From NCBI RefSeq assembly GCF_017302985.1, contig NZ_JAFIMU010000013.1:1-64000 (forward strand): 64,000 nucleotides of DNA, written 5' to 3'. The position numbers and the translations under genes are program-made. Positions 1-64,000 of the stretch are shown here, in pieces. The first letter of the stretch is position 1, and each line of letters starts with the position of its first letter. The notes below the pieces were generated by a model. The model was not told the origin of the DNA. It was given only the letters and a program-made list of their open reading frames with translations, and did not search any database. The stretch is from Corallococcus macrosporus. Its GTDB lineage: Bacteria > Myxococcota > Myxococcia > Myxococcales > Myxococcaceae.

Positions 1-3000
1 CCATCGCGGGACGTCCTGCCGCACGTCTCGCTGGAGTCGCTGAAGGACGCGCTCGCCCGGCCCGGCGAGCCCGTCTCCGTCCTCCACCTGCTGTGCCACG
101 GCGGCCGCCGGGGGCAGACGTATGGCCTGCTGTGGAACCCGTCGTGGGAGGGTGGCGAGCCGGAGCTGGTGGACGGCGCGACGCTGCGCCAGTTGTTGAT
201 GCCCTACGCACAGACGCTGCGGCTGGTGGTGCTCTGCGCGTGTCAGAGCGGCGCGGGCACGACGGACAACCACCTGGGCAGCGTGGCCCAGGCGCTCCAC
301 CGCGCGGGCCTTCCGGCGGTGGTGGCCTCCCGGCTGCTGCTCTCCGTGCCGGGCTCCGTGGTGCTCACCCGCGCCCTCTACCAGTCACTGCTGGTGGCAC
401 CCGCGTCGCTGGAGGAGGCGGTGGGGCACGCCCGGCGCCAGCTCGCGCTCGACACCACCGCGCTGGACCACGTCTCACTCCAGCTCTACGCCCGAGCGGA
501 GCACGGGAGCGACACGCGCCCGGTGGCCCTGCGTCCCTACCGGGGCCTGCTGCCGTTCCGGCAGGAGGACCGCCGCTTCTTCTTCGGACGGGAGGCGCTC
601 CAGCAGGAGCTGATCCAGCGCGTCTACGAAGCGGTGGAGGGTCAGCGTCCCCGCTTCCAGGTGCTGGCTGGCGTCTCGGGCAGCGGCAAGTCCTCGCTCG
701 CCCTCGCCGGCTTGCCCCGGGACCTGCGCGCCGCCGGTTGGGAGGTGAGTCTGTTGCGGCCCGGGCAGGGCCACGCCGAAACACTCCAGCAGGTGCGCCA
801 GGTCCCCGCCGAGCGCTGGCAGTTGCTGCTCGTGGATCCGTTCGAGGAGCTCTTCACCGCGCTGACGCCCGAGGCACGCCGGGAACTCGCCACCGACCTT
901 TGGAGCCTGTCGCGAGACGCGGCGCGACGCGTGGTGGTGCTCGCGACGCTCCAGGTGGACTTCCTGGGGCGGTGCGGAGACCTGGTGGTGGACGCCGGGG
1001 GCACGCGCCTGGACGCGGTGGTGTACTCGGACGCGCACCGACTCTTCGTCAGCGAGCTGCAGGGCGAGTCACTGCGCGCGGCCATCGAGGGCCCCGCGCG
1101 CAAGGTGGGGCTGGGCTTCGAGCCCGGTCTGGTGGACCGGCTGATCCAGGACGTGGGGCAGGAGGCCGGGTCGCTGCCGCTGCTCCAGTACGCGTTGGAT
1201 CAACTCTGGGAAGAACGCGAGGGCCCCCTGCTCACGCACCGTGCCTACGCGGCCCTGGGCGGCGTGGCGGGCGCGCTCAAGCGCGTGGCGAACCGGCTCT
1301 ACGCGTCGCTGTCTCCCGGCGAGCAACGTCAGGCGCGGCGGCTCCTGGTGGAGCTGGTGGACTTCCAGCAGGGCCCCGCGCCGGGCATGCGAGGCCGGGT
1401 GAGACAGCGCCACCTGCGCCCCACCCTCCCGGAGCTTCGCGCCGACTTCGACCGCGTCCTGACCACGCTGCTCACCGCGAGGCTGCTGACACGCGACGAG
1501 GACGCAGCGGGCGTGGAGTGGTTGCAGCTGTCCCACGCGTCGCTGCCGCGCATCTGGCCGGAGCTCGCGGAGTGGGCCCGCGCGGATCAGGAACGGCTCC
1601 AGCACTTCCGCGAGCTTCAATCCTGGGCGCACGCGTGGCTGGCGCACCGGGGGGAACCGGATGGCGGTGCGCCGTACCTGCTGTCCGGCAGCCGGCTGGG
1701 ATACGCGCAGGACATCCTGCGCCGCTACAGCGAGGAGCCCGGCGAGGACGTGCTCCAGCTCCTCGACGCCAGCGTGGCCACGGCCGAGGCCCAGGACGCC
1801 TCCGCCCGCCGGCGCCTGATGCGGCTGCTCGCGGCCGCGCTCGTGGTGGCGGGGGTGATGGCGGGGCTCGCGTGGAACGCGAGGCAACTGGAGGCCCGGG
1901 CGCAGCGCGAGCGGCAGGAGGCGCAACGCTATGCACAGCGCGCGAGGGACCTGGTCCTGCTGGACGTCGCGCGGAAGCTGCGGCGCGACAACCCCACGCT
2001 CGCCCTGCTCATGTTGCGCGAGGTGCGACAGCCCGGGCAGCTCCAGGGCTGGGCCCAGGACGTGTCGGAGGTCCTCCAGGAGCCGCTGAGCCGGGCGGTG
2101 CTGCGAGGCCACACGCAGGCCGTGGTGCACGTGGAGGTCAGCCCGGACGGACAGCGCGTGCTGACGGCCTCAAGGGACGGCACGGCGCGGCTGTGGCGGA
2201 CCGACGGCGAGGGAGAGCCCCGGGTGCTCACGGGCCACGAGGGGCCCGTCTACCACGCCACCTTCAGCCCCTCCGGTGGACTGACCCTCCTCACCTCTTC
2301 GCATGACGGCACGGCGCGGTTGTGGAACACGCCCGACGGCACGCTGCTGCGCACGCTCCGCCACCGAGGCGTGGTGCAATGGGGCGCCATCAGCCCGGAT
2401 GGCCGGTGGGTGGCCACCGCGTCGCGGGACGGGCTGGCGCGGCTCTGGCCGCTGGAGACAGCGGACAAGCCGCGCGAGGTGCGGCACCGGGGCCCCGTGC
2501 AGACCGTGGCCTTCAGCCCGGATGGGAAGTGGCTGGTGACCGCTTCGCAAGACGGCACCGCGCGCATCGTGTCCGTGCGCACGTCGGAGCCGCCGCGCGA
2601 GCTGCCCCACCCCGCCCCCGTCACCTCCGCGTCGTTCGACCCGGAGGGCACGCACGTGCTGACGGTGGCGCGCGACGGCATCGCCCGCGTCTGGTCCGTC
2701 ATCGGCGCGCAGGGCCCCGTGCTGCTGAAGGGGCACCAGGGCGAGCTCACCACCGCGCGCTTCAGTCCAGACGGGCAGTGGGTGGTGACGGCCTCCCTGG
2801 ACAACACCGCGCGCGTCTGGAGGGCGGACGGCAGGGGCGAGCCTCGCGTCCTGCGTGGCCACCAGGGCGCCGTGCGCATGGCCACCTTCGGCGGGCCGCT
2901 GGGCGAGTGGATCCTCACCGTGTCCTCGGACACGACGGCGCGGCTGTGGTCCACGCGGGAGGACTCGCCGCCGAGGCTGCTGCCCGGCCACCGCTCCACC

Positions 3001-4152
3001 GTCCTCTGGGGCGGCTTCGGTCCGGACGGCAAGCAGGCCGTCACCGCCTCCATCGACGCCACCGCGCGGGTGTGGCGGCTGGACGCGCCTCGGGACTCAC
3101 TCCCGCTGCAGGAGCCGGGCGGCTTCATCTGGTCCGTGGCCGTGGGCCCGGATGGAACGCAGGTGGCCACGGCGTCGCAGGACGGGGCGGTGCGCCTCTG
3201 GTCGGAGGACGGCCGGCTCATGCGCGTGCTCCGGGGCCACGCGCAGGATGTCCGCTCCGGGGTCTTCAGCCCGGATGGCCGGTGGCTCCTGACGGCGTCG
3301 CTGGACGGGACGGCGCGCCTGTGGCCCTCCGATGGGAGCGTGGAGGGCCGGCGCGTGCTGGTGGCCCAGCGCGAGCCGCTCTTCGGTGCCGCCTTCAGCC
3401 CCGACGGCCTGCACGTGGCGCTCGCGTCCAGCCCCCGCGCCACGCGCATCATCCGCGTGGACGGCACGCGGGCGCCCGTGCCGCTGGAGGGCCACGGCGA
3501 CCAGGTCCGCTCCGTGGCCTTCAGCGCGGACGGCCGCCGCCTCATCACCGCGTCGCAGGACGGCACCGCGCGCATCTGGAGCGCGGAGGGCCGGTTGATC
3601 GCCACGCTCTACGGCCATGACGACTGGGTCCTCTCCGCGGCCTTCCACCCCAAGGCCGCGGATCAGGTCCTCACCTCCTCCCAGGACGGCACGGCGCGCG
3701 TGTGGACCGTGGAGAACGGCCGCGTCCGCGGCGCACACGCCATCCTCCGGCACGAGGCTCCGGTGCCCTGGGCCGCGTGGAGCCCGGATGGCGGCCGGCT
3801 CGTCACCGCGTGCGCGGATGGACGTGCCCGCGTGTGGCTCACAAGTGACGTCCGTGAGCCATACCTCGTCCTCTCCGCGCACGAAGGCGAGGTGACGTCC
3901 GCCGCGTTCAGTCCCCGCGCGGAGGAGCCCCGGCTCGTCACCGGCTCCACGGATGGGAGCGCCCGCGTGTGGCGTCCGCGAGAGCCGCTCCCCGTCGACC
4001 GGCTCCAGGAGAAGCTCCAGGCGGCCAGCTCCGCGTGCCTGACGCCCGGAGAGCGGCGCGGCCACCTGGGAGACCTGCCCTCACGGGCCTGGGAGGCCAC
4101 GGTGGAGTGCGAGCAGCGGCATGGACGGACGCCGCTCCCAGAAGCGCCATGA
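1..4152 (+). CDS. CHAT peptidase - nSTAND NTPase - WD40 repeat protein (5' truncated by window edge)
   Basis: The frame is open from base 1, so the true start lies upstream; 1383 residues are visible. Residues 1-150 hold a CHAT (caspase-like) domain with the His in LLCHGG and the Cys in LCACQSG. A novel-STAND type NTPase begins at about 180 (YRGLLPF...FFFGRE), with Walker A GVSGSGKSS near 224 and Walker B-like LLLVDPFEELF near 277. A single hydrophobic helix follows at about 607-625, then about 15 WD40 repeats from 695 to 1330, most ending in DGTARLW-type motifs. By family knowledge, STAND ATPases with a WD40 sensor and a protease effector act as ligand-triggered switches in bacterial conflict or programmed death. 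That role is inferred here, but the domain calls are secure. The membrane helix between the switch and the propeller could place the sensor in the periplasm or anchor the protein. Confidence 0.9.
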   Translation, partial: PSRDVLPHVSLESLKDALARPGEPVSVLHLLCHGGRRGQTYGLLWNPSWEGGEPELVDGATLRQLLMPYAQTLRLVVLCACQSGAGTTDNHLGSVAQALHRAGLPAVVASRLLLSVPGSVVLTRALYQSLLVAPASLEEAVGHARRQLALDTTALDHVSLQLYARAEHGSDTRPVALRPYRGLLPFRQEDRRFFFGREALQQELIQRVYEAVEGQRPRFQVLAGVSGSGKSSLALAGLPRDLRAAGWEVSLLRPGQGHAETLQQVRQVPAERWQLLLVDPFEELFTALTPEARRELATDLWSLSRDAARRVVVLATLQVDFLGRCGDLVVDAGGTRLDAVVYSDAHRLFVSELQGESLRAAIEGPARKVGLGFEPGLVDRLIQDVGQEAGSLPLLQYALDQLWEEREGPLLTHRAYAALGGVAGALKRVANRLYASLSPGEQRQARRLLVELVDFQQGPAPGMRGRVRQRHLRPTLPELRADFDRVLTTLLTARLLTRDEDAAGVEWLQLSHASLPRIWPELAEWARADQERLQHFRELQSWAHAWLAHRGEPDGGAPYLLSGSRLGYAQDILRRYSEEPGEDVLQLLDASVATAEAQDASARRRLMRLLAAALVVAGVMAGLAWNARQLEARAQRERQEAQRYAQRARDLVLLDVARKLRRDNPTLALLMLREVRQPGQLQGWAQDVSEVLQEPLSRAVLRGHTQAVVHVEVSPDGQRVLTASRDGTARLWRTDGEGEPRVLTGHEGPVYHATFSPSGGLTLLTSSHDGTARLWNTPDGTLLRTLRHRGVVQWGAISPDGRWVATASRDGLARLWPLETADKPREVRHRGPVQTVAFSPDGKWLVTASQDGTARIVSVRTSEPPRELPHPAPVTSASFDPEGTHVLTVARDGIARVWSVIGAQGPVLLKGHQGELTTARFSPDGQWVVTASLDNTARVWRADGRGEPRVLRGHQGAVRMATFGGPLGEWILTVSSDTTARLWSTREDSPPRLLPGHRSTVLWGGFGPDGKQAVTASIDATARVWRLDAPRDSLPLQEPGGFIWSVAVGPDGTQVATASQDGAVRLWSEDGRLMRVLRGHAQDVRSGVFSPDGRWLLTASLDGTARLWPSDGSVEGRRVLVAQREPLFGAAFSPDGLHVALASSPRATRIIRVDGTRAPVPLEGHGDQVRSVAFSADGRRLITASQDGTARIWSAEGRLIATLYGHDDWVLSAAFHPKAADQVLTSSQDGTARVWTVENGRVRGAHAILRHEAPVPWAAWSPDGGRLVTACADGRARVWLTSDVREPYLVLSAHEGEVTSAAFSPRAEEPRLVTGSTDGSARVWRPREPLPVDRLQEKLQAASSACLTPGERRGHLGDLPSRAWEATVECEQRHGRTPLPEAP
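2086..3990 (+). repeat. WD40 repeat array, about 15 units
   Basis: Units of roughly 41 codons repeat through the C-terminal half of the STAND protein. Each reads approximately GH..V....FSPDG..V.TAS.DGTARLW. The DNA is repetitive as well, with recurrent runs encoding SPDG and DGTAR. Fifteen units would suit two seven-bladed propellers plus one extra blade. Units 3, 4, 5, 11 and 14 lack the GH dipeptide (RHRG, RHRG, PHPA, AQRE, RHEA). Confidence 0.85.
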
Positions 4153-4225
4153 CGCGTCCTGAAGCGCTCACAACGCCAGGCCACCGGGCGTCTTCCAGGC
4201 ATCCCACGACCACGGAGTCCCCCGG

Positions 4226-4834
4226 ATGTCTTTCTTTGGTTTTGGTTCCAAGTCCAAGTCCCCGCAGCCCGAAGCCGCCCCCGAAGCGCCTGCCAAGGAA
4301 ACGTTCCAGGCGGTGACGGTGGAGCACCTGCGCACGCTCATGCCCCGGCTGTCCGGGTCCCGTCTGAAGGAACTGCTGCCGCACCTGAACGACGCCATGG
4401 CCGAGGGCGCCATCAACACGCCGCGCCGCCAGGCCGCGTTCCTGGCGCAGATCGCCCACGAGAGCGCCGAGTTCCGCTACTTCGAGGAGCTGGCCTCGGG
4501 CCACGCCTACGAGCGCCGCAAGGACCTGGGCAACATCCACCCAGGCGACGGCGCGCGCTACAAGGGCCGGGGCCCCATTCAGATCACCGGCCGCAGCAAC
4601 TACCGCGCGGCGGGCGAGGCGCTGGACCTCGACCTGGAGAACAACCCCACCCGCGCGGCCGACCCGGACGTGGGCTTCCGCACCGCCGTCTGGTTCTGGA
4701 ACAGCCGCAACCTGAACAAGCACGCCGACAAGGGCGAGTTCGACGCCATCACCCGGCGCATCAACGGCGGCTACAACGGCAAGGCGTCGCGCGACTCCTA
4801 CTACCAGCGGGCGCTGCGGCTGCTGGCGAAGTGA
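4226..4834 (+). CDS. GH19-family chitinase / endolysin-like glycoside hydrolase
   Basis: This 202-residue protein has the catalytic core of glycoside hydrolase family 19. Visible motifs are FLAQIAHESAEFRYFEE (catalytic Glu region), YKGRGPIQITGRSNY and TAVWFWNSRNLN. The family cleaves chitin or acts on peptidoglycan as an endolysin. The first 30 residues are Lys/Pro/Ala-rich with no clear signal peptide, so export is not evident; phage-type GH19 endolysins also lack signals. It sits 73 bp after the CHAT-STAND gene on the same strand and is followed by a strong hairpin. The Shine-Dalgarno before 4226 is weak (GGAG about 10 nt upstream). The family call is secure, but whether it works in predation, lysis or self-defence is unknown. 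Confidence 0.88.
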   Translation: MSFFGFGSKSKSPQPEAAPEAPAKETFQAVTVEHLRTLMPRLSGSRLKELLPHLNDAMAEGAINTPRRQAAFLAQIAHESAEFRYFEELASGHAYERRKDLGNIHPGDGARYKGRGPIQITGRSNYRAAGEALDLDLENNPTRAADPDVGFRTAVWFWNSRNLNKHADKGEFDAITRRINGGYNGKASRDSYYQRALRLLAK

Positions 4835-4871
4835 TGCTTCCCCGCGCGACAGCGTCCCCCTGAAACACGAA

Positions 4872-4904
4872 GCGCCCGCGGTCCTTTCACGGGACCGCGG
4901 GCGC
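4872..4904. terminator. Bidirectional hairpin between convergent genes
   Basis: A perfect 13-bp inverted repeat (GCGCCCGCGGTCC / GGACCGCGGGCGC) with a 7-nt loop separates the chitinase gene from the convergent small gene. There is no T-run, as is common in high-GC genomes. Confidence 0.65.
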
Positions 4905-4917
4905 GTTCGCGTCAGCG

Positions 4918-5337
4918 CTACTTCGCGGCCGGGGCGGGCGTGCTCGACGCTCCCTCCGCCGGGGGCGTGCTGCCGTCCGTCGCCGGCTCGGTGCCCGCCA
5001 GGTGCTTGCCGCCGGGCCGGAACAGCATGCGGACCGTGAGCTTGCTGGAGTCCTTGTCGTTGAGGTCGTGCAGGCGCGCGTGGTTGAGCGGATCCTTCCT
5101 GCCGCCGCCGCCAAAGAGCGAGAACCAGCGCTTGGGTTGCGGCTTGTCCTCGGGGATGTCGCTGTCCTGCTCGGTCATCTCGAACTCGAAGCTGGCGGAC
5201 ACCTCCAGCTCCACCACGGAAAAGGAATAGTGCTTGCGGGCCGTCTCCTCCGCGATGTCGAGCGAGGACTGGACGGCCAGGATGAGGTCGTGGATGAGGA
5301 CTTGGGCGTGGTCGGGCGTGGGATTGGGCTTGGCCAT
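4918..5337 (-). CDS. Small uncharacterised protein, trypco2-like beta domain
   Basis: From the ATG at 5337 (MAKPNP) this encodes 139 residues; an upstream in-frame start at 5427 is possible, and neither has a good Shine-Dalgarno. Residues 10-40 form an amphipathic helix (VLIHDLILAVQSSLDIAEET). A beta-strand pair follows (VVELEVSASFEFEMTEQD), then a glycine-rich linker and a closing strand SSKLTVRMLFRPG. The tail is Ala/Pro/Thr-rich. The helix plus VELEV..SFEFE plus final L.V...P layout recalls the trypsin-co-occurring (trypco) small domains reported next to caspase/CHAT/STAND effectors; that match is from memory and unverified. The neighbouring gene upstream on the same strand has a similar layout. 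Confidence 0.6.
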   Translation of the reverse strand: MAKPNPTPDHAQVLIHDLILAVQSSLDIAEETARKHYSFSVVELEVSASFEFEMTEQDSDIPEDKPQPKRWFSLFGGGGRKDPLNHARLHDLNDKDSSKLTVRMLFRPGGKHLAGTEPATDGSTPPAEGASSTPAPAAK

Positions 5338-5451
5338 GGGGAAGGGATTGCAGGGCGAAGGGTGGCGGGCATGCCGTCGCCGCCAGTGCTCCGTCGCGGA
5401 GCACCAGCGGCGACGGGTCTGTTTCATCGCGGCTCAGCTAGGCGGACCGGC

Positions 5452-5757
5452 TCAGGCGGCCCCGCCACCACTGGCGCCCTGGGCGGCGAGCACGGCCGCG
5501 GGCTTGATGGTGCACTTCACCGTGAGCCCCATGTGCTCCTTGTAGTCGAGCGTGAGCTTCTCCTTGATGCTCATGCGCCAGACGTTGAGCGCGACGTCCG
5601 TCTCGCTCTTGATCTCGAAGTCGCTCGTGAGGTTCACCTCGAAGTAGTACTCGGCGATCGTCATCGGATCCATGCCGGACGACATGAGACGCTGCGCCGT
5701 GCGCGCGGCACCGGCGAAGGCAATGATGTACGTGGAAAGCTGTGCGGCGGACTGCAT
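5452..5757 (-). CDS. Small uncharacterised protein, companion of the preceding gene
   Basis: The start at 5757 (MQSAAQL) is chosen because AGGAG lies 8 nt upstream; this gives 101 residues. An N-terminal helix (LSTYIIAFAGAARTAQRL) is followed by beta-type sequence (YYFEVNLTSDFEIKSET, IKEKLTLDYKEH, LTVKCTIKP) and a Gly/Ala tail. The layout parallels the gene that follows at 4918-5337 (helix, then EV..S.FE, then a last strand), so the pair may be diverged paralogues translated in tandem. It is divergent from the caspase-fold peptidase at 5922, with 164 bp between them. No function can be assigned with confidence; a role as adaptor or substrate of the adjacent peptidase is only an inference. Confidence 0.6.
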   Translation of the reverse strand: MQSAAQLSTYIIAFAGAARTAQRLMSSGMDPMTIAEYYFEVNLTSDFEIKSETDVALNVWRMSIKEKLTLDYKEHMGLTVKCTIKPAAVLAAQGASGGGAA

Positions 5758-5921
5758 GGGGGTGCTCCTGGGATTGGGTTGCCGGCGACGTTCGCCGGGC
5801 ACTGCGTCTCCAGGACGGCGCACGGCCCTTGTGTGTGAATGCCAACTCACACCGCCACGTGCCGCCGCGTCTCTTGCGTCAAGCGCCCATTCACGGGCGC
5901 CGCGCGAAAGGCCCGCTCACG

Positions 5922-7379
5922 ATGAGCACGGAGAACATCGAGTTGTTGTTGTCACATGCGGACTCCCACCAGCCGGTGACGCCAGACGGCCTGCCCGCGG
6001 AGGCCACGGCGAGCATCCCGCGCGGTGAGGACGTCCGGCCGCACGAGGAGAGCCACCTGTGGGACGACGGCGAGGACCCCAACTCGCTGCCCGCGCAGCG
6101 CTGGGGCCTGGTCGCGCCGGAGGGCCCCGAGGGTGACCGGCTCATCGCGCTCATCGACCCGCTGATCCGCCACCGGCAGGAGCAGCAGGACGGTCACCCC
6201 GTCCATGTCTACCGCGTGAAGCCGGAGCAGGCGCACGCGTCGCGGAGCCTGGAGGACTTCGCGCGCTGGGTGCGCGTCGTGCTGGATGACGAGGCGGTGC
6301 CCGTAGCGGACCGGCCCCGCTACCTGCTCTTCCTCGGGGACTTCCACCAGGTGCCCTTCGAGCTGCAGCAGGCCGCGGCCACCAGCGCCTTCGTGGGGCG
6401 GCTGGCCTTCCGGCGCGAGCAGGACTACGCAGCCTATGCCGACAAGGTGCTGCGCTGGGAGCGCGCGCCCTCCCCCGAGGCCCAGGCCCGCTCGCTCTTC
6501 TTCAGCGTCCATGACGGCACCGCGGCCACGCGGACGGGCTACCAGTCGCTGGTGGCCCCCGCCATCGCCTCCGCGCGGCAGGCCCGGGAGCTGGGCCGCT
6601 TCCCCGCGCGCGACGTGCTGGAGCTGGGCGTGCCGGGCGAGGTCGCCGTGAACGAGCTGCTGGAGCACGCTGCGCGGCCGCAGCCCTCCATCCTCTTTTC
6701 CATGAGCCATGGACTGGGCAGTCCGCGCGCGGGCTGGCGCAGCACCGACGCGAAGCTCGCGCTCCAGGGCGCGCTCAACCTGGGCGAAGGCCAGCACCTG
6801 GACGGCGCCGCCGTGGCCGAGCGCCCCTTCCTGCCCGGCGGCATCTGGTTCCTCTTCGCCTGCTTCGGCGCGGGCACGCCTTCGCGGAGCGCGTTCCACC
6901 ACTGGCTCAGGCAATTGCAGGCGGCAGGCCAGTTCAGCGGGAGGCTGGACTCCCTCACCGCGGCGCTGCCCCAGCCCGGAGAGCGCCCCTTCGTCGCCGC
7001 GCTGCCCCAGGCCGTGCTGGCCAATCCGCAGGGGCCGCTGGCGGTCTTCGGCCATGTGGATCTGGCGTGGACGTATGGCTTCCAGGACCGCGACAGCCGC
7101 GCCGGCAAGGTGTCCCGCTTCCTGGAACCGCTGCAGCAACTGGCGCGAGGCCGCCGCGCCGGTCTGGGCCTGAGCTGGCTTTTGCGCGGAGGCCACCAGG
7201 CCAACCTGGAGCTGACCACGCTGTACGACCAGGAGGAGCAGGCGCGCGGTGCCGGCCGGCCCGCGCAGGTGGACGCCGCGCGGCGCGCGCACCTGTGGAT
7301 GCTGCGCCAGGACCTGGGAGGCTACGTGCTGCTGGGAGATCCAGCGGTGCGCTTGCCGCTGAAGCCGCGCGCGCAGTGA
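5922..7379 (+). CDS. Caspase-fold (CHAT/C25-like) cysteine peptidase
   Basis: The 485-residue product starts at ATG 5922 (MSTENIE). No family name is certain, but the C-terminal half shows a caspase-fold dyad: His in ILFSMSHGLGSPR (about 265) and Cys in WFLFACFGAGTPS (about 318). The end of the protein, GGYVLLGDPAVRLPL, is the closing strand typical of C25/CHAT peptidases. The N-terminal third is acidic and disordered, then alpha/beta with VPFELQQ. There is no signal peptide, so it should be cytoplasmic. With the CHAT-STAND protein 1.8 kb away and two small proteins divergent from it, it plausibly belongs to one effector system. The dyad is seen directly; substrate and trigger are unknown. 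Confidence 0.75.
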   Translation: MSTENIELLLSHADSHQPVTPDGLPAEATASIPRGEDVRPHEESHLWDDGEDPNSLPAQRWGLVAPEGPEGDRLIALIDPLIRHRQEQQDGHPVHVYRVKPEQAHASRSLEDFARWVRVVLDDEAVPVADRPRYLLFLGDFHQVPFELQQAAATSAFVGRLAFRREQDYAAYADKVLRWERAPSPEAQARSLFFSVHDGTAATRTGYQSLVAPAIASARQARELGRFPARDVLELGVPGEVAVNELLEHAARPQPSILFSMSHGLGSPRAGWRSTDAKLALQGALNLGEGQHLDGAAVAERPFLPGGIWFLFACFGAGTPSRSAFHHWLRQLQAAGQFSGRLDSLTAALPQPGERPFVAALPQAVLANPQGPLAVFGHVDLAWTYGFQDRDSRAGKVSRFLEPLQQLARGRRAGLGLSWLLRGGHQANLELTTLYDQEEQARGAGRPAQVDAARRAHLWMLRQDLGGYVLLGDPAVRLPLKPRAQ

Positions 7380-7405
7380 GCACCGCGCTCGACGCCTGAC
7401 GCACG

Positions 7406-7439
7406 AAGCCCCGGACGGTCAATGCGCCGTCCGGGGCTT
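7406..7439. terminator. Bidirectional hairpin
   Basis: A 13-bp inverted repeat (AAGCCCCGGACGG / CCGTCCGGGGCTT) with an 8-nt loop lies between the convergent peptidase and phasin-like genes. Confidence 0.7.
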
Positions 7440-7461
7440 GGGATTGAAATGCCGAGAGGCT

Positions 7462-7788
7462 TCAGCGCGAGCCGGACCCGCCACGCATCATCCCGGGCAG
7501 CGTGAGGCCCCGCAGGGTGTCATCGGCCAGCTCGAACAGGCGGGTCTGCGCCTTCAGCAGTTGCTCGCGCGCGGACTGCTCCAGCGCGTAGAGCGGCGCC
7601 AGGGCCTCCAGCGACTTGCGCATCCACTCCTCGTGCTGCTCGCGCAGGGAGCGCGCGACGCCCTCCCCTTCCACGAACTGCCTGGAGGATTCGAGCGCGG
7701 AGCGCTGCACGGCGACGGCCTGCTCCAGCAGCCCCCGCCCCAGGTCCATCAGGTGAGCGTGCGCTTCGGTCTTCTTCGCTTCGGTCAT
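7462..7788 (-). CDS. Phasin-like PHA granule protein
   Basis: The ATG at 7788 (MTEAKKTEA) has AAGGAG 8 nt upstream and gives 108 residues. The sequence is almost all amphipathic helix, rich in Ala, Gln, Glu and Leu (LLEQAVAVQRSALESSRQF, LREQHEEWMRKSLEAL), as in phasins that coat polyhydroxyalkanoate granules. It ends with a Gly-rich tail. It lies 19 bp downstream of the patatin-like gene in the same operon, and phaB-phaC are divergent from that pair. This setting supports a PHA role more than sequence does, since phasins are poorly conserved. A generic coiled-coil protein is the alternative. Confidence 0.6.
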   Translation of the reverse strand: MTEAKKTEAHAHLMDLGRGLLEQAVAVQRSALESSRQFVEGEGVARSLREQHEEWMRKSLEALAPLYALEQSAREQLLKAQTRLFELADDTLRGLTLPGMMRGGSGSR

Positions 7789-7807
7789 GGTGTGGCTCCT
7801 TCTCGGG

Positions 7808-8989
7808 TTACGACAGCGGCACCTGCGTGTGGACTTCATCGCCTTCGACGCGGTGGACGACGGCGGTCCCGCCGGCCGGAGCCGCGCCGTCGTCGCTGAA
7901 CGCCTGCGGGCCTCCCCCCGGAACGGGCTGCGTCCAGGGGCACGTCGCCAGGGCCCGCTGCATGTCGCGGTAGCCGTCCGCGCGGCGCTCCGCGATGGAG
8001 GCGCGGGAGAACTCGGCGTCGCTGCTGGAGAGCTGATGCTCTCCGCGCTGGTACGTGAGGTGGATGATGTCCAGCCTCGGCGTGGGCCGCGCCTCCCCCT
8101 CGTCGTTGAAGGCCATGGGCGAGGACGCCGACGCGTGCTTCACCACCCGCGTCACGGTCTGGCGCAGGTTCCACACGGTGGCGAACTGCTCCACGTGGTT
8201 CGTCGTCCGGCCCGCGTACTGGATGGACTTCATGCGCCAGCTCGCCTCGTCCATCGCCGTGGGCAGCGGCGCCCGGGCGTCGAACAGGTCGATCATGAAG
8301 ACGACGGCGTGGCGCTTGGGCGGGTCGTCCAGGATGGCGTTGAGCGGCGTGTTGGTGACGCAGCCGCCATCCCAGTACAGCTCGCCGTCGATGAGGCTGG
8401 GCGGGAACGCGGGCGGCAGCGCGCCGCTGGCGAGCACGTGGTCCGGGCCCACGATGCCGCGCGTGTTGTCGAAGAACACCAGGTGCCCGTCGCTCACGCG
8501 CGTCGCGCCCAAACTCAGCCGCGTCGCGCGCGAGTTGATGTAGTCGAAGTCCACCAGCCGCCGCAGCGTCGAGCGCATGGGCCGCGTGCTGTAGAAGCTC
8601 AGCGCCTCCGGCGAGCCGGGGAACGCGAGCATCGGCGGCACCACCCGCGGCGAGTAGAAGCCGGGCTGGCCGAACAGCAGGCTCGTCATGTGGCTGCCCA
8701 GGTTGAAGAGCTGGCGCAGCCGCCCCTTCAGCAGCGAGCCCCACTCGGTGCCGGGCCAGGACACCTCCCGCCAGAACGCCTCCAGCCGCTCGAGCCGCTT
8801 CTCCGGGCGGTTGCCCGCGACCAGCGCCGCGGTGAAGGCGCCAATCGAAATGCCGGAGACCCAGTCCGGGTGGAGCCCGGCCTCCTCCAGGGCCTGGTAG
8901 GCCCCCACGTGGTAGGCCCCCAGGGCACCGCCGCCCTGGAAGACGACGATGACCTGCGGGCGATCCTGCGGTGCGTGTGGCTGTGTCAT
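7808..8989 (-). CDS. Patatin-like phospholipase (DUF3734-type)
   Basis: The start at 8989 (MTQPHAP) is preceded by AGAGGA; the product is 393 residues. The patatin catalytic elements are intact: oxyanion-hole GGGALGAYHVG near 22, nucleophile elbow GISIGA near 46, and the Asp of WDGGCVTNTP near 211. The C-terminal region carries the extra domain of the DUF3734 subfamily. There is no signal peptide. Relatives of this type are often encoded beside hydroxybutyrate or PHA enzymes in proteobacteria (family knowledge). Here the phasin-like gene lies 19 bp downstream and phaB is divergent 222 bp away. A role at the granule surface or in PHA turnover is inferred. Confidence 0.88.
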   Translation of the reverse strand: MTQPHAPQDRPQVIVVFQGGGALGAYHVGAYQALEEAGLHPDWVSGISIGAFTAALVAGNRPEKRLERLEAFWREVSWPGTEWGSLLKGRLRQLFNLGSHMTSLLFGQPGFYSPRVVPPMLAFPGSPEALSFYSTRPMRSTLRRLVDFDYINSRATRLSLGATRVSDGHLVFFDNTRGIVGPDHVLASGALPPAFPPSLIDGELYWDGGCVTNTPLNAILDDPPKRHAVVFMIDLFDARAPLPTAMDEASWRMKSIQYAGRTTNHVEQFATVWNLRQTVTRVVKHASASSPMAFNDEGEARPTPRLDIIHLTYQRGEHQLSSSDAEFSRASIAERRADGYRDMQRALATCPWTQPVPGGGPQAFSDDGAAPAGGTAVVHRVEGDEVHTQVPLS

Positions 8990-9211
8990 GGATGTCCTCT
9001 CGCGGGTGCTGCGCGTGTGGTGCCGTCCCGCGGAGAGGGAGGCCGACGTTTCCCAATCCACCCTTCCCAGCGCCCCCCTCCACGGGACAGCCCTGAAGAG
9101 ACGTTCCGGCCCGCGCGGCTGTGAATCCGCGTGTCCCCCACCCCGGGGCATTCACACCCGCGACGCGGCCGCGTCCTTCAGGCGCAACCCCCAACCCCCG
9201 AGGGAAGAGAC

Positions 9212-9937
9212 ATGAGTGGACGCGTGGCAGTGGTCACAGGAGGAACGCGCGGCATTGGCGCCGCGAGCGCCGACGCGCTGAGGCAGCAGGGGTACCGCGT
9301 GGCGGTCACCTACAACTCGAACGAGCAGGCGGCGCAGGCCTTCACCAGCCGCACGGGCATCCCGGCGTTCCGCTTCAACGCGGCCAGCCCCGAGCAGTGC
9401 GCCGCGGGGGTGCAGAAGATCGTCGACTCGGTGGGCCCCATCGAGGTGCTGGTGAACAACGCCGGCATCACGCGGGACGCCATGCTGCACAAGATGACGC
9501 ATGACCAGTGGAACGAGGTCATCCAGACGAACCTCAGCTCCTGCTTCAACCTGTGCGTCGCGGTGGTGGGCCCCATGCGCGAGCGGGGCTTTGGCCGCAT
9601 CATCAACATCGGCTCCATCAACGGGCAGACGGGCCAACTGGGCCAGACGGCCTACGCGGCGGCCAAGGCGGGCATGCACGGCTTCACGCTGGCCCTGGCG
9701 CGCGAGGGCGCGGCGCGCGGCGTCACCGCCAACCTCATCGCGCCGGGCTACATCGACACGGACCTGGTGCACGCCATGCCCGCCGAGGAGCAGGTGAAGA
9801 TCCGCGCCCGCATCCCCGTGGGGCGCCTGGGCCGCGTCGAGGAGGTGGCCCGCGCCGTGACGTTCCTCGCCTCCGACCGGGCCGGCTTCATCACCGGCTC
9901 CACGCTCACCATCAATGGTGGGCAGCACATGTACTGA
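9212..9937 (+). CDS. phaB: Acetoacetyl-CoA reductase (PhaB-like SDR)
   Basis: This 241-residue short-chain dehydrogenase starts at ATG 9212 with GGGAAGAG just upstream. It has the NADPH motif TGGTRGIG at 9-16, NNAG near 84, and the catalytic Ser-Tyr-Lys set in IGSINGQTGQ...YAAAKAG. Length and motifs fit PhaB/FabG, which reduces acetoacetyl-CoA to (R)-3-hydroxybutyryl-CoA. FabG itself cannot be excluded from sequence alone. The PHA synthase gene begins only 10 bp downstream, which supports PhaB. The two form an operon divergent from the patatin-phasin pair. Confidence 0.88.
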   Translation: MSGRVAVVTGGTRGIGAASADALRQQGYRVAVTYNSNEQAAQAFTSRTGIPAFRFNAASPEQCAAGVQKIVDSVGPIEVLVNNAGITRDAMLHKMTHDQWNEVIQTNLSSCFNLCVAVVGPMRERGFGRIINIGSINGQTGQLGQTAYAAAKAGMHGFTLALAREGAARGVTANLIAPGYIDTDLVHAMPAEEQVKIRARIPVGRLGRVEEVARAVTFLASDRAGFITGSTLTINGGQHMY

Positions 9938-9947
9938 GGAGCGCGCG

Positions 9948-11588
9948 ATGGACGCATCCCTGGAGCCCATGCGGCGCGCCTTCCTGGAAGTCCTCCTCCG
10001 GCTGGCGATGGACCCCCAGCGGATGCTCGCGGCGGGAGCCGGCCTGTGGGAACGCTCAGCGAACCTGGGCGTCCCACGGAGCCCCTCCCGTCCGGAGGAG
10101 GATCGCCGCTTCCGCGATCCCGCCTGGCGGGAGCAACCCGTCTTCGACTTCATGCGCCGCGCGTACCTGAGCGGCGCGGAGTGGCTGAACGACCTGGTGG
10201 CGGATGTCCCGGGCGTGGATCCCCACACCGCGCACCAGGCGCGCTTCTACACGCGTCAGCTCACGGAGGCGCTCGCGCCCTCCAACTTCCCCGCGCTCAA
10301 CCCGGAGGTGCTCCGCGCCGCGAGGCAGTCGGGCGGCAGGAGCCTGTTGTCGGGCATGGAGGCACTGCTCACGGACCTGGCGCGAGGCCAGGGCCGGCTC
10401 GCCCCCCGCATGACGGACCCACGGACCTTCCGGCTGGGAGAGAGCCTGGCCACCACCCCGGGCGACGTCATCCACGAGGAGCGCCTGTTCCAGCTCCTCC
10501 AGTACCGGCCCACCACGTCCACCGTCCACCGGCGCCCGCTGCTCGTGGTGCCGCCGTGGATCAACAAGTTCTACATCCTGGATCTGCGCCCGGAGAACTC
10601 GTTCGTCCGCTGGGCCGTGGAGCGCGGCCACACGGTGTTCCTCGTCTCGTGGGTGAACCCGGATGAAAGCCACGCCGACGTGGAGCTGGAGGACTACCTG
10701 CTGCACGGGCTGCTCCCCGCGCTGGACGCCGTCATCCGCGCCACCGGCGAGCAGGAGGTCTCCGCGCTGGGCTACTGCATTGGCGGCACGCTGCTGGCCG
10801 CGGGGCTCGCATGGCTTTCGGCGCGAGGAGACACGCGCGTGTCCAGCGCGACGCTCCTCACCACGCAGGTGGACTTCAGCGAGCCCGGGGACCTGGGCGC
10901 CTTCATCGACGCGCCCCAACTCCAGCGGCTGGAGGCCCACATGCGCCAGCGCGGCTACCTGGACGGGCTGGAGATGATGACGACCTTCAACCTGCTCCGC
11001 GCCAAGGACCTGCTCTGGTCCTTCGTGGTGAACAACTACCTGCTCGGCCGGGAGCCCGCCCCCAGCGACTTCCTCGCGTGGAGCTCGGATCCGACGCGGC
11101 TGCCCGCGCGCGCTCACGCCACGTACCTGCGCGAGCTGTACCTGCACAACCGCCTGGTCCAGCCAGGAGCCGTGTCCTTCGGAGGAGTCCCGCTGGACCT
11201 GGGCCGGGTGCGAATCCCCCTCTACGTCCAGGCCTGCCGGGAGGACCACATCGCGCCGTTCCGTTCAGTGTACCGGGGCGCGCGGAGTTACGCCGGCCCC
11301 GTGCGCTTCGTGCTCGCGGGCTCGGGCCACGTCGCGGGCGTCATCAACCCGCCAGCGGCGAACAAGTATCGCCACTGGGTGCCCGGGCCCGGGCCACTGG
11401 CGCCGGACGCGGACGCGTGGCTCGAAGGCGCTGAGGAGCGCCCCGGCTCGTGGTGGACGGACTGGGAGGCGTGGCTGTCCGAGCGCTCGGCGGACCGCGT
11501 CCCAGCACGCATCCCCGGCGAAGGAGCGCTGCGCTGTCTGGAACCGGCACCGGGCCGCTACGTCCGGCCGCGTCTTCTGCCGGAGTGA
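9948..11588 (+). CDS. phaC: Class I poly(3-hydroxyalkanoate) synthase
   Basis: The start is ATG 9948, with GAGGA at the phaB stop as ribosome site; the product is 546 residues. The alpha/beta-hydrolase fold carries the PHA-synthase lipase-like box GYCIGG, with the nucleophile Cys in place of Ser. The family block PPWINKFYILDL...RWAVERGHTVFLVSWVNP is also present. The catalytic Asp (CREDHIAPF) and His (GSGHVAGV) are present near the C-terminus. Length fits class I, which polymerises short-chain hydroxyacyl-CoA without PhaE or PhaR. The N-terminal 100 residues are variable, as usual. A hairpin at 11602 follows. Confidence 0.95.
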   Translation: MDASLEPMRRAFLEVLLRLAMDPQRMLAAGAGLWERSANLGVPRSPSRPEEDRRFRDPAWREQPVFDFMRRAYLSGAEWLNDLVADVPGVDPHTAHQARFYTRQLTEALAPSNFPALNPEVLRAARQSGGRSLLSGMEALLTDLARGQGRLAPRMTDPRTFRLGESLATTPGDVIHEERLFQLLQYRPTTSTVHRRPLLVVPPWINKFYILDLRPENSFVRWAVERGHTVFLVSWVNPDESHADVELEDYLLHGLLPALDAVIRATGEQEVSALGYCIGGTLLAAGLAWLSARGDTRVSSATLLTTQVDFSEPGDLGAFIDAPQLQRLEAHMRQRGYLDGLEMMTTFNLLRAKDLLWSFVVNNYLLGREPAPSDFLAWSSDPTRLPARAHATYLRELYLHNRLVQPGAVSFGGVPLDLGRVRIPLYVQACREDHIAPFRSVYRGARSYAGPVRFVLAGSGHVAGVINPPAANKYRHWVPGPGPLAPDADAWLEGAEERPGSWWTDWEAWLSERSADRVPARIPGEGALRCLEPAPGRYVRPRLLPE

Positions 11589-11601
11589 GTCTTCAAGGTG
11601 T

Positions 11602-11628
11602 GCCCTCCACTCAGCGGGAGTGGAGGGC
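11602..11628. terminator. Bidirectional hairpin between phaC and the sigma factor
   Basis: An 11-bp inverted repeat (GCCCTCCACTC / GAGTGGAGGGC) with a 5-nt loop. It overlaps the last codons of the convergent sigma-factor gene. Confidence 0.6.
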
Positions 11629-12147
11629 CTGGGGCACGGTCGTGCGGAGGATGCCGTACGCAAGTTGGATGCGTTTGCGCACGTTGCAGTGAGTCAATCG
11701 CAACTGCGCGGCGATGTCGGCATAGGACATATCCTGAAGGTAGCGCATCACCAGGGGACCCTTCAGATTGGGTGGCAGTTCCTGGATGCACTTGCGGATC
11801 GCCTCGGCGTCCTCGCGCTGGAGCAACCCCGCGTCGGGCAGCGCGTCCTGCGACTCCGGATCCACGGGCTCCAGGTCCTCCATCCGCCCCTCGGCTTCAC
11901 CCCGGCGTTGCCGCTCGCGATGAATGTCCATGCAGATGTTGTGGAGGATGCGGCTCAGCCACGCGCGCTCGTTGAGAATCTTTCCCGGCGACGCGTACTT
12001 CTGGAGCGCACGGAGCATCGCGGTGTCTACCGCATCCTCAGCATCCGAGACGTTCCCTCCCATCAGTCGAAGCGCCTGCTGGAACAGATGTTCCTTGTGC
12101 TGCTGCCAGACCCGCCAGAAGGGAGAGGGAGTCGATGTTGTTCTCAC
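11611..12147 (-). CDS. Sigma-70 family RNA polymerase sigma factor (ECF-like)
   Basis: This 178-residue protein has region 2 (HLFQQALRLMGGNVSDAEDAVDTAMLRALQ...AWLSRILHNICMD) and region 4 (IQELPPNLKGPLVMRYLQDMSYADIAAQL..THCNVRKRIQLAY). There is no region 1 or 3, as in ECF factors. It reads from a GTG at 12147 with only weak Shine-Dalgarno. No anti-sigma gene flanks it. The SET-domain gene is divergent, with 150 bp between starts, so the shared intergenic segment could hold an autoregulated promoter. Region 4 carries an odd THCNVRKRIQ where TxxxVRxRL is usual, which is still compatible with function. Confidence 0.88.
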   Translation of the reverse strand: MRTTSTPSPFWRVWQQHKEHLFQQALRLMGGNVSDAEDAVDTAMLRALQKYASPGKILNERAWLSRILHNICMDIHRERQRRGEAEGRMEDLEPVDPESQDALPDAGLLQREDAEAIRKCIQELPPNLKGPLVMRYLQDMSYADIAAQLRLTHCNVRKRIQLAYGILRTTVPQALHSR

Positions 12148-12297
12148 AGTATCCAGTGCCCAAAAAAGTGCCCCTGGAAACGGTGCAGCGCGGTCTTTGT
12201 GAAAAACCTCTTACCCGCTCAATAACTGCCGACACGGAAATCGAGGCGAATCACAACGCGCGCGGTCGGACGTCTTCATGGAGACCACTCCCAATGC

Positions 12298-13578
12298 ATG
12301 GCGGAGCCCATGAGCGCGCACGACGAAGAGCCGGACACCCTCGAGGAGGAACACCCGCTGAAGGAGCACCTCGCGCTCATCTGGAGCAGGCAGGCGGGCG
12401 CGAGCTTCCCGAAGCTGTGGGTGGGCCATCTGGAGGGAGATGAGCGCGGCGTCTTCGCGAACGCAGACATCGCGCCCGGAGAGGTGGTGCTCCAGGTGCC
12501 GCGAGCGTGTCTGGTGACGCTCGACGTGGCCCTCGCCTCCGACGTGGGGCGCCTCATCGAAGCCCACGCGCCCGACACGAGCGAGGAGTCCTATCTCGCG
12601 GCTTTCCTCCTCCAGGAACGCGAGCGCGAGGACTCCATCTGGAAGCCTTATCTCGACGTGCTGCCGCGCGCCTTCCCGCACCTGCCGCTGTTCTTCGACG
12701 CGCGCGAACTGTCGCTGCTGAAGGGCTCGTCCACGCTGCGCGAGGTGGCCCGGTGGAAGGAGCTGATGCTGACCCGGTACGCGGAGCTGGCCGCGAGCGT
12801 GCCAGGCTTCACGCGCTTCACGCCCGACGCGTTCCTGTGGGCGCAGCACGTGTTGATCAGCCGCACCTTCGGCCTGACGGTGGAGGGCCGCCTCATCCGG
12901 TGCTTCGTCCCGGTGGCGGACATGCTCAACCACCGCGCTTCGCCGCAGGTCGTGTGGGGGAACACGGAGGACGGGTCCTTCGTGCTGAGGGCGCGGGAGC
13001 CCGTCTCCGCGGGTGAGGAGCTGCACATCAGCTATGGCATCAAGCCCGGCTACCGCTTCCTGCTGAGCTACGGCTTCGTGCCCGAGGACAACCCGGACGA
13101 CACGCTGGTGCTCTACCTGGGCGTCCCCGAGGACGCGCACCACGCGGCGCGGAAGCGCGAGCTGCTCTCGCTCCCAACCCCGGCGTCACGCCGCCGCTTC
13201 GAGGTGCCGCTGCACTACGGCCACTCGTCGACGGTGGCGATGTTCTCCTTCCTGCGCGTGGCGTTCGCGAACACGGAGGAGCTGGCCCGCCTCACGGCCG
13301 AGGCCCGTGAGGAGCAGGGCCTGGGCCCGGTGTCCCCGCTGAGCGCACGCACGGAGGCGCGGGTGCTCCAGCACCTGGGCGACCTGTGCGAGGCGCGGCT
13401 CGCGGGCTTCGACACGACGCTGGAGGAGGACGAGCGGCTGCTGCGCGAAGCGGACCTGTCGCGCAACGAGCGCAACTGCGTGCTGTTGCGGCGCGGGGAG
13501 AAGCGGCTGCTCCACGCATACGCGGGCCTCGCGCGCACCATCCAGGCCACCGGCGGCGCCCGGGACGAGAGGACATGA
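12298..13578 (+). CDS. SET-domain protein methyltransferase (RuBisCO LSMT/SETD-like)
   Basis: The 426-residue product has a split SET domain like plant RuBisCO large-subunit methyltransferase and animal SETD3/SETD6. The N-terminal piece is ERGVFANADIAPGEVVLQVPRACLVT (49-75), then an iSET insertion, then the pseudo-knot residues DMLNHR (about 211) and EELHISYGIKPGYRFLLSYGF (about 240). The C-terminal helical part (from about 290) matches the Rubis-substrate-binding fold. Such enzymes methylate Lys or His using S-adenosylmethionine. SETs of this class are unusual in bacteria. The start could instead be ATG 12310, which has GGAG close upstream. The stop overlaps the next start by 4 bp (ATGA), so the pair is translationally coupled. 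Confidence 0.85.
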   Translation: MAEPMSAHDEEPDTLEEEHPLKEHLALIWSRQAGASFPKLWVGHLEGDERGVFANADIAPGEVVLQVPRACLVTLDVALASDVGRLIEAHAPDTSEESYLAAFLLQEREREDSIWKPYLDVLPRAFPHLPLFFDARELSLLKGSSTLREVARWKELMLTRYAELAASVPGFTRFTPDAFLWAQHVLISRTFGLTVEGRLIRCFVPVADMLNHRASPQVVWGNTEDGSFVLRAREPVSAGEELHISYGIKPGYRFLLSYGFVPEDNPDDTLVLYLGVPEDAHHAARKRELLSLPTPASRRRFEVPLHYGHSSTVAMFSFLRVAFANTEELARLTAEAREEQGLGPVSPLSARTEARVLQHLGDLCEARLAGFDTTLEEDERLLREADLSRNERNCVLLRRGEKRLLHAYAGLARTIQATGGARDERT

Positions 13579-14531
13579 CCATGAGCAAGAAGATCATCGC
13601 GGTGGTGGGAGCAACGGGAGAGGAAGGCGGCGCGCTCGCGCGGGCCCTGCTCGCGGACCCGAAGGGTGGGTTCGCGGTGCGCGCGCTCACGCGCAAGCCG
13701 GGCTCGGAGCTGGCGCGCAAGCTGGCGAAGCTGGGCGCGGAGGTCGTCGCGGCGGACGTGAACGACGCCAGGAGCCTGCGCGCCGCCTTCACGGGAGCGC
13801 ATGGCGCCTTCTGTGTCACGAGCGCCTGGGAGCACACCGCGCCGGAGCGGGAGCTCACGCAGGCGCGCGCGATGGCGCACGCCACGAAGGAAGCGGGCGT
13901 GGCGCACGTCATCTGGTCCACCCAGGAGGACACCCGGCGCTTCATGCCGCCCGGGGACGCGCGCATGCCCACGCTCAAGGGGAAGTACAAGGTCCCGCAG
14001 TTCGACGTGAAGGGAGAGAGCGACGCCGCCTTCACCGACGCGGGCGTGCCGGTGACGTTCGTGCGCGCATCCCTGCCCTGGGAGACGTTGTTGATGTTCG
14101 GCATGGGGGCGAAGCGCAACGCGGACGGCACGCTCGACTTCGTGTTGCCCACGGAGGACCAGAAGCTGCCGGGGCTGGCCACGGAGGACCTGGGCGGCTG
14201 CCTCCACGGCATCTTCCAGCGCGGGCCGGAAGGCGTGGGCAGGACGGTGGGCCTGGCCAGCGAGCACCTGACGGGCGCGGAGATCGCGCGCACGCTGAAG
14301 CAGGTGCTGGGGCAGGAGGTCGTCTACCACTCGATGTCGCCGGAGGTGTACCGGACGTTCAACTTCCCCGGCGCCGCGGAGCTGGCGAACATGTTCCACT
14401 TCATGCGGGACTTCGCCACGGAGTACTGCGCCGCCAGGGATCCGCGGCTCACGCGGGAGCTGAACCCCCGGGCGCAGTCGCTGGCCCAGTGGCTGGAGCG
14501 CAACAAGGCCCGCTTCCTCCGGGCCGCGTGA
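13575..14531 (+). CDS. NmrA-like NAD(P)-binding atypical SDR
   Basis: The 318-residue protein opens with a Rossmann dinucleotide motif VVGATGEEGGALARAL at about 10, then VRALTRKPGSE, as in NmrA/HSCARG redox sensors and quinone reductases. It lacks the canonical Tyr-x3-Lys at the usual position; STQEDTRRFMP replaces it, as in NmrA relatives that bind but may not reduce. The start at 13575 overlaps the SET gene stop (ATGA) and has GAGAGG in front. The coupling suggests a common function, but none can be named. It could act as an NADP(H) sensor or an oxidoreductase on small ketones or quinones. Confidence 0.85.
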   Translation: MTMSKKIIAVVGATGEEGGALARALLADPKGGFAVRALTRKPGSELARKLAKLGAEVVAADVNDARSLRAAFTGAHGAFCVTSAWEHTAPERELTQARAMAHATKEAGVAHVIWSTQEDTRRFMPPGDARMPTLKGKYKVPQFDVKGESDAAFTDAGVPVTFVRASLPWETLLMFGMGAKRNADGTLDFVLPTEDQKLPGLATEDLGGCLHGIFQRGPEGVGRTVGLASEHLTGAEIARTLKQVLGQEVVYHSMSPEVYRTFNFPGAAELANMFHFMRDFATEYCAARDPRLTRELNPRAQSLAQWLERNKARFLRAA

Positions 14532-14546
14532 GCGGCCAGGAGCCGG

Positions 14547-16316
14547 CTAGAACGCGCTGGCGCTGCCCACGGCCTTGTCGAGCGCCAATTCCAGCTCGCG
14601 CCGGTGCTCGGTGTAGAGCGCCTTCCAGCGGAAGCCGTCAGGCACCTCTCCCCCATGGCCGACGAAGAGATACACGAACAGGTCCAGCAGGAGTCGCTGG
14701 GCTGGCGCGGCGCAGTACCTGTGCAGCGGGTGGTGCGTCAGGCCATCCGCCGCCAACATCTCCCCAGCCACGCGGCTGAGCTCCTCCGCCGTGCGACGGA
14801 CCGCGGAGGGAGCCGCGAGCTTGGGTCTGTCGACGATCTCGGCAGCCATGGAATCAGGCAGCACCCTGCGGGCCGCTGCGCGCAGGAGCGCCTTGTAGGT
14901 ACGTCCCCGGATGCGCTGCTCCCATGGCAGCGAGAGCGCCAGGTCGCGGATCCCCCTGTCCAGGTAGGGCACCCGGACCTCCAGGCCACTCGCCATGGAG
15001 CCGAGATCCCACACGCGCAGGTGCCCATCCGTGAGCTGCCCTTCCAGGAAGAAGCGGTGGAAGGCCTCGCGCGCGGCGTCGGACTGGGGCGTGACCAGCT
15101 TCCGCAGCGTCGCCTTGGTGGAGGCACACTCGTCCGAGGGCACGTCACCCGCTCGGATCATCCGGTTGTAGTTCTCCGCGCAGGCCTTCACCCAGGGGCC
15201 CGGCGTGGCGTGGGTCATGTAGCCCGCGAAGAGCTCATCGGCCCCATCGCCACACAGCACCGCCTTGACGTGGTGACGGATGCGCGGTGCGGCGGACTCG
15301 ACGATGGTGGGCTCGGCCGGCCCCTCCAGCGCGCAGACAGCGCGAGGCAAGGTCTCGAGCAACTCGGCCGCGCTGAAGACATACTCATGATGCTGGGTGC
15401 CCAGGCGCTCCGCGAGCCTTCGGCTCACGTCGAGGTCCAGGTGCTCGGCATCATCCGCCAGGCTGAAGGTGTGCAGGTGTTGAACACCCGCTCGCGCCAG
15501 CAGCGCGGACAGCAGGGAGCTGTCCACTCCACCGGAGAGGAAGAGGCCCACCGGGTGATCCGCCACATGCTGCTGCCGCACCGAGCCCGCGAGCCGCTCG
15601 ATCAACAGCGCCACCCGCTCCTCTTCGCTCGCGGGCAGCGTGAGCGGACGCGGAACACTGTGCTGTCCAGGGCGCAGCTCGAGCGTGCCATCCGGCCGGA
15701 GTGAGACCTCGAGCGTGCCTCCGGGCGGGACCTGCCTCACGCTCTTGAAGAGGGTGCGCTCGCCGAGGAGGAAGCGGAAGGTGGCCCACTCGAAGAGCGC
15801 GGCACGGTCCAGCTCCCGCGGCAGCGCCGGGTCCACCAGCAGGGCCTTGAGCTCCGAGGCGAACAGCAGCCGGCGGCCCCCGTCCACGAGCGCGTAATAC
15901 AGCGGCTTGATGCCAAAGGCGTCACGCGCGAGGGTGAGTCGCTCGCCGTCCGACACCGCGAAGGCATACATGCCCTCGAGGTCCTCCAGGCAGGCCAGCC
16001 CCCGCCGCTCCAGGGCGCGGAGCAGCACCTCGGTGTCGCCGCGTGTCCGGAACGGCTGTCCCTCGCGCTCGAGGCCTCGGCGCACCTCCTCGTGATTGTA
16101 GAGCTCGCCGTTGAAGACGAGCGTCAGCCCGCCCTCGCCGGACATGGGCTGCGCGCCACCCGCGAAGTCGAGCAGGCTCAGCCGCGTGCTGCCCAGGCCC
16201 GCGTGCCCGACCAGGCAGGTGCCCTGCCCGTCCGGACCCCGGTGCTTGATCCGCGAGGTCATGCGCTCGAGCAGCGCACGCTCCGGCCTACCGAAGATGC
16301 CAGCAATCCCACACAC
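14547..16316 (-). CDS. asnB: Asparagine synthase (glutamine-hydrolysing), last gene of the RiPP-like cluster
   Basis: The start is GTG 16316 with GAGGAG 6 nt upstream; 589 residues. The Ntn glutaminase domain is complete: Cys2 of MCGIAGIF, STRLSLLD, FNGELYNHEE and RGDTEVLL. The synthetase domain has the PP-loop SGGVDSSLLSALL near 255 and CGDGADELFAGY near 350. This full architecture is that of AsnB and differs from lasso-peptide cyclases, which lack a working glutaminase. It lies 13 bp behind the GT4-PqqD gene on the same strand, which makes it part of the peptide cluster. It might supply Asn, or amidate a carboxylate of the product; the latter is speculation. Confidence 0.88.
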   Translation of the reverse strand: MCGIAGIFGRPERALLERMTSRIKHRGPDGQGTCLVGHAGLGSTRLSLLDFAGGAQPMSGEGGLTLVFNGELYNHEEVRRGLEREGQPFRTRGDTEVLLRALERRGLACLEDLEGMYAFAVSDGERLTLARDAFGIKPLYYALVDGGRRLLFASELKALLVDPALPRELDRAALFEWATFRFLLGERTLFKSVRQVPPGGTLEVSLRPDGTLELRPGQHSVPRPLTLPASEEERVALLIERLAGSVRQQHVADHPVGLFLSGGVDSSLLSALLARAGVQHLHTFSLADDAEHLDLDVSRRLAERLGTQHHEYVFSAAELLETLPRAVCALEGPAEPTIVESAAPRIRHHVKAVLCGDGADELFAGYMTHATPGPWVKACAENYNRMIRAGDVPSDECASTKATLRKLVTPQSDAAREAFHRFFLEGQLTDGHLRVWDLGSMASGLEVRVPYLDRGIRDLALSLPWEQRIRGRTYKALLRAAARRVLPDSMAAEIVDRPKLAAPSAVRRTAEELSRVAGEMLAADGLTHHPLHRYCAAPAQRLLLDLFVYLFVGHGGEVPDGFRWKALYTEHRRELELALDKAVGSASAF

Positions 16317-16329
16317 AGGAGGCTCCTCT

Positions 16330-18285
16330 TCACGCCTCCACGGGCGCGGCCGGTCTCTTCTCGGTGAAGATCACCAGGCCCTCGCGGTGGAACCGTTCGA
16401 GTGCCTCCAGCACGGCGCGCTCCACCTGATCCGCGGAGCGCTCGTGCCGGCGCCGATAGCCTTCGACCAGCTCCCCCACCGTGCGCGCACCGTCGCACTG
16501 CGAGACCAGCTCCGCGGTGAAGGGGTTGACCCGGAAGTGGTGCCCGTAGAGGTTGGGCCGCTTGTGGAAGAGCACGGTCGCCTCTCCTCCTGAACCCTGC
16601 CCGCCGCCGAGCACCCCGGGCGGCAGGGCGCTGAAGCGCTCCATCCGCACCCACCTGCTGCGCAGCGGAACCAGGGCTCGCAGCCGCTCGGCGGGGACCT
16701 CTCCCTTCATCGACTCCCAGAGGTCCGGGAAGTCGAATGGCGGCTGTCCCCCGTCCTCGGCGCTGAAGTGGCCCATCCACGCGATAAGCCCCGCCCAGCG
16801 GGCAGCCTCCGCCAGGGACGGCTCCGCCGAGCCGACCCACCGGCAGAACGCGACCGCGTCGACGAAGGGGTTGGCGTGCGCCTCCGGGTGGGCGTCCAGG
16901 AAGGCCTGGACCCTCGCGTCGGCCCGCTCCCCCAGGGCCTCGAGCAGCACGGGAACGGTGCGTCGCAGCGCCTCGGTGCGGTCCGCGGGCACGCCGCGAT
17001 CGGCCGCGGTCATGGTCCGGGGCTGGCCCCGGTGCCGGGCGAGGACGTCCTCGAAGAGGCGCGTGTACTCGGCGGCGAGGTCCCGCTGGGGCAGTCCGTC
17101 CAGCAGCTCCATGCCGCGCAGGCCGATGGCTCGCGCACCGGCCGGATCCTCGATGGCCCGGCGCAGCGCCGCCGCCAGCTCGCCGTGCACCTTCGGGTCG
17201 GGCACCAGGAGCACGTTCTGGCCGGAGACCAGGCGCTCGCGGAACGGCTGCTTGGCGGCGACCTCCCCGGAGAGCACGAGGCAGGTGCCACAGGCGAGCA
17301 CCTCCTTGGGCACCGTGGGCGCATGGAAGGTGATGGGAAAATCGCGCTCCAGGAAGCACACCGCGCGGCAGGCGCGGATGAAGCGCGCCACCTTCCAGTG
17401 CGCGACGAAGGGCAACACCCAGGACTGCTCCGACAGGCCCTGCTCCTCGATGGCCTTGAGCAGGGGCAACATCCTGCGGCCGCGAGTGAGGACCACCAGG
17501 TTGAAGCGCAACCCCTCCTTGCGAAGCAGGCCGAGCGCGCTCAGCAGATCATACGTCCCCTTGACGACGCCCACCTTGCCGTAGATGCCAATCACTGGCA
17601 GCGACGGGTCGATCGGGCGCGGGTTGTTCACCAGGTGCGGATGATCGCGGAGCAGCTCGCTGAGGTAGCCATTGAGGTCCAGCGGCTCCACGTCGGGGCT
17701 GAAGCACTTGCGGATGAGATCCGGGGGCACGCCACGGTAGATGTTGTCGGGGTGCACTCCCATGCCCATGAACATCAAGGGATTGCCGACACAGACGCCC
17801 TGCGCGTGCTTCAGGACCTCATGGTACGTGGTGCCAAGGCCCGGCCGGTTCATCAGCCGGCCCAGGTCGCTGCCGGCGTTGCGCACCAGGTACGGCACGC
17901 CCGTCCAGGCCGAGGCCAGGTGCGCCGCGACGCCATAGGGCTCCAGGTAGTAGCTGAAGATGACCTCGCAGCCGTGCCGGCGGATGACCTCCGTGGCCAG
18001 CCCGGCGAGCTTGCCGAGAAACGGATTACTCTGCGGCACGTGCAGGAAGGCCGGAGAGTGGGCCTCGGTCCGGTGGACGCGCACCCGTCCCTGGCCGAAG
18101 GTCGGCTCCAACCAGGAGCGATCGTCGGCCGTGAGCATGAGCCGGTAGTCGTCCTCGACTTCGTCCGCGTTGGTCACCACATGGACTTCGTGGCCTGCCT
18201 CGGCCAGCGCGCGGCACATCCAGTACGACTGGGCGCTCACACCCCCTTGGATGGGGGGATACTTCACGATGGCACAGATGCGCAC
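16330..18285 (-). CDS. GT4-type glycosyltransferase fused to a PqqD-like C-terminal domain
   Basis: The start is set at GTG 18285 (VRICAIVKYPP), with GGAG 6 nt upstream; the longer frame from 18348 would overlap the previous gene. The product is 651 residues. Residues 1-420 are a GT-B fold glycosyltransferase: N-terminal KYPPIQGGVSAQSYWMCRALAEAGHEV, and a donor-site region PTVPKEVLACGTCLVLSGE. Residues 425-651 form an extra region ending in a PqqD-like domain (HFRVNPFTAELVSQCDGARTVGEL...EALERFHREGLVIF). PqqD-type domains bind RiPP leader peptides. A very similar end is found on the MNIO protein encoded directly upstream. The inferred role is glycosylation of the modified peptide. Confidence 0.82.
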   Translation of the reverse strand: MRICAIVKYPPIQGGVSAQSYWMCRALAEAGHEVHVVTNADEVEDDYRLMLTADDRSWLEPTFGQGRVRVHRTEAHSPAFLHVPQSNPFLGKLAGLATEVIRRHGCEVIFSYYLEPYGVAAHLASAWTGVPYLVRNAGSDLGRLMNRPGLGTTYHEVLKHAQGVCVGNPLMFMGMGVHPDNIYRGVPPDLIRKCFSPDVEPLDLNGYLSELLRDHPHLVNNPRPIDPSLPVIGIYGKVGVVKGTYDLLSALGLLRKEGLRFNLVVLTRGRRMLPLLKAIEEQGLSEQSWVLPFVAHWKVARFIRACRAVCFLERDFPITFHAPTVPKEVLACGTCLVLSGEVAAKQPFRERLVSGQNVLLVPDPKVHGELAAALRRAIEDPAGARAIGLRGMELLDGLPQRDLAAEYTRLFEDVLARHRGQPRTMTAADRGVPADRTEALRRTVPVLLEALGERADARVQAFLDAHPEAHANPFVDAVAFCRWVGSAEPSLAEAARWAGLIAWMGHFSAEDGGQPPFDFPDLWESMKGEVPAERLRALVPLRSRWVRMERFSALPPGVLGGGQGSGGEATVLFHKRPNLYGHHFRVNPFTAELVSQCDGARTVGELVEGYRRRHERSADQVERAVLEALERFHREGLVIFTEKRPAAPVEA

Positions 18286-18316
18286 GACGCTCTCCAGGTG
18301 ACTCGGCGGAAGCGGA

Positions 18317-20065
18317 TCAGCTCGCCGCCGCGGCGAAGGTGAGGGCATTCAGCTCGTAGAGGCGGCGGAGGGCCTCGACGAAGGGCAGCATCCCCGTGGC
18401 GGGCGACAGCAGCGCGGCGAGCTCCGCCGTGGTGCGCGTCCCGTCGCACAGCTCGATCAGGCGCTGTGTCCGCTCGTTGATGGCCAGATGGCGCACGTTG
18501 CGGAAGCCCGGCGCCTTGGTGAAGAGCACCACCGTGGGCTTGCCCGGGGACTCGTCTCCCACGTTCCTGCCCTCGTTGATGCGTCGCACGAGCTGCGTGA
18601 CGTCACACCCGAAGCGCTCCACCCGGATGTGGGGCCCGGTGACAGGCCGCGCGGCCAGCATCTCCTCGAGGCCCGGAGCGGGACGGCTCTCGTAGGCCCG
18701 ACGGAAGTCCCGCGCGCTCTGGACGGGGACGGCCACCGATGACAGCTCGAGCTGGACGCGCTCGAAGCGAGCGATGTCAGCCAGGGGTGCTCGCAGCTCG
18801 GGACGCTGCTCCACCACCCGCTCGAGGAGCTGGAGGAACCAGAAGGCATCGCGCACCGTGCGGTTCACGAACTCCGGCGTGTGGCGCGGGGTGTACTCGT
18901 CCACGAACCGGTGCGAGAGCTCATGCCAGAGCTTCCTGTCCTGCAGCCACCGGCAGCTCGCTGGCGCCATCTTGCTCACGAGCATGAGCCGCTTGCTCGC
19001 CAGGTCATGGGCGAACGTGGTGAGCGCCTCCGCCCCCACCGCGACGAGCGCCTCCGTCTGCTCCGGCTGGAGGCCCAGCTCCTCGCCCACGGCCTGGGGG
19101 TTCTTCGCCAAACGCCGCCCGAGCCCCGCCTCCACCAGCACCCGGGCCAGCGCGGACTGGAACTCCGGCGCGTCCACGGGCAAGTCCTCCGTGGGGCGCT
19201 CGGGCCATGCCGGGGCCGCGGTCATCGCCGGTCTCCGGACGGGAGCACGGTGGGCGCGGTGGAGGATCTCCTGGGCCCGCTGGATGTCCTGGAGCATCTC
19301 CTGGAACTCTTCGGGGAAGTTCTGATCCCGCTCGATGAGGATGGCCCGCACCTGCGTGCGTTGCACCAGGTACTCCAGCAGGCTCCAGACCTCGGGATGC
19401 GCGTCCACCCGCTGGCTATGGCTGTCGATCCACTGTCCGGCACGCCGCTCGCCACCCGCCAGATGCACCTGGATGACGCGCTCGAGCGGCAGCGCATCCA
19501 GGAAGGCATAGGGGTCGTAGCGGTGGTTCTGGGAGTTGATGAACAGGTTGGCCAGATCCAGCAGCAGCCCGCAGTCGGCGTCCGTCACCACCCGGGTGAT
19601 GAACTCCGCCTCTCCCATGGGGCTCCGGAAGGCGAACGGATAGGTGATGTTCTCCAGCAGGAACGGGAGGCCGATGATCTCCTGCACCTGCCGCGTCTTG
19701 GCGGCACACCGCCGGACACCGGCTTCGGTGAAAGGCAGCGGCGTCAGCTGCCCCAGCTCCATGCCCCCCGCCTGCGTCAGGCACAGGTGATCACTGGTGA
19801 AGGGCGCACGGACCAGCCGGGTGAGCTCGCCCACCTCCTCGCAGTACCCGACGTCCAACGGCCCCGCTGTGCCAATGGACATCTCCAGCGCATGCGGCAC
19901 CAGCGGATGGGTGTCCAGCATCGGCAACGCGCGCTCGAAGCTCTCGGGCACGGAGCGCACGTACCGGTCGGCGATCAGCTCGAACCAATCGATGCGATCC
20001 ATGAACTGCAACTGCTGATCACGCAGCTCGGGGCGGTAGCCAATCCCCACCCCGAGCACGGGCAC
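18317..20065 (-). CDS. MNIO (DUF692) peptide-modifying enzyme with fused BufC/PqqD-like region
   Basis: Residues 1-280 are a DUF692 TIM barrel, the multinuclear non-haem iron oxidative family (MbnB, TglH, BufB). The start motif LGVGIGYRPELRD is followed by candidate metal ligands in HALEMSIG, SDHLCLTQAGG, LLENITYPF, DLANLFINSQNH, VIQVHLAGG and IERDQNFPE. Residues 281-582 add a helical part resembling BufC (LWHELSHRFVDEYTPRHTPEF, PLADIARFERVQLEL) and a PqqD-like end (HLAINERTQRLIELCDGTRTTAELAALL). The start is uncertain: GTG 20065 is used, TTG 20083 is possible, and neither has a strong Shine-Dalgarno. An internal ATG at 19224 with GGAG 7 nt before it could yield the C-terminal half alone. The precursor gene ends about 30 bp upstream. 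Confidence 0.88.
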   Translation of the reverse strand: MPVLGVGIGYRPELRDQQLQFMDRIDWFELIADRYVRSVPESFERALPMLDTHPLVPHALEMSIGTAGPLDVGYCEEVGELTRLVRAPFTSDHLCLTQAGGMELGQLTPLPFTEAGVRRCAAKTRQVQEIIGLPFLLENITYPFAFRSPMGEAEFITRVVTDADCGLLLDLANLFINSQNHRYDPYAFLDALPLERVIQVHLAGGERRAGQWIDSHSQRVDAHPEVWSLLEYLVQRTQVRAILIERDQNFPEEFQEMLQDIQRAQEILHRAHRAPVRRPAMTAAPAWPERPTEDLPVDAPEFQSALARVLVEAGLGRRLAKNPQAVGEELGLQPEQTEALVAVGAEALTTFAHDLASKRLMLVSKMAPASCRWLQDRKLWHELSHRFVDEYTPRHTPEFVNRTVRDAFWFLQLLERVVEQRPELRAPLADIARFERVQLELSSVAVPVQSARDFRRAYESRPAPGLEEMLAARPVTGPHIRVERFGCDVTQLVRRINEGRNVGDESPGKPTVVLFTKAPGFRNVRHLAINERTQRLIELCDGTRTTAELAALLSPATGMLPFVEALRRLYELNALTFAAAAS

Positions 20066-20094
20066 GTCATCCAGCCTGGACAAGGACTGTCGAC

Positions 20095-20268
20095 TCAGGC
20101 GTTGGACGGGGTGCCGCACAGGCAGGAGCCACACACGCAGCTGAAGCACACGCTGCCGGTGTCCTGGAAGGCATAGGCGGGGCCACAGTCGAGCATCTCC
20201 AGCTTGAACTCCTCGGTCTCGACCTGGACCTGCGTCTGCGTGTCCTGCAAGAGGGCGGTGTTTTCCAT
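20095..20268 (-). CDS. Cys-rich RiPP precursor peptide, probable MNIO substrate
   Basis: ATG 20268 is chosen because GGAG lies 6 nt upstream; this gives 57 residues. The first 27 form an acidic, Gln/Thr/Glu-rich leader (ALLQDTQTQVQVETEEFKLE). The rest is LDCGPAYAFQDTGS followed by VCFSCVCGSCLCGTPSNA. Cys falls at 28, 41, 44, 46, 49 and 51, so the core reads C-x2-C-x-C-x2-C-x-C. It is encoded directly ahead of the MNIO gene, as MNIO precursors usually are, and Cys is the common MNIO target. A candidate promoter precedes it at 20307-20334. Which residues are modified and where the leader is cut are unknown. A metal-binding peptide is the alternative reading. Confidence 0.8.
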   Translation of the reverse strand: MENTALLQDTQTQVQVETEEFKLEMLDCGPAYAFQDTGSVCFSCVCGSCLCGTPSNA

Positions 20269-20306
20269 GGAGTTCTCCAATGAGCCAGATTTTGTAGGGT
20301 ACTCAC

Positions 20307-20334
20307 GGTATCCAGGCTTCACTCAGGGTGTCAA
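20307..20334 (-). promoter_or_regulatory. Candidate sigma-70 promoter for the precursor gene
   Basis: On the minus strand a perfect -35 TTGACA (20329-20334) is followed after 16 nt by GATACC (20307-20312), a weak -10. It lies within the 68-bp gap between the GT1 gene stop and the precursor start, which would let the peptide be expressed above the rest of the operon. Confidence 0.4.
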
Positions 20335-20336
20335 CC

Positions 20337-21497
20337 TCAACGCACTCCTGTCGTGAGGGAGGCCACGGCGGTGTCCACGCCCCTGCGGGAGTTCAGGGTG
20401 GCCGCGAGTCCCCGGGCCTGCTCGCGCAGCCGGTCATCGGTGAGCGCCTGTTTCACCGCGGAGGCCAGTTGGTGCGCGGTCACACCGCGCGCGGGCACTG
20501 GCGCGGGTGCGATGCCCAACTGGTGCGCCCGCTCCGCCCAGAAGGGCTGATCAAACGCATGAGGGACCAACACCTGGGGAACTCCGGCGCGCGCGGCGGC
20601 CGCCAGGGTGCCCGCTCCACCGTGATGCACCACCGCCCTGACACGCGCGAAGAGCGGACCATGCGCGGTGTGGCCAATCGAAAGTACCCGTCCGAAAGGC
20701 TCCCGTCGCGGGGGCACGGCCTTGCCCGTGAAGAACAGGACTCGGCACCCGACGGCCGTGGCGACCTCGTGGAAGAGCCTCTCATCCAGGGCGGGCTGGC
20801 TCCCGGAGAGGCTGCCAAAGCCAACGTAGATGGGAGGCTCACCGGCCGCGAGAAACGCCTCCACCTCGGCGCTGAGCGGACGTGGGTCCTCCAGCAGCAG
20901 CGCGCCTGTCGGCGGCGTCCAGAGCTTCACCCCGTCGAGAGGCCCCACGAGCTCGGCATCGGCGGCGAGCAACACGCGCTCGGAAGCGAAGGCGTAGGCG
21001 AGCAGCTCCTCCACGGCTGGCAGTCCATGCCGGGCGTGAAACTCTCGCAGGAGCTGGAGCAGCACCTCGGGCATGGCGATGGAGCGGCGCCCTCCTGTCA
21101 GGAAGACCCCGGGTGCATAGGCGACGGCGAGATAGGGCACGCCCACGGACTCGGCCGCCGAGCGGATGGCGAAGGACATCCCCGCGCCCAGGACGAGGTC
21201 CGCTCCCCGCGCCAGCGTGGGCACACGCTCGAGGTGGGTCAGGAACTCCTGCTCGAGAAACGCCTGGAACCCGGAGGGTGAGCTGCGTCCGGGTGCTCCT
21301 GCGGGCTGGCTCCGAATGAATGCCTCGATGTCCTGGCCCAGCGGCTCGAAGGGCACGGAGAAAGCGGCGGCGTCCGGGGCGTAGAGCGGCCGCGCGGCGA
21401 GCACGGCCTCGTGCCCCGCCGCGCGCAGCCCCAGGGCCAGGGCGAGCATGGGTTGGAAGTCCCCGCGAGAGCCCGGGGCAGCGAGCAGCAAGCGCAT
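20337..21497 (-). CDS. GT1-family (UDP-glycosyltransferase/MGT-type) glycosyltransferase
   Basis: The 386-residue enzyme begins at ATG 21497, with AGGAGCGTGAG in front. It is a GT-B fold of family GT1: N-terminal LLLAAPGSRGDFQPMLALALGLRAAGHEA and the donor-binding C-terminal block IYVGFGSLSG...GHTAHGPLFARVRAVVHHGGAGTLAAAARAGVPQVLVPHAFDQPFWAERAHQLGIA. The HHGGAGT motif is the signature of antibiotic-type glycosyltransferases (GtfA/UGT80-like) that decorate secondary metabolites. Its position 16 bp after the outer-membrane barrel gene and ahead of the RiPP precursor puts it in the same minus-strand operon. It would be a second sugar transferase in the pathway; the acceptor is unknown. Confidence 0.88.
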   Translation of the reverse strand: MRLLLAAPGSRGDFQPMLALALGLRAAGHEAVLAARPLYAPDAAAFSVPFEPLGQDIEAFIRSQPAGAPGRSSPSGFQAFLEQEFLTHLERVPTLARGADLVLGAGMSFAIRSAAESVGVPYLAVAYAPGVFLTGGRRSIAMPEVLLQLLREFHARHGLPAVEELLAYAFASERVLLAADAELVGPLDGVKLWTPPTGALLLEDPRPLSAEVEAFLAAGEPPIYVGFGSLSGSQPALDERLFHEVATAVGCRVLFFTGKAVPPRREPFGRVLSIGHTAHGPLFARVRAVVHHGGAGTLAAAARAGVPQVLVPHAFDQPFWAERAHQLGIAPAPVPARGVTAHQLASAVKQALTDDRLREQARGLAATLNSRRGVDTAVASLTTGVR

Positions 21498-21513
21498 CTC
21501 ACGCTCCTGACGG

Positions 21514-22128
21514 CTAGAAGGAGAACCTCACGCCCACCCGTTCATGCAGCAGATGGACGTTCGTGCCGAGCAGCCGCACGTACGTATAGGCAGCGCCCAG
21601 GTTGAGCGCGAACCATCGGTTGGGATGCCACTCCACCCCGGCCCAGATCTCCGGGAAGACACCCAGGCGCGACTCGAAGTTGGGATCCGATTCGCCGTCG
21701 CCGTCATCGAAGTCGAGGTCGAGCGATTGCACGGTGGTGACGAGCGGGAGCCCCAGGAACTCCCTGCCCGCTCCCGCGGCGCCGAGCTTCAGCCCGCCAC
21801 CGAGGTACGGCACCCATCGCTGGCCTGCATCGCTGCGCCAGCGGTAGAGCAGCCCCGGGGTGACAGCCACCTCGGAGAAGGTGGAGTCCCCAGAGCCGCC
21901 GGTCCCCACCTCCAGCGGCACGCGGAGCGCCCACCGGGAACCCAGGTCCACCTGGAGCGCGGCCTGGAGGGTGACGCCGACCGCCACCCGGCCGCCCGAG
22001 AACGCCTGCATGGGCCCCAGCGCGAGGGGCTCCAGGTTGATACCCGCACCGAAATAACCCGAGCGCGGCACGTCACCCGCGTTTGCTGTGGATGCGAGGA
22101 CGGCGACGAGAAGCGGGACGAACGTCAT
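21514..22128 (-). CDS. Small outer-membrane beta-barrel protein
   Basis: 204 residues from ATG 22128 with GGAG upstream. A signal peptide (MTFVPLLVAVLASTANA) is followed by alternating amphipathic strands (VAVGVTLQAALQVDLGSRWALRVPLEVG, VTPGLLYRWR, WVPYLGGGLKLG, WAGVEWHPNRWFALNLGAAYTYVRL). It ends in ERVGVRFSF, the terminal Phe expected for BAM-dependent insertion. It resembles OmpW/OmpA-like eight-strand barrels. It is the first gene of the minus-strand block that continues into GT1, precursor, MNIO, GT4 and AsnB. A role in export or surface display of the product is inferred only from position. Confidence 0.78.
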   Translation of the reverse strand: MTFVPLLVAVLASTANAGDVPRSGYFGAGINLEPLALGPMQAFSGGRVAVGVTLQAALQVDLGSRWALRVPLEVGTGGSGDSTFSEVAVTPGLLYRWRSDAGQRWVPYLGGGLKLGAAGAGREFLGLPLVTTVQSLDLDFDDGDGESDPNFESRLGVFPEIWAGVEWHPNRWFALNLGAAYTYVRLLGTNVHLLHERVGVRFSF

Positions 22129-22255
22129 TTCATCTCCAGATGTTTCGCGATGAGACCCGGGCCAGCCGAGGTCCGCGAAACCACACGCGCAGCGGCGGGC
22201 CGCGATGATGCGCTGTCCGTGGTGCCCAGGTCATCACTTGGTATGGTGCGCGCCC

Positions 22256-23953
22256 ATGAATGAGCCCACGGCCGTGACCGATCCCCGCATCGGCTCGGTG
22301 TTGCAGGAGCGCTACCGCATCCTCGAGCGGCTCGCCGCCGGTGGCATGGGCATGGTGTACCGGGGTGAGCGGCTGGAGGTGGGCAAGCCCGTCGCCATCA
22401 AGTTCCTCCACGCCTGGGCCGCCGGGGACGAGGAGTTCCGCAGGCGCTTCCAGGTGGAGGCGCGCGCCACGAGCCGCCTCACGCATCCCTGCTGCGTGTC
22501 GGTCATCGACTTCGGCGTGGACCAGGACTCGCCGTTCATGGTGATGGACTTCGTCACCGGAGAGACCCTGCGCGGCCTCTTGCGCGACGGTCCCCTGCTT
22601 CCGGCCCGGGCCCTGGGCACCGTGCGGCAGGTGCTCGCCGGCCTCGCCCATGCCCACGCGCAGGGCATCATCCACCGCGACATCAAGCCCGAGAACATCA
22701 TCGTCACCCACGCGGAGGGGCTCGGGGAGCAGGTGCGCATCCTCGACTTCGGGCTCGCCAAGCTGCGCGACGAGGTGACGGGCCTCACCTCGGGGCTGAT
22801 GCTCGGGACGCCGTCCTACATGGCCCCGGAGCAGATCCACGGCGAGCCGGTGGGTCCGCCCACGGACCTGTACGCCACCGGAGTGCTGCTCTACGAGCTC
22901 CTCACCGGCAAGAAGCCCTTCAACGCCACCAGCAACGCGGAGCTGCTGCGCATGCAGCGCGAGGTGACACCTCCCCGGCTGCGCGACGCCGCCCCTGACG
23001 CGGGCTTCTCCGCGGAGCTCGAGGCGACGCTGGCGAAGGCGATGGAGAAGGCCCCGGGGGATCGCTTCCAGTCCGCCACGGAGTTCCTGGCCGCGCTCGA
23101 AGGGGCCGGGGCGGGCCCGGCGGCGTTGCCCGTGGCGTCCGTGGCCAGCGATGCACCCGGGGGGCCGCGCGCCTCCACCCCCACGCCGTCACGTCCCAGG
23201 GAGGACGCGCTCGCGACGCGGAACGTCCGCGCGCAGCCCCGCGCGACGCCGGTGGGCCTTCAGGCCGAAGCCCGCGCCAGGGACGACTCCGAGGCCACGA
23301 TCCGGTCCGGGCCCAGTACGCCCCTCCCCGTCCGCAACCGCTCGCGCCGCGTGGTGGCAGGCGTGGCGGTGCTCTCCCTGGCAGCGGTAGGCATTGGCGG
23401 ATGGGCGCTAGCGTCAAGATCCTCGGGCCCAGCGCCTGTGTCCTCCGCGGGCCCGTCGCCCACGACCCCGACGGGTGAAGAAGCACGGCCGGAGGCTCCG
23501 GCGCGCGCCACGGCCTGGCAACCCGTCGTGGAGCCGCTGCCGGGCATCGATGAGGTCCATCGGTTGATCAAGGCCCAACGTCGGGACGCGGCCCTGGCGG
23601 CGTTGAAGAAGCTGGCGGCGAAGTACCCGGCGAGCGCCTACGTCCGCTACCTGGAGGGGAACGTCGACTTCGACAACCTCCGCTGGGTGGATGGCGTGGC
23701 GGCCTACCGGGCGGCGCTGCGGCTTGAACCCGCGTACCGCAACGCGCCGGTTGTCATCCAGGACGCCATCCGCTGTCTCGTCAGCGACCGGTTCCACGGC
23801 ACCTGCGAGGACTTCCTCCGCAAGGACCTGGGTGAGGCCGCGGTGCCCTCGCTGGAGGAGGCCGCCCGCGAGCACCCCATGGCCAGCGTCCGGACCCGGG
23901 CCGCGGCGCTGCTCCGCCAGCGAGACCGCGAGCCCACGGAACGCTCACGCTGA
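22256..23953 (+). CDS. Membrane Ser/Thr protein kinase with C-terminal TPR-like region
   Basis: 565 residues from ATG 22256. A complete PknB-type kinase domain spans about 16-285: glycine loop LAAGGMGMVYRGE, VAIKFLH, catalytic HRDIKPENI near 140, LDFGLAK near 162 and GTPSYMAPEQ. A Pro/Arg-rich linker leads to one transmembrane helix (VVAGVAVLSLAAVGIGGWAL, about 363-382). Then comes a periplasmic region with helical repeats (RRDAALAALKKLAAKYPASAYVRYLEGNVDF). All catalytic residues are present, so it should be active. It is divergent from the RiPP-like operon (127 bp between starts) and could, speculatively, regulate it. Confidence 0.93.
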   Translation: MNEPTAVTDPRIGSVLQERYRILERLAAGGMGMVYRGERLEVGKPVAIKFLHAWAAGDEEFRRRFQVEARATSRLTHPCCVSVIDFGVDQDSPFMVMDFVTGETLRGLLRDGPLLPARALGTVRQVLAGLAHAHAQGIIHRDIKPENIIVTHAEGLGEQVRILDFGLAKLRDEVTGLTSGLMLGTPSYMAPEQIHGEPVGPPTDLYATGVLLYELLTGKKPFNATSNAELLRMQREVTPPRLRDAAPDAGFSAELEATLAKAMEKAPGDRFQSATEFLAALEGAGAGPAALPVASVASDAPGGPRASTPTPSRPREDALATRNVRAQPRATPVGLQAEARARDDSEATIRSGPSTPLPVRNRSRRVVAGVAVLSLAAVGIGGWALASRSSGPAPVSSAGPSPTTPTGEEARPEAPARATAWQPVVEPLPGIDEVHRLIKAQRRDAALAALKKLAAKYPASAYVRYLEGNVDFDNLRWVDGVAAYRAALRLEPAYRNAPVVIQDAIRCLVSDRFHGTCEDFLRKDLGEAAVPSLEEAAREHPMASVRTRAAALLRQRDREPTERSR

Positions 23954-24057
23954 GCCCTTCGGGCGGATGGCCGTTCCGAAAACCACCGCGACCCGCGGTG
24001 ACGCGCACTCAGCGTAAAGTCGTGGCTTCCACTGGAACCTGAGCTGGGAGCCACACC

Positions 24058-24876
24058 ATGAAGCTGATGTCGAACAGTGCCATCGTGACGGGAGCAGGAC
24101 AGGGCATCGGTCTGGGAATCGCCGCGCGCCTCATGCGGGACGGCGCCAACGTCCTGCTGTTCGGGCGGACACCGGAGAAGTTGGAGGCGGCCGCCGCGGA
24201 GCTCAACCGGACGGCGGAGGGGCGCACCCGGGCAGTGCCCTTCGCGGGAGACGTGGTTCGCGCGGAGGACGTGGCGCGAGCGCTCGAAGTCGCCACGCGT
24301 GAGTTCGGCCTCCCGGGCATCCTGGTGAACAACGCCGGAACGGCCACCCTTCGAATGGTGCTCGAACTACCCGAGGCGGAGTTCGACCAGGTCCTGGCCA
24401 TCAACCTCAAGGGGCCTTTCCTGTTCACCCAGGCGCTCGCGAAGGCGCTCATCGCCGCGAAGCAGCCGGGCTCCATCGTCAACATCTCCTCACTGAACCA
24501 GACGGCGGTGACGGACGGGCTTGCCCACTACTGCGCCTCCAAAGCGGGGCTCGCGAACTTCTCGAAGGCCGCGGCTTCGGAGCTGGGGCGTTACGGCATC
24601 CGGGTGAATGTCGTGGCCCCGGGCGCCATCCGCACCCCTCTGGCGGAGATGGCCGGCCTGGGGAGTGGCGCCATGGCGCAGGGATTCCTCGCCCACACGC
24701 CGCTCGGGAAGGCGTGGGGCGAGCCGGATGACGTGGCGAAAGTGGTGTCGTTCCTCTGCAGCGACCTCGCGTCCTGGATGACCGGAGACACCCTCGCCGT
24801 GGACGGAGGCAATCACATCCGCGGGCTGCACAGCTACGCGGACGCGCTGGGCCTCACCCGGCCCGTCGAAGGCTGA
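24058..24876 (+). CDS. SDR-family oxidoreductase
   Basis: The 272-residue classical short-chain dehydrogenase starts at ATG 24058 with GGGAG 8 nt ahead. Motifs: TGAGQGIGLGIA cofactor loop at about 10, NNAG near 93, Ser in NISSLNQTAV, YCASKAG catalytic Tyr/Lys near 160, and PGAIRTPLAEM. The FGRTPEK following beta-2 suggests NADP(H). It stands alone between a kinase and an ExbB-like gene, so its substrate cannot be deduced. It resembles 3-oxoacyl-ACP reductase and glucose-1-dehydrogenase type enzymes equally. Confidence 0.9.
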   Translation: MKLMSNSAIVTGAGQGIGLGIAARLMRDGANVLLFGRTPEKLEAAAAELNRTAEGRTRAVPFAGDVVRAEDVARALEVATREFGLPGILVNNAGTATLRMVLELPEAEFDQVLAINLKGPFLFTQALAKALIAAKQPGSIVNISSLNQTAVTDGLAHYCASKAGLANFSKAAASELGRYGIRVNVVAPGAIRTPLAEMAGLGSGAMAQGFLAHTPLGKAWGEPDDVAKVVSFLCSDLASWMTGDTLAVDGGNHIRGLHSYADALGLTRPVEG

Positions 24877-25025
24877 GGCAATGACAGAACGATGACCAAC
24901 GCATGGACGCGGGCCCACCCTCGCGTCCATGCGCTTGCGTACCTTGGACACCGTTCCCGTCACCGCCGTTCCCTCATGGGGCCACACCGTGGCCCACGCG
25001 CACGGAGGCGCGTCTCGTTCCCGCC

Positions 25026-25712
25026 ATGAACTTCACACTCGCGGGTCTGTGGACCCACATGGGTCCGGTCGCACAGCTCATCGTCATCGCCATGGGCGTG
25101 ATGTCGATGGTGTCCCTCCTCATCCTCGCCGAGCGCGCGTTCGTCTTCCGCGCGGCCCGCCGCCAATCGCGCAGGTACGCCGCGCAGCTGGACGCCCTGC
25201 TCGCCAATGGCGACTTCGACGCCGCCGCCGAGGTGAAGACGGACAAGGACGTGGGCTACCTGGGAAGGACCATCCGCGCGGGGCTGACGGCCTACCGCGT
25301 CTCCGCCACCGACAGCCGTGAGGAGGTCATGGAGACCGTGGCGCGCGGCCTGGAGCGGCAGGCGCAGCGCGAGGTCCAGAGCCTCAAGCGCGGCCTGGGC
25401 CACCTCGCCACCGTGGGCTCCACCGCCCCCTTCGTGGGATTGCTCGGCACCACCATCGGCATCGTCACCGCGTTCCAGGAGATGGGCGCCGCGAACTCGG
25501 GCGGCATCGGGACCATCTCGACGGGCATCTCCGAGGCGCTCGTCACCACGGCCTTCGGCCTGCTCGTCGCCATCCCCGCGGTCATGGGCTACAACTCCTT
25601 GCAGGGCTGGGTGGACGCCCGCGCGGTGGACCTCTCCGAGGCAAGCAACGAGTTCCTCGACGCCGCCTCCCGCGCCCTCAAGCGCACGCGCGCCATGAGC
25701 CCAAGGAGCTGA
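25026..25712 (+). CDS. MotA/TolQ/ExbB-family proton channel protein
   Basis: 228 residues from ATG 25026. The ExbB topology is clear: a first helix (PVAQLIVIAMGVMSMVSLLILAERAFVF), a cytoplasmic loop, then two helices (LGHLATVGSTAPFVGLLGTTIGIVTAFQEM and ISEALVTTAFGLLVAIPAVMGYNSL) with the conserved GLLGTT and pore Thr residues. Such proteins form pentameric channels that energise TonB or Tol with ExbD/TolR. Here no ExbD, TolR or TonB gene follows; the next gene is on the other strand. It must pair with a partner encoded elsewhere or be a paralogue with another job. Confidence 0.9.
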   Translation: MNFTLAGLWTHMGPVAQLIVIAMGVMSMVSLLILAERAFVFRAARRQSRRYAAQLDALLANGDFDAAAEVKTDKDVGYLGRTIRAGLTAYRVSATDSREEVMETVARGLERQAQREVQSLKRGLGHLATVGSTAPFVGLLGTTIGIVTAFQEMGAANSGGIGTISTGISEALVTTAFGLLVAIPAVMGYNSLQGWVDARAVDLSEASNEFLDAASRALKRTRAMSPRS

Positions 25713-25780
25713 CGCGGGACGCGGTGCTGAAGCGGGCGAGGTCCGGACATGGTGCCGGCCCCGCCCGGACTTCCGGAGGC

Positions 25781-26095
25781 TCAGCCCTCGCGGGTCGAGT
25801 TCAGCGAACCGGCGGGCTGCGCGTCCTGACAGACCAGCGCATCGGAGTCGGACTGGAGCGACCCGGCCTCCATCACGGAGGCCATGGGCTCAGCCGGCGC
25901 GGGAGCGGGCTGGATGCAGTAACCGGACTCACCACACGTGGTGTAGTAGGTGGCCCCGAGGAAACAGACGGTCTCGCAAGGGGCGCCGGGGTAATAGCAG
26001 ACCTCGTCACACTGCGGCGGATAGGCGAAGGCCGCGGCGGGGAGCACGGCAAGGGCAGCGGTGACAGCCTGAAGGAACTTCCTCGGCATGTGCAT
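25781..26095 (-). CDS. Small secreted Cys-rich protein
   Basis: The ATG at 26095 has AGGAG 5 nt upstream; the product is 104 residues. A signal peptide (MPRKFLQAVTAALAVLPAAAFA) is followed by YPPQCDEVCYYPGAPCETVC, then LGATYYTTCGESGYC, with eight Cys in the mature part including one near the C-terminus. No lipobox Cys is present, so it should be free in the periplasm or exported. Small Cys-rich secreted proteins of this kind are common in myxobacteria but have no known role. It is divergent from the large repeat lipoprotein at 26259. Confidence 0.7.
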   Translation of the reverse strand: MHMPRKFLQAVTAALAVLPAAAFAYPPQCDEVCYYPGAPCETVCFLGATYYTTCGESGYCIQPAPAPAEPMASVMEAGSLQSDSDALVCQDAQPAGSLNSTREG

Positions 26096-26258
26096 CGGGT
26101 CTCCTACGGGGATGGAGGTTGCACCCCAATCCTGGGGCAACTGGAACCCTAACACCATCCGCGGCGGCACTCCTCCGCGAAGCAATGACTTGCACCAGAT
26201 GCCAGTGAATGAAAGACTCCTCCCGCCTTCGTTACACAGGCACATTGGGGGGTGTGGA

Positions 26259-29210
26259 TTGTTCTTCGCCGGCGCTCGACTGGGTTTGTTTGGTTTTGCA
26301 CTGTTCGCGATTGCCTGTGGTTCCAATTCCTCACCTCCACCGGCAGCCACGGATACGACGCCCCCGTCGGTCCAGGCGACGCCACGGGGAGGAACCTTCA
26401 AGGCGGACGTCTCCGTCACGCTGTCCTGTGAGGACGGCACGGGCAGTGGCTGCGATGCCACGCGCTACACCCTTGACGGCACCGTGCCCACCCAGGACTC
26501 CCCTCGCTACACGGCCCCGTTGCAGCTCTCCGCCAATGCCACGCTGAAGTTCTTCTCCGTGGACAAGGCAGGAAACGTGGGCGCCGTCCAGGCGGAGGTG
26601 TACGCCTTCGATGCCATCGCACCGGCCACCTCGGCGTCTCCCAAGGGGGGCACGTACGGCTCCCCGCAGACGGTCACGCTGGCCTGCGCGGACGCACGGG
26701 ACTGCGCGGGAACCTACTACACGCTCGATGGCACGACGCCCACCCGGACCTCACCGCGCTACTCGGTCCCGGTGAGCCTCTCCGCCAATGCCACGCTGAA
26801 GTTCTTCTCCGTGGACACGGTCGGCAATGAAGAGCCCGTGCGGAGCGAGTCCTATGTCATCGACACGCTGAAGCCCACGGTCGCCGCATCCATCCGGGGC
26901 GGCGTCTACAACAGCGCGCGCACCGTCACCCTCGCCTGCACCGACGACGACTCGGGCAGCGGGTGCGCCTCCATCCACTACACCACCCATGGCGGTACAC
27001 CGGACACGGGCTCGGCCACGTACGCCGCGCCGCTCGAGCTCTCCGCGGACACCTCGCTCAAGTTCCTGGCGGTGGACAATGCCGGCAACGTGAGCGCCGT
27101 CCAGACGGAGGTGTATGCCTTCGACACGGACGCGCCGCGCACCTCGGCCTCTCCCAGCGGTGGCGTGTACGGCTCCGCGCTGGATGTCACCCTGACCTGC
27201 GCGGACCCCCATGGCTGCGCGGGCACCTACTACACGCTCGACGGCACCACGCCCACCCGGGCTTCGTCGCGCTACGCGGCCCCGATACGCCTCTCCGCCA
27301 ATGCCACCCTGCGGTTCTTCTCCGTGGACACGGCCGGAAATGAGGAGCCCGTGCGGACCGAGGAGTTTGTCTTCGATTACGTCGACACGACGGCGCCGCG
27401 CACCTCCGCCTTCCCGCCGGGCATCGTGGAGTCCGCCGAGCAGCTCGACGTCTCCCTGTCGTGCGACGACAACGGCGGCAGCGGCTGCGCGGAGACGTAC
27501 TACACCCTCGACGGCAGCGTTCCGACCACGAGCTCGACGCGCTACACCGGCGCACCCATCACCGTGCGCGGCCATGTCAGGCTGAGGTTCTTCTCCGTGG
27601 ACAACGCCAACAACATGGAGACCCCTGGGTACGAGATGTACAGCATCTCCACCCTGGCCAACACCTCGTCGCAGATCGCCACCATCCGCTCCAGACCGGA
27701 CGGGCCCATCAGCGAGTCCCTGGCTGGAGCGTTCATCACCCACACGAAGCCGTTGACAGGGGCCGATCCGGCGGGTGTCTTCCTTCAAGCAGAGAAGGAC
27801 GGTCCCGCGGTCTTCCTCGTGTTCGATTTCCCCTCGGGAACCCGCGCGGGTGACCGCATGGCCTTCCGCGCCACCGAGAAGACGACGGTGAATGGGATGG
27901 TGCACATCACCCGGCTCGACGCGTGGGTCGTCTATTTCACGAGGGACCCGGTGGATGGCCTCGTCAGCGAGGTGAGCAACACCGACCTCGTGACGAACCT
28001 GGACGCCTACGAGAGCAAGCTCATCTCCGTCACCGGCACCGTGGCCAGCCCCCTGGGCCCCTCCGGCGGCGGCAACGTCTCGGCGAGCTTCGTGACGATG
28101 GGCAACCCCGCCATCCACCCCAACCTCAAGCTGCGCCTGACCAACACGGTGTCGGACACGCACGACGTGACGCAGGACTGCGCCCTCACCACGACGGCGC
28201 CCTTGTGGCGATTCAACACGCAGGCCCAGCCCTCGGCCTGGTCGCTTGACGACATCAACCTGCTGTCCTGCCCCGGGCCCAAGGTGACGGGGGCCGTGGC
28301 GGGCGGCAACACGAGCGTGACGGTGAACTTCGACCGGAAGCTCGACCCGGCCAGCGTGCTCGCCGACGGCAGCCAGTTCACCGTCGACTCCGGCCTGGGT
28401 GTCCAGGCCGCCGCCGTGTCGGGCCGCCAGGTCCTGCTCACCACCTCCGCGCAGGCGGCGGGCACGGGCTACACGGTGACGGTGGCCTCCAGCGTGAAAG
28501 ACACCCGGCAGAGCGGCCTCGAGACGACGGCCAACAGCGCCACCTTCACCGGAGTGGCCGTCTCTCCCGCCAGGCTGGTGCTCACCGAGGTGGCTCCTGG
28601 CATCTCCAACGGCAAGGACCTGGTGGAATTGGTCGCGGTCGAGGGAGGCAGCGTGGACAGATTCACCCTGACCCAGGGCGCGAACCTCCTGCTGGCCACC
28701 TTCCCCAACGTCGTGGTGGCCACGGGTGACGTCATCGTCGTCCACCTCAGGCCCACCACGGCGCCCGTCGACGCGCCCGCCTCCGAGACCGCCAACAAGG
28801 GTGAGTTCCCCGAGAGCACCTACAGCGCCAACTCCAACATCGCCTGGGACTTCATCGGGAGCACCAATGAGATTGGCTATTCCCAGCGCGTGCTGCGCGT
28901 GCGCGACGCCACCGGTGTGACACAGGACGGTGTGCCCTTCTACCGCCCGCCTCCGCCAGGCGGGAGCGTCACCAACGACTACTACCCCCAGCTTCAGGCC
29001 CTCCAGGCCGAGGGGCAGTGGCTGCCGTCGAGCTGTGGGGGCGCGCCCTGCAATGGCACCTCCACGCCTGCTGCCTCGGAGGTGTCCGCGGGCTGGGCGG
29101 ACCTTCCCTTCACCAAGGCCACTTCAGTCCGCCGCGTGGCCGCGACGGACAACGACCTGGCCAGTGATTGGGCCGTGGGGCCCTCCTCGTTCGGCTCCCA
29201 TGCCCCGTAG
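26259..29210 (+). CDS. Repeat-rich surface lipoprotein (chitobiase-C-like repeats, Ig-like, lamin-tail-like)
   Basis: A TTG start at 26259 behind a G-rich site gives a perfect lipoprotein signal (FGFALFAIAC, Cys20) and 983 residues; ATG 26199 would add 20 residues. After a short linker come five CHB_HEX_C-like repeats, each with TYYTLDGTTPT..S.RY...L..SANATLKFFSVD..GN. Next is an OB-like segment (LAGAFITHTKPL...VFLQAE), then an SbsA/Ig-like unit (VTVNFDRKLDPASV), and last a lamin-tail-type domain (LVLTEVAPGISNGKDLVELVAVEGG). No catalytic motif was found, so it is probably an adhesin or scaffold on the outer membrane. Its function is unknown. Confidence 0.82.
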   Translation: MFFAGARLGLFGFALFAIACGSNSSPPPAATDTTPPSVQATPRGGTFKADVSVTLSCEDGTGSGCDATRYTLDGTVPTQDSPRYTAPLQLSANATLKFFSVDKAGNVGAVQAEVYAFDAIAPATSASPKGGTYGSPQTVTLACADARDCAGTYYTLDGTTPTRTSPRYSVPVSLSANATLKFFSVDTVGNEEPVRSESYVIDTLKPTVAASIRGGVYNSARTVTLACTDDDSGSGCASIHYTTHGGTPDTGSATYAAPLELSADTSLKFLAVDNAGNVSAVQTEVYAFDTDAPRTSASPSGGVYGSALDVTLTCADPHGCAGTYYTLDGTTPTRASSRYAAPIRLSANATLRFFSVDTAGNEEPVRTEEFVFDYVDTTAPRTSAFPPGIVESAEQLDVSLSCDDNGGSGCAETYYTLDGSVPTTSSTRYTGAPITVRGHVRLRFFSVDNANNMETPGYEMYSISTLANTSSQIATIRSRPDGPISESLAGAFITHTKPLTGADPAGVFLQAEKDGPAVFLVFDFPSGTRAGDRMAFRATEKTTVNGMVHITRLDAWVVYFTRDPVDGLVSEVSNTDLVTNLDAYESKLISVTGTVASPLGPSGGGNVSASFVTMGNPAIHPNLKLRLTNTVSDTHDVTQDCALTTTAPLWRFNTQAQPSAWSLDDINLLSCPGPKVTGAVAGGNTSVTVNFDRKLDPASVLADGSQFTVDSGLGVQAAAVSGRQVLLTTSAQAAGTGYTVTVASSVKDTRQSGLETTANSATFTGVAVSPARLVLTEVAPGISNGKDLVELVAVEGGSVDRFTLTQGANLLLATFPNVVVATGDVIVVHLRPTTAPVDAPASETANKGEFPESTYSANSNIAWDFIGSTNEIGYSQRVLRVRDATGVTQDGVPFYRPPPPGGSVTNDYYPQLQALQAEGQWLPSSCGGAPCNGTSTPAASEVSAGWADLPFTKATSVRRVAATDNDLASDWAVGPSSFGSHAP
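26350..27645 (+). repeat. Five tandem CHB_HEX_C-like repeats
   Basis: Units of about 258 bp begin near 26361, 26620, 26871, 27131 and 27391. The second and fourth are closest to each other (CADARDCAGTYYTLDGTTPT versus CADPHGCAGTYYTLDGTTPT), suggesting duplication of a two-unit block. Repeats of this kind end in FSVD..GN. Confidence 0.75.
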
Positions 29211-29222
29211 CGCGTGACACCC

Positions 29223-29253
29223 AGGGCCTTCCCATGAGTCCTCGAAGGCCCTT
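29223..29253. terminator. Hairpin between convergent genes
   Basis: A 10-bp inverted repeat (AGGGCCTTC / GAAGGCCCT, with one base more on each side) lies after the repeat lipoprotein gene and ahead of the convergent DUF1232 gene. Confidence 0.55.
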
Positions 29254-29283
29254 CAATCCCATCGCCGTCGGCTAGCGTCCGCC

Positions 29284-29688
29284 TCACCCCGCTCGAAGGC
29301 GGACGTGCCGCACGAGAAACAGCGCGAGCAGCACCCAGAGGGCGATGATGACCGCCCCCGCGACCCAGCTCGTCTTGCGCTGGTAGGGCTCCTGGCGGGC
29401 CCTCTCCCGGCATTCGGCGAGCACCGCGGGAGGAATGAGCCGGCGGACGAGCAGGATGCCGAGCGGGACGAGGATCAGGTCATCGAGCAGGCCGAGGACC
29501 GGGATGAAGTCTGGAATGAGGTCCACGGGGCTCAGCGCGTAGGCGACCACCGCGATCGCAAGGAGCTTCGCGTACCAGGGGACGCCAGGATGCCGGGCCG
29601 CGATGAAGAGCGCCGCCACCTCCGTCTTGAGCTGCCGGACCTTCTGCCTCCACCGCTCCAGGCTCTTCATCCTCGCGGGATTTATCAC
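29284..29688 (-). CDS. DUF1232 (YkvA-type) membrane protein
   Basis: The GTG at 29688 has GAGG 5-8 nt upstream and gives 134 residues; GTG 29700 and ATG 29670 are alternatives. The DUF1232 signature is clear: PWYAKLLAIAVVAYALSPVD followed by LIPDFIPVLGLLDDLILVPLGI. A second hydrophobic helix (VAGAVIIALWVLLALFLV) and a basic tail follow. The family is widespread and has no established biochemical role. The gene is a single unit, divergent from the heparinase-like gene at 29803. Confidence 0.85.
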   Translation of the reverse strand: MINPARMKSLERWRQKVRQLKTEVAALFIAARHPGVPWYAKLLAIAVVAYALSPVDLIPDFIPVLGLLDDLILVPLGILLVRRLIPPAVLAECRERARQEPYQRKTSWVAGAVIIALWVLLALFLVRHVRLRAG

Positions 29689-29802
29689 GTCCACCCTCAC
29701 GGATGATTTACAGCTATTTCATGACTTGATTGCGTTCACCGATTTCACGAGGTAGACAAAGACAGCCGCATCCGTGTGTTTGCAACACGAAGAAAGGTCT
29801 TC

Positions 29803-32800
29803 ATGCGCCGTCTCCCGGTCAGCCTCTTCCTGTTGTCCGCCCTCGTGCTCGCCGGCTGCGAGCCGGACTTCCGGGACGGTGACGCCGCGCCATCCTCCGA
29901 CGAGGTCGCTTGGGCGGAGAGCGCCGCCGCGCTCGCCGATGCGGGCACTCCGGACGCGGGGATCCTGCCGCCGGTCCGTGCCACCCACCCGCACGTGTTC
30001 CTGAGCAGCGAGCGGCTGTCGACGCTCAGCGCCAGCTTCCCGACTCCGACGTTCCCGGCGCGCGGCGCGCTCCAGTTCACCCTGACGCCGCGCTTCCGCG
30101 CCGCCCTGGGGGTTCCGGAGATGGATGCTTCGGGCAACTCCATTCCCCTGAACCTCCTGGACGGCTACGCGACGGACCGCAACAGCATCTTCGTGCGGCA
30201 CATCGCCACCTGGGATGCGCCGGGTGCGTCGCCGCCCACCGTGGGACTCCAGATTGGAATGCAGGTGGACCGGCGGCAGCCCCGGTACGCGGAGCTCGCG
30301 GCCGCGGGGAGCTACGTCGCCGCGGCGAGGATTGACGTCCCCGCGGATGTGGGCACGGCCATCCGCATTGACTGGGACGCCACCGCGCACACCGCCAGCG
30401 TCCAGCTTGGAAGCCAGTCTCCCACGGTCATGAACTGGTACCGGCTGAGCAGCGGCGTGCCCGTCGAGTGGTCCCCGGATGGCCAGCGCTTCGAGTTCCG
30501 CGGCCGGGAAGGAGAGCTGGTCACCCAGGTGCAGATCACCGACAAGGCGCTGAGCACCACGGTCAGCTACCCCGCCATCGACCTGAACCTGCACCGCGCC
30601 TGGAAGAACCTGCGCGGCTCGGCCGACAGTTACGCCACGCGGCTGTATGATCAGTGCACCGTCAAGGCGGATCCCACCACCTGCCCCAGCCCGGTGGTGC
30701 TCACCGGCGCGACGCCCTCGCATCCCTCTCACGTGCAGGACGTGGCCGAAGTCCTGGCCCTGGCCCACGTGCGGACCGGCGACGTCCGCTTCCGGGAGGC
30801 GGCCCTCACCTACGCGAGCAAGCTGCTGCAGGTGCCGGCCCTGGAAGGCGGCGAGTACCCCATGCGTGGCCGCATCGCCGCGATGGGCCTGCTGTACGAC
30901 TGGCTGTACCCGGTCATGTCGACCACCGACGTGCGGGGCGTGACCGGGGTAAGTGGGCGCTACAGCCAGCGCCTCGCCGACGCCATCATCAACACCATCA
31001 CGGCGAAGGACGCCAGTGGCCGCCATCCCCTGGGGGAGATGTTCTGCGGCAGGCAGCCCATCGACAGTGACACCGTCGCGCTCAAGTGCCGCGAGACGCC
31101 CCTCATGGTGGGCTGGGACCCGGTGGTGCATGCCTCCAGGCCGACCATCGCGCCCTTCTACCTGTCCGGACACCACCGGGGGGACGTGGCGGCCATTGCC
31201 CTGGCGCTCTCCGCCATTGCCTATGAGTACCCGCGCGTCCGGCCCATGCTGCAGACGGCCTACGAGCACTTCGAGCTGGGCTTCAATCCGGTGCGCGATT
31301 TCGTGGGCTCCGCGGGTGGCCACCAGATGGGCTGGTATTACGGCTCCACCAATCTGGAGGCCACCGAGGTGTTCCGCACGGCCTTCCATTGGCCGACGCC
31401 TCCGCCCGCCCCCACCTTCGCCCGGAGCCAGTTCCTGTTCTGGCTCTACGGCCTGCGCGGCACGCCGACGGTCTCCTTCCCGAAGCTCGGTGACACCTTC
31501 GCGGGCGGCTGGGATGACGCGATGGCCGTCCTGGCGCTGTACGGCTCGCATTACGGCCCGACGGCCACCGCGCCCGTGGGCCAGTGGCTCTATGACGAAC
31601 ACATCCTGCCGCGCCGCTCGGGTGGCGGCCTGTGGGATCTGCTGCTGTGGCGTCCCGGCATGGCCAGACAGGCGCCGAACGCGCTGCCGCTGTCGCGCCA
31701 CTTCGGACCGAGCGGACAGGTGCTGATGCGCGAGAACTGGCAGTTCTCCCCCACCACCAGCCTGCTGGAGTTCCACTCCGCGGCGTTCGCCAGCAGCAAT
31801 CACCAGCACCAGGACCAGAACAGCCTGTCGTTGTTCTACCGGGCGCCGCTGCTCGTCGACAGTGGCTACTACGACGAGTACGGGACCAGCCACTGGCACA
31901 ACTATTACATCCGCAGCGTCGCCCATAACACGCTGACGGTGTTCGACCCCGCCGAGGTCTTCTTCCTGGGCAGCACCCAATGGTCGAACGATGGCGGCCA
32001 GTGGTTCTTCGACGGGAAGGCGACCTACCCCACGCCCGAGCAGATCCGCCCGGGAGGCGTCAACGCGCTGGCGGGCGTCGTGCGCTACGAGCCCGGCGCC
32101 GACTTCACCTTCTCGGTGGGCGACGCGAGCCGCGCGTATTCGAAGGCGAAGATCGCCGCCACGAACGGCTACCTCCGCCATGTGCTGTTCCTGCGTCAGC
32201 CGGGCTTCTGGTCGAAGCCGGTGACGCTCGTCTACGACAGCGTGCAGGTGGCGACCGGCAAGCAGGGGCTGCGCAAGAGCGTGCTCTGGCACAGCGTCAA
32301 CGAGCCCCTGGTCAACAACCAGCTCGCGCAGGGACCCGGCGTCTGGCCTGTGCTCGTGGCGAAGGGCGCCGCCCCCGTCACCCGGGTGCGCAACGGCGGT
32401 GGCATGGCCTTCCTCCAGACGCTGCTGCCCGCGGCACCGAGCCTCTGCAAGGTGGGCGGTGTGACCGCGAACGGGCCGGACTTCCGCTTCGCCGTGTCCA
32501 GCAACCCGCAGGTCTGCGGCACGGCCTCGTACACGAACTTCGCGCCCACGACGGCCGAGGCCACGATGGCGCAGGACCCCGACGTGGGCGCCTGGCGCAT
32601 CGAAGTCACCGACACCCAGGGCCAGGAAACGGCGCAGTTCCTCCATGTCATCAGCGTGGCGGATGAAGGCGTCACGGCTCCGCCCGCGGCGCGCCGCCTC
32701 ACGGCGGACGCCGGCACCGAGGCGGTCCTGGTGGGAGACTCGCTCATCGCCGTCTTCCCCCAGCGCGGCATCCAGCAGAGCACGCACGGTTTCCGGGTCG

Positions 32801-32973
32801 AGGGCGCTGGCCGGCAGCGGATGATCATCACGGGCCTGTCCCCGAACCAGTCCTACGCCCTGAGCATCACGCCCATCATCAACACCGCGCTGAGCCAGGT
32901 GACGTTCACGCCCTCGACCACCGGCACGTACCGCAGCACCTCGCAGGGCGTGCTGACGGTGCCCGCCCGCTGA
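29803..32973 (+). CDS. Heparinase II/III-like lipoprotein (putative polysaccharide lyase)
   Basis: ATG 29803 has AAAGG 6 nt upstream; the product is 1056 residues. The lipoprotein signal is MRRLPVSLFLLSALVLAGC (Cys19). The first 270 residues are a beta-rich carbohydrate-binding-like part. An (alpha/alpha) toroid follows (HPSHVQDVAEVLALAHVRTG, MRGRIAAMGLLYDWLYP). The heparinase II/III-type sheet domain begins near 630, with NHQHQDQNSLSLFYRAPLLV (about 665) and WHNYYIRSVAHNTLTVF (about 700) carrying the metal or catalytic His and Tyr. These enzymes cleave uronate-containing polysaccharides such as alginate or heparan-like glycans. The substrate is not predictable here. It is unusually long for the family, and it is anchored, which suggests nutrient scavenging or matrix remodelling. 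Confidence 0.8.
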   Translation: MRRLPVSLFLLSALVLAGCEPDFRDGDAAPSSDEVAWAESAAALADAGTPDAGILPPVRATHPHVFLSSERLSTLSASFPTPTFPARGALQFTLTPRFRAALGVPEMDASGNSIPLNLLDGYATDRNSIFVRHIATWDAPGASPPTVGLQIGMQVDRRQPRYAELAAAGSYVAAARIDVPADVGTAIRIDWDATAHTASVQLGSQSPTVMNWYRLSSGVPVEWSPDGQRFEFRGREGELVTQVQITDKALSTTVSYPAIDLNLHRAWKNLRGSADSYATRLYDQCTVKADPTTCPSPVVLTGATPSHPSHVQDVAEVLALAHVRTGDVRFREAALTYASKLLQVPALEGGEYPMRGRIAAMGLLYDWLYPVMSTTDVRGVTGVSGRYSQRLADAIINTITAKDASGRHPLGEMFCGRQPIDSDTVALKCRETPLMVGWDPVVHASRPTIAPFYLSGHHRGDVAAIALALSAIAYEYPRVRPMLQTAYEHFELGFNPVRDFVGSAGGHQMGWYYGSTNLEATEVFRTAFHWPTPPPAPTFARSQFLFWLYGLRGTPTVSFPKLGDTFAGGWDDAMAVLALYGSHYGPTATAPVGQWLYDEHILPRRSGGGLWDLLLWRPGMARQAPNALPLSRHFGPSGQVLMRENWQFSPTTSLLEFHSAAFASSNHQHQDQNSLSLFYRAPLLVDSGYYDEYGTSHWHNYYIRSVAHNTLTVFDPAEVFFLGSTQWSNDGGQWFFDGKATYPTPEQIRPGGVNALAGVVRYEPGADFTFSVGDASRAYSKAKIAATNGYLRHVLFLRQPGFWSKPVTLVYDSVQVATGKQGLRKSVLWHSVNEPLVNNQLAQGPGVWPVLVAKGAAPVTRVRNGGGMAFLQTLLPAAPSLCKVGGVTANGPDFRFAVSSNPQVCGTASYTNFAPTTAEATMAQDPDVGAWRIEVTDTQGQETAQFLHVISVADEGVTAPPAARRLTADAGTEAVLVGDSLIAVFPQRGIQQSTHGFRVEGAGRQRMIITGLSPNQSYALSITPIINTALSQVTFTPSTTGTYRSTSQGVLTVPAR

Positions 32974-32985
32974 CATCCGTTCCCA

Positions 32986-33018
32986 GGGTCCCCGCCGGGC
33001 ATGACCATCGGGGACCCT
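32986..33018 (+). terminator. Hairpin after the heparinase-like gene
   Basis: A 9-bp inverted repeat (GGGTCCCCG / CGGGGACCC) with a 13-nt loop follows 13 bp after the stop codon. Confidence 0.55.
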
Positions 33019-33057
33019 CCGCTCGACTTCACCTCGCAGAACCCCCGGAGTGTCCCC

Positions 33058-33336
33058 ATGCGAATCCCCCTGTCGCTCGTCGCTGTCTTCGTCGGTGTTG
33101 CCGTCTCCGTTTCGGGTTGCGGCGGCGCGTACGAGCCCGAGCAGGCCCCCGCGTCCGAGCCCGGCGCCGTCGAGGAACAGCTCCCCGAGAGGGACGTCAC
33201 GCAGCAGGCCATCTGCTCGCAGCTGTGGACCTGCAATTACGTCAGGTGGTACGGCACCGAGACCAACTGCGTGGCCGCCTGTGGCACGGCCTGCACGCTG
33301 GACTACCGCTGCACGGGCACCTGCGTCTGCCCCTGA
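33058..33336 (+). CDS. Small Cys-rich lipoprotein
   Basis: ATG 33058 has CCGGAG 8 nt upstream; 92 residues. The signal ends in a lipobox (AVSVSGC), followed by an acidic Glu/Pro linker (PEQAPASEPGAVEEQLPERD). The last 40 residues hold eight Cys (ICSQLWTCNYVRWYG, NCVAACGTACTLDYRC, TGTCVCP), enough for four disulfides. No known family. It resembles in plan the lipoprotein at 38091 and the secreted protein at 25781. Confidence 0.7.
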   Translation: MRIPLSLVAVFVGVAVSVSGCGGAYEPEQAPASEPGAVEEQLPERDVTQQAICSQLWTCNYVRWYGTETNCVAACGTACTLDYRCTGTCVCP

Positions 33337-41437: not shown

Positions 41438-41511
41438 GCCGCCTCCTGCCCCGCCGCCGTGCGCTGTCGCTGCGTGAACGGCTGCGGCGCTGGCTGGAGC
41501 AGGAGCTGTAA
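41434..41511 (+). CDS. Possible 25-residue coupled micro-ORF
   Basis: A GTG start overlaps the ribbon-helix-helix stop (GTGA). It encodes MSRLLPRRRALSLRERLRRW plus LEQEL. The peptide is strongly basic and amphipathic. There is no independent ribosome site, so expression would depend on translational coupling. Confidence 0.3.
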   Translation: MSRLLPRRRALSLRERLRRWLEQEL

Positions 41512-41605
41512 TCCCTTCCCCGCTGCCTCCAGGGCCTCCCTGGAGCCGCCGCGGGGGAACACGCTAGGGTCGCAGGCCTCCCTTCCTTCTGGAGCCGCGC
41601 CCCTG

Positions 41606-42061
41606 ATGCGTCCCGCCCTGCTGACCGCCGTCCTCGCGCTGGCCACCACCGGCTGCGCCGCCCGCGGCTTCGAGAAGCTCTACCCCGGCATGACCGCCGC
41701 CCAGGTGGCCGACACCATGGGCAAGGGACCCGCGCGGGCGCAGGAGTTCGCGGACGGCTCGTCGGCCTGGTACTTCGACGAGGACCACTGCGTGCTCATG
41801 CGCGGCCAGGTGCTCGTGGCCAAATCCACCACCGAGACGCGCACCGCGGTGCGCACGCCCATGGGCAAGCTCGAGGACGAGGCCAAGGCGTGGTGCGGCC
41901 CACCGGGCACCGACGGCCGGCACGAGCAGACGCTCGAGACGCCCTTCGGCACCTTCAAGGGCACCGTGGACCCGGCCGCCGTCACCGACCAGGTCCGCAA
42001 CAGCGTCCGCAACCAGCAGGTCCCGCCGCCCTCCGAAAACAGCCAGCAGCCCACCCCCTAG
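41606..42061 (+). CDS. BamE/SmpA-like small lipoprotein
   Basis: 151 residues from ATG 41606. The lipobox is LALATTGC (Cys17). Residues 20-75 follow the SmpA/BamE beta-lactamase-inhibitor-like pattern: FEKLYPGMTAAQVADTMGKGP, then SAWYFDEDHCVLMRGQVLVAKST. Real BamE assists outer-membrane protein assembly; this one carries an extra Gln/Pro-rich C-terminal 60 residues and may be a paralogue. It is convergent with the next gene, whose stop lies 13 bp away. Confidence 0.7.
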   Translation: MRPALLTAVLALATTGCAARGFEKLYPGMTAAQVADTMGKGPARAQEFADGSSAWYFDEDHCVLMRGQVLVAKSTTETRTAVRTPMGKLEDEAKAWCGPPGTDGRHEQTLETPFGTFKGTVDPAAVTDQVRNSVRNQQVPPPSENSQQPTP

Positions 42062-42073
42062 CGGCAGAGGGCC

Positions 42074-43165
42074 TCAGGCCACCGAGCGCGACACCGTGGT
42101 GTCGTCGTCCTTCTTCATGTTCCCCGCCAGCTCGCGGAAGGACATGTGGCTGGTGGACAGCAGGATGAGGCCGAAGACGATCTGCTGCACCGTCTGGCAC
42201 AGCCACAGCACGTTCGCGTACGCCAGCCCGTGCGCGTTCACCATCGCGGCGGGCAGGAACAGCCCCAGGCCCACCTTGGTCGCGGCCTGGAAGGTGCCCA
42301 TCATCCCGGGCGCGGCGGGGATCATCACGCCCACCACCAGCACGCACATCACGATGTAGGACTGGAACAGCGACAGGTTCATGGGCTCGCAGACGACGCC
42401 CGGCGCCGCGCCGGAGCAGTCGAAGGCGCGCGCGAGCAGCGCCATGCCCAGGCCGTTCACGCCCCAGTAGGCGAACGTGTAGACGAAGAAGAGCGCGACG
42501 TGCTTGCGGTCCGGGAGCTGGCGCATGGCCCCCACGAAGGTGTCCACGATGTCCGCCACCTTGTCCGCGACGCCCGGCGAGAAGCGGCCCACGGTGGCGC
42601 GCACCAGCCGCACCGTGCGCTCCTGCTGCCACAGGCCCAAGAGCAGGAACATCAGGCCGCCGCCGAACACGGCGAACATCAGCCACGAGCCCAGCTTCAC
42701 GTACCGGACCTCGGGGGTCTCCGTCGGGACGAAGAAGAGCAGCACGCGGAACAGCGCCGCGACGAAGAGGCCGTCCACGATGCGCTCCAGCACCACGGAC
42801 GTCATCGCCGCGCTGCGCCGGATGGAGCTGCGCTGGGCGATGAGGAAGGGCCGGGCGAACTCCCCCAGGCGGAACGGCAGCACCAGCAGCATCATGAAGC
42901 CGATGCCAGACGCCTCGTTGAGCTTGCGGAACGGGACGTGCTCCAGGCCCGACAGCAACGCCCCCCAGCGCAGCGCGCGGAAGACGTGGATGGCGGCGAG
43001 GCACAGGAAGTACGGCAGGAGCCACGCGTAGTTGGCCGCCTTGAGGCTGGCCATCTGCGTGGACACGTCCGTGTCCCGGAAGGCCCACCACATGAAGGCG
43101 ACTGTGACGAGCAGGCTGGCGATGAGGTTGACGGCGCGTTTCACGGCAGGCGGGTATACCGTCAC
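42074..43165 (-). CDS. UPF0104 / lysylphosphatidylglycerol synthase TM-domain membrane protein
   Basis: 363 residues from GTG 43165, with GGGGAG only a few bases ahead; GTG 43144 is an alternative. About eight helices and the UPF0104 (AglD/LPG_synthase_TM) motifs are present: ALRWGALLSGLEHVPFRKLNEASGIGFMM, LPFRLGEFARPFLIA, VVLERIVDGLFVAALF and MIPAAPGMMGTFQAATKVGLGLF. Relatives are flippase-like or transfer groups to lipids. The soluble catalytic domain of MprF is absent. The specific role is unknown. Confidence 0.82.
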   Translation of the reverse strand: MTVYPPAVKRAVNLIASLLVTVAFMWWAFRDTDVSTQMASLKAANYAWLLPYFLCLAAIHVFRALRWGALLSGLEHVPFRKLNEASGIGFMMLLVLPFRLGEFARPFLIAQRSSIRRSAAMTSVVLERIVDGLFVAALFRVLLFFVPTETPEVRYVKLGSWLMFAVFGGGLMFLLLGLWQQERTVRLVRATVGRFSPGVADKVADIVDTFVGAMRQLPDRKHVALFFVYTFAYWGVNGLGMALLARAFDCSGAAPGVVCEPMNLSLFQSYIVMCVLVVGVMIPAAPGMMGTFQAATKVGLGLFLPAAMVNAHGLAYANVLWLCQTVQQIVFGLILLSTSHMSFRELAGNMKKDDDTTVSRSVA

Positions 43166-43228
43166 TCTCCCCGCGACTCCAGCGGCACGCCTGGCCCCTG
43201 CCCTCCAGGGCGCACGGGCGCGGGCCGT

Positions 43229-43432
43229 TCAGGCGTCGTGGCGGCGCGTCTCACCATCGGAGGGCAGCTCGTCCTCCTGCTGTTCGGCCTGACGGTCGGG
43301 CACGCGGTACTCCTCGCCCAGCCAGCGGCCCAGGTCCACGGCGCGGCAGCGGCGGGAGCAGAACGGTTGAGAGGTGTTCTCCGGGCGCGGAGGCACGGGC
43401 TTCTGACAGATGGGACACGGCGCGAGTGGCAT
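43229..43432 (-). CDS. yacG: DNA gyrase inhibitor YacG-like zinc protein
   Basis: 67 residues from ATG 43432 with AGGAG 10 nt upstream. The four zinc Cys are in CPICQKPV and FCSRRC, and the helix RAVDLGRWLGEEYRVP is diagnostic for YacG. The acidic tail is long. It binds GyrB in enterobacteria and limits gyrase. The next gene on the same strand starts 63 bp beyond its stop. Confidence 0.92.
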   Translation of the reverse strand: MPLAPCPICQKPVPPRPENTSQPFCSRRCRAVDLGRWLGEEYRVPDRQAEQQEDELPSDGETRRHDA

Positions 43433-43484
43433 GGTGGATGGACTCCTAGATAAGCCTTGACGCTCCGGCGGGCCAGGACGTTTC

Positions 43485-44486
43485 GTGCCGCGCCACGTGC
43501 AGACCCCCTCGGAGACCGCTCACACGCTGCTGCAAGGCGACCGGCTGTCCCGGGACTTCACCGCCGTGGGCGTGGAGGACACGGTCTCCCAGGCGCTGGA
43601 GAAGCTGCGCGCCCACCCCGGCACGGGGGAGATCTTCTACTGCTACGCGTGTGACCCGGACGGCCGCCTGGTGGGCGTGGTGCCCATCCGCAAGCTGATC
43701 CGCGCGGGCCCCGACGAGCGCATCGCGTCGCTGATGTTCACACGCGTGGTGAAGCTGCCGGTGGACGCGTCCGACGCGGTGGTGGAGGACTTCTTCGTCA
43801 CCTACCGCTTCCTGGCGTTCCCGGTGGTGGATGCGGACGGGCGCATCGTGGGCGTGGTGGAGATGAACCAGTTCGTGGACGCGTTCTCCGACACGCTCTT
43901 CGACGAGGTGGAGGGCCGCGTGCGCGACGAGGTCTACCGCTTCGTGGGCCTCCCGGAGGGCGAGGAGCGGGAGACGCGGCCGGTGCGCATGGCGCTCAAG
44001 CGCTTTCCGTGGCTGCTCGTGAACATCGCCGGCGGGTTCCTCGCCGCCACCACGACGCGGCTGTTCGAGCGCACGGTCGCCGAGCTGGTGGTGGTGAGCG
44101 CCTTCATCCCCATGGTGCTGGTGCTGTCGGAGAGCCTGGGCGTGCAGACGACGGCGGTGGCGGCGTCGATGGTCGCCCACGGCGAGGTGGACAAGAAGGT
44201 GGTGGCGCGCGAGGCGCTGGCCGCGAGCCTGGCCGGGCTGATGGCGGCGGCGGTGGTGGCGCTCCTGGGGCGCGTCTATTCGCCGGGGTTCGGCTTCCCC
44301 CTGGCGCTGTTCGTGGCGGTCGCCGTGTCCGCCACGCTGGCGTCGTGCCTGGGCGGGGTGCTGCCCTTCCTCTTCAAGCGGCTGAAGGTGGATCCGCACC
44401 TGGCGTCGGCGCCGCTGGTGCTGGCGGTGTCCGACAACATCACGCTGCTGACGTACTTCGGATTGGTGACGCGGTTGCTGTTGTAA
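43485..44486 (+). CDS. MgtE-family magnesium channel, short form
   Basis: 333 residues from GTG 43485 behind AGGACG. Residues 20-145 form a CBS pair (FYCYACDPDGRLVGVVPIRKLI, FLAFPVVDADGRIVGVVEMNQFV). Residues 165-333 are the five-helix MgtE pore (LVNIAGGFLAATTTRLFERTVAELVVV, FIPMVLVLSESLGVQTTAVAA, LAVSDNITLLTYFGL). The superhelical N domain of canonical MgtE (about 130 residues) is missing. Regulation by Mg2+ would then rest on the CBS pair. Only 52 bp precede it, too short for a Mg2+ riboswitch. Confidence 0.88.
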   Translation: MPRHVQTPSETAHTLLQGDRLSRDFTAVGVEDTVSQALEKLRAHPGTGEIFYCYACDPDGRLVGVVPIRKLIRAGPDERIASLMFTRVVKLPVDASDAVVEDFFVTYRFLAFPVVDADGRIVGVVEMNQFVDAFSDTLFDEVEGRVRDEVYRFVGLPEGEERETRPVRMALKRFPWLLVNIAGGFLAATTTRLFERTVAELVVVSAFIPMVLVLSESLGVQTTAVAASMVAHGEVDKKVVAREALAASLAGLMAAAVVALLGRVYSPGFGFPLALFVAVAVSATLASCLGGVLPFLFKRLKVDPHLASAPLVLAVSDNITLLTYFGLVTRLLL

Positions 44487-44521
44487 CGGCGATGGGTTTC
44501 CAAAGCGCGGGAGGCAGGGTC

Positions 44522-45511
44522 ATGAAGGTCGTGCGCATCACGAAGCCGGGCGGTCCGGAGGTCCTCGCGCTCGACGAGCGGCCGGAGCCGGTCCCGGGGC
44601 CGTACGACGTGCAGGTGCGGGTGCGGGCCAGCGCGCTCAACCGGGCGGACCTGCTCCAGGTGCGCGGCGCCTATCCGCCGCCCCCGGATGCCCCCCAGGA
44701 CGTGCCGGGCCTGGAGTACGCGGGCGAGGTGGTGGCGGTGGGCCCGCGTGCGCGGAAGTTCCAGCCCGGCGACCGGGTGATGGGGCTGGTGGGTGGGGGC
44801 GCATGGAGCGAGGTGCTCACCACGCACGAGCGCGAGGTGCTGCACATGCCCGGGGGCCTGGACTTCGCGGACGCGGCGGCGCTGCCGGAGGCGTACCTCA
44901 CGGCGTACGACGCGCTGGTGCTCCAGGCGGACCTGCGGCCCGGGGAGACGGTGCTGGTGCACGCGGTGGCCAGCGGCGTGGGTTCCGCGGCGGCGCTGCT
45001 CTGCAAGGCGATGGGCGTGCGGGTGGTGGGCACGGGCCGCAGCAAGGACAAGCTGGCGCGGGCCTCCGAGTGGGGCGTGGGCCACACGGTGCAGTGTGAA
45101 AGCAACCCGCCGGTGTTCGCGGACGCGGTGCTCGCGGCGACGGGCGGCCGGGGCGCGGACGTGTGTCTGGACCTGGTGGGCGGCGCCTACCTGCCGGAGT
45201 CCGTGAAGGCCATGGCGCCGCTGGGGCGGCTGATGCAGGTCGGCTCGGTGGCGGGCGTGCGCGCGGAGCTGGACCTGGGGCCGGTGATGCGCAAGCGGCT
45301 CACGATCAAGGGCACGGTGCTGCGCAGCCGGCCCGCGGAGGAGAAGATGCTGCTCACGCAGGTGGCGGAGCGGCAGCTGTTGCCCCTGTTCGACTCCGGC
45401 GCGCTGCGGGCCGTGGTGGATGCCGTGTTGCCCATGACGGAGCTCCGCTCCGGGCTGGAGCGGATGGCGGGCAACGGCACCGTGGGCAAGGTCGTGGTTC
45501 GCTGGGACTGA
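44522..45511 (+). CDS. NAD(P)H quinone oxidoreductase (PIG3/QOR-like, zinc-free MDR)
   Basis: 329 residues from ATG 44522 behind GGGAGG. The TP53I3/QOR motifs are MKVVRITKPGGPEVL, SALNRADLLQVRGAYPPPP, VPGLEYAGEVVAVG, and a cofactor loop HAVASGVGSAAALLCKAMG. Zinc Cys are absent, as in QORs. It reduces quinones or alkenals with NADPH. A gene for the MgtE channel ends 35 bp upstream, so cotranscription is possible. Confidence 0.9.
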   Translation: MKVVRITKPGGPEVLALDERPEPVPGPYDVQVRVRASALNRADLLQVRGAYPPPPDAPQDVPGLEYAGEVVAVGPRARKFQPGDRVMGLVGGGAWSEVLTTHEREVLHMPGGLDFADAAALPEAYLTAYDALVLQADLRPGETVLVHAVASGVGSAAALLCKAMGVRVVGTGRSKDKLARASEWGVGHTVQCESNPPVFADAVLAATGGRGADVCLDLVGGAYLPESVKAMAPLGRLMQVGSVAGVRAELDLGPVMRKRLTIKGTVLRSRPAEEKMLLTQVAERQLLPLFDSGALRAVVDAVLPMTELRSGLERMAGNGTVGKVVVRWD

Positions 45512-45517
45512 AAGCCG

Positions 45518-45886
45518 CTACACGGTTTCCTTGAGCAGCCTGGCGGAAGCGCACCGGCGCCAGGCCTCCTTGAGCAGGGCTTCCAGCAGGCGCCGGTTCA
45601 CGGTCTTCAGCCGCACGATGACCATGGGCCAGTCCTGGTAGTGCGGCGTCACTTCGAACATGTCGGGCTTGGAGTCCAGCAGGGCCTCGCGGTGCTCGAA
45701 GTCCACCTTGATGACGATGGAGTCGTCATCCAGCACCCGCGCGAAGAGCTTGTTGCTCACCCGGAAACCGGGCGTGCCGTAGGAGGGGCGCTCCTCCGTC
45801 GAAGGCAGGGCCAGCGCCATTTCGCGCACGTCGTCCACCGTGAGCCGCCCCTTGCGCTTCGCCACCGTCTTCTTCCGCGTCGCCAT
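45518..45886 (-). CDS. MmcQ/YjbR family protein
   Basis: 122 residues from ATG 45886 with GGAGG 7 nt upstream. After a Lys/Arg-rich start (MATRKKTVAKRKGR) the YjbR fold is clear: LTVDDVREMALALPSTEERPS, GTPGFRVSNKLFARVLDDDS, VTPHYQDWPMVIVRL. It has a double-wing DNA-binding-like fold with no known activity. The stop is 6 bp from the stop of the convergent quinone reductase gene. Confidence 0.88.
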   Translation of the reverse strand: MATRKKTVAKRKGRLTVDDVREMALALPSTEERPSYGTPGFRVSNKLFARVLDDDSIVIKVDFEHREALLDSKPDMFEVTPHYQDWPMVIVRLKTVNRRLLEALLKEAWRRCASARLLKETV

Positions 45887-45964
45887 CCGTTTCCTCCCTG
45901 CCCTGCCCGCCAGGCACCACCGAAGCCATTGCGCCCGGGGAGCGGAACCGTATCCTGCGCGGCC

Positions 45965-47002
45965 ATGGCTACCCACTTCGACCCCGCCGCCGCCGCGCAG
46001 CCGGGCTCCGGCATCTTCGGCCTCCCCCACTCTCCTGACGAGGCCCACGTCGTCGTCATCCCCGTGCCCTTCGAGGCCACCACCAGCTACGGCGGCGGCA
46101 CGTCCAACGGCCCCGCCGCCCTGCTGGAGGCCAGCAAGCAGGTGGACCTGTTCGACGTGGAGACCGGCCGCCCCTACGAGCGCGGCATCGCCATGCTGGA
46201 GGCCCCCGCGGAGCTGCACGCGTGGAACGAGCGCGCCAAGGAGCGCGCCCTGCTCGTCATCGAAGCGGGCGGCATCGAGTCCGGTGACGCCGAGCTGCTC
46301 TCCGCCGCGAAGGACGTGAACGGCTTCAGCGAGAAGCTCAACGACCACGTCTACCGCACCGCGAAGCACTGGCTGGAGCAGGGCAAGCTCGTGGCCGCCG
46401 TGGGCGGCGATCACGCCATCTCCTACGGCATCATCCAGGCCCACGCGGAGAAGTACCCCGGCATGGGCGTGCTCCACCTGGACGCGCACGCGGACCTGCG
46501 CGTCGCGTACGAGGGATTCACCTGGTCGCACGCGTCCATCTTCTACAACGTCGCCGAGCGCATCCCGGGCATGAAGACGCTGGTCCAGGTGGGCCTGCGC
46601 GACATGAGCGAGAACGAGCACCGCTACATCGAGAACTCCGGCGGCCGCATCCACGCCTTCTTCGACGCCGTCCTCCAGCAGAACCGCTTCGACGGCCTGC
46701 CCTGGAACCAGCAGGTGAAGCAGATCGTCGACAAGCTGCCGCAGCAGGTCTACCTGTCCTTCGACATCGACGGGCTGGACCCCGTGCTGTGCCCGAACAC
46801 CGGCACGCCCGTGCCCGGCGGCCTGTCCTTCCCGGAGGCCACCGCGCTCGTCGCGGGCGTCGTGCGCTCGGGCCGCACCATCGTCGGCTTCGACCTCACC
46901 GAAGTGGCCCCCGACCCGGAGGGCAGCGAGTGGGACGCCAACGTGGGCGCCCGCCTGCTTTACAAGATGATCGGCTGGATGCTGAAGTCGCAGAAGGCCT
47001 GA
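45965..47002 (+). CDS. Agmatinase/arginase family (ureohydrolase)
   Basis: 345 residues from ATG 45965. The dinuclear Mn2+ ligands are all present: GGDHAISYG, LHLDAHADLR and LSFDIDGLDP. The entry strand PVPFEATTSYGGGTSNGP is typical of the agmatinase branch. It probably hydrolyses agmatine or another guanidino compound to urea, though formimidoglutamase cannot be excluded. An insertion near residues 65-120 makes it longer than E. coli SpeB (306). It stands alone, with a YjbR gene divergent 78 bp away. Confidence 0.9.
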   Translation: MATHFDPAAAAQPGSGIFGLPHSPDEAHVVVIPVPFEATTSYGGGTSNGPAALLEASKQVDLFDVETGRPYERGIAMLEAPAELHAWNERAKERALLVIEAGGIESGDAELLSAAKDVNGFSEKLNDHVYRTAKHWLEQGKLVAAVGGDHAISYGIIQAHAEKYPGMGVLHLDAHADLRVAYEGFTWSHASIFYNVAERIPGMKTLVQVGLRDMSENEHRYIENSGGRIHAFFDAVLQQNRFDGLPWNQQVKQIVDKLPQQVYLSFDIDGLDPVLCPNTGTPVPGGLSFPEATALVAGVVRSGRTIVGFDLTEVAPDPEGSEWDANVGARLLYKMIGWMLKSQKA

Positions 47003-47006
47003 GCCC

Positions 47007-48014
47007 TCAGGCCACGCGCGGCAGCGACACGCTGAACGTCGCGCCCTGCCCGGGGCGCGACTCGGCGGACAGCGCGCCGCCGTGCAGCTTCGCCAGCTCC
47101 GAGGCCACGTAGAGCCCCAGCGCCTCGCCCCGCGCGGGGCCCTGCGGGAAGGGCTGGAACAGCCGGGGCAGCTCCGCCTCCGGGATGCCCGGTCCCCGGT
47201 CGCTCACGCGCACCAGCACCTGCTCCGGGGACGCCTCCAGCTCCACGCGCACCCCGCCCTGCCGGGCCGCGTTCGACAGGAGCACGTCGAACACCTGCTC
47301 CAGGCGTTCGGGGTCGAACTTCAGGCCCACCGCCTCCGAGGGCACCGTCACCTCCACCGGCACCCCGGGCCCCGCCGTGCGGCACCGGGCGACGGACGCC
47401 TCCAGGTGCCGGCGCAGGTCGCCCTCCACCGGCCGCAACGTCACGCTGCCCGCGCTCAGGCGGGCCGCGTCCTGGAGGTAGTGCCCCATCCGCTCCAGCG
47501 ACTGGAGCTGCGCGCCCAGCGCCTCCACCGCGCCCTTGCTGGGGGGCGGCAGGTCGCGGAGCGTGCGCAGTTGTTCGCGCGCGGCCTCCAGCGGGCCCTG
47601 AAGCGACTGCGCCACCCAGCGGCTCAGCGCCTCCACCGGCGTCGTGGGCTCCGGGGACGCGGCGGGGGCCTTCTCCAGCACGTCGTGGATCAGCGTCTCG
47701 AAGTCGGTGATTTCAAAGGGCTTGTTGAGGAACGCGGCCGCATCCGGCGAGCCCTGCTGGAGCACGGCACTCAAGAGGATGATGGGCACGTCGCGCAGGC
47801 CGGGCTCCTGCTTCAGCCGGCTGCACAACTCCATGCCGCTCATGCGCGGCATCATGTGGTCCGTCACCACCAGCCGGGGCCGGTGGGCACGGGCGAGCGC
47901 CAGGGCCTCCTCGCCATCCCGGGCGCGCACCACGTCGTGCCCCAGGTCCTCGATCACCTGGCTCAAGACCTCCAGCACCGCGGGCTCATCATCCGCGACC
48001 AGGACGAGACTCAT
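47007..48014 (-). CDS. Receiver domain - HATPase hybrid without a canonical H-box
   Basis: 335 residues from ATG 48014 with GGAG 9 nt upstream. Residues 1-120 are a CheY-like receiver with the phospho-acceptor in VVTDHMMPRMSG (about 53) and acidic pair ADDEP. Residues 225-335 form a HATPase (VFDVLLSNAARQ, VSDRGPGIPEAELPRLFQPF, GEALGLYVASELAKLHGG). Between them, where HELRNPL is expected, the sequence is WVAQSLQGPLEAAREQLRTL, lacking His. It could dimerise and bind ATP without autophosphorylation, or act as a phosphatase. It is the only gene on its strand here. Confidence 0.82.
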   Translation of the reverse strand: MSLVLVADDEPAVLEVLSQVIEDLGHDVVRARDGEEALALARAHRPRLVVTDHMMPRMSGMELCSRLKQEPGLRDVPIILLSAVLQQGSPDAAAFLNKPFEITDFETLIHDVLEKAPAASPEPTTPVEALSRWVAQSLQGPLEAAREQLRTLRDLPPPSKGAVEALGAQLQSLERMGHYLQDAARLSAGSVTLRPVEGDLRRHLEASVARCRTAGPGVPVEVTVPSEAVGLKFDPERLEQVFDVLLSNAARQGGVRVELEASPEQVLVRVSDRGPGIPEAELPRLFQPFPQGPARGEALGLYVASELAKLHGGALSAESRPGQGATFSVSLPRVA

Positions 48015-48270
48015 GTGCAACCACTCCCTCGGCCCCCGCGGGCATCAAGCAGTTCGCCGCGCCGGGATGCCCAGGCCCCACCCTGCGCTCCCGGGCCGCA
48101 ATCGGGCCGGGGCAGGGACGTTCTGCCTGAAGTGCGTTCGATCACGGCCGCGCCATCTGGTCTATGAAGAGCCGGACGCCGCTTCCAGACACCCAGGGAA
48201 TGGCTGAGGCCTTCCCGACATTCAGACTGTCTTCCGGGAGACAATTTCCGGCGGCGTATGGAGGAAGGGC

Positions 48271-49611
48271 ATGAGGGCAGCACACATCCGGTGGGGGCTC
48301 TTGCTGACGGGGCTCGTGCTGGCGCTACCGGCGCACGCGGACCTGTCGCGCCGGCGCAGCGACGTGGTGGAGGTGGTGCAGAAGGTCTCCCCGGCGGTCG
48401 TCTACATCGGCACCGAGCAGGAGGTGGAGTCGCGCTTCCGGGGCCGGCCGCGCTCGCCGCTGGAGGAGTTCTTCGGCCAGGGCATGGCGCAGCCGGAGAC
48501 GCGCCAGCGCATCACCGGCCTGGGCAGCGGCGCCATCATCGACGCGTCCGGCATCATCGTCACCAACGACCACGTCATCCGCGGAGCCTCCGCCATCCAC
48601 GTGGTGCTGGCGGACGGGCGCACCTTCGACGCGGAGGTGGTGGGCAGCGACGCGAACAACGACCTGGCGGTCCTCAAGGTCAACGCGAAGGAGCCCCTGC
48701 CCACCGCGAAGCTGGGCACCAGCAGTGACCTGATGATTGGCGAGACGGTGGTGGCCATCGGCAGCCCGTTCGGCCTGAGCAAGACGGTGACGGCGGGCGT
48801 GGTGTCCGCGACGGGCCGCACCTTCCGCGCGGACGACCGCGTCTACAACGACTTCCTCCAGACGGACGCGGCCATCAACCCGGGCAACTCCGGCGGGCCG
48901 CTGCTCAACGTGGACGGGGAGATCATCGGCATCAACACCGCCATCTACGCGAACGGCCAGGGCATCGGCTTCGCGATTCCCGCGGACAAGGTGCGGCGCA
49001 TCGTGGAGGAGCTCACGCGCTTCGGGAAGGTGCGTCCGGCGTGGGTGGGCATGGACACGGCGGACCTGCGCGAGCAGGTGGCCGCGCGGCTCGGGTGGGA
49101 CCGCACGTACGGCGTCATCGTGACGAACGTGGATCCGGACAGCCCCGCCGCGCAGGCCGGTGTGCAGCGTGGCGACGTGGTCACCGAACTGGGTGGCTCA
49201 CGCATCCAGGACGCGGAGGATTTCGACTCGCGCGTGCGCGGTTATCCGGCCCGCTCGGTCTTCCCCTTGGTGCTCTTCCGAGCAGGCGCGAGCCGCACGG
49301 TGCAGGTGACGCCGGTTGAATTTCCTGCTCGCCTGCTTGAAACCCTGGCGTGGGAGAAGCTGGGACTCCGCGTGAAGGAGAGCAAGGGCGGGATGGCGAT
49401 TACTTCCGTGCGTCCGGGCTCCGCCGCCTCGGAGATTGGGCTGGAGCCGGGGGACGTGCTGTTGCGGATGAACAACCAGCCGGTGTCGACGGGTGACACT
49501 TTCCGTGAAGCCCTGCTGACGGCGCGACGGGGACGTAGCGTGCTGTTGCTCGTGCGGCGCGGGCGTTATGGCTACCACCTGACGCTGCCTTTCGAAGGGC
49601 AACGGCTCTAG
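48271..49611 (+). CDS. HtrA/DegQ-like periplasmic serine protease with two PDZ domains
   Basis: 446 residues from ATG 48271 with GGAGGAAGG directly before it. A signal peptide (LLLTGLVLALPAHA) leads to the trypsin fold: His in TNDHVIRG (about 102), Asp in NNDLAVLKV (about 131) and Ser in GNSGGPLLN (about 208). PDZ1 begins near 255 (GVIVTNVDPDSPAAQAGVQRGDVV) and PDZ2 near 370 (MAITSVRPGSAASEIGLEPGDVLL). All catalytic residues are present. Role: envelope quality control, as in the family. The 256-bp upstream gap holds no supported gene. Confidence 0.93.
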   Translation: MRAAHIRWGLLLTGLVLALPAHADLSRRRSDVVEVVQKVSPAVVYIGTEQEVESRFRGRPRSPLEEFFGQGMAQPETRQRITGLGSGAIIDASGIIVTNDHVIRGASAIHVVLADGRTFDAEVVGSDANNDLAVLKVNAKEPLPTAKLGTSSDLMIGETVVAIGSPFGLSKTVTAGVVSATGRTFRADDRVYNDFLQTDAAINPGNSGGPLLNVDGEIIGINTAIYANGQGIGFAIPADKVRRIVEELTRFGKVRPAWVGMDTADLREQVAARLGWDRTYGVIVTNVDPDSPAAQAGVQRGDVVTELGGSRIQDAEDFDSRVRGYPARSVFPLVLFRAGASRTVQVTPVEFPARLLETLAWEKLGLRVKESKGGMAITSVRPGSAASEIGLEPGDVLLRMNNQPVSTGDTFREALLTARRGRSVLLLVRRGRYGYHLTLPFEGQRL

Positions 49612-49664
49612 GTACATCCCGGGGATTCCAGGATCGATGGGAAGGGCACTAGCATGCCGTTCCC

Positions 49665-51629
49665 ATGAGTTCGCCTCGCTATCAGTCACTCGGCCCCCTC
49701 CTTGCTGGAGAGGGCTCGCGTGCCTTCCTCGGCCTGTCGCTGGAGGAAGGTGTCACGCCCCGCCCCGTGGTGCTCATCTGGGCACCGCCTGAGATTGCCC
49801 AGAACCCGGAGCTGGTGGCGCGCCTGGAGCGCGAGACGAACCGCGCCATCGTCTTCGACCATCCAAACATCCTGCGCGTGCACGGCCTGGAGAAGCTGGA
49901 CGGCGGCCTGGCGCGAGTCACCGAGTTCGCGGACGGCGAGCCGCTGCGGCGCGTGCTGGAAGCGAACCCGCGCATGTCGCCCGCGTTCGCGTCGCTGGTG
50001 GTGGCGGACGCGGCGATGGGGCTGCACTACGCGCACGTCGCCGGCAACGACGACGGCTCACCGCTGGTGCACGGAGACATCCGGCCCGAGACGCTGATGG
50101 TGTCCTTCAGCGGCTTCACGAAGGTGACGGGCTACGGAGCGCTCTCCGTGGCGCCGCGCGAGCGCGGTGGCAAGCGCGTGAAGAACCGCCGCGCGTACAC
50201 GTCCCCGGAGCAGCTCTTGGGCGGGCGCGAAGCGGTCAACGTGCAGTCGGACGTGTTCCTGCTGGGGCTCACGCTGCACGAGTGCCTCACGGGCAAGATG
50301 CCGTTCAAGGAGTCGGCGGATCCGGACAAGGCGGTGCTCAACCGCGCCCTGCCCCCGATGCCGTCGGACGTGCCGCTGAAGCTGGATGCGGTGGTGCGCC
50401 GCGCGACGACGAAGCGCGCGCTGGAGCGCTACCCGTCGGCGCTCGCGTTCCGCGAGGCGTTGGTGGAGGCCGTCGGGAAGCTGCCGGAGCACGAGGAGTT
50501 CGCGGCGCACCTGGCGAAGCTGTTCCCGCCTGAGAGCGAGGCGCGCGCGGCGCGAAGGGCGACGATCGAGAAGGGCATCGCGGAGGCGCTGTCGAAGGCA
50601 GGCATGCCCGCGCCGCAGATCGCGGAGCTCATCGCGCAGGGCGTGGGGCTCGCGGAGCCCGTGAAGAGCAAGGTGCCGGAGTTCTCCGCGGCGGGGAGCA
50701 GCACGCCCGTACCCGCGCAGCCCGTGGCCACCGCGCCGCAGGCGCCTGTGTCCGCGCCCGTGCAGACCGCGCAGGCATCGACGCCCGCGCAGGTCCCCCA
50801 GAGCGCTCCTGTTGCGGCTCCAGCGCAGAACCCAGTTCCGAGCACCGCGAACCCGGTCACGAGTCAGGGCGCTCACGGCGCCACGGCTCAGACCGCAACG
50901 CCCTCCCCTGCTCCGAAGCCTTCGACGGAGACGCGGCCCACGGGTCCCATCTTCGGCGGAGCGGCGAGCCCAACGGTTCCAGCCGCGGTGGCGCAGAAGC
51001 CTTCACGTTCCTGGATACCGTTCGTGGTCGGCGGTCTCGTGCTGACGCTCGGTGCGGGCGCGGTGATCATCCAGCGCCAGCTTCAGGGCACGATGACCGT
51101 CGAGACCTTCGACGCAGGCATGCCGGCTGTCGTCGTGGCCGAGCCCTTCGACGCGGGCATCGAGGACGCGGGCGTGGACGCCGGTGTGGACGCGGGCCCG
51201 ACGATGGGCATCCTGGACCTCACCGTGGAGCCGCGCGTGGAGGTCACGCTCAACAACGCGCTCCTGGGCCGCACGCCGCTGTCCGCGTCGCTGCCGCCGG
51301 GCAAGCACCTGCTCACCTTCACCAATGGCGCGCTGGGCATCTCCGTGTCGCGCACCGTGACGGTGGCCCCCACGGGCCGCTCCGGCTACCAGTTCTTCCT
51401 CAACAAGGCCTTCATCAACGTGCGAGGCCCCGCCGGCGCCAATGTCACCATCGACGGCAAGCCCGCGGGCACCGTGCCGGTGGAGGAACTGGACGTCTAC
51501 GAGGGCTACCACCGCCTCAACGTCACCGTGGGCCCGTCGCACTGGCAGAAGACCTTCACCATCGAGCCCGGCCAGCGCGTCAACTTCGACGTGGACTTCC
51601 AGGAGCCGCAGGAGGCCGTGGAGGAGTAG
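49665..51629 (+). CDS. Ser/Thr kinase-like pseudokinase with PEGA-like C-terminus
   Basis: 654 residues from ATG 49665. The kinase fold is present (LVHGDIRPETLMVSFSG; AYTSPEQLLGG; VQSDVFLLGLTLHECLTGKMPF), but key residues are lost. The glycine loop is absent (LLAGEGSRAFLG), the beta-3 Lys is missing (RPVVLIWAPP), HRDxKxxN reads HGDIRPET, and DFG reads VTGYG near 155. It is therefore probably catalytically dead. An Ala/Pro/Gln linker, one transmembrane helix (WIPFVVGGLVLTLGAGAVII) and two PEGA-like beta units follow (LDLTVEPRVEVTLNN, INVRGPAGANVTIDGKPAGT). An intact kinase follows 9 bp downstream. Regulator or scaffold is the likely job. Confidence 0.85.
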   Translation: MSSPRYQSLGPLLAGEGSRAFLGLSLEEGVTPRPVVLIWAPPEIAQNPELVARLERETNRAIVFDHPNILRVHGLEKLDGGLARVTEFADGEPLRRVLEANPRMSPAFASLVVADAAMGLHYAHVAGNDDGSPLVHGDIRPETLMVSFSGFTKVTGYGALSVAPRERGGKRVKNRRAYTSPEQLLGGREAVNVQSDVFLLGLTLHECLTGKMPFKESADPDKAVLNRALPPMPSDVPLKLDAVVRRATTKRALERYPSALAFREALVEAVGKLPEHEEFAAHLAKLFPPESEARAARRATIEKGIAEALSKAGMPAPQIAELIAQGVGLAEPVKSKVPEFSAAGSSTPVPAQPVATAPQAPVSAPVQTAQASTPAQVPQSAPVAAPAQNPVPSTANPVTSQGAHGATAQTATPSPAPKPSTETRPTGPIFGGAASPTVPAAVAQKPSRSWIPFVVGGLVLTLGAGAVIIQRQLQGTMTVETFDAGMPAVVVAEPFDAGIEDAGVDAGVDAGPTMGILDLTVEPRVEVTLNNALLGRTPLSASLPPGKHLLTFTNGALGISVSRTVTVAPTGRSGYQFFLNKAFINVRGPAGANVTIDGKPAGTVPVEELDVYEGYHRLNVTVGPSHWQKTFTIEPGQRVNFDVDFQEPQEAVEE

Positions 51630-51638
51630 CCCCATCCC

Positions 51639-53354
51639 ATGGGCACGCAAGAGGGAGACATCTTCGGGCGGTATGAGCTGGTTTCATGGCTGAGCCGCGG
51701 CGGGATGGCTGAAACCTGGCGGGCCCAACTGGTGGGAGACGCGGGCGTGACGAAGCCCGTCCTCATCAAGAAGGTGCTGCCCGAGTACGCAAACGACGAC
51801 GCGTTCATCTCCATGTTCATCAGCGAGGCACGCATCAGTGCCACGCTGTCTCATGGAAACGTCGCCCAGGTCTTCGACTTCGGCCGCGTCGATGGCGAGT
51901 ACTTCCTCGCCATGGAGTTCGTGGACGGCCAGCCGCTCGACCGGTTCCTCAAGCGCGCCAGAAAGAGTGGCATGCCGGCCCTCCCTGTGCCCGTGGCGGT
52001 CTACATCGCCATGGAGATGTGCAGGGGGCTGCACTACGCGCACACGCGCGCGGACAGCGGTGGCAAGCCCTTGGGGATCGTCCACCGGGACATCTCCCCT
52101 GACAACGTGCTTGTCGGCTACGAGGGCCAGGTCAAGATCGTCGACTTTGGCATTGCCAAGGCGCAGTCCCTGCGAGGATTCAAGACGGCCCCCGGAGTGC
52201 TGAAGGGCAAGTATCTCTTCTTCTCCCCGGAGCAGGCGCGTGGAGAAGAGGTGGACGCGCGAACGGATGTCTGGGCCACAGGCGTGGTGCTGTACGAGCT
52301 GCTGTCCGGACAACTGCCGTTGACGGGGCTCGAATCCGTCGTGCTGATGAAACTGGCGCACGGAAAGATTCCTCCGCTGCGCGAGCTGCGTCCGGACCTG
52401 CCCACGGCCTTGAGCGACCTGGTGATGAAGGCGCTGGCTCCGGATCTGAAGGAGCGCTTCGAATCCAGTCACGCGTTCGGGGACGCATTGGCGGAGTTCC
52501 TCTACGCAAGCTTTCCACGCTTCTCATCGATGAGCGTGGCGCATCTGTTGCGAACCCTGTTCCGAGAGGACCTGGCCAAGGCGGGCCGCGACCTGCCGGT
52601 GCCCGGCTCGTTCCAGGACGAGCGACGCGCCTGGCAGGCACGGTACGAAGCGCCTGATCCAGAGAACGTCGCCGACACACGACGGCATACAGGTCCCGTG
52701 ACACCTGCGGCGTCCCCGCGCTGGCGGCTTCCAGCCGCACTGGGAGCCGGCCTGTTCAGTCTGGCAGGGGGGATCTGGTTGGCAATGAAAGCCGTTCCAG
52801 CGGAGGAAGCCGTCGGACCTCCGATGGCGACACCGATCCTGGCTCCCCAAGGCATGACCGGAACGGCGGCCCCGAAAGAGTCCTCCTCGATTTCGACAAG
52901 GCCCGCCCAAGAGCCCCCCAAGCCGGCCCAGACCGTCACGACGCAGCCGACCTCACCCGCTGTCATCCCGTCAGGTGGGCGGAAATATGAAGAGGCTCTT
53001 GCCGCCGGTACTCAGGCCTTGGCGAGGAGGGACTTCAGGAGTGCGGGGCCCAGCTATCGCGCTGCACTCAAGCTCAATCCTGCTTCAATGCAGGCCAAGA
53101 CCGGCCTTGCCATTGCCCTCGCAAACAGCTCTTCGACTTCGGATGCCGGCTACCGCGAGGCGGCGAAGCTGCTCCAGGACGTGGTCAAGGCGGAGCCCAA
53201 GAACGCGAAGGCCTGGTTCTGGCTGGGCAGCTCACTTCAGTTCTCCGGCGATCAAACCCGAGCGGCCGAGGCCTATAAAAAGTATCTGCTCCTCGAGCCG
53301 ACGGGGAACTCGGCGGAGGAGGTTCGCGCACTGCTCAAGGGCATGAATGAATAG
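51639..53354 (+). CDS. Active membrane Ser/Thr protein kinase with TPR tail
   Basis: 571 residues from ATG 51639. Catalytic elements are complete: [30 protein letters not shown] (about 148), VDFGIAKAQ (about 167) and [12 protein letters not shown] linker, one transmembrane helix ([18 protein letters not shown], about 368) and a Pro/Thr spacer lead to TPRs ([47 protein letters not shown]). It starts 9 bp after the pseudokinase gene, so the two are cotranscribed. A functional pair is inferred. Confidence 0.93.
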
Positions 53355-53396
53355 ACGCCACTCCACCAGGGCAACAGGATTCACCGGAAAAATAAC

Positions 53397-53425
53397 GCCC
53401 AGGGTGCTCTCCTTACCCCCTGGGC
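53397..53425. terminator. Hairpin after the kinase operon
   Basis: An 8-bp inverted repeat (GCCCAGGG / CCCTGGGC) with a 13-nt loop lies between the convergent kinase and DUF1501-like genes. Confidence 0.55.
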
Positions 53426-53446
53426 CATCCACCCGCCCGGTCGGGA

Positions 53447-55027
53447 CTACGCCTTCCGGAGCCCCACGACCTCGCCGTAGCCGCCGGGGATGAAGAACTC
53501 GTGTGTGTCCATGCCCAGGATGCGCAGCGCGGTCGTCACCGCGTCCGCGGAGCGGGGCACGCGCTTCGAGGCCTGGCCGTTCTCCTCGATGATGTCCACC
53601 GGGACGCCGAGCCCGCGCGGGGTGTACGAGCCCACCTGCCGGTTCCCCGCCACGTTCCCGCCCGCGAAGCAGATGGACGTGTAGGGGTGGTGATCGTCCG
53701 GCAGGTAGTAGCTGCCGTCGCTGCTCCGCGAGGCCCAGCTCCGGCCGAACTCGCTCATCACCAGCACGAGCGTGTCGTCGAGCAGCGTCTTGCCGGGCTT
53801 GCCGGGCGCGGGCGCGGCCTTGAGTTCGCCGAGGAAGCGCGCGACGTTGTCCATCATCCCGCGGCCGTGCGCGCAGCTGTAGCCGTGGCCCAGGCCGTTG
53901 TGCGTGTCGAAGTCCTGCTGCAGCGAGACGTGCACCGAGGTGCAGAGGTCCGCCTTGAGCAGGCGAAGCGCCATGTCCATGCGCGCGTCGAGCCCCGTGA
54001 GGTGGAAGTTCGCGAGGCCGAAGGTGTACGTGAACGACTGGTTGGGCAGGTAGCTCGACATGTACGCGGGGCGGTTCGAGGTCAGCGTCTCGATGCCCTT
54101 GGTCTTCTCCAGCACGGACACGACGTCCGTCGCGAGCACGCGCGACACCGATGACAGCGAGCCGTGCAGCCCCTCCAGGTAGGTGTCCACCTTCGCCGTC
54201 GAGCGGCCCAGGAGCTGCTGGGCGCGCGTCAGCGAGAAGCGCTCGATGGCCGTCGTCTTCAGGCTGCCCCCGGTGGGCTTCCCGCGCGCGTCCAGCTCGG
54301 GCGCCTCGGTGCGCGCGTCCAGCCCCGTCCACCACGCGTTGTCCGAGGGCTTCGCCGAGAGCATCGGCTTGAGCGCCTCGATGGACGGCACGCGCAGGGG
54401 CGAGGCGTGGGAGGGCAGCCCCATGCCCACCGGCATGCCGCGCTCTCCGGTGACGACGACGAAGGGCAGCGGCCGGCTCTCGCGGTACTTCTCATACAGG
54501 TGGTTCGCGATGACCGAGTGCACGGCGGGCGCCCGGTAGTCCGCGCCGGCGACACCGCACATCGAGGAGATGAACGCGCTCGAGTGGTCGTTGGTGCCCT
54601 GGTCGATGCCGTGCAGCACGCTGAGCTGATCCGCCAGCGCGAAGTGCGTGTAGCCGTACATGAGCGGGCTGTAGTTGCCGCGCGCGGCCGGGTCGGCGGG
54701 GTTCCACGACTGCCACGTCCGCAGCGGCTTGTAGGAGCCGTTCGGAGGCGCGAGGTTCACCACCTGGTTCGCCTGGAAGAAGACGGGCTCGCCGCTGTGG
54801 TTGGAGGGCGTGGGGACGCAGAGCGGGATGTCCGCGTCCTCCATCGGGGTGAAGTAGTACGCCGGCCGGTAGCCGCCGGGGATGTAGAGCACCACGAGGC
54901 GCGAGGGGACGTCGACGTCCGCGGCGTGCGCGGTGCTCGAACCGAGGAGCCCCGCGCGATCGAGGAGCGCGAGCTGTCCCGCGCCGAGGGCCCACTTGAG
55001 CAGGGTGCGACGAGAGGTGTTCGGCAT
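53447..55027 (-). CDS. DUF1501/DUF1552-like Tat-exported protein
   Basis: The start is ATG 55027 with GAGGAC upstream (the open frame runs further to 55909 in a shadow). 526 residues. The Tat signal NTSRRTLLKWALGAGQLAL is clear. The alkaline-phosphatase-fold motifs of DUF1501/1552 include VVLYIPGGYRPAYYFTP, HGIDQGTNDHSSAFISSMCG, VLVMSEFGRSWA and SYYLPDDHHPYTSICFAGG. Family members are periplasmic and often paired with haem-motif partners, as here: two follow upstream in the operon (55039 and 56073). The substrate is not known for the family. Confidence 0.85.
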   Translation of the reverse strand: MPNTSRRTLLKWALGAGQLALLDRAGLLGSSTAHAADVDVPSRLVVLYIPGGYRPAYYFTPMEDADIPLCVPTPSNHSGEPVFFQANQVVNLAPPNGSYKPLRTWQSWNPADPAARGNYSPLMYGYTHFALADQLSVLHGIDQGTNDHSSAFISSMCGVAGADYRAPAVHSVIANHLYEKYRESRPLPFVVVTGERGMPVGMGLPSHASPLRVPSIEALKPMLSAKPSDNAWWTGLDARTEAPELDARGKPTGGSLKTTAIERFSLTRAQQLLGRSTAKVDTYLEGLHGSLSSVSRVLATDVVSVLEKTKGIETLTSNRPAYMSSYLPNQSFTYTFGLANFHLTGLDARMDMALRLLKADLCTSVHVSLQQDFDTHNGLGHGYSCAHGRGMMDNVARFLGELKAAPAPGKPGKTLLDDTLVLVMSEFGRSWASRSSDGSYYLPDDHHPYTSICFAGGNVAGNRQVGSYTPRGLGVPVDIIEENGQASKRVPRSADAVTTALRILGMDTHEFFIPGGYGEVVGLRKA

Positions 55028-55038
55028 GGTGTCCTCGC

Positions 55039-56073
55039 TCAGTAGGTGATCCACATCGGGTGACGGATGAGCGCCGCGCAGACGCCAATCCAGGCGAGGC
55101 GCGTGTTCTGCGCCTCCAGCGGCAGGTAGACCTGCTCGTACAGCGCCCGGGCCTCCGCGTCCGAGGGCGGCTGGCCGAGCATGCGCAGGTAGAGCGAGCG
55201 CAGGTTCTTCTGCACCGCGTCCGGGTTGCTCTTGGAGGTGTCGGCGAGCGTCACGTAGCGCAGCACCGCCGGGTTGTTCTTCTTGTCCACGGCGCGCGCG
55301 CACCACGCCTGGGACATCTGCACCAGCGTCTGCGCGGTGGACGGACCGAAGCCCACATCCCGCTTGCGGTACAGGAGCGAATTGCCGCCACCGAGCGCCT
55401 CGAAGCGCTCGACACTGCGCGAGTCGGAGACGTACTCGCCCGAGATGCCGGGGGCCCAGTCCCCGGGCCAGATGAAGAACTTGCCGCCGTTCGCCACGTA
55501 CGGCTTGTTGCGCCAGTTGGTGTCGGTGGTGCTGACGAAGTCCTCGAGGGTGAGCCCGAGCTGATCCATCAGGCTGAGGATCATCTCCTCGGCGGTGAGC
55601 CGGCGGACGCTGAACTCCTCCGCCACGGGGGCCTCCAGTTGCGCGGGCGCGGCCGGCAGGTTCCGGATCCAGTCCTCCACCTGCGCGATGGTCAGCGTGA
55701 CGCGGCCGCTGCTGACGAGCTCGTTGTACGGCTGCCCGGGCGGCATCTGGGGATAGCTGCCGGGGGCCACGCCGTCCAGCAGCTGGATGAGCATGCTGTT
55801 CGCGGGGTCGCCGCGCTTCACGTACTTCTCGTTGTAGACGAGCCCGTTCTCGAAGGCGGTGAGCGAGGCGAAGAAGGGCTTGTTGCCGGTGAGGTGGCAG
55901 CCCTGGCACGCGGGCGCGAGCGCGAGACGGATCTCGTCGTTCTTGCTCACGGCCTCGCAGCTCTCACCGCCCGGGTCCTCGGGAGAGTCCCCGATCTTCC
56001 CGACGCAGCTCACGGCGAGGAGCACGACCGAGGCCAGCGCGGCGCCACTCAGGGTCGAACGCAACGTGTTCAT
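55039..56073 (-). CDS. CxxCH-containing lipoprotein of the DUF1501-associated operon
   Basis: 344 residues from ATG 56073 with GGAGG 8 nt upstream; it overlaps the upstream stop by 1 bp (TGATG). The signal is lipoprotein type (ASVVLLAVSC). A haem-c motif ACQGCHLTG lies near 52, in a segment typical of planctomycete-type cytochromes (MLIQLLDGVAPGSYPQMPPGQ). The C-terminal half is DUF1592-like (RRLTAEEMILSLMDQLGL, LYLRMLGQPPSDAEARALYEQ). It likely carries electrons to or from the neighbour proteins. The reaction is unknown. Confidence 0.78.
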   Translation of the reverse strand: MNTLRSTLSGAALASVVLLAVSCVGKIGDSPEDPGGESCEAVSKNDEIRLALAPACQGCHLTGNKPFFASLTAFENGLVYNEKYVKRGDPANSMLIQLLDGVAPGSYPQMPPGQPYNELVSSGRVTLTIAQVEDWIRNLPAAPAQLEAPVAEEFSVRRLTAEEMILSLMDQLGLTLEDFVSTTDTNWRNKPYVANGGKFFIWPGDWAPGISGEYVSDSRSVERFEALGGGNSLLYRKRDVGFGPSTAQTLVQMSQAWCARAVDKKNNPAVLRYVTLADTSKSNPDAVQKNLRSLYLRMLGQPPSDAEARALYEQVYLPLEAQNTRLAWIGVCAALIRHPMWITY

Positions 56074-57911
56074 CACAGGCCCCTCCGCAGCTCGGGTTGT
56101 TCGAAGAGGTATCGGATGAAGGGTTTCAGCTTCCGGTCGCCCGCGACGAACTCCCGCGCGAGCTTGTCGATGAAGCCCTTCTCCGTGGCCGGGTTCAGGT
56201 CGCGGCCGATGAACATCGAATACATCTTGCGCGCGACGCAGCGGTCGAACTCGCCGGAGCGCACGACGAGCTTCCCGAAGCCGAGCGGGCCCATGGTGCC
56301 GTCGCCGTGCTCGCCGAGCAGCGTGTACGTGTCGGGCATCGTGTCGAGCAGCACCGCCTCGGGGTTGGCCTTCACCTGCTCGGGGGTGACGGGCGTGAGG
56401 AGGGTGTTGGGGACGAACGCGTTCTTCCAGCGGTAGCCCGGCGAGGTGCCGATGTACGGGTACTGCCCGGACAGCCACTCCTTGGTGATGCGGTGGCGGC
56501 CCACGCCCGGCATGAAAGGCCACGGGACGTAGGAGCTCTGGGCCGTGCCGAAGTCCCAGCGCTTGAAGGAGATGGCCGCGGGGTCGAGCGTCCGGTGGCA
56601 GTGCAGGCACGTGCCGCCGGTGCCGGGGTCCACCTCCAGGGGCGGGAAGTGCACGTCCGCGGGCGGTGGCGAGAAGTTCTGGCAGGCGAACATCTCGAGG
56701 AAGCGCGCGGCCCGGACGCGCTCGCGCGGGAAGGACGACAGCGAGCCGATCATGGTGAGCACGCCCGCGGTGGGGAGGCCCTGGGGCGCGTCGGTCGTGG
56801 TGCGCGGGTCGAAGCGGTAGGTGCGGTCGATGCTGCCGGAGCGCGCCCGGTCCGGGGTGAGCGCGAGGTGGAAGGGCTCCAGGTCCTCGACCACGAACTC
56901 GCGCCACGCCTGCGGATCATTCGGCGTGGGGTGCAGCGGGTCGCGCGGCGCGTTGTCCGCGTCGGGACGCCACCACGTGGTGTTCTTGTCCAGCGCGCTG
57001 TTGCCCATCTGCCGGCCGAAGCGCACGTACAGCGCGCGCAGCCAGTTGGTGCCGACCGAGTAGTTCCCGAGGATGAGGTCCGAGAGCGGCCGGTCGTGCC
57101 ACGCGAGGTGCGCGAAGAGGCGCGCGGGCTCCTCGTAGGGGTGCCGGCGCTGCAGGCCGAAGTCGTGGTTGCTGTTGCTATGGAGGCCGTAGAGCGGGCT
57201 GCACCACACCAGGTTCGGGCCGCAGCCGCACGCGGCGGGCAGCATGGGGTCGTAGTAGCCGCCGTTCGCGAGGCCGCAGTCGACCGGCTGGCCCTTGCTG
57301 TCGGTGACCTGGGTGACGTCGGAGCCGGCCTTGCCGAGCACCGTGACGGTGGTGCCCGGCGCCCACCAGGGCTCCACCTGGTGCACCTCGGGCACGGCGG
57401 GGTTGCCGTCGGCGTCCTGGTCCTGGCACTGCTTCGCCGGGTCCTTCGAATCGCCGAACTCGTGCACGGCGTAGTACGCGCCCGCGTGCGCGGTGTTGGC
57501 GTCGCACTTGAAGAGGTGGCCGGACATGTCGCCCTGGTAGGCGTCACCCGCCGCGCCGGTGGTGTATGCGCCCACCGCGAGCCACTCGTGGCCGAAGTTC
57601 ACCATCCGCTCGTAGAACTTCGGCGAGGCGAGCGCGGCCTCGAGCGTGGCGCGCAGGAGGGATTCCCGCGCCTCGGGCGTGGTCGCGGCGGCCATCGCCT
57701 CGTACTGTTCGACGGTGGGCGTCGTCCCCGAGAGACCGAGGACGAGGCGGCGCAAGACCCGCGTGCCGCTCATCTGGTCGTTGAGCGGGACGGCGGGGGG
57801 AGGCGCTTCGGGGCCACATTGTTGTGCGTGCGCGTCGACTCCAGTGAGCCCGGACGCCGCGAAGAGCACCGCCAGCAGGGCCGCGCGCTTCAGGTGCAAG
57901 TGCCAGTGCAT
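56073..57911 (-). CDS. DUF1549/DUF1592-like exported protein with a CxxCH motif
   Basis: 612 residues from ATG 57911; the site is weak and GTG 57917 is possible. A signal peptide (RAALLAVLFAASGLTGVDAHA) is followed by a helical domain (RVLRRLVLGLSGTTPTVEQYEAM), a Cys-rich region (CGLANGGYYDPMLPAACGCG), and a C-terminal DUF1588/1585-like domain with a haem-type CLHCHR near 465. It is the first gene of the three-gene operon that continues into the CxxCH lipoprotein (1-bp overlap) and the DUF1501-like protein. Together these form a secreted complex in planctomycete and myxobacterial genomes; no function has been proven. Confidence 0.75.
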   Translation of the reverse strand: MHWHLHLKRAALLAVLFAASGLTGVDAHAQQCGPEAPPPAVPLNDQMSGTRVLRRLVLGLSGTTPTVEQYEAMAAATTPEARESLLRATLEAALASPKFYERMVNFGHEWLAVGAYTTGAAGDAYQGDMSGHLFKCDANTAHAGAYYAVHEFGDSKDPAKQCQDQDADGNPAVPEVHQVEPWWAPGTTVTVLGKAGSDVTQVTDSKGQPVDCGLANGGYYDPMLPAACGCGPNLVWCSPLYGLHSNSNHDFGLQRRHPYEEPARLFAHLAWHDRPLSDLILGNYSVGTNWLRALYVRFGRQMGNSALDKNTTWWRPDADNAPRDPLHPTPNDPQAWREFVVEDLEPFHLALTPDRARSGSIDRTYRFDPRTTTDAPQGLPTAGVLTMIGSLSSFPRERVRAARFLEMFACQNFSPPPADVHFPPLEVDPGTGGTCLHCHRTLDPAAISFKRWDFGTAQSSYVPWPFMPGVGRHRITKEWLSGQYPYIGTSPGYRWKNAFVPNTLLTPVTPEQVKANPEAVLLDTMPDTYTLLGEHGDGTMGPLGFGKLVVRSGEFDRCVARKMYSMFIGRDLNPATEKGFIDKLAREFVAGDRKLKPFIRYLFEQPELRRGL

Positions 57912-57967
57912 ATGCACGAACAATACACCGGGAGCATGACGCCATGACACGGAAGCGCGCTCCGGGC

Positions 57968-59374
57968 TCAGACCGGGCTTGGAGGCCGTGTCCCGGTATT
58001 CGCCAGCCGCTCGAGAGGACGGAGGAGCGACATGACGCCATGGCCCAACACGGGCAAGGCCACGGAGGGCTGGAGAACCGCCTCCAGCCCCGCGTGCAGG
58101 TGCAGGAGCCGGTAGAACTGGCGATGGACGTGTGCGTCGGTCGACGTGCGCTCCATCAGCCGCAGCAGGTACCAGTGCAGCAAGCCCAGCCCGAAGGGCC
58201 GCTTCCCGACGGCCTGCGGATACAGCAGGTCCATGCCCGTGCCCAACAGCCACGGGAGCCGGATGACTTCAGGCAGCCGCTCGCGGAAGCGCTGCGCCAG
58301 GCCCGAGAGCTCGCCTCGTCCGGACTGCTCGCGCAGGCAGGTGTCCAGCAGCTCCGCGCCAAGCCCCGCCACCGACATGCCTTGCCCGTAGAGGGGGTTG
58401 AAGGCACACGCGGCGTCTCCCAGGATGACCAGCCCCTCGGGAAAGCGGGGCAGCTTCTCGTAGTGCCGCCACCGGCAGTCCTTCACCTTGTGCTGGGAGA
58501 TGGGCCCTACCGGCGTGGCTTCTTTCAAGTAGTTGTACAGGTCCGGACGCGTCAGTGAGCGCGCGTACTCGAGGAACCCCGCGTACTCGGTGGGCGCGTG
58601 CTCCCCGAAGTAGCCATTGAGGGTGACGAGCCACCGGCCTCCCTCCACGTGGGAGATGAACCCCGCGCGCCAGGCCTTGGGAGGACTTGGATAGAGGAAG
58701 AGCGCCTTCCATTCCTTCTGGAAGTGGGGCGGCGGCTCGTGCAGGCACGTCGTGTAGGAAAGGTCCACGAGGACCTGCTCCTCCTCCGGCCGCGCGTAGC
58801 CGATGGCTTCCAACCACTGAGGCATCCGCGAGCCCCGGCCACTGGCATCCACGACGAGGTCCGCCTCCCACGACTCCTCGCCCTGGGGTGTCTTGACCCG
58901 GACGCCCGTGATGCGCCCCGTGCCCTTCGCGTCGCGGATGAGCCCTTCGATGGAGCAGCCCTCGCGCACCGCGACGTTGGGCCGCGCCTTCACCCGGCGC
59001 AGGACGTTCCACTCGAGCAGGGGCCGCGTGCACAGCAGCCCGGGGATGCCGCTGGTGCGACGCAGCTTCCACACCCCGAAGTGGTGCCAGGCGAGGTCTC
59101 CACTCGAGTCGATGAGCTCGGCGCCCTGGACCTGGAGCTGCTCGAACAGGTCCGGGAAGTACGTGTCGAGGATGCGCCGGCCCGTGTCCAACAGCACGTG
59201 GATGTGCGGCCCTTGCGGAACACCCTTGCGCGCGGCGGGTCCCTCCCCCCGGACATCCCGCTCCACCAGTGTCACCTTGTCGAAGTGGTCCGCGAGCACC
59301 CGCGCGCTCAAGAGCCCTGCCATGCTGCCGCCGATGACCACGGCGGTTCCGAATCCTCGTCCAGGGGTTTCCAA
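57968..59374 (-). CDS. FAD-dependent oxidoreductase (hydroxylase/halogenase superfamily)
   Basis: The start is TTG 59374 with GGAGG 8 nt upstream; 468 residues. FAD motifs: VVIGGSMAGLLSARVLADHF near 13, VVDASGRGSRMPQWL near 170, and LVILGDAACAFNPLYGQGMSVAG near 300. The family includes epoxidases, hydroxylases and geranylgeranyl reductases; no halogenase WxWxIP is seen. The product may act on a lipid or isoprenoid. The gene is the last on its strand before a divergent lipoprotein gene at 59474. Confidence 0.85.
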   Translation of the reverse strand: METPGRGFGTAVVIGGSMAGLLSARVLADHFDKVTLVERDVRGEGPAARKGVPQGPHIHVLLDTGRRILDTYFPDLFEQLQVQGAELIDSSGDLAWHHFGVWKLRRTSGIPGLLCTRPLLEWNVLRRVKARPNVAVREGCSIEGLIRDAKGTGRITGVRVKTPQGEESWEADLVVDASGRGSRMPQWLEAIGYARPEEEQVLVDLSYTTCLHEPPPHFQKEWKALFLYPSPPKAWRAGFISHVEGGRWLVTLNGYFGEHAPTEYAGFLEYARSLTRPDLYNYLKEATPVGPISQHKVKDCRWRHYEKLPRFPEGLVILGDAACAFNPLYGQGMSVAGLGAELLDTCLREQSGRGELSGLAQRFRERLPEVIRLPWLLGTGMDLLYPQAVGKRPFGLGLLHWYLLRLMERTSTDAHVHRQFYRLLHLHAGLEAVLQPSVALPVLGHGVMSLLRPLERLANTGTRPPSPV

Positions 59375-59473
59375 GACCCAAGCCTCCAGGGTTTCATGTC
59401 GTGACGGTGCCGCTCAGAGGGCGATTGCATCTCACCGGTCTGACATGCCCTCTCGGACCCTGGAGCATCTCCC

Positions 59474-61327
59474 ATGCAGAAGTTCTCGCACTTCACGGTA
59501 GCGCTCCTCTTCGCGCTGGGATGTACGGACCCCCAGCCGCCCCCACCGAGTGAGCCTCCGCCTCCGGTGCCCAATGAGAGCCTCTGCACCCTGCCCTCGG
59601 CGCCGGACGTCTGGGAGGAGGGCCCCGCGCCCCTCTGCTTGAAGGGCGGCTGGTGCTTCTCCCAGCCCTCTCCTCAAGGCTTCCAGCTCTCTGGCCTCGC
59701 GGGCGTCTCCGGCGACGATCTGTGGGCGGCGGGCGAGGGGCGACTCCTGCTGCACTGGGATGGCGTCACCTACAGCGCCAGGACGTCCCCCGCCGAGGGC
59801 CGCATCTTCAAGCTCTGGGGCTTGTCCGCCAACGACATCTGGGGAGCCGGCGAGCGCGGCACGCTCATCCACTGGGACGGGAAGACGTGGGCACGGGTCT
59901 GCAGCCCGACGCAGGGGGCGCTGACAACGATCTCCGGGACCGCACCCGACGATGTCTGGGCCGCGGGAGGCGACGGTGAAGACCTCCTGCACTTCAACGG
60001 CAAGGTCTGGTCCACCGTGGAGCTGGCTGACACCGTTGATCCGATGGCCGTGTTCGCCGTGGCGCGGGACGATGTCTGGGTTTCGGGCCGCTTCGGCGGG
60101 CTCGCCCACTGGAACGGACAGGCGTGGACCCGTTTCTCGGAGCTCTCGAGCATCGCCCGCGGCTATCACCTGGTGAAGATCTGGGGCACCAGCTCAACGA
60201 ACATCTGGGCGCATGGGGACTTCCAGTTCGACTACGAGCCGCCGGTCCGGTTCAGGTACTTCCATTGGGACGGAAGCACCTGGACGGGCATGACCTCCGT
60301 GGACGGAATCGTGGGAATCGAGGGCCTGACGCCTGACAATGGCTGGGGCGGCGATGGCAACGATCTGTTCCACTGGGATGGCAACACCTGGCACAAACTC
60401 GGTCCGCGGAACGCGGACGCGAAGCTCGCGACGCCCGATGGCTACTACGGCCTCGAGATGCACGCGATGATGCGCTGGAGTGACGGAGCGTGGGTCACGC
60501 TCGACGGCTCCCCCCCGCCAGAACAACAGTGGCGCATCCAGCGCATCGTGCAGCGGACCCCCGATGACGTATGGGCTGTCGGCGATTTTGGCTTTGCCCT
60601 GCACTTCGACGGCGGACGGTGGACGCAGGTGCAGACCCCCGCCACGTCGACCGACGAGAGGCTGGGGGGCCTGTCGGTACTCAGCTCCAGGGAGGCCTGG
60701 GCTACAGGGTCCCTCGGTTCGCTCCTTCACTGGGACGGCGCTTCCTGGGCTCGGTTCCCCGCAGCCAGACCTCTCAACACGGTCCTGGTGGACGTCTGGG
60801 GCGCGGCCACGGACGACGTCTGGGCCGTGACCCCCGGCAACCTGCTGCACTACGACGGGGCGCAGTGGTCGGAGTATGCCTTTCCGGAAACCACGACCTT
60901 CGCCCGTATCCATGGCACGTCGCCTCAGGACGTATGGTTGTTCTCGGGTTACGGCCAGGTGTGGCACTGGGATGGCATCGCGTGGACCCAGCGCCCCAGC
61001 GGCTTGCCTGGCAGTCCTCATGGGGTCTGGGTGGGAGCGGTGGACGATGTCTGGACGACGCACTGGCAGGGCCGGATGACCCACTGGGACGGCACGGCCT
61101 GGACGGACATCCGCACGGGGGCCGACAGCGACCTGGGCCATGTCGCTGGCAGCGGCCGTAACGATGTCTGGGCAACCGTCCCCAACAGCGGCGTCCTCCA
61201 CTGGGACGGTGTGAGCTGGTCCCAGCACTCCCCTCCCCTGCCCCTTGGCATCACCACGGTGGAGAGCCGAGCCCCCGGCGAGGTGTGGATCGGCTCGGAC
61301 AAAGGGCTCCTGCGCTACACGCAGTGA
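59474..61327 (+). CDS. Beta-propeller-like repeat lipoprotein
   Basis: 617 residues from ATG 59474 with GGAG 8 nt upstream. The lipobox is ALLFALGC (Cys17), followed by a Pro-rich linker. From about 70 to the end, about 12 repeats of roughly 45 residues each hold DDVWAAG..G.LLHWDG..W (for example NDIWGAGERGTLIHWDGKTW). This is typical of Kelch/Kre-like propellers found in myxobacterial surface proteins. No enzyme motif. Probably a surface binding protein; ligand unknown. Confidence 0.75.
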   Translation: MQKFSHFTVALLFALGCTDPQPPPPSEPPPPVPNESLCTLPSAPDVWEEGPAPLCLKGGWCFSQPSPQGFQLSGLAGVSGDDLWAAGEGRLLLHWDGVTYSARTSPAEGRIFKLWGLSANDIWGAGERGTLIHWDGKTWARVCSPTQGALTTISGTAPDDVWAAGGDGEDLLHFNGKVWSTVELADTVDPMAVFAVARDDVWVSGRFGGLAHWNGQAWTRFSELSSIARGYHLVKIWGTSSTNIWAHGDFQFDYEPPVRFRYFHWDGSTWTGMTSVDGIVGIEGLTPDNGWGGDGNDLFHWDGNTWHKLGPRNADAKLATPDGYYGLEMHAMMRWSDGAWVTLDGSPPPEQQWRIQRIVQRTPDDVWAVGDFGFALHFDGGRWTQVQTPATSTDERLGGLSVLSSREAWATGSLGSLLHWDGASWARFPAARPLNTVLVDVWGAATDDVWAVTPGNLLHYDGAQWSEYAFPETTTFARIHGTSPQDVWLFSGYGQVWHWDGIAWTQRPSGLPGSPHGVWVGAVDDVWTTHWQGRMTHWDGTAWTDIRTGADSDLGHVAGSGRNDVWATVPNSGVLHWDGVSWSQHSPPLPLGITTVESRAPGEVWIGSDKGLLRYTQ

Positions 61328-61351
61328 CTGTCTTTCGCTTCTGGGGTCGCC

Positions 61352-62506
61352 TCAGAACTCCGCGACGAACGCCAGCTCACAGACCCGCTCGCGACACGAG
61401 AACACGTGCAGCGCCCCGTCGAGGAACTGCCCGCCCTCGTAGTCGAGCAGGTGCGGCATCTCGCCGTGCGCGCAGCTCGGCGTCGCGTCGGCCTGGTCCC
61501 AGCCCGCCACGCCGCCGAGGCGAGCTCCACCCCAGCGCGCGCCGCCGCGCTGCTTCGCGAGCCAGTCGTCGTACTCCACGTCGAGCAGATCCGGATCGAA
61601 GTCCTTGGGGAACGGTCCGCCGAGCTCGGGCGCATCGAAGCCGAAGAGCCCGCTCGACGCGGTGTCCGGCGTGATCTCCGAGCGAAAGCGGTACCAGCTC
61701 GCCGGCGCCAGCTCGGTTGCCGGGGAGCCCGGCGTCACCCGCTGACTCTCACGCCGCCAGCCACTCGACGCCGATTTCCACTCCTTGGGGCCGGTCACGC
61801 GGTGCCTCGGATCCACCAGGCGCACGTGCGCGACGCGCGGATCGCTGTTCATCGAGACGCCGCAGTGAAAGCAGAAGAGCGCGGCGAGGCCGCGGCCACC
61901 GGGAAGGAAGTCCGCGAGCACCGCCGGCGAGATCTGGACGCACATCTCCAGCGGGCGGGCGCAGACGCCGCAGCTCGGCCAGCGCGGCTCGTCGAGCCAG
62001 GCGACGGAGCCGTGCGCGAAGCAATCGCCGGGGCCGGGATCGAAGCTCTCGGGCTTCAGGTAATGCGGCACCTTCAGGTCGACGCTGGTGGGCGCGGTCT
62101 CGCAAAGCTCGCGGCGCCAGGGCGCGAACAGCGGGTGCTCGGGGAGCGTGGGGCGAGGCGCCTTGCGCGCGCAGGGCACGCACGTCTCTGCGACGTCGCT
62201 CCAGCGCGGGTGCTCGCGCACGAAGGTCGCCCATGGGGTCTTCTTCCGCGCGCGGCGCGGCTCGGCCTTGGGCTGCTCGGTGGCCTCGGACGCGCCGACG
62301 AGCGGCGTCACCATCACCGCCTTGGGCACGCCCTGGTAACCCGGCGCGATGCCGTGCACCTCGACCCGGGTGCCGACCGAGGGGTTCACGGCGAAGCTCT
62401 TGAGCGAGGTGCCGCCGAAGCGCACCCGCCCGCCATCGTCGAGCTCGATCCACCCAAGGGCATCCATCGGGTTGAGCTCGACGATCGTCCCTTTTTGCCC
62501 ACTCAT
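61352..62506 (-). CDS. DUF1963-like protein with N-terminal OB/cold-shock-like domain
   Basis: The start is ATG 62506 (MSGQKGT); GTG 62524 is an alternative, and neither has a strong ribosome site. 384 residues. Residues 1-60 resemble a cold-shock/OB fold (KGTIVELNPMDALGWIELDDGG). Residues 105-384 carry CxxC pairs (CVPCARKAP, CGVCARPLEMC, CFHCGVSM) and end in PHLLDYEGGQFLDGALHVFSC, the closing motif of DUF1963/YwqG-like proteins. The function of that family is unknown. The zinc-like CxxC pairs are unusual for it. Confidence 0.7.
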   Translation of the reverse strand: MSGQKGTIVELNPMDALGWIELDDGGRVRFGGTSLKSFAVNPSVGTRVEVHGIAPGYQGVPKAVMVTPLVGASEATEQPKAEPRRARKKTPWATFVREHPRWSDVAETCVPCARKAPRPTLPEHPLFAPWRRELCETAPTSVDLKVPHYLKPESFDPGPGDCFAHGSVAWLDEPRWPSCGVCARPLEMCVQISPAVLADFLPGGRGLAALFCFHCGVSMNSDPRVAHVRLVDPRHRVTGPKEWKSASSGWRRESQRVTPGSPATELAPASWYRFRSEITPDTASSGLFGFDAPELGGPFPKDFDPDLLDVEYDDWLAKQRGGARWGGARLGGVAGWDQADATPSCAHGEMPHLLDYEGGQFLDGALHVFSCRERVCELAFVAEF

Positions 62507-62537
62507 TGCGTGGAACGCTAACACGCCGGCCTACGGG

Positions 62538-64000
62538 TCAGAGGAGGCCCGGGTCGATGCCTGCCGCGAAGATCGCGAGGAGCGCGCGGAAGTCCCTGGC
62601 GACCACCCGCGTCTCATCTCCTTCTTCATGAAGCCAGAGATGGACGCGCCCCTCCTGGTCCAGCAGCAAGAGGTCGCCATCGCGGCCGAACAAAGGGGCC
62701 ATGTCGGCAAGGTGCGCCCTCGAGACGTCCTGCCGAAGCCCCTCTCGGAGGTCCATATCGTCCTGGGGCTCGAACATCCCCCAGCCGCCAATATCAATCA
62801 GCACCTCCCCCGCGCCGTCCGCGAGCTCGGCGAGTCCCTCCGGACACGGAAGCCTCCACTCGGCGAACTGCCGGCGCCAGGCATCCCCGAATGGATGGAA
62901 GTCCTCCTCCTCCTCGAAGTCGTCCTCGAGCGCCTCCTTCGGCATGGCCAGGGCGAGCACGGCTTCGACCAGCGTGCGGGTCTGGAGCTGTTCGTGCGAT
63001 GGCCGCGCGGGGGCCTCGACGCCAAGCGTGGCGCATACCTGTGCGTGGCTGGCGAGCGTGCCCCAGAGCGCTGTCCCGCGGTCGAAGCGCGCCGAGGCGG
63101 AGAGCGGCCCGACGACGACGGGGTCGAAGCCCGCATCACGCGCGAGCCGCGCCGCCGTGGCCGCGGCCTCCGGGTCATCCGAGGCGATTGGAACCGCGGG
63201 GGGCACGAGCGCGACCGTCGGGCCGAACAAGGCTCGCTCGTCGAGCGTGTTGAAGGCCTTCACCATTCGCGCGCCCGGGAACAACGACCCGGTCAACGAT
63301 CCAGAGCCGCACTGGGAATTGCCCAACCTGGCTGCGTAGTAGGGATCCTCGGGGTTCGTCACGTCGATCACGACCCCCCCGGACAGCGCCTGTCGCGCGG
63401 CTTTGGCGACGTCCTTGAGGGCCGAGACGGGCGTCGCCAGCACGATGACCTCCCCGTGAGACAGCGCCCGTGAAACATCGCCCACCGCGACCGGTGGCTC
63501 CACGGACACCTGCCACGGCCGCCGGACCCCGATGCGGACGGTGTGCCCTGCCCTCGCCCACAGCGCGCCGAGCCGCGAGCCAATGCGCCCCCCGCCGATG
63601 ATCCCGATGCGGAGCGGCTTGTCGGTGCGCTGCGCAGGCACGTCGCCAGGGGCCATGCCCTGCGGCGCGTCGGTGGCGCCGAGTTGCGCTTCGAGCCCTG
63701 CGGCCGCCTCGGAGGCGCGACGGCGCAGCTCGGCGAGGATGCGCGACGCCTCCTCGCGATCCTTCCAGTACTGGTACGGCGCCAGACCGGTCACGTGCTT
63801 CAGGAGCTGGCGCTCAGGCCACCAGGAGAGCTCGATTTGCCAGCGCACGAGCTGTTCCGCGGGCTGCCGCTCGAACCACGCCAGGTACTCCGGACGAAGG
63901 GCCTCACGGCCTTCCGGCGGCAGCCAGGCGAAGAACTCCGCGACGGCAGGCGCATCCTCCGCTTCGACTCCACGCTGAAAGGCATGACGCGCATCCTCGA
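62538..64000 (-). CDS. F420-dependent-NADP-reductase-like Rossmann protein (5' truncated by window edge)
   Basis: The frame remains open through base 64000 with coding-like sequence and no ATG, so the gene begins outside; 487 residues are visible. An N-terminal helical part (FFAWLPPEGREALRP, YLAWFERQPAEQL) precedes a Rossmann domain near 130: RIGIIGGGRIGSRLGALWARAGHTVRIGVRR, VIVLATPVSALKDVAKAA and MVKAFNTLDERALFGP. This is like NADP oxidoreductases of the F420 type, which move hydride between NADP and F420. The last 130 residues are acidic and of no known family (DDFEEEEDFHPFGDAW). It has an 11-nt gap before the end and is the only gene on its strand here. The product call is moderate; the fold is sure. 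Confidence 0.65.
   Translation of the reverse strand, partial: EDARHAFQRGVEAEDAPAVAEFFAWLPPEGREALRPEYLAWFERQPAEQLVRWQIELSWWPERQLLKHVTGLAPYQYWKDREEASRILAELRRRASEAAAGLEAQLGATDAPQGMAPGDVPAQRTDKPLRIGIIGGGRIGSRLGALWARAGHTVRIGVRRPWQVSVEPPVAVGDVSRALSHGEVIVLATPVSALKDVAKAARQALSGGVVIDVTNPEDPYYAARLGNSQCGSGSLTGSLFPGARMVKAFNTLDERALFGPTVALVPPAVPIASDDPEAAATAARLARDAGFDPVVVGPLSASARFDRGTALWGTLASHAQVCATLGVEAPARPSHEQLQTRTLVEAVLALAMPKEALEDDFEEEEDFHPFGDAWRRQFAEWRLPCPEGLAELADGAGEVLIDIGGWGMFEPQDDMDLREGLRQDVSRAHLADMAPLFGRDGDLLLLDQEGRVHLWLHEEGDETRVVARDFRALLAIFAAGIDPGLL

Follow-up and report, generated by a model that had tools for sequence, protein, structure and literature searches.

The DNA analysed here, a window of 64,000 nucleotides from Corallococcus macrosporus (assembly GCF_017302985.1, contig NZ_JAFIMU010000013.1), carries at 14547–22128 six open reading frames on the minus strand, which a sequence-only reading had grouped into one RiPP cluster (Table 1). 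All six frames exist, and the family assignments made in that reading are upheld by profile models, which recover an MNIO domain (PF05114, 253 bits, E 3.5e-75), a GT4 with a PqqD match, AsnB and a GT1-type glycosyltransferase, the family match of the outer-membrane barrel being weak and below the cut-off. What does not stand is the inclusion of the barrel gene in the cluster.

Table 1. Features of the locus, with positions in the window.
Feature	Position	Strand	Basis or remark
AsnB-type glutamine-dependent amidotransferase	14547–16316	-	ORF, Pfam/family models
GT4-family glycosyltransferase with C-terminal PqqD/RRE tail	16330–18348	-	probable start GTG at 18285
MNIO (DUF692/PF05114) fused to MNIO-partner module	18317–20149	-	start probably downstream of 20149, nearer 20083
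Catalytic part of MNIO	19262–20053	-	
MNIO-partner module of MNIO protein	18320–19213	-	helical part and RRE-like end
Precursor peptide, 57 aa, 6 Cys	20095–20268	-	translation; orthologues in L040, L041, L042
GT1-type glycosyltransferase, EryCIII-like C-terminal domain, accessory	20337–21497	-	in 3/4 clusters
Outer-membrane barrel gene, outside cluster	21514–22128	-	occurs in cluster-free congeners
Strain-specific segment with all five cluster genes	14541–21508	.	DNA similarity breaks

The boundaries of the cluster emerge from DNA comparison with congeners, in which similarity to genome G076 stops at 14540 and similarity to G075 resumes at 21509, the segment between the two having no long DNA match in 15 congeners among the matches listed. 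The barrel, by comparison, has DNA matches in at least seven of the 15 congeners, all without the cluster; in three genomes (G075, G086 and G088) it adjoins a Ser/Thr kinase gene, from which it is separated by about 28 kb in G076 and about 11 kb in G077, and it gave no tblastn match at the three orthologous cluster loci. Since cluster-free congeners have the barrel, and since the similarity breaks fall where they do, it is not a cluster member, and the idea that it exports the product or serves as its receptor was rejected. The remaining genes, encoding AsnB, GT4, MNIO, the Cys-rich precursor and GT1 (14547–21497), are one unit. Within the segment there are no protease or exporter genes; a promoter scan of 14400–22300 returned no site, terminator-like sites in the same interval numbered four against 2.2 expected, and an Rfam search of 10000–28000 gave no match.

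The order precursor–MNIO–GT4–AsnB is kept in three other genomes (G094, G096 and G117), which are all the other carriers of a full-length MNIO among the 195 Myxococcota searched. The comparison of homologous genomes proposed in the earlier reading thus finds the genes together and the peptide beside the MNIO in every one of the three, and with four genes conserved in order the association is more than chance. A locus from Plesiocystis (L043) has the order precursor, MNIO, separate partner, GT4 and AsnB, such that a small conserved precursor adjoins the MNIO there as well as in all four genomes. The GT4 itself is absent from all 15 congeners at E 1e-60, and its family occurs at that threshold in four of 193 Myxococcota genomes, a lower bound that includes the query genome. 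Relatives were found with the GT4 alignment, an initial contig scan for the MNIO by itself having returned none. Co-conservation gives good support to a RiPP cluster in which an MNIO and AsnB are joined by a GT4 whose tail is of leader-binding type. In other words, the original proposal of an MNIO, two glycosyltransferases and AsnB in one RiPP cluster survives for the MNIO, the GT4 and AsnB, whereas GT1 is optional and the barrel lies outside.

Beyond the window, a DNA scan for the GT4 gave 36 relatives in six phyla, a sample biased by the two 8-residue patterns with which it was taken and containing several near-duplicates and some short contigs. An MNIO lies near 23 of the 24 long GT4s (at least 560 aa, with a long C-terminal tail) as against one of the 12 shorter ones, among which L078 is a 52-residue fragment (Fisher p 2e-7); the sole short GT4 with an MNIO has its tail out of frame, and the sole long one without has only 412 upstream bases. 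Small frames with at least four Cys in their last 40 residues occur upstream of the MNIO/GT4 at 20 of 24 loci, or 18 without the doubtful frames in L061 and L065, compared with 13 of 105 control genes, while a first regular expression for leader-like small frames at the wider loci returned nothing useful. An independently found genome, G647 (locus L090), has the MNIO, a full-length GT4 and a Cys-rich peptide. At E 1e-80 the GT4 was found in 2/396 genomes in the phylum of G198, 2/251 in the family of G198 and 1/96 in the order of G196, counts which include the query genome and which are lower bounds, because only 3–12 candidates per genome were scored. The phylum scan also returned G507, whose GT4 is short (450-aa frame, matched as far as position 427) and sits on a contig of 3.9 kb that has no MNIO match. 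We place the window cluster in a wider group whose hallmarks are a precursor, an MNIO, a partner and a GT4–partner fusion.

The precursor carries a leader motif, VETEEFKLEMLDCGP (residues 16–30, about 20179–20223), which is identical in the window cluster and its three orthologues, and a Cys-rich core, VCFSCVCGSCLCG (residues 40–52), in which the alignment shows no conserved Asp or Glu. Of the 57 codon columns free of gaps across the four clusters, 17 have synonymous variation alone and 27 change the residue. The ATG is preceded by a GGAG, the C-termini are Asn-Ala, Ser-Ala, Thr-Ala and Asn-Ala, the window precursor ending in Ser-Asn-Ala, and a relative of the peptide is present in the Plesiocystis locus.

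In the MNIO, the residues H86, H121, E166, N167, D198, N201, H229, D242, H244 and E273 are nearly invariant (alignment A6) and align to TglH and MbnB, which, together with the DUF692 protein 3bww, provide the nearest solved folds; we take these residues to be metal ligands. The protein falls below the equivalog cut-offs for MbnB (38.8 bits against 325) and ApyH (99.5 against 400). Its tail matches the models ApyI (5e-7), HvfC (3e-6) and Os17 (1e-4), in no case reaching the curated cut-off, and the window and Plesiocystis proteins likewise stay below cut-off against the partner and NGO1945_C models. With E values of 0.05 or less, 10 of 12 partner-protein members match HvfC and eight match ApyI. 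The AlphaFold model is poor over this tail, and a profile search against solved chains gave weak PqqD matches only (best E 0.14). In a tree, the GT4-linked MNIOs were not recovered as a single clade (two label changes), a result which leaves room for a single origin.

It is in the MNIO and the core that the strongest alternative has its footing, namely that the product is a metallophore of the bufferin or methanobactin type, for copper or another metal, with glycosyltransferases that only tune its solubility or export. The catalytic part of the MNIO is closest to the BufB and HvfB models (199.8 and 197.1 bits), the core is Cys-rich, and bufferins bind copper, according to the accessible text of PMC12452194. 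However, both scores lie below the respective cut-offs of 310 and 360 bits, no metal-resistance or TonB gene is found among the proteins of the segment, and the precursor N-terminus, MENTALLQDTQTQVQVETEEF, looks hydrophilic by eye in the translation, unlike those of the Sec-exported bufferins. We consider a metallophore possible but rather less probable than the reading set out below.

AsnB retains Cys2 and the GDGADELFAGY motif; across the wider loci it occurs in seven of 24 with an MNIO and in three of 12 without (L070, L076 and L077), such that its use as a mark of the whole group is unsupported; it is a feature of the form found in Myxococcaceae and of some further ones. A lasso-type macrolactam formed by AsnB is not favoured, the lasso cyclase model giving 145.3 bits against a cut-off of 525 and the core having no conserved acidic residue. 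GT1, for its part, is found in three of the four same-order clusters but not in the fourth, and the 36 wider loci yield no tblastn match to it at E 1e-4, for which reason we regard it as optional. This accessory-like spread would suit a second alternative, in which an antibiotic-like or signalling RiPP is made and GT1 provides self-protection by intracellular glycosylation of the active compound. GT1 does match the model of a rifamycin-inactivating glycosyltransferase (E 2e-45), but at 155.6 bits, where the cut-off is 800, the match is at superfamily level only, and the segment has no exporter. We consider this alternative unlikely.

The tail of the GT4 is homologous to the MNIO partner over 219 columns (hhalign probability 99.6, E 6.9e-24), which bears out the earlier remark that the MNIO and GT4 tails are alike. 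Given this homology, a single leader is probably bound by both enzymes. A PqqD match (E up to 0.01) is present in 12 of 24 GT4 members, and the best profile match of the tail among solved chains is a PqqC/D chain at E 2.4e-4. The GT4 model (pLDDT 90.9) has the confident fold of nucleotide-sugar enzymes, with BshA and MshA closest and BshA the best match (Z 34.1, rmsd 3.5, 360 residues); the rows of the VIA-align fold alignment cover residues 1–419 of the model only and thus barely include the tail. GT4-type glycosyltransferases have an E-x7-E motif. Its usual spacing is absent here, and for this reason catalysis is not certain. In this regard, the GT4 might have lost sugar transfer and instead bring in the precursor as a scaffold protein, or it might act on a small molecule with the peptide as carrier. 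The non-canonical spacing of the catalytic loop would fit such readings, as would the closest folds, both BshA and MshA using small acceptors. Against them stand the fold and the invariance, in all 24 members (alignment A5), of G138, S139, D140, G236, K237, K242, G243, E313, H321 and E328, which lie outside the scanned pattern; the stretch YPPIQGGV, being part of that pattern, is conserved by construction. Both variants appear distinctly improbable beside a GT4 that glycosylates the peptide. Finally, that these are ordinary polysaccharide or amidotransferase genes lying by chance beside an MNIO is very improbable indeed, since, common as GT4, GT1 and AsnB are in surface-polysaccharide loci, and although AsnB adjoins a short, tail-less GT4 in L076 and L077 with no MNIO found there, the same order recurs in four genomes with an invariant precursor leader, the genes behave as one block and the association of tail and MNIO extends across phyla.

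Gene set, gene order, conservation, block behaviour, the homology of the two tails and the intact family motifs are observations, and on them we base a likely reading of the locus as a compact RiPP cluster with a leader-held precursor, MNIO oxidation, GT4 glycosylation and AsnB amidation. The cytosolic precursor would be held by its leader, around EEFKLEMLD, through two modules of common descent, one being the partner module on the MNIO and the other its counterpart on the GT4, each fused to its enzyme. The MNIO would oxidise at least one cysteine of the core, the GT4 would move a sugar onto the core from a nucleotide-sugar, perhaps UDP-GlcNAc, and a carboxylate would be amidated by the AsnB-type enzyme, most likely that of the precursor C-terminus, given that no Asp or Glu is conserved in the Cys-rich core; a second sugar may be added by GT1. 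What we infer comprises each chemical step and the sequence of steps, the sugar donor and the residue that carries the sugar, how the leader is bound and removed, and also export and bioactivity.

We read the wider group as an undescribed group of RiPPs in which MNIO oxidation is combined with leader-guided glycosylation and, in some members, with AsnB amidation. It is quite possible, although we stop just short of calling it probable, that this is a separate RiPP class thinly scattered over at least six phyla, in which a second copy of an MNIO partner has become joined to a GT4 such that one leader recruits both oxidase and glycosyltransferase, a sugar is attached at the Cys modified by the MNIO or beside it, and the products are glycosylated oxidised-Cys peptides, C-terminally amidated where AsnB is in the cluster. 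The long-tailed GT4 beside an MNIO offers a sequence handle for finding the whole set of clusters and precursors, the takeover of the partner module by a GT4 makes leader-guided peptide glycosylation directly testable, and such an enzyme would be a new peptide glycosylation tool.

Of the known systems, the methanobactins (MbnABC) share the MNIO fold, but the window segment has no MbnC or TonB match; the core segment CGSC resembles one methanobactin core. Glycocins, in which SunS-type S-glycosyltransferases of family GT2 act, resemble the expected outcome here in carrying a sugar on a Cys-containing RiPP, whereas the window enzyme belongs, by Pfam and fold, to the GT-B GT4 enzymes, carries an RRE-type tail and is accompanied by an MNIO. 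The family PF00535 we also take to be of GT2 type. RRE fusions to PF00535 are reported in the accessible text of PMC12710340, and glycosyltransferases fused to an RRE were noted by RRE-Finder (PMC7470986), in both cases as unassigned fusions, a likeness to the window in that a glycosyltransferase is joined to a RiPP recognition element; the words 'DUF692' and 'methanobactin' are absent from the accessible RRE-Finder text (PMC7470986). Since the MNIO is one of the neighbourhood markers used in PMC12710340, as far as its accessible text goes, the data of that study may hold such clusters.

Closer in organisation are the bufferins and HvfB–HvfC systems, which, in the accessible text of PMC12452194, share the order precursor–MNIO–partner, a partner with RRE and the closest MNIO models, but differ in cut-offs that the window MNIO does not reach and, it would seem, in the Sec signals that their precursors carry; 'glycosyl' is absent from the main text of that paper, and the Pfam names in its Fig. 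5b could include a GT. The aminopyruvatides (ApyH/ApyI; PMC11002830, accessible text) are alike in that their ApyI model is matched, below cut-off, by the window's partner module, and differ in that the window precursor has no C-terminal Asp, the four precursors ending in Ala, and that no P450 or B12-radical SAM enzyme is found among the proteins of the window segment. The nitrilobacillin (pes) cluster, as described in the accessible text of PMC13060819, combines an MNIO and its partner with an enzyme resembling asparagine synthetase, by which the C-terminus of the peptide is first amidated and afterwards nitrilated, so that the earlier reading's claim, as far as it concerns AsnB in a characterised MNIO pathway, no longer holds. 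The likeness lies in these three components; the difference is that the nitrilobacillin MNIO hydroxylates an Asp beside a C-terminal Asn, in a cluster with an HExxH enzyme and M16 peptidases, while this Asp-Asn substrate is absent from the four window-type precursors and the window precursor is Cys-rich. The word 'glycosyl' is absent from the same accessible text. DUF692 clusters of acidophilic Acetobacteraceae, for which a leader was not found (PMC8776678, accessible text), are possibly an earlier sighting of the kind represented by L057. In the accessible main text of the MNIO, DUF692 and RRE literature, including PMC12710340, PMC13174530, PMC8776678, PMC7794033, PMC11002830, PMC7470986 and PMC10352776, no description of an MNIO with a partner-fused GT was found. 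Set against these systems, the novelty of the locus is the GT4 with an MNIO-partner-like module and its wide recurrence.

The minus strand of the window encodes AsnB, a GT4 whose tail resembles PqqD, a C-terminally extended MNIO, a precursor (57 residues with six cysteines on translation), a GT1-type glycosyltransferase and a small outer-membrane barrel. The sequence-only reading had grouped all six same-strand genes; the strand is correct for each, but the barrel stands outside the cluster, since it occurs in congeners without it. The MNIO reaches none of the NCBIfam equivalogs compared, its scores against the cut-offs being 199.8/310 bits for BufB, 197.1/360 for HvfB, 99.5/400 for ApyH and 38.8/325 for MbnB. 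When the 610-residue protein was used to query 195 Myxococcota genomes, with six candidates scored in most of them, a full-length MNIO in one frame was found in four, namely the window's own, G094, G096 and G117; the remaining matches covered mainly the MNIO domain. The order precursor–MNIO–GT4–AsnB is identical in all three other genomes, with identities to the window's products of 70, 70 and 56% (MNIO), 74, 72 and 57% (GT4), 75, 74 and 59% (AsnB) and 65, 65 and 56% (precursor). The leader stretch VETEEFKLEMLDCGP is invariant across the four precursors, whose 57 gap-free codon columns include 17 with synonymous-only and 27 with residue-changing variation. GT1 lies upstream of the precursor in G094 and G096 and is unmatched within the 16 kb examined from G117; the barrel is unmatched at all three loci. 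In other words, homologous genomes keep the genes together and the peptide conserved beside the MNIO (three of three), and the test on which the cluster was to stand or fall has come out in its favour.

None of 15 congeners is matched by the GT4 profile at E 1e-60. Long stretches of one or both flanks of the segment match their DNA; inside it, among the matches listed, there are only short ones, to other MNIO and AsnB genes. In G076, alignment of the left flank stops at window position 14540 and resumes at 22236, with 72 bases in between. In G075 a single match spanning 21509-23957 holds the barrel plus the Ser/Thr kinase, which are adjacent also in G086 (as two matches) and G088, all without the cluster. 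The barrel lies about 28 kb from the kinase in G076 and about 11 kb in G077, so the pairing is not fixed. The flank breaks, and a barrel that also occurs apart from the cluster, put the strain-specific segment at about 14541-21508, with five genes. Inside it the GC content (0.696) is the same as outside (0.701 and 0.693). A 9-base direct repeat, CGGCTAGAA, at both segment ends is possibly an insertion footprint, or chance, since both copies are gene ends. The window's genome has three other MNIO genes, one of them divergent.

Coordinates of the features discussed
Feature	Location	Coordinates	Remark
Six-gene block	window	14547-22128	minus
Barrel–kinase adjacency	window	21514-23953
Repeat, two copies	window	14544-14552; 21511-21519
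Divergent MNIO	G000:C10	114791-115525	551-residue open frame
AsnB beside tail-less GT4 relative	L076	5605-7795
AsnB beside tail-less GT4 relative	L077	2743-5525
Small-ORF array	L045	5855-13664	Thermoanaerobaculia
C-x-x-C family ORF	L052	3041-3274
C-x-x-C family ORF	L056	3128-3379
C-x-x-C family ORF	L057	9519-9770
C-x-x-C family ORF	L058	8991-9203
C-x-x-C family ORF	L059	9562-9813
C-x-x-C family ORF	L071	12041-12256
GCELCxxC small protein	L044	5015-5206
GCELCxxC small protein	L045	8695-8934	no Pfam match
Lantibiotic dehydratase (LanB), full-length	L050	11984-15109	Asanoa; directly after partner-tailed GT4
MNIO, partner, AsnB, then MacB-type permease, tailed GT4	L054	3959-14920	Bryobacterales; followed by a protein with a weak, below-cut-off M50 peptidase match and a second GT4-type enzyme

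MNIO and partner are separate genes in Plesiocystis (L043) and fused in the window. A profile of 12 partner sequences matches one of 13 GT4 tails with probability 99.6 and E 6.9e-24 over 219 columns. At E ≤0.05, HvfC matches 10 of the 12 partners, and Os17 and ApyI eight each, the window's own module lying under each curated cut-off. PqqD is detected in 12 of 24 GT4s at E ≤0.01, and the Plesiocystis GT4 matches NGO1945_C at E 3e-5, just under cut-off; this is the C-terminal domain of a protein termed a typical MNIO partner in a passage of PMC12452194. From the tail homology and these domain matches, the GT4 seems to bear most of an MNIO partner, beyond an RRE. The shared module is the strongest argument that the GT4 may act on the MNIO's precursor.

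Scanning genome contigs with the GT4 alignment (as two 8-residue patterns) gave 36 loci, several on short contigs and one (L078) a 52-residue fragment; by tblastn, 24 carry MNIO genes. Record titles and tree labels place these in six phyla: Myxococcota, Chloroflexota, Acidobacteriota, Actinomycetota, Bacillota and Pseudomonadota. MNIO accompanies 23 of 24 GT4s of at least 560 residues and one of 12 shorter ones (Fisher p 2.3e-7, the rows being non-independent as L057/L059 and L054/L060 are near copies). Both exceptions are explicable, since the contig of L049 has 412 bases upstream and the tail of L058 lies in another frame. G647, found independently of the pattern scan, has an MNIO, a full-length GT4 and a Cys-rich peptide; in a second new genome, G507, the GT4 is short and its 3.9-kb contig has no MNIO match. 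The GT4 is single-copy in each of 13 genomes searched whole and rare in sets of genomes drawn from a single phylum, family or order. AsnB is no marker of the wider group, matching in seven of 24 loci with MNIO (L043, L046, L054, L060, L061, L062, L063) versus three of 12 without (L070, L076, L077); GT1 and barrel queries at E 1e-4 matched none of the 36. On L076 and L077, contigs with no MNIO match, AsnB adjoins a tail-less GT4 relative, possibly an ancestral, non-RiPP neighbourhood. The MNIO frames of L061, L062 and L063 (Actinomycetota), at 533-571 residues, suggest further MNIO–partner fusions.

In 20 of 24 loci, a small ORF whose final 40 residues contain four or more Cys lies upstream of MNIO or GT4; the same holds for 13 of 105 other genes there (p 2.6e-11, with two upstream windows allowed per case and one per control). 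The ORFs chosen in L061 and L065 seem doubtful. Candidate precursors include CLSCYCGSGCLCG in Plesiocystis, LPCCSCGGCCMCYA in Nocardia (L048) and SCIVCFVCFVCIVCLV in Acetobacteraceae (L057). The last exemplifies a very hydrophobic C-x-x-C repeat family, preceded by FELRAMKP and common to Chloroflexota, Acidobacteriota, Acetobacteraceae and Streptomycetaceae. L044, L047 and L055 fall under four Cys. L045 is missed by the automatic count since the 700-base windows do not reach its array, in which twelve small ORFs combine a GG-type leader with a Cys-rich end, some including CTGCEGCDRCNGCDG; seven follow the first and five the second of two partner-tailed GT4 genes, on a contig with one MNIO. A GCELCxxC small protein is encoded between partner and MNIO genes in L044 and L045.

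The predicted GT4 model (mean pLDDT 90.9) best matches BshA (Z 34.1, rmsd 3.5, 360 residues) and MshA (Z 31.4), which use UDP-GlcNAc; likeness of fold does not settle the donor. E313, H321 and E328 (numbering from 18285) are invariant across 24 members, which departs from the usual E-x7-E spacing. The catalytic part of the MNIO matches TglH, 3bww and MbnB. AsnB retains Cys2, the SGGxDS loop and GDGADELFAGY in all four genomes, its nearest solved chain by sequence being 7ylz, a hydroxyamidotransferase. A passage of PMC13060819 gives a Glu–Tyr pair five residues apart as important in peptide-amidating relatives, a spacing that E361 and Y366 appear to share. Most likely the leader would be bound by either module, MNIO-fused partner or GT4 tail; the MNIO would oxidise core Cys, the GT4 would attach a sugar to Cys or a nearby Ser (Ser43 and Ser48 are invariant in the four precursors) and AsnB would amidate the C-terminus. 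Neither a leader peptidase nor a transporter is present in the strain-specific segment. Surroundings vary in relatives: an ABC transporter is found nearby in L046, a MacB-type permease in L054 and a lantibiotic dehydratase in L050.

The earlier statement that no characterised MNIO pathway adds AsnB has to be withdrawn, as the nitrilobacillins are published MNIO clusters with an AsnB-like enzyme. RRE–glycosyltransferase fusions had been noted, but left unassigned, in 2020 (in a passage of PMC7470986). The combination of MNIO with a partner-fused glycosyltransferase was found nowhere in the literature searched, and the main text of the MNIO landscape paper (PMC12452194), Fig. 5b aside, contains no ‘glycosyl’, ‘asparagine’, ‘PqqD’ or ‘Myxo’. 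What appears new, judged from gene content, is the joining of an MNIO with a partner-fused glycosyltransferase, of predicted chemistry, added to the already known association of MNIO with AsnB-like enzymes.
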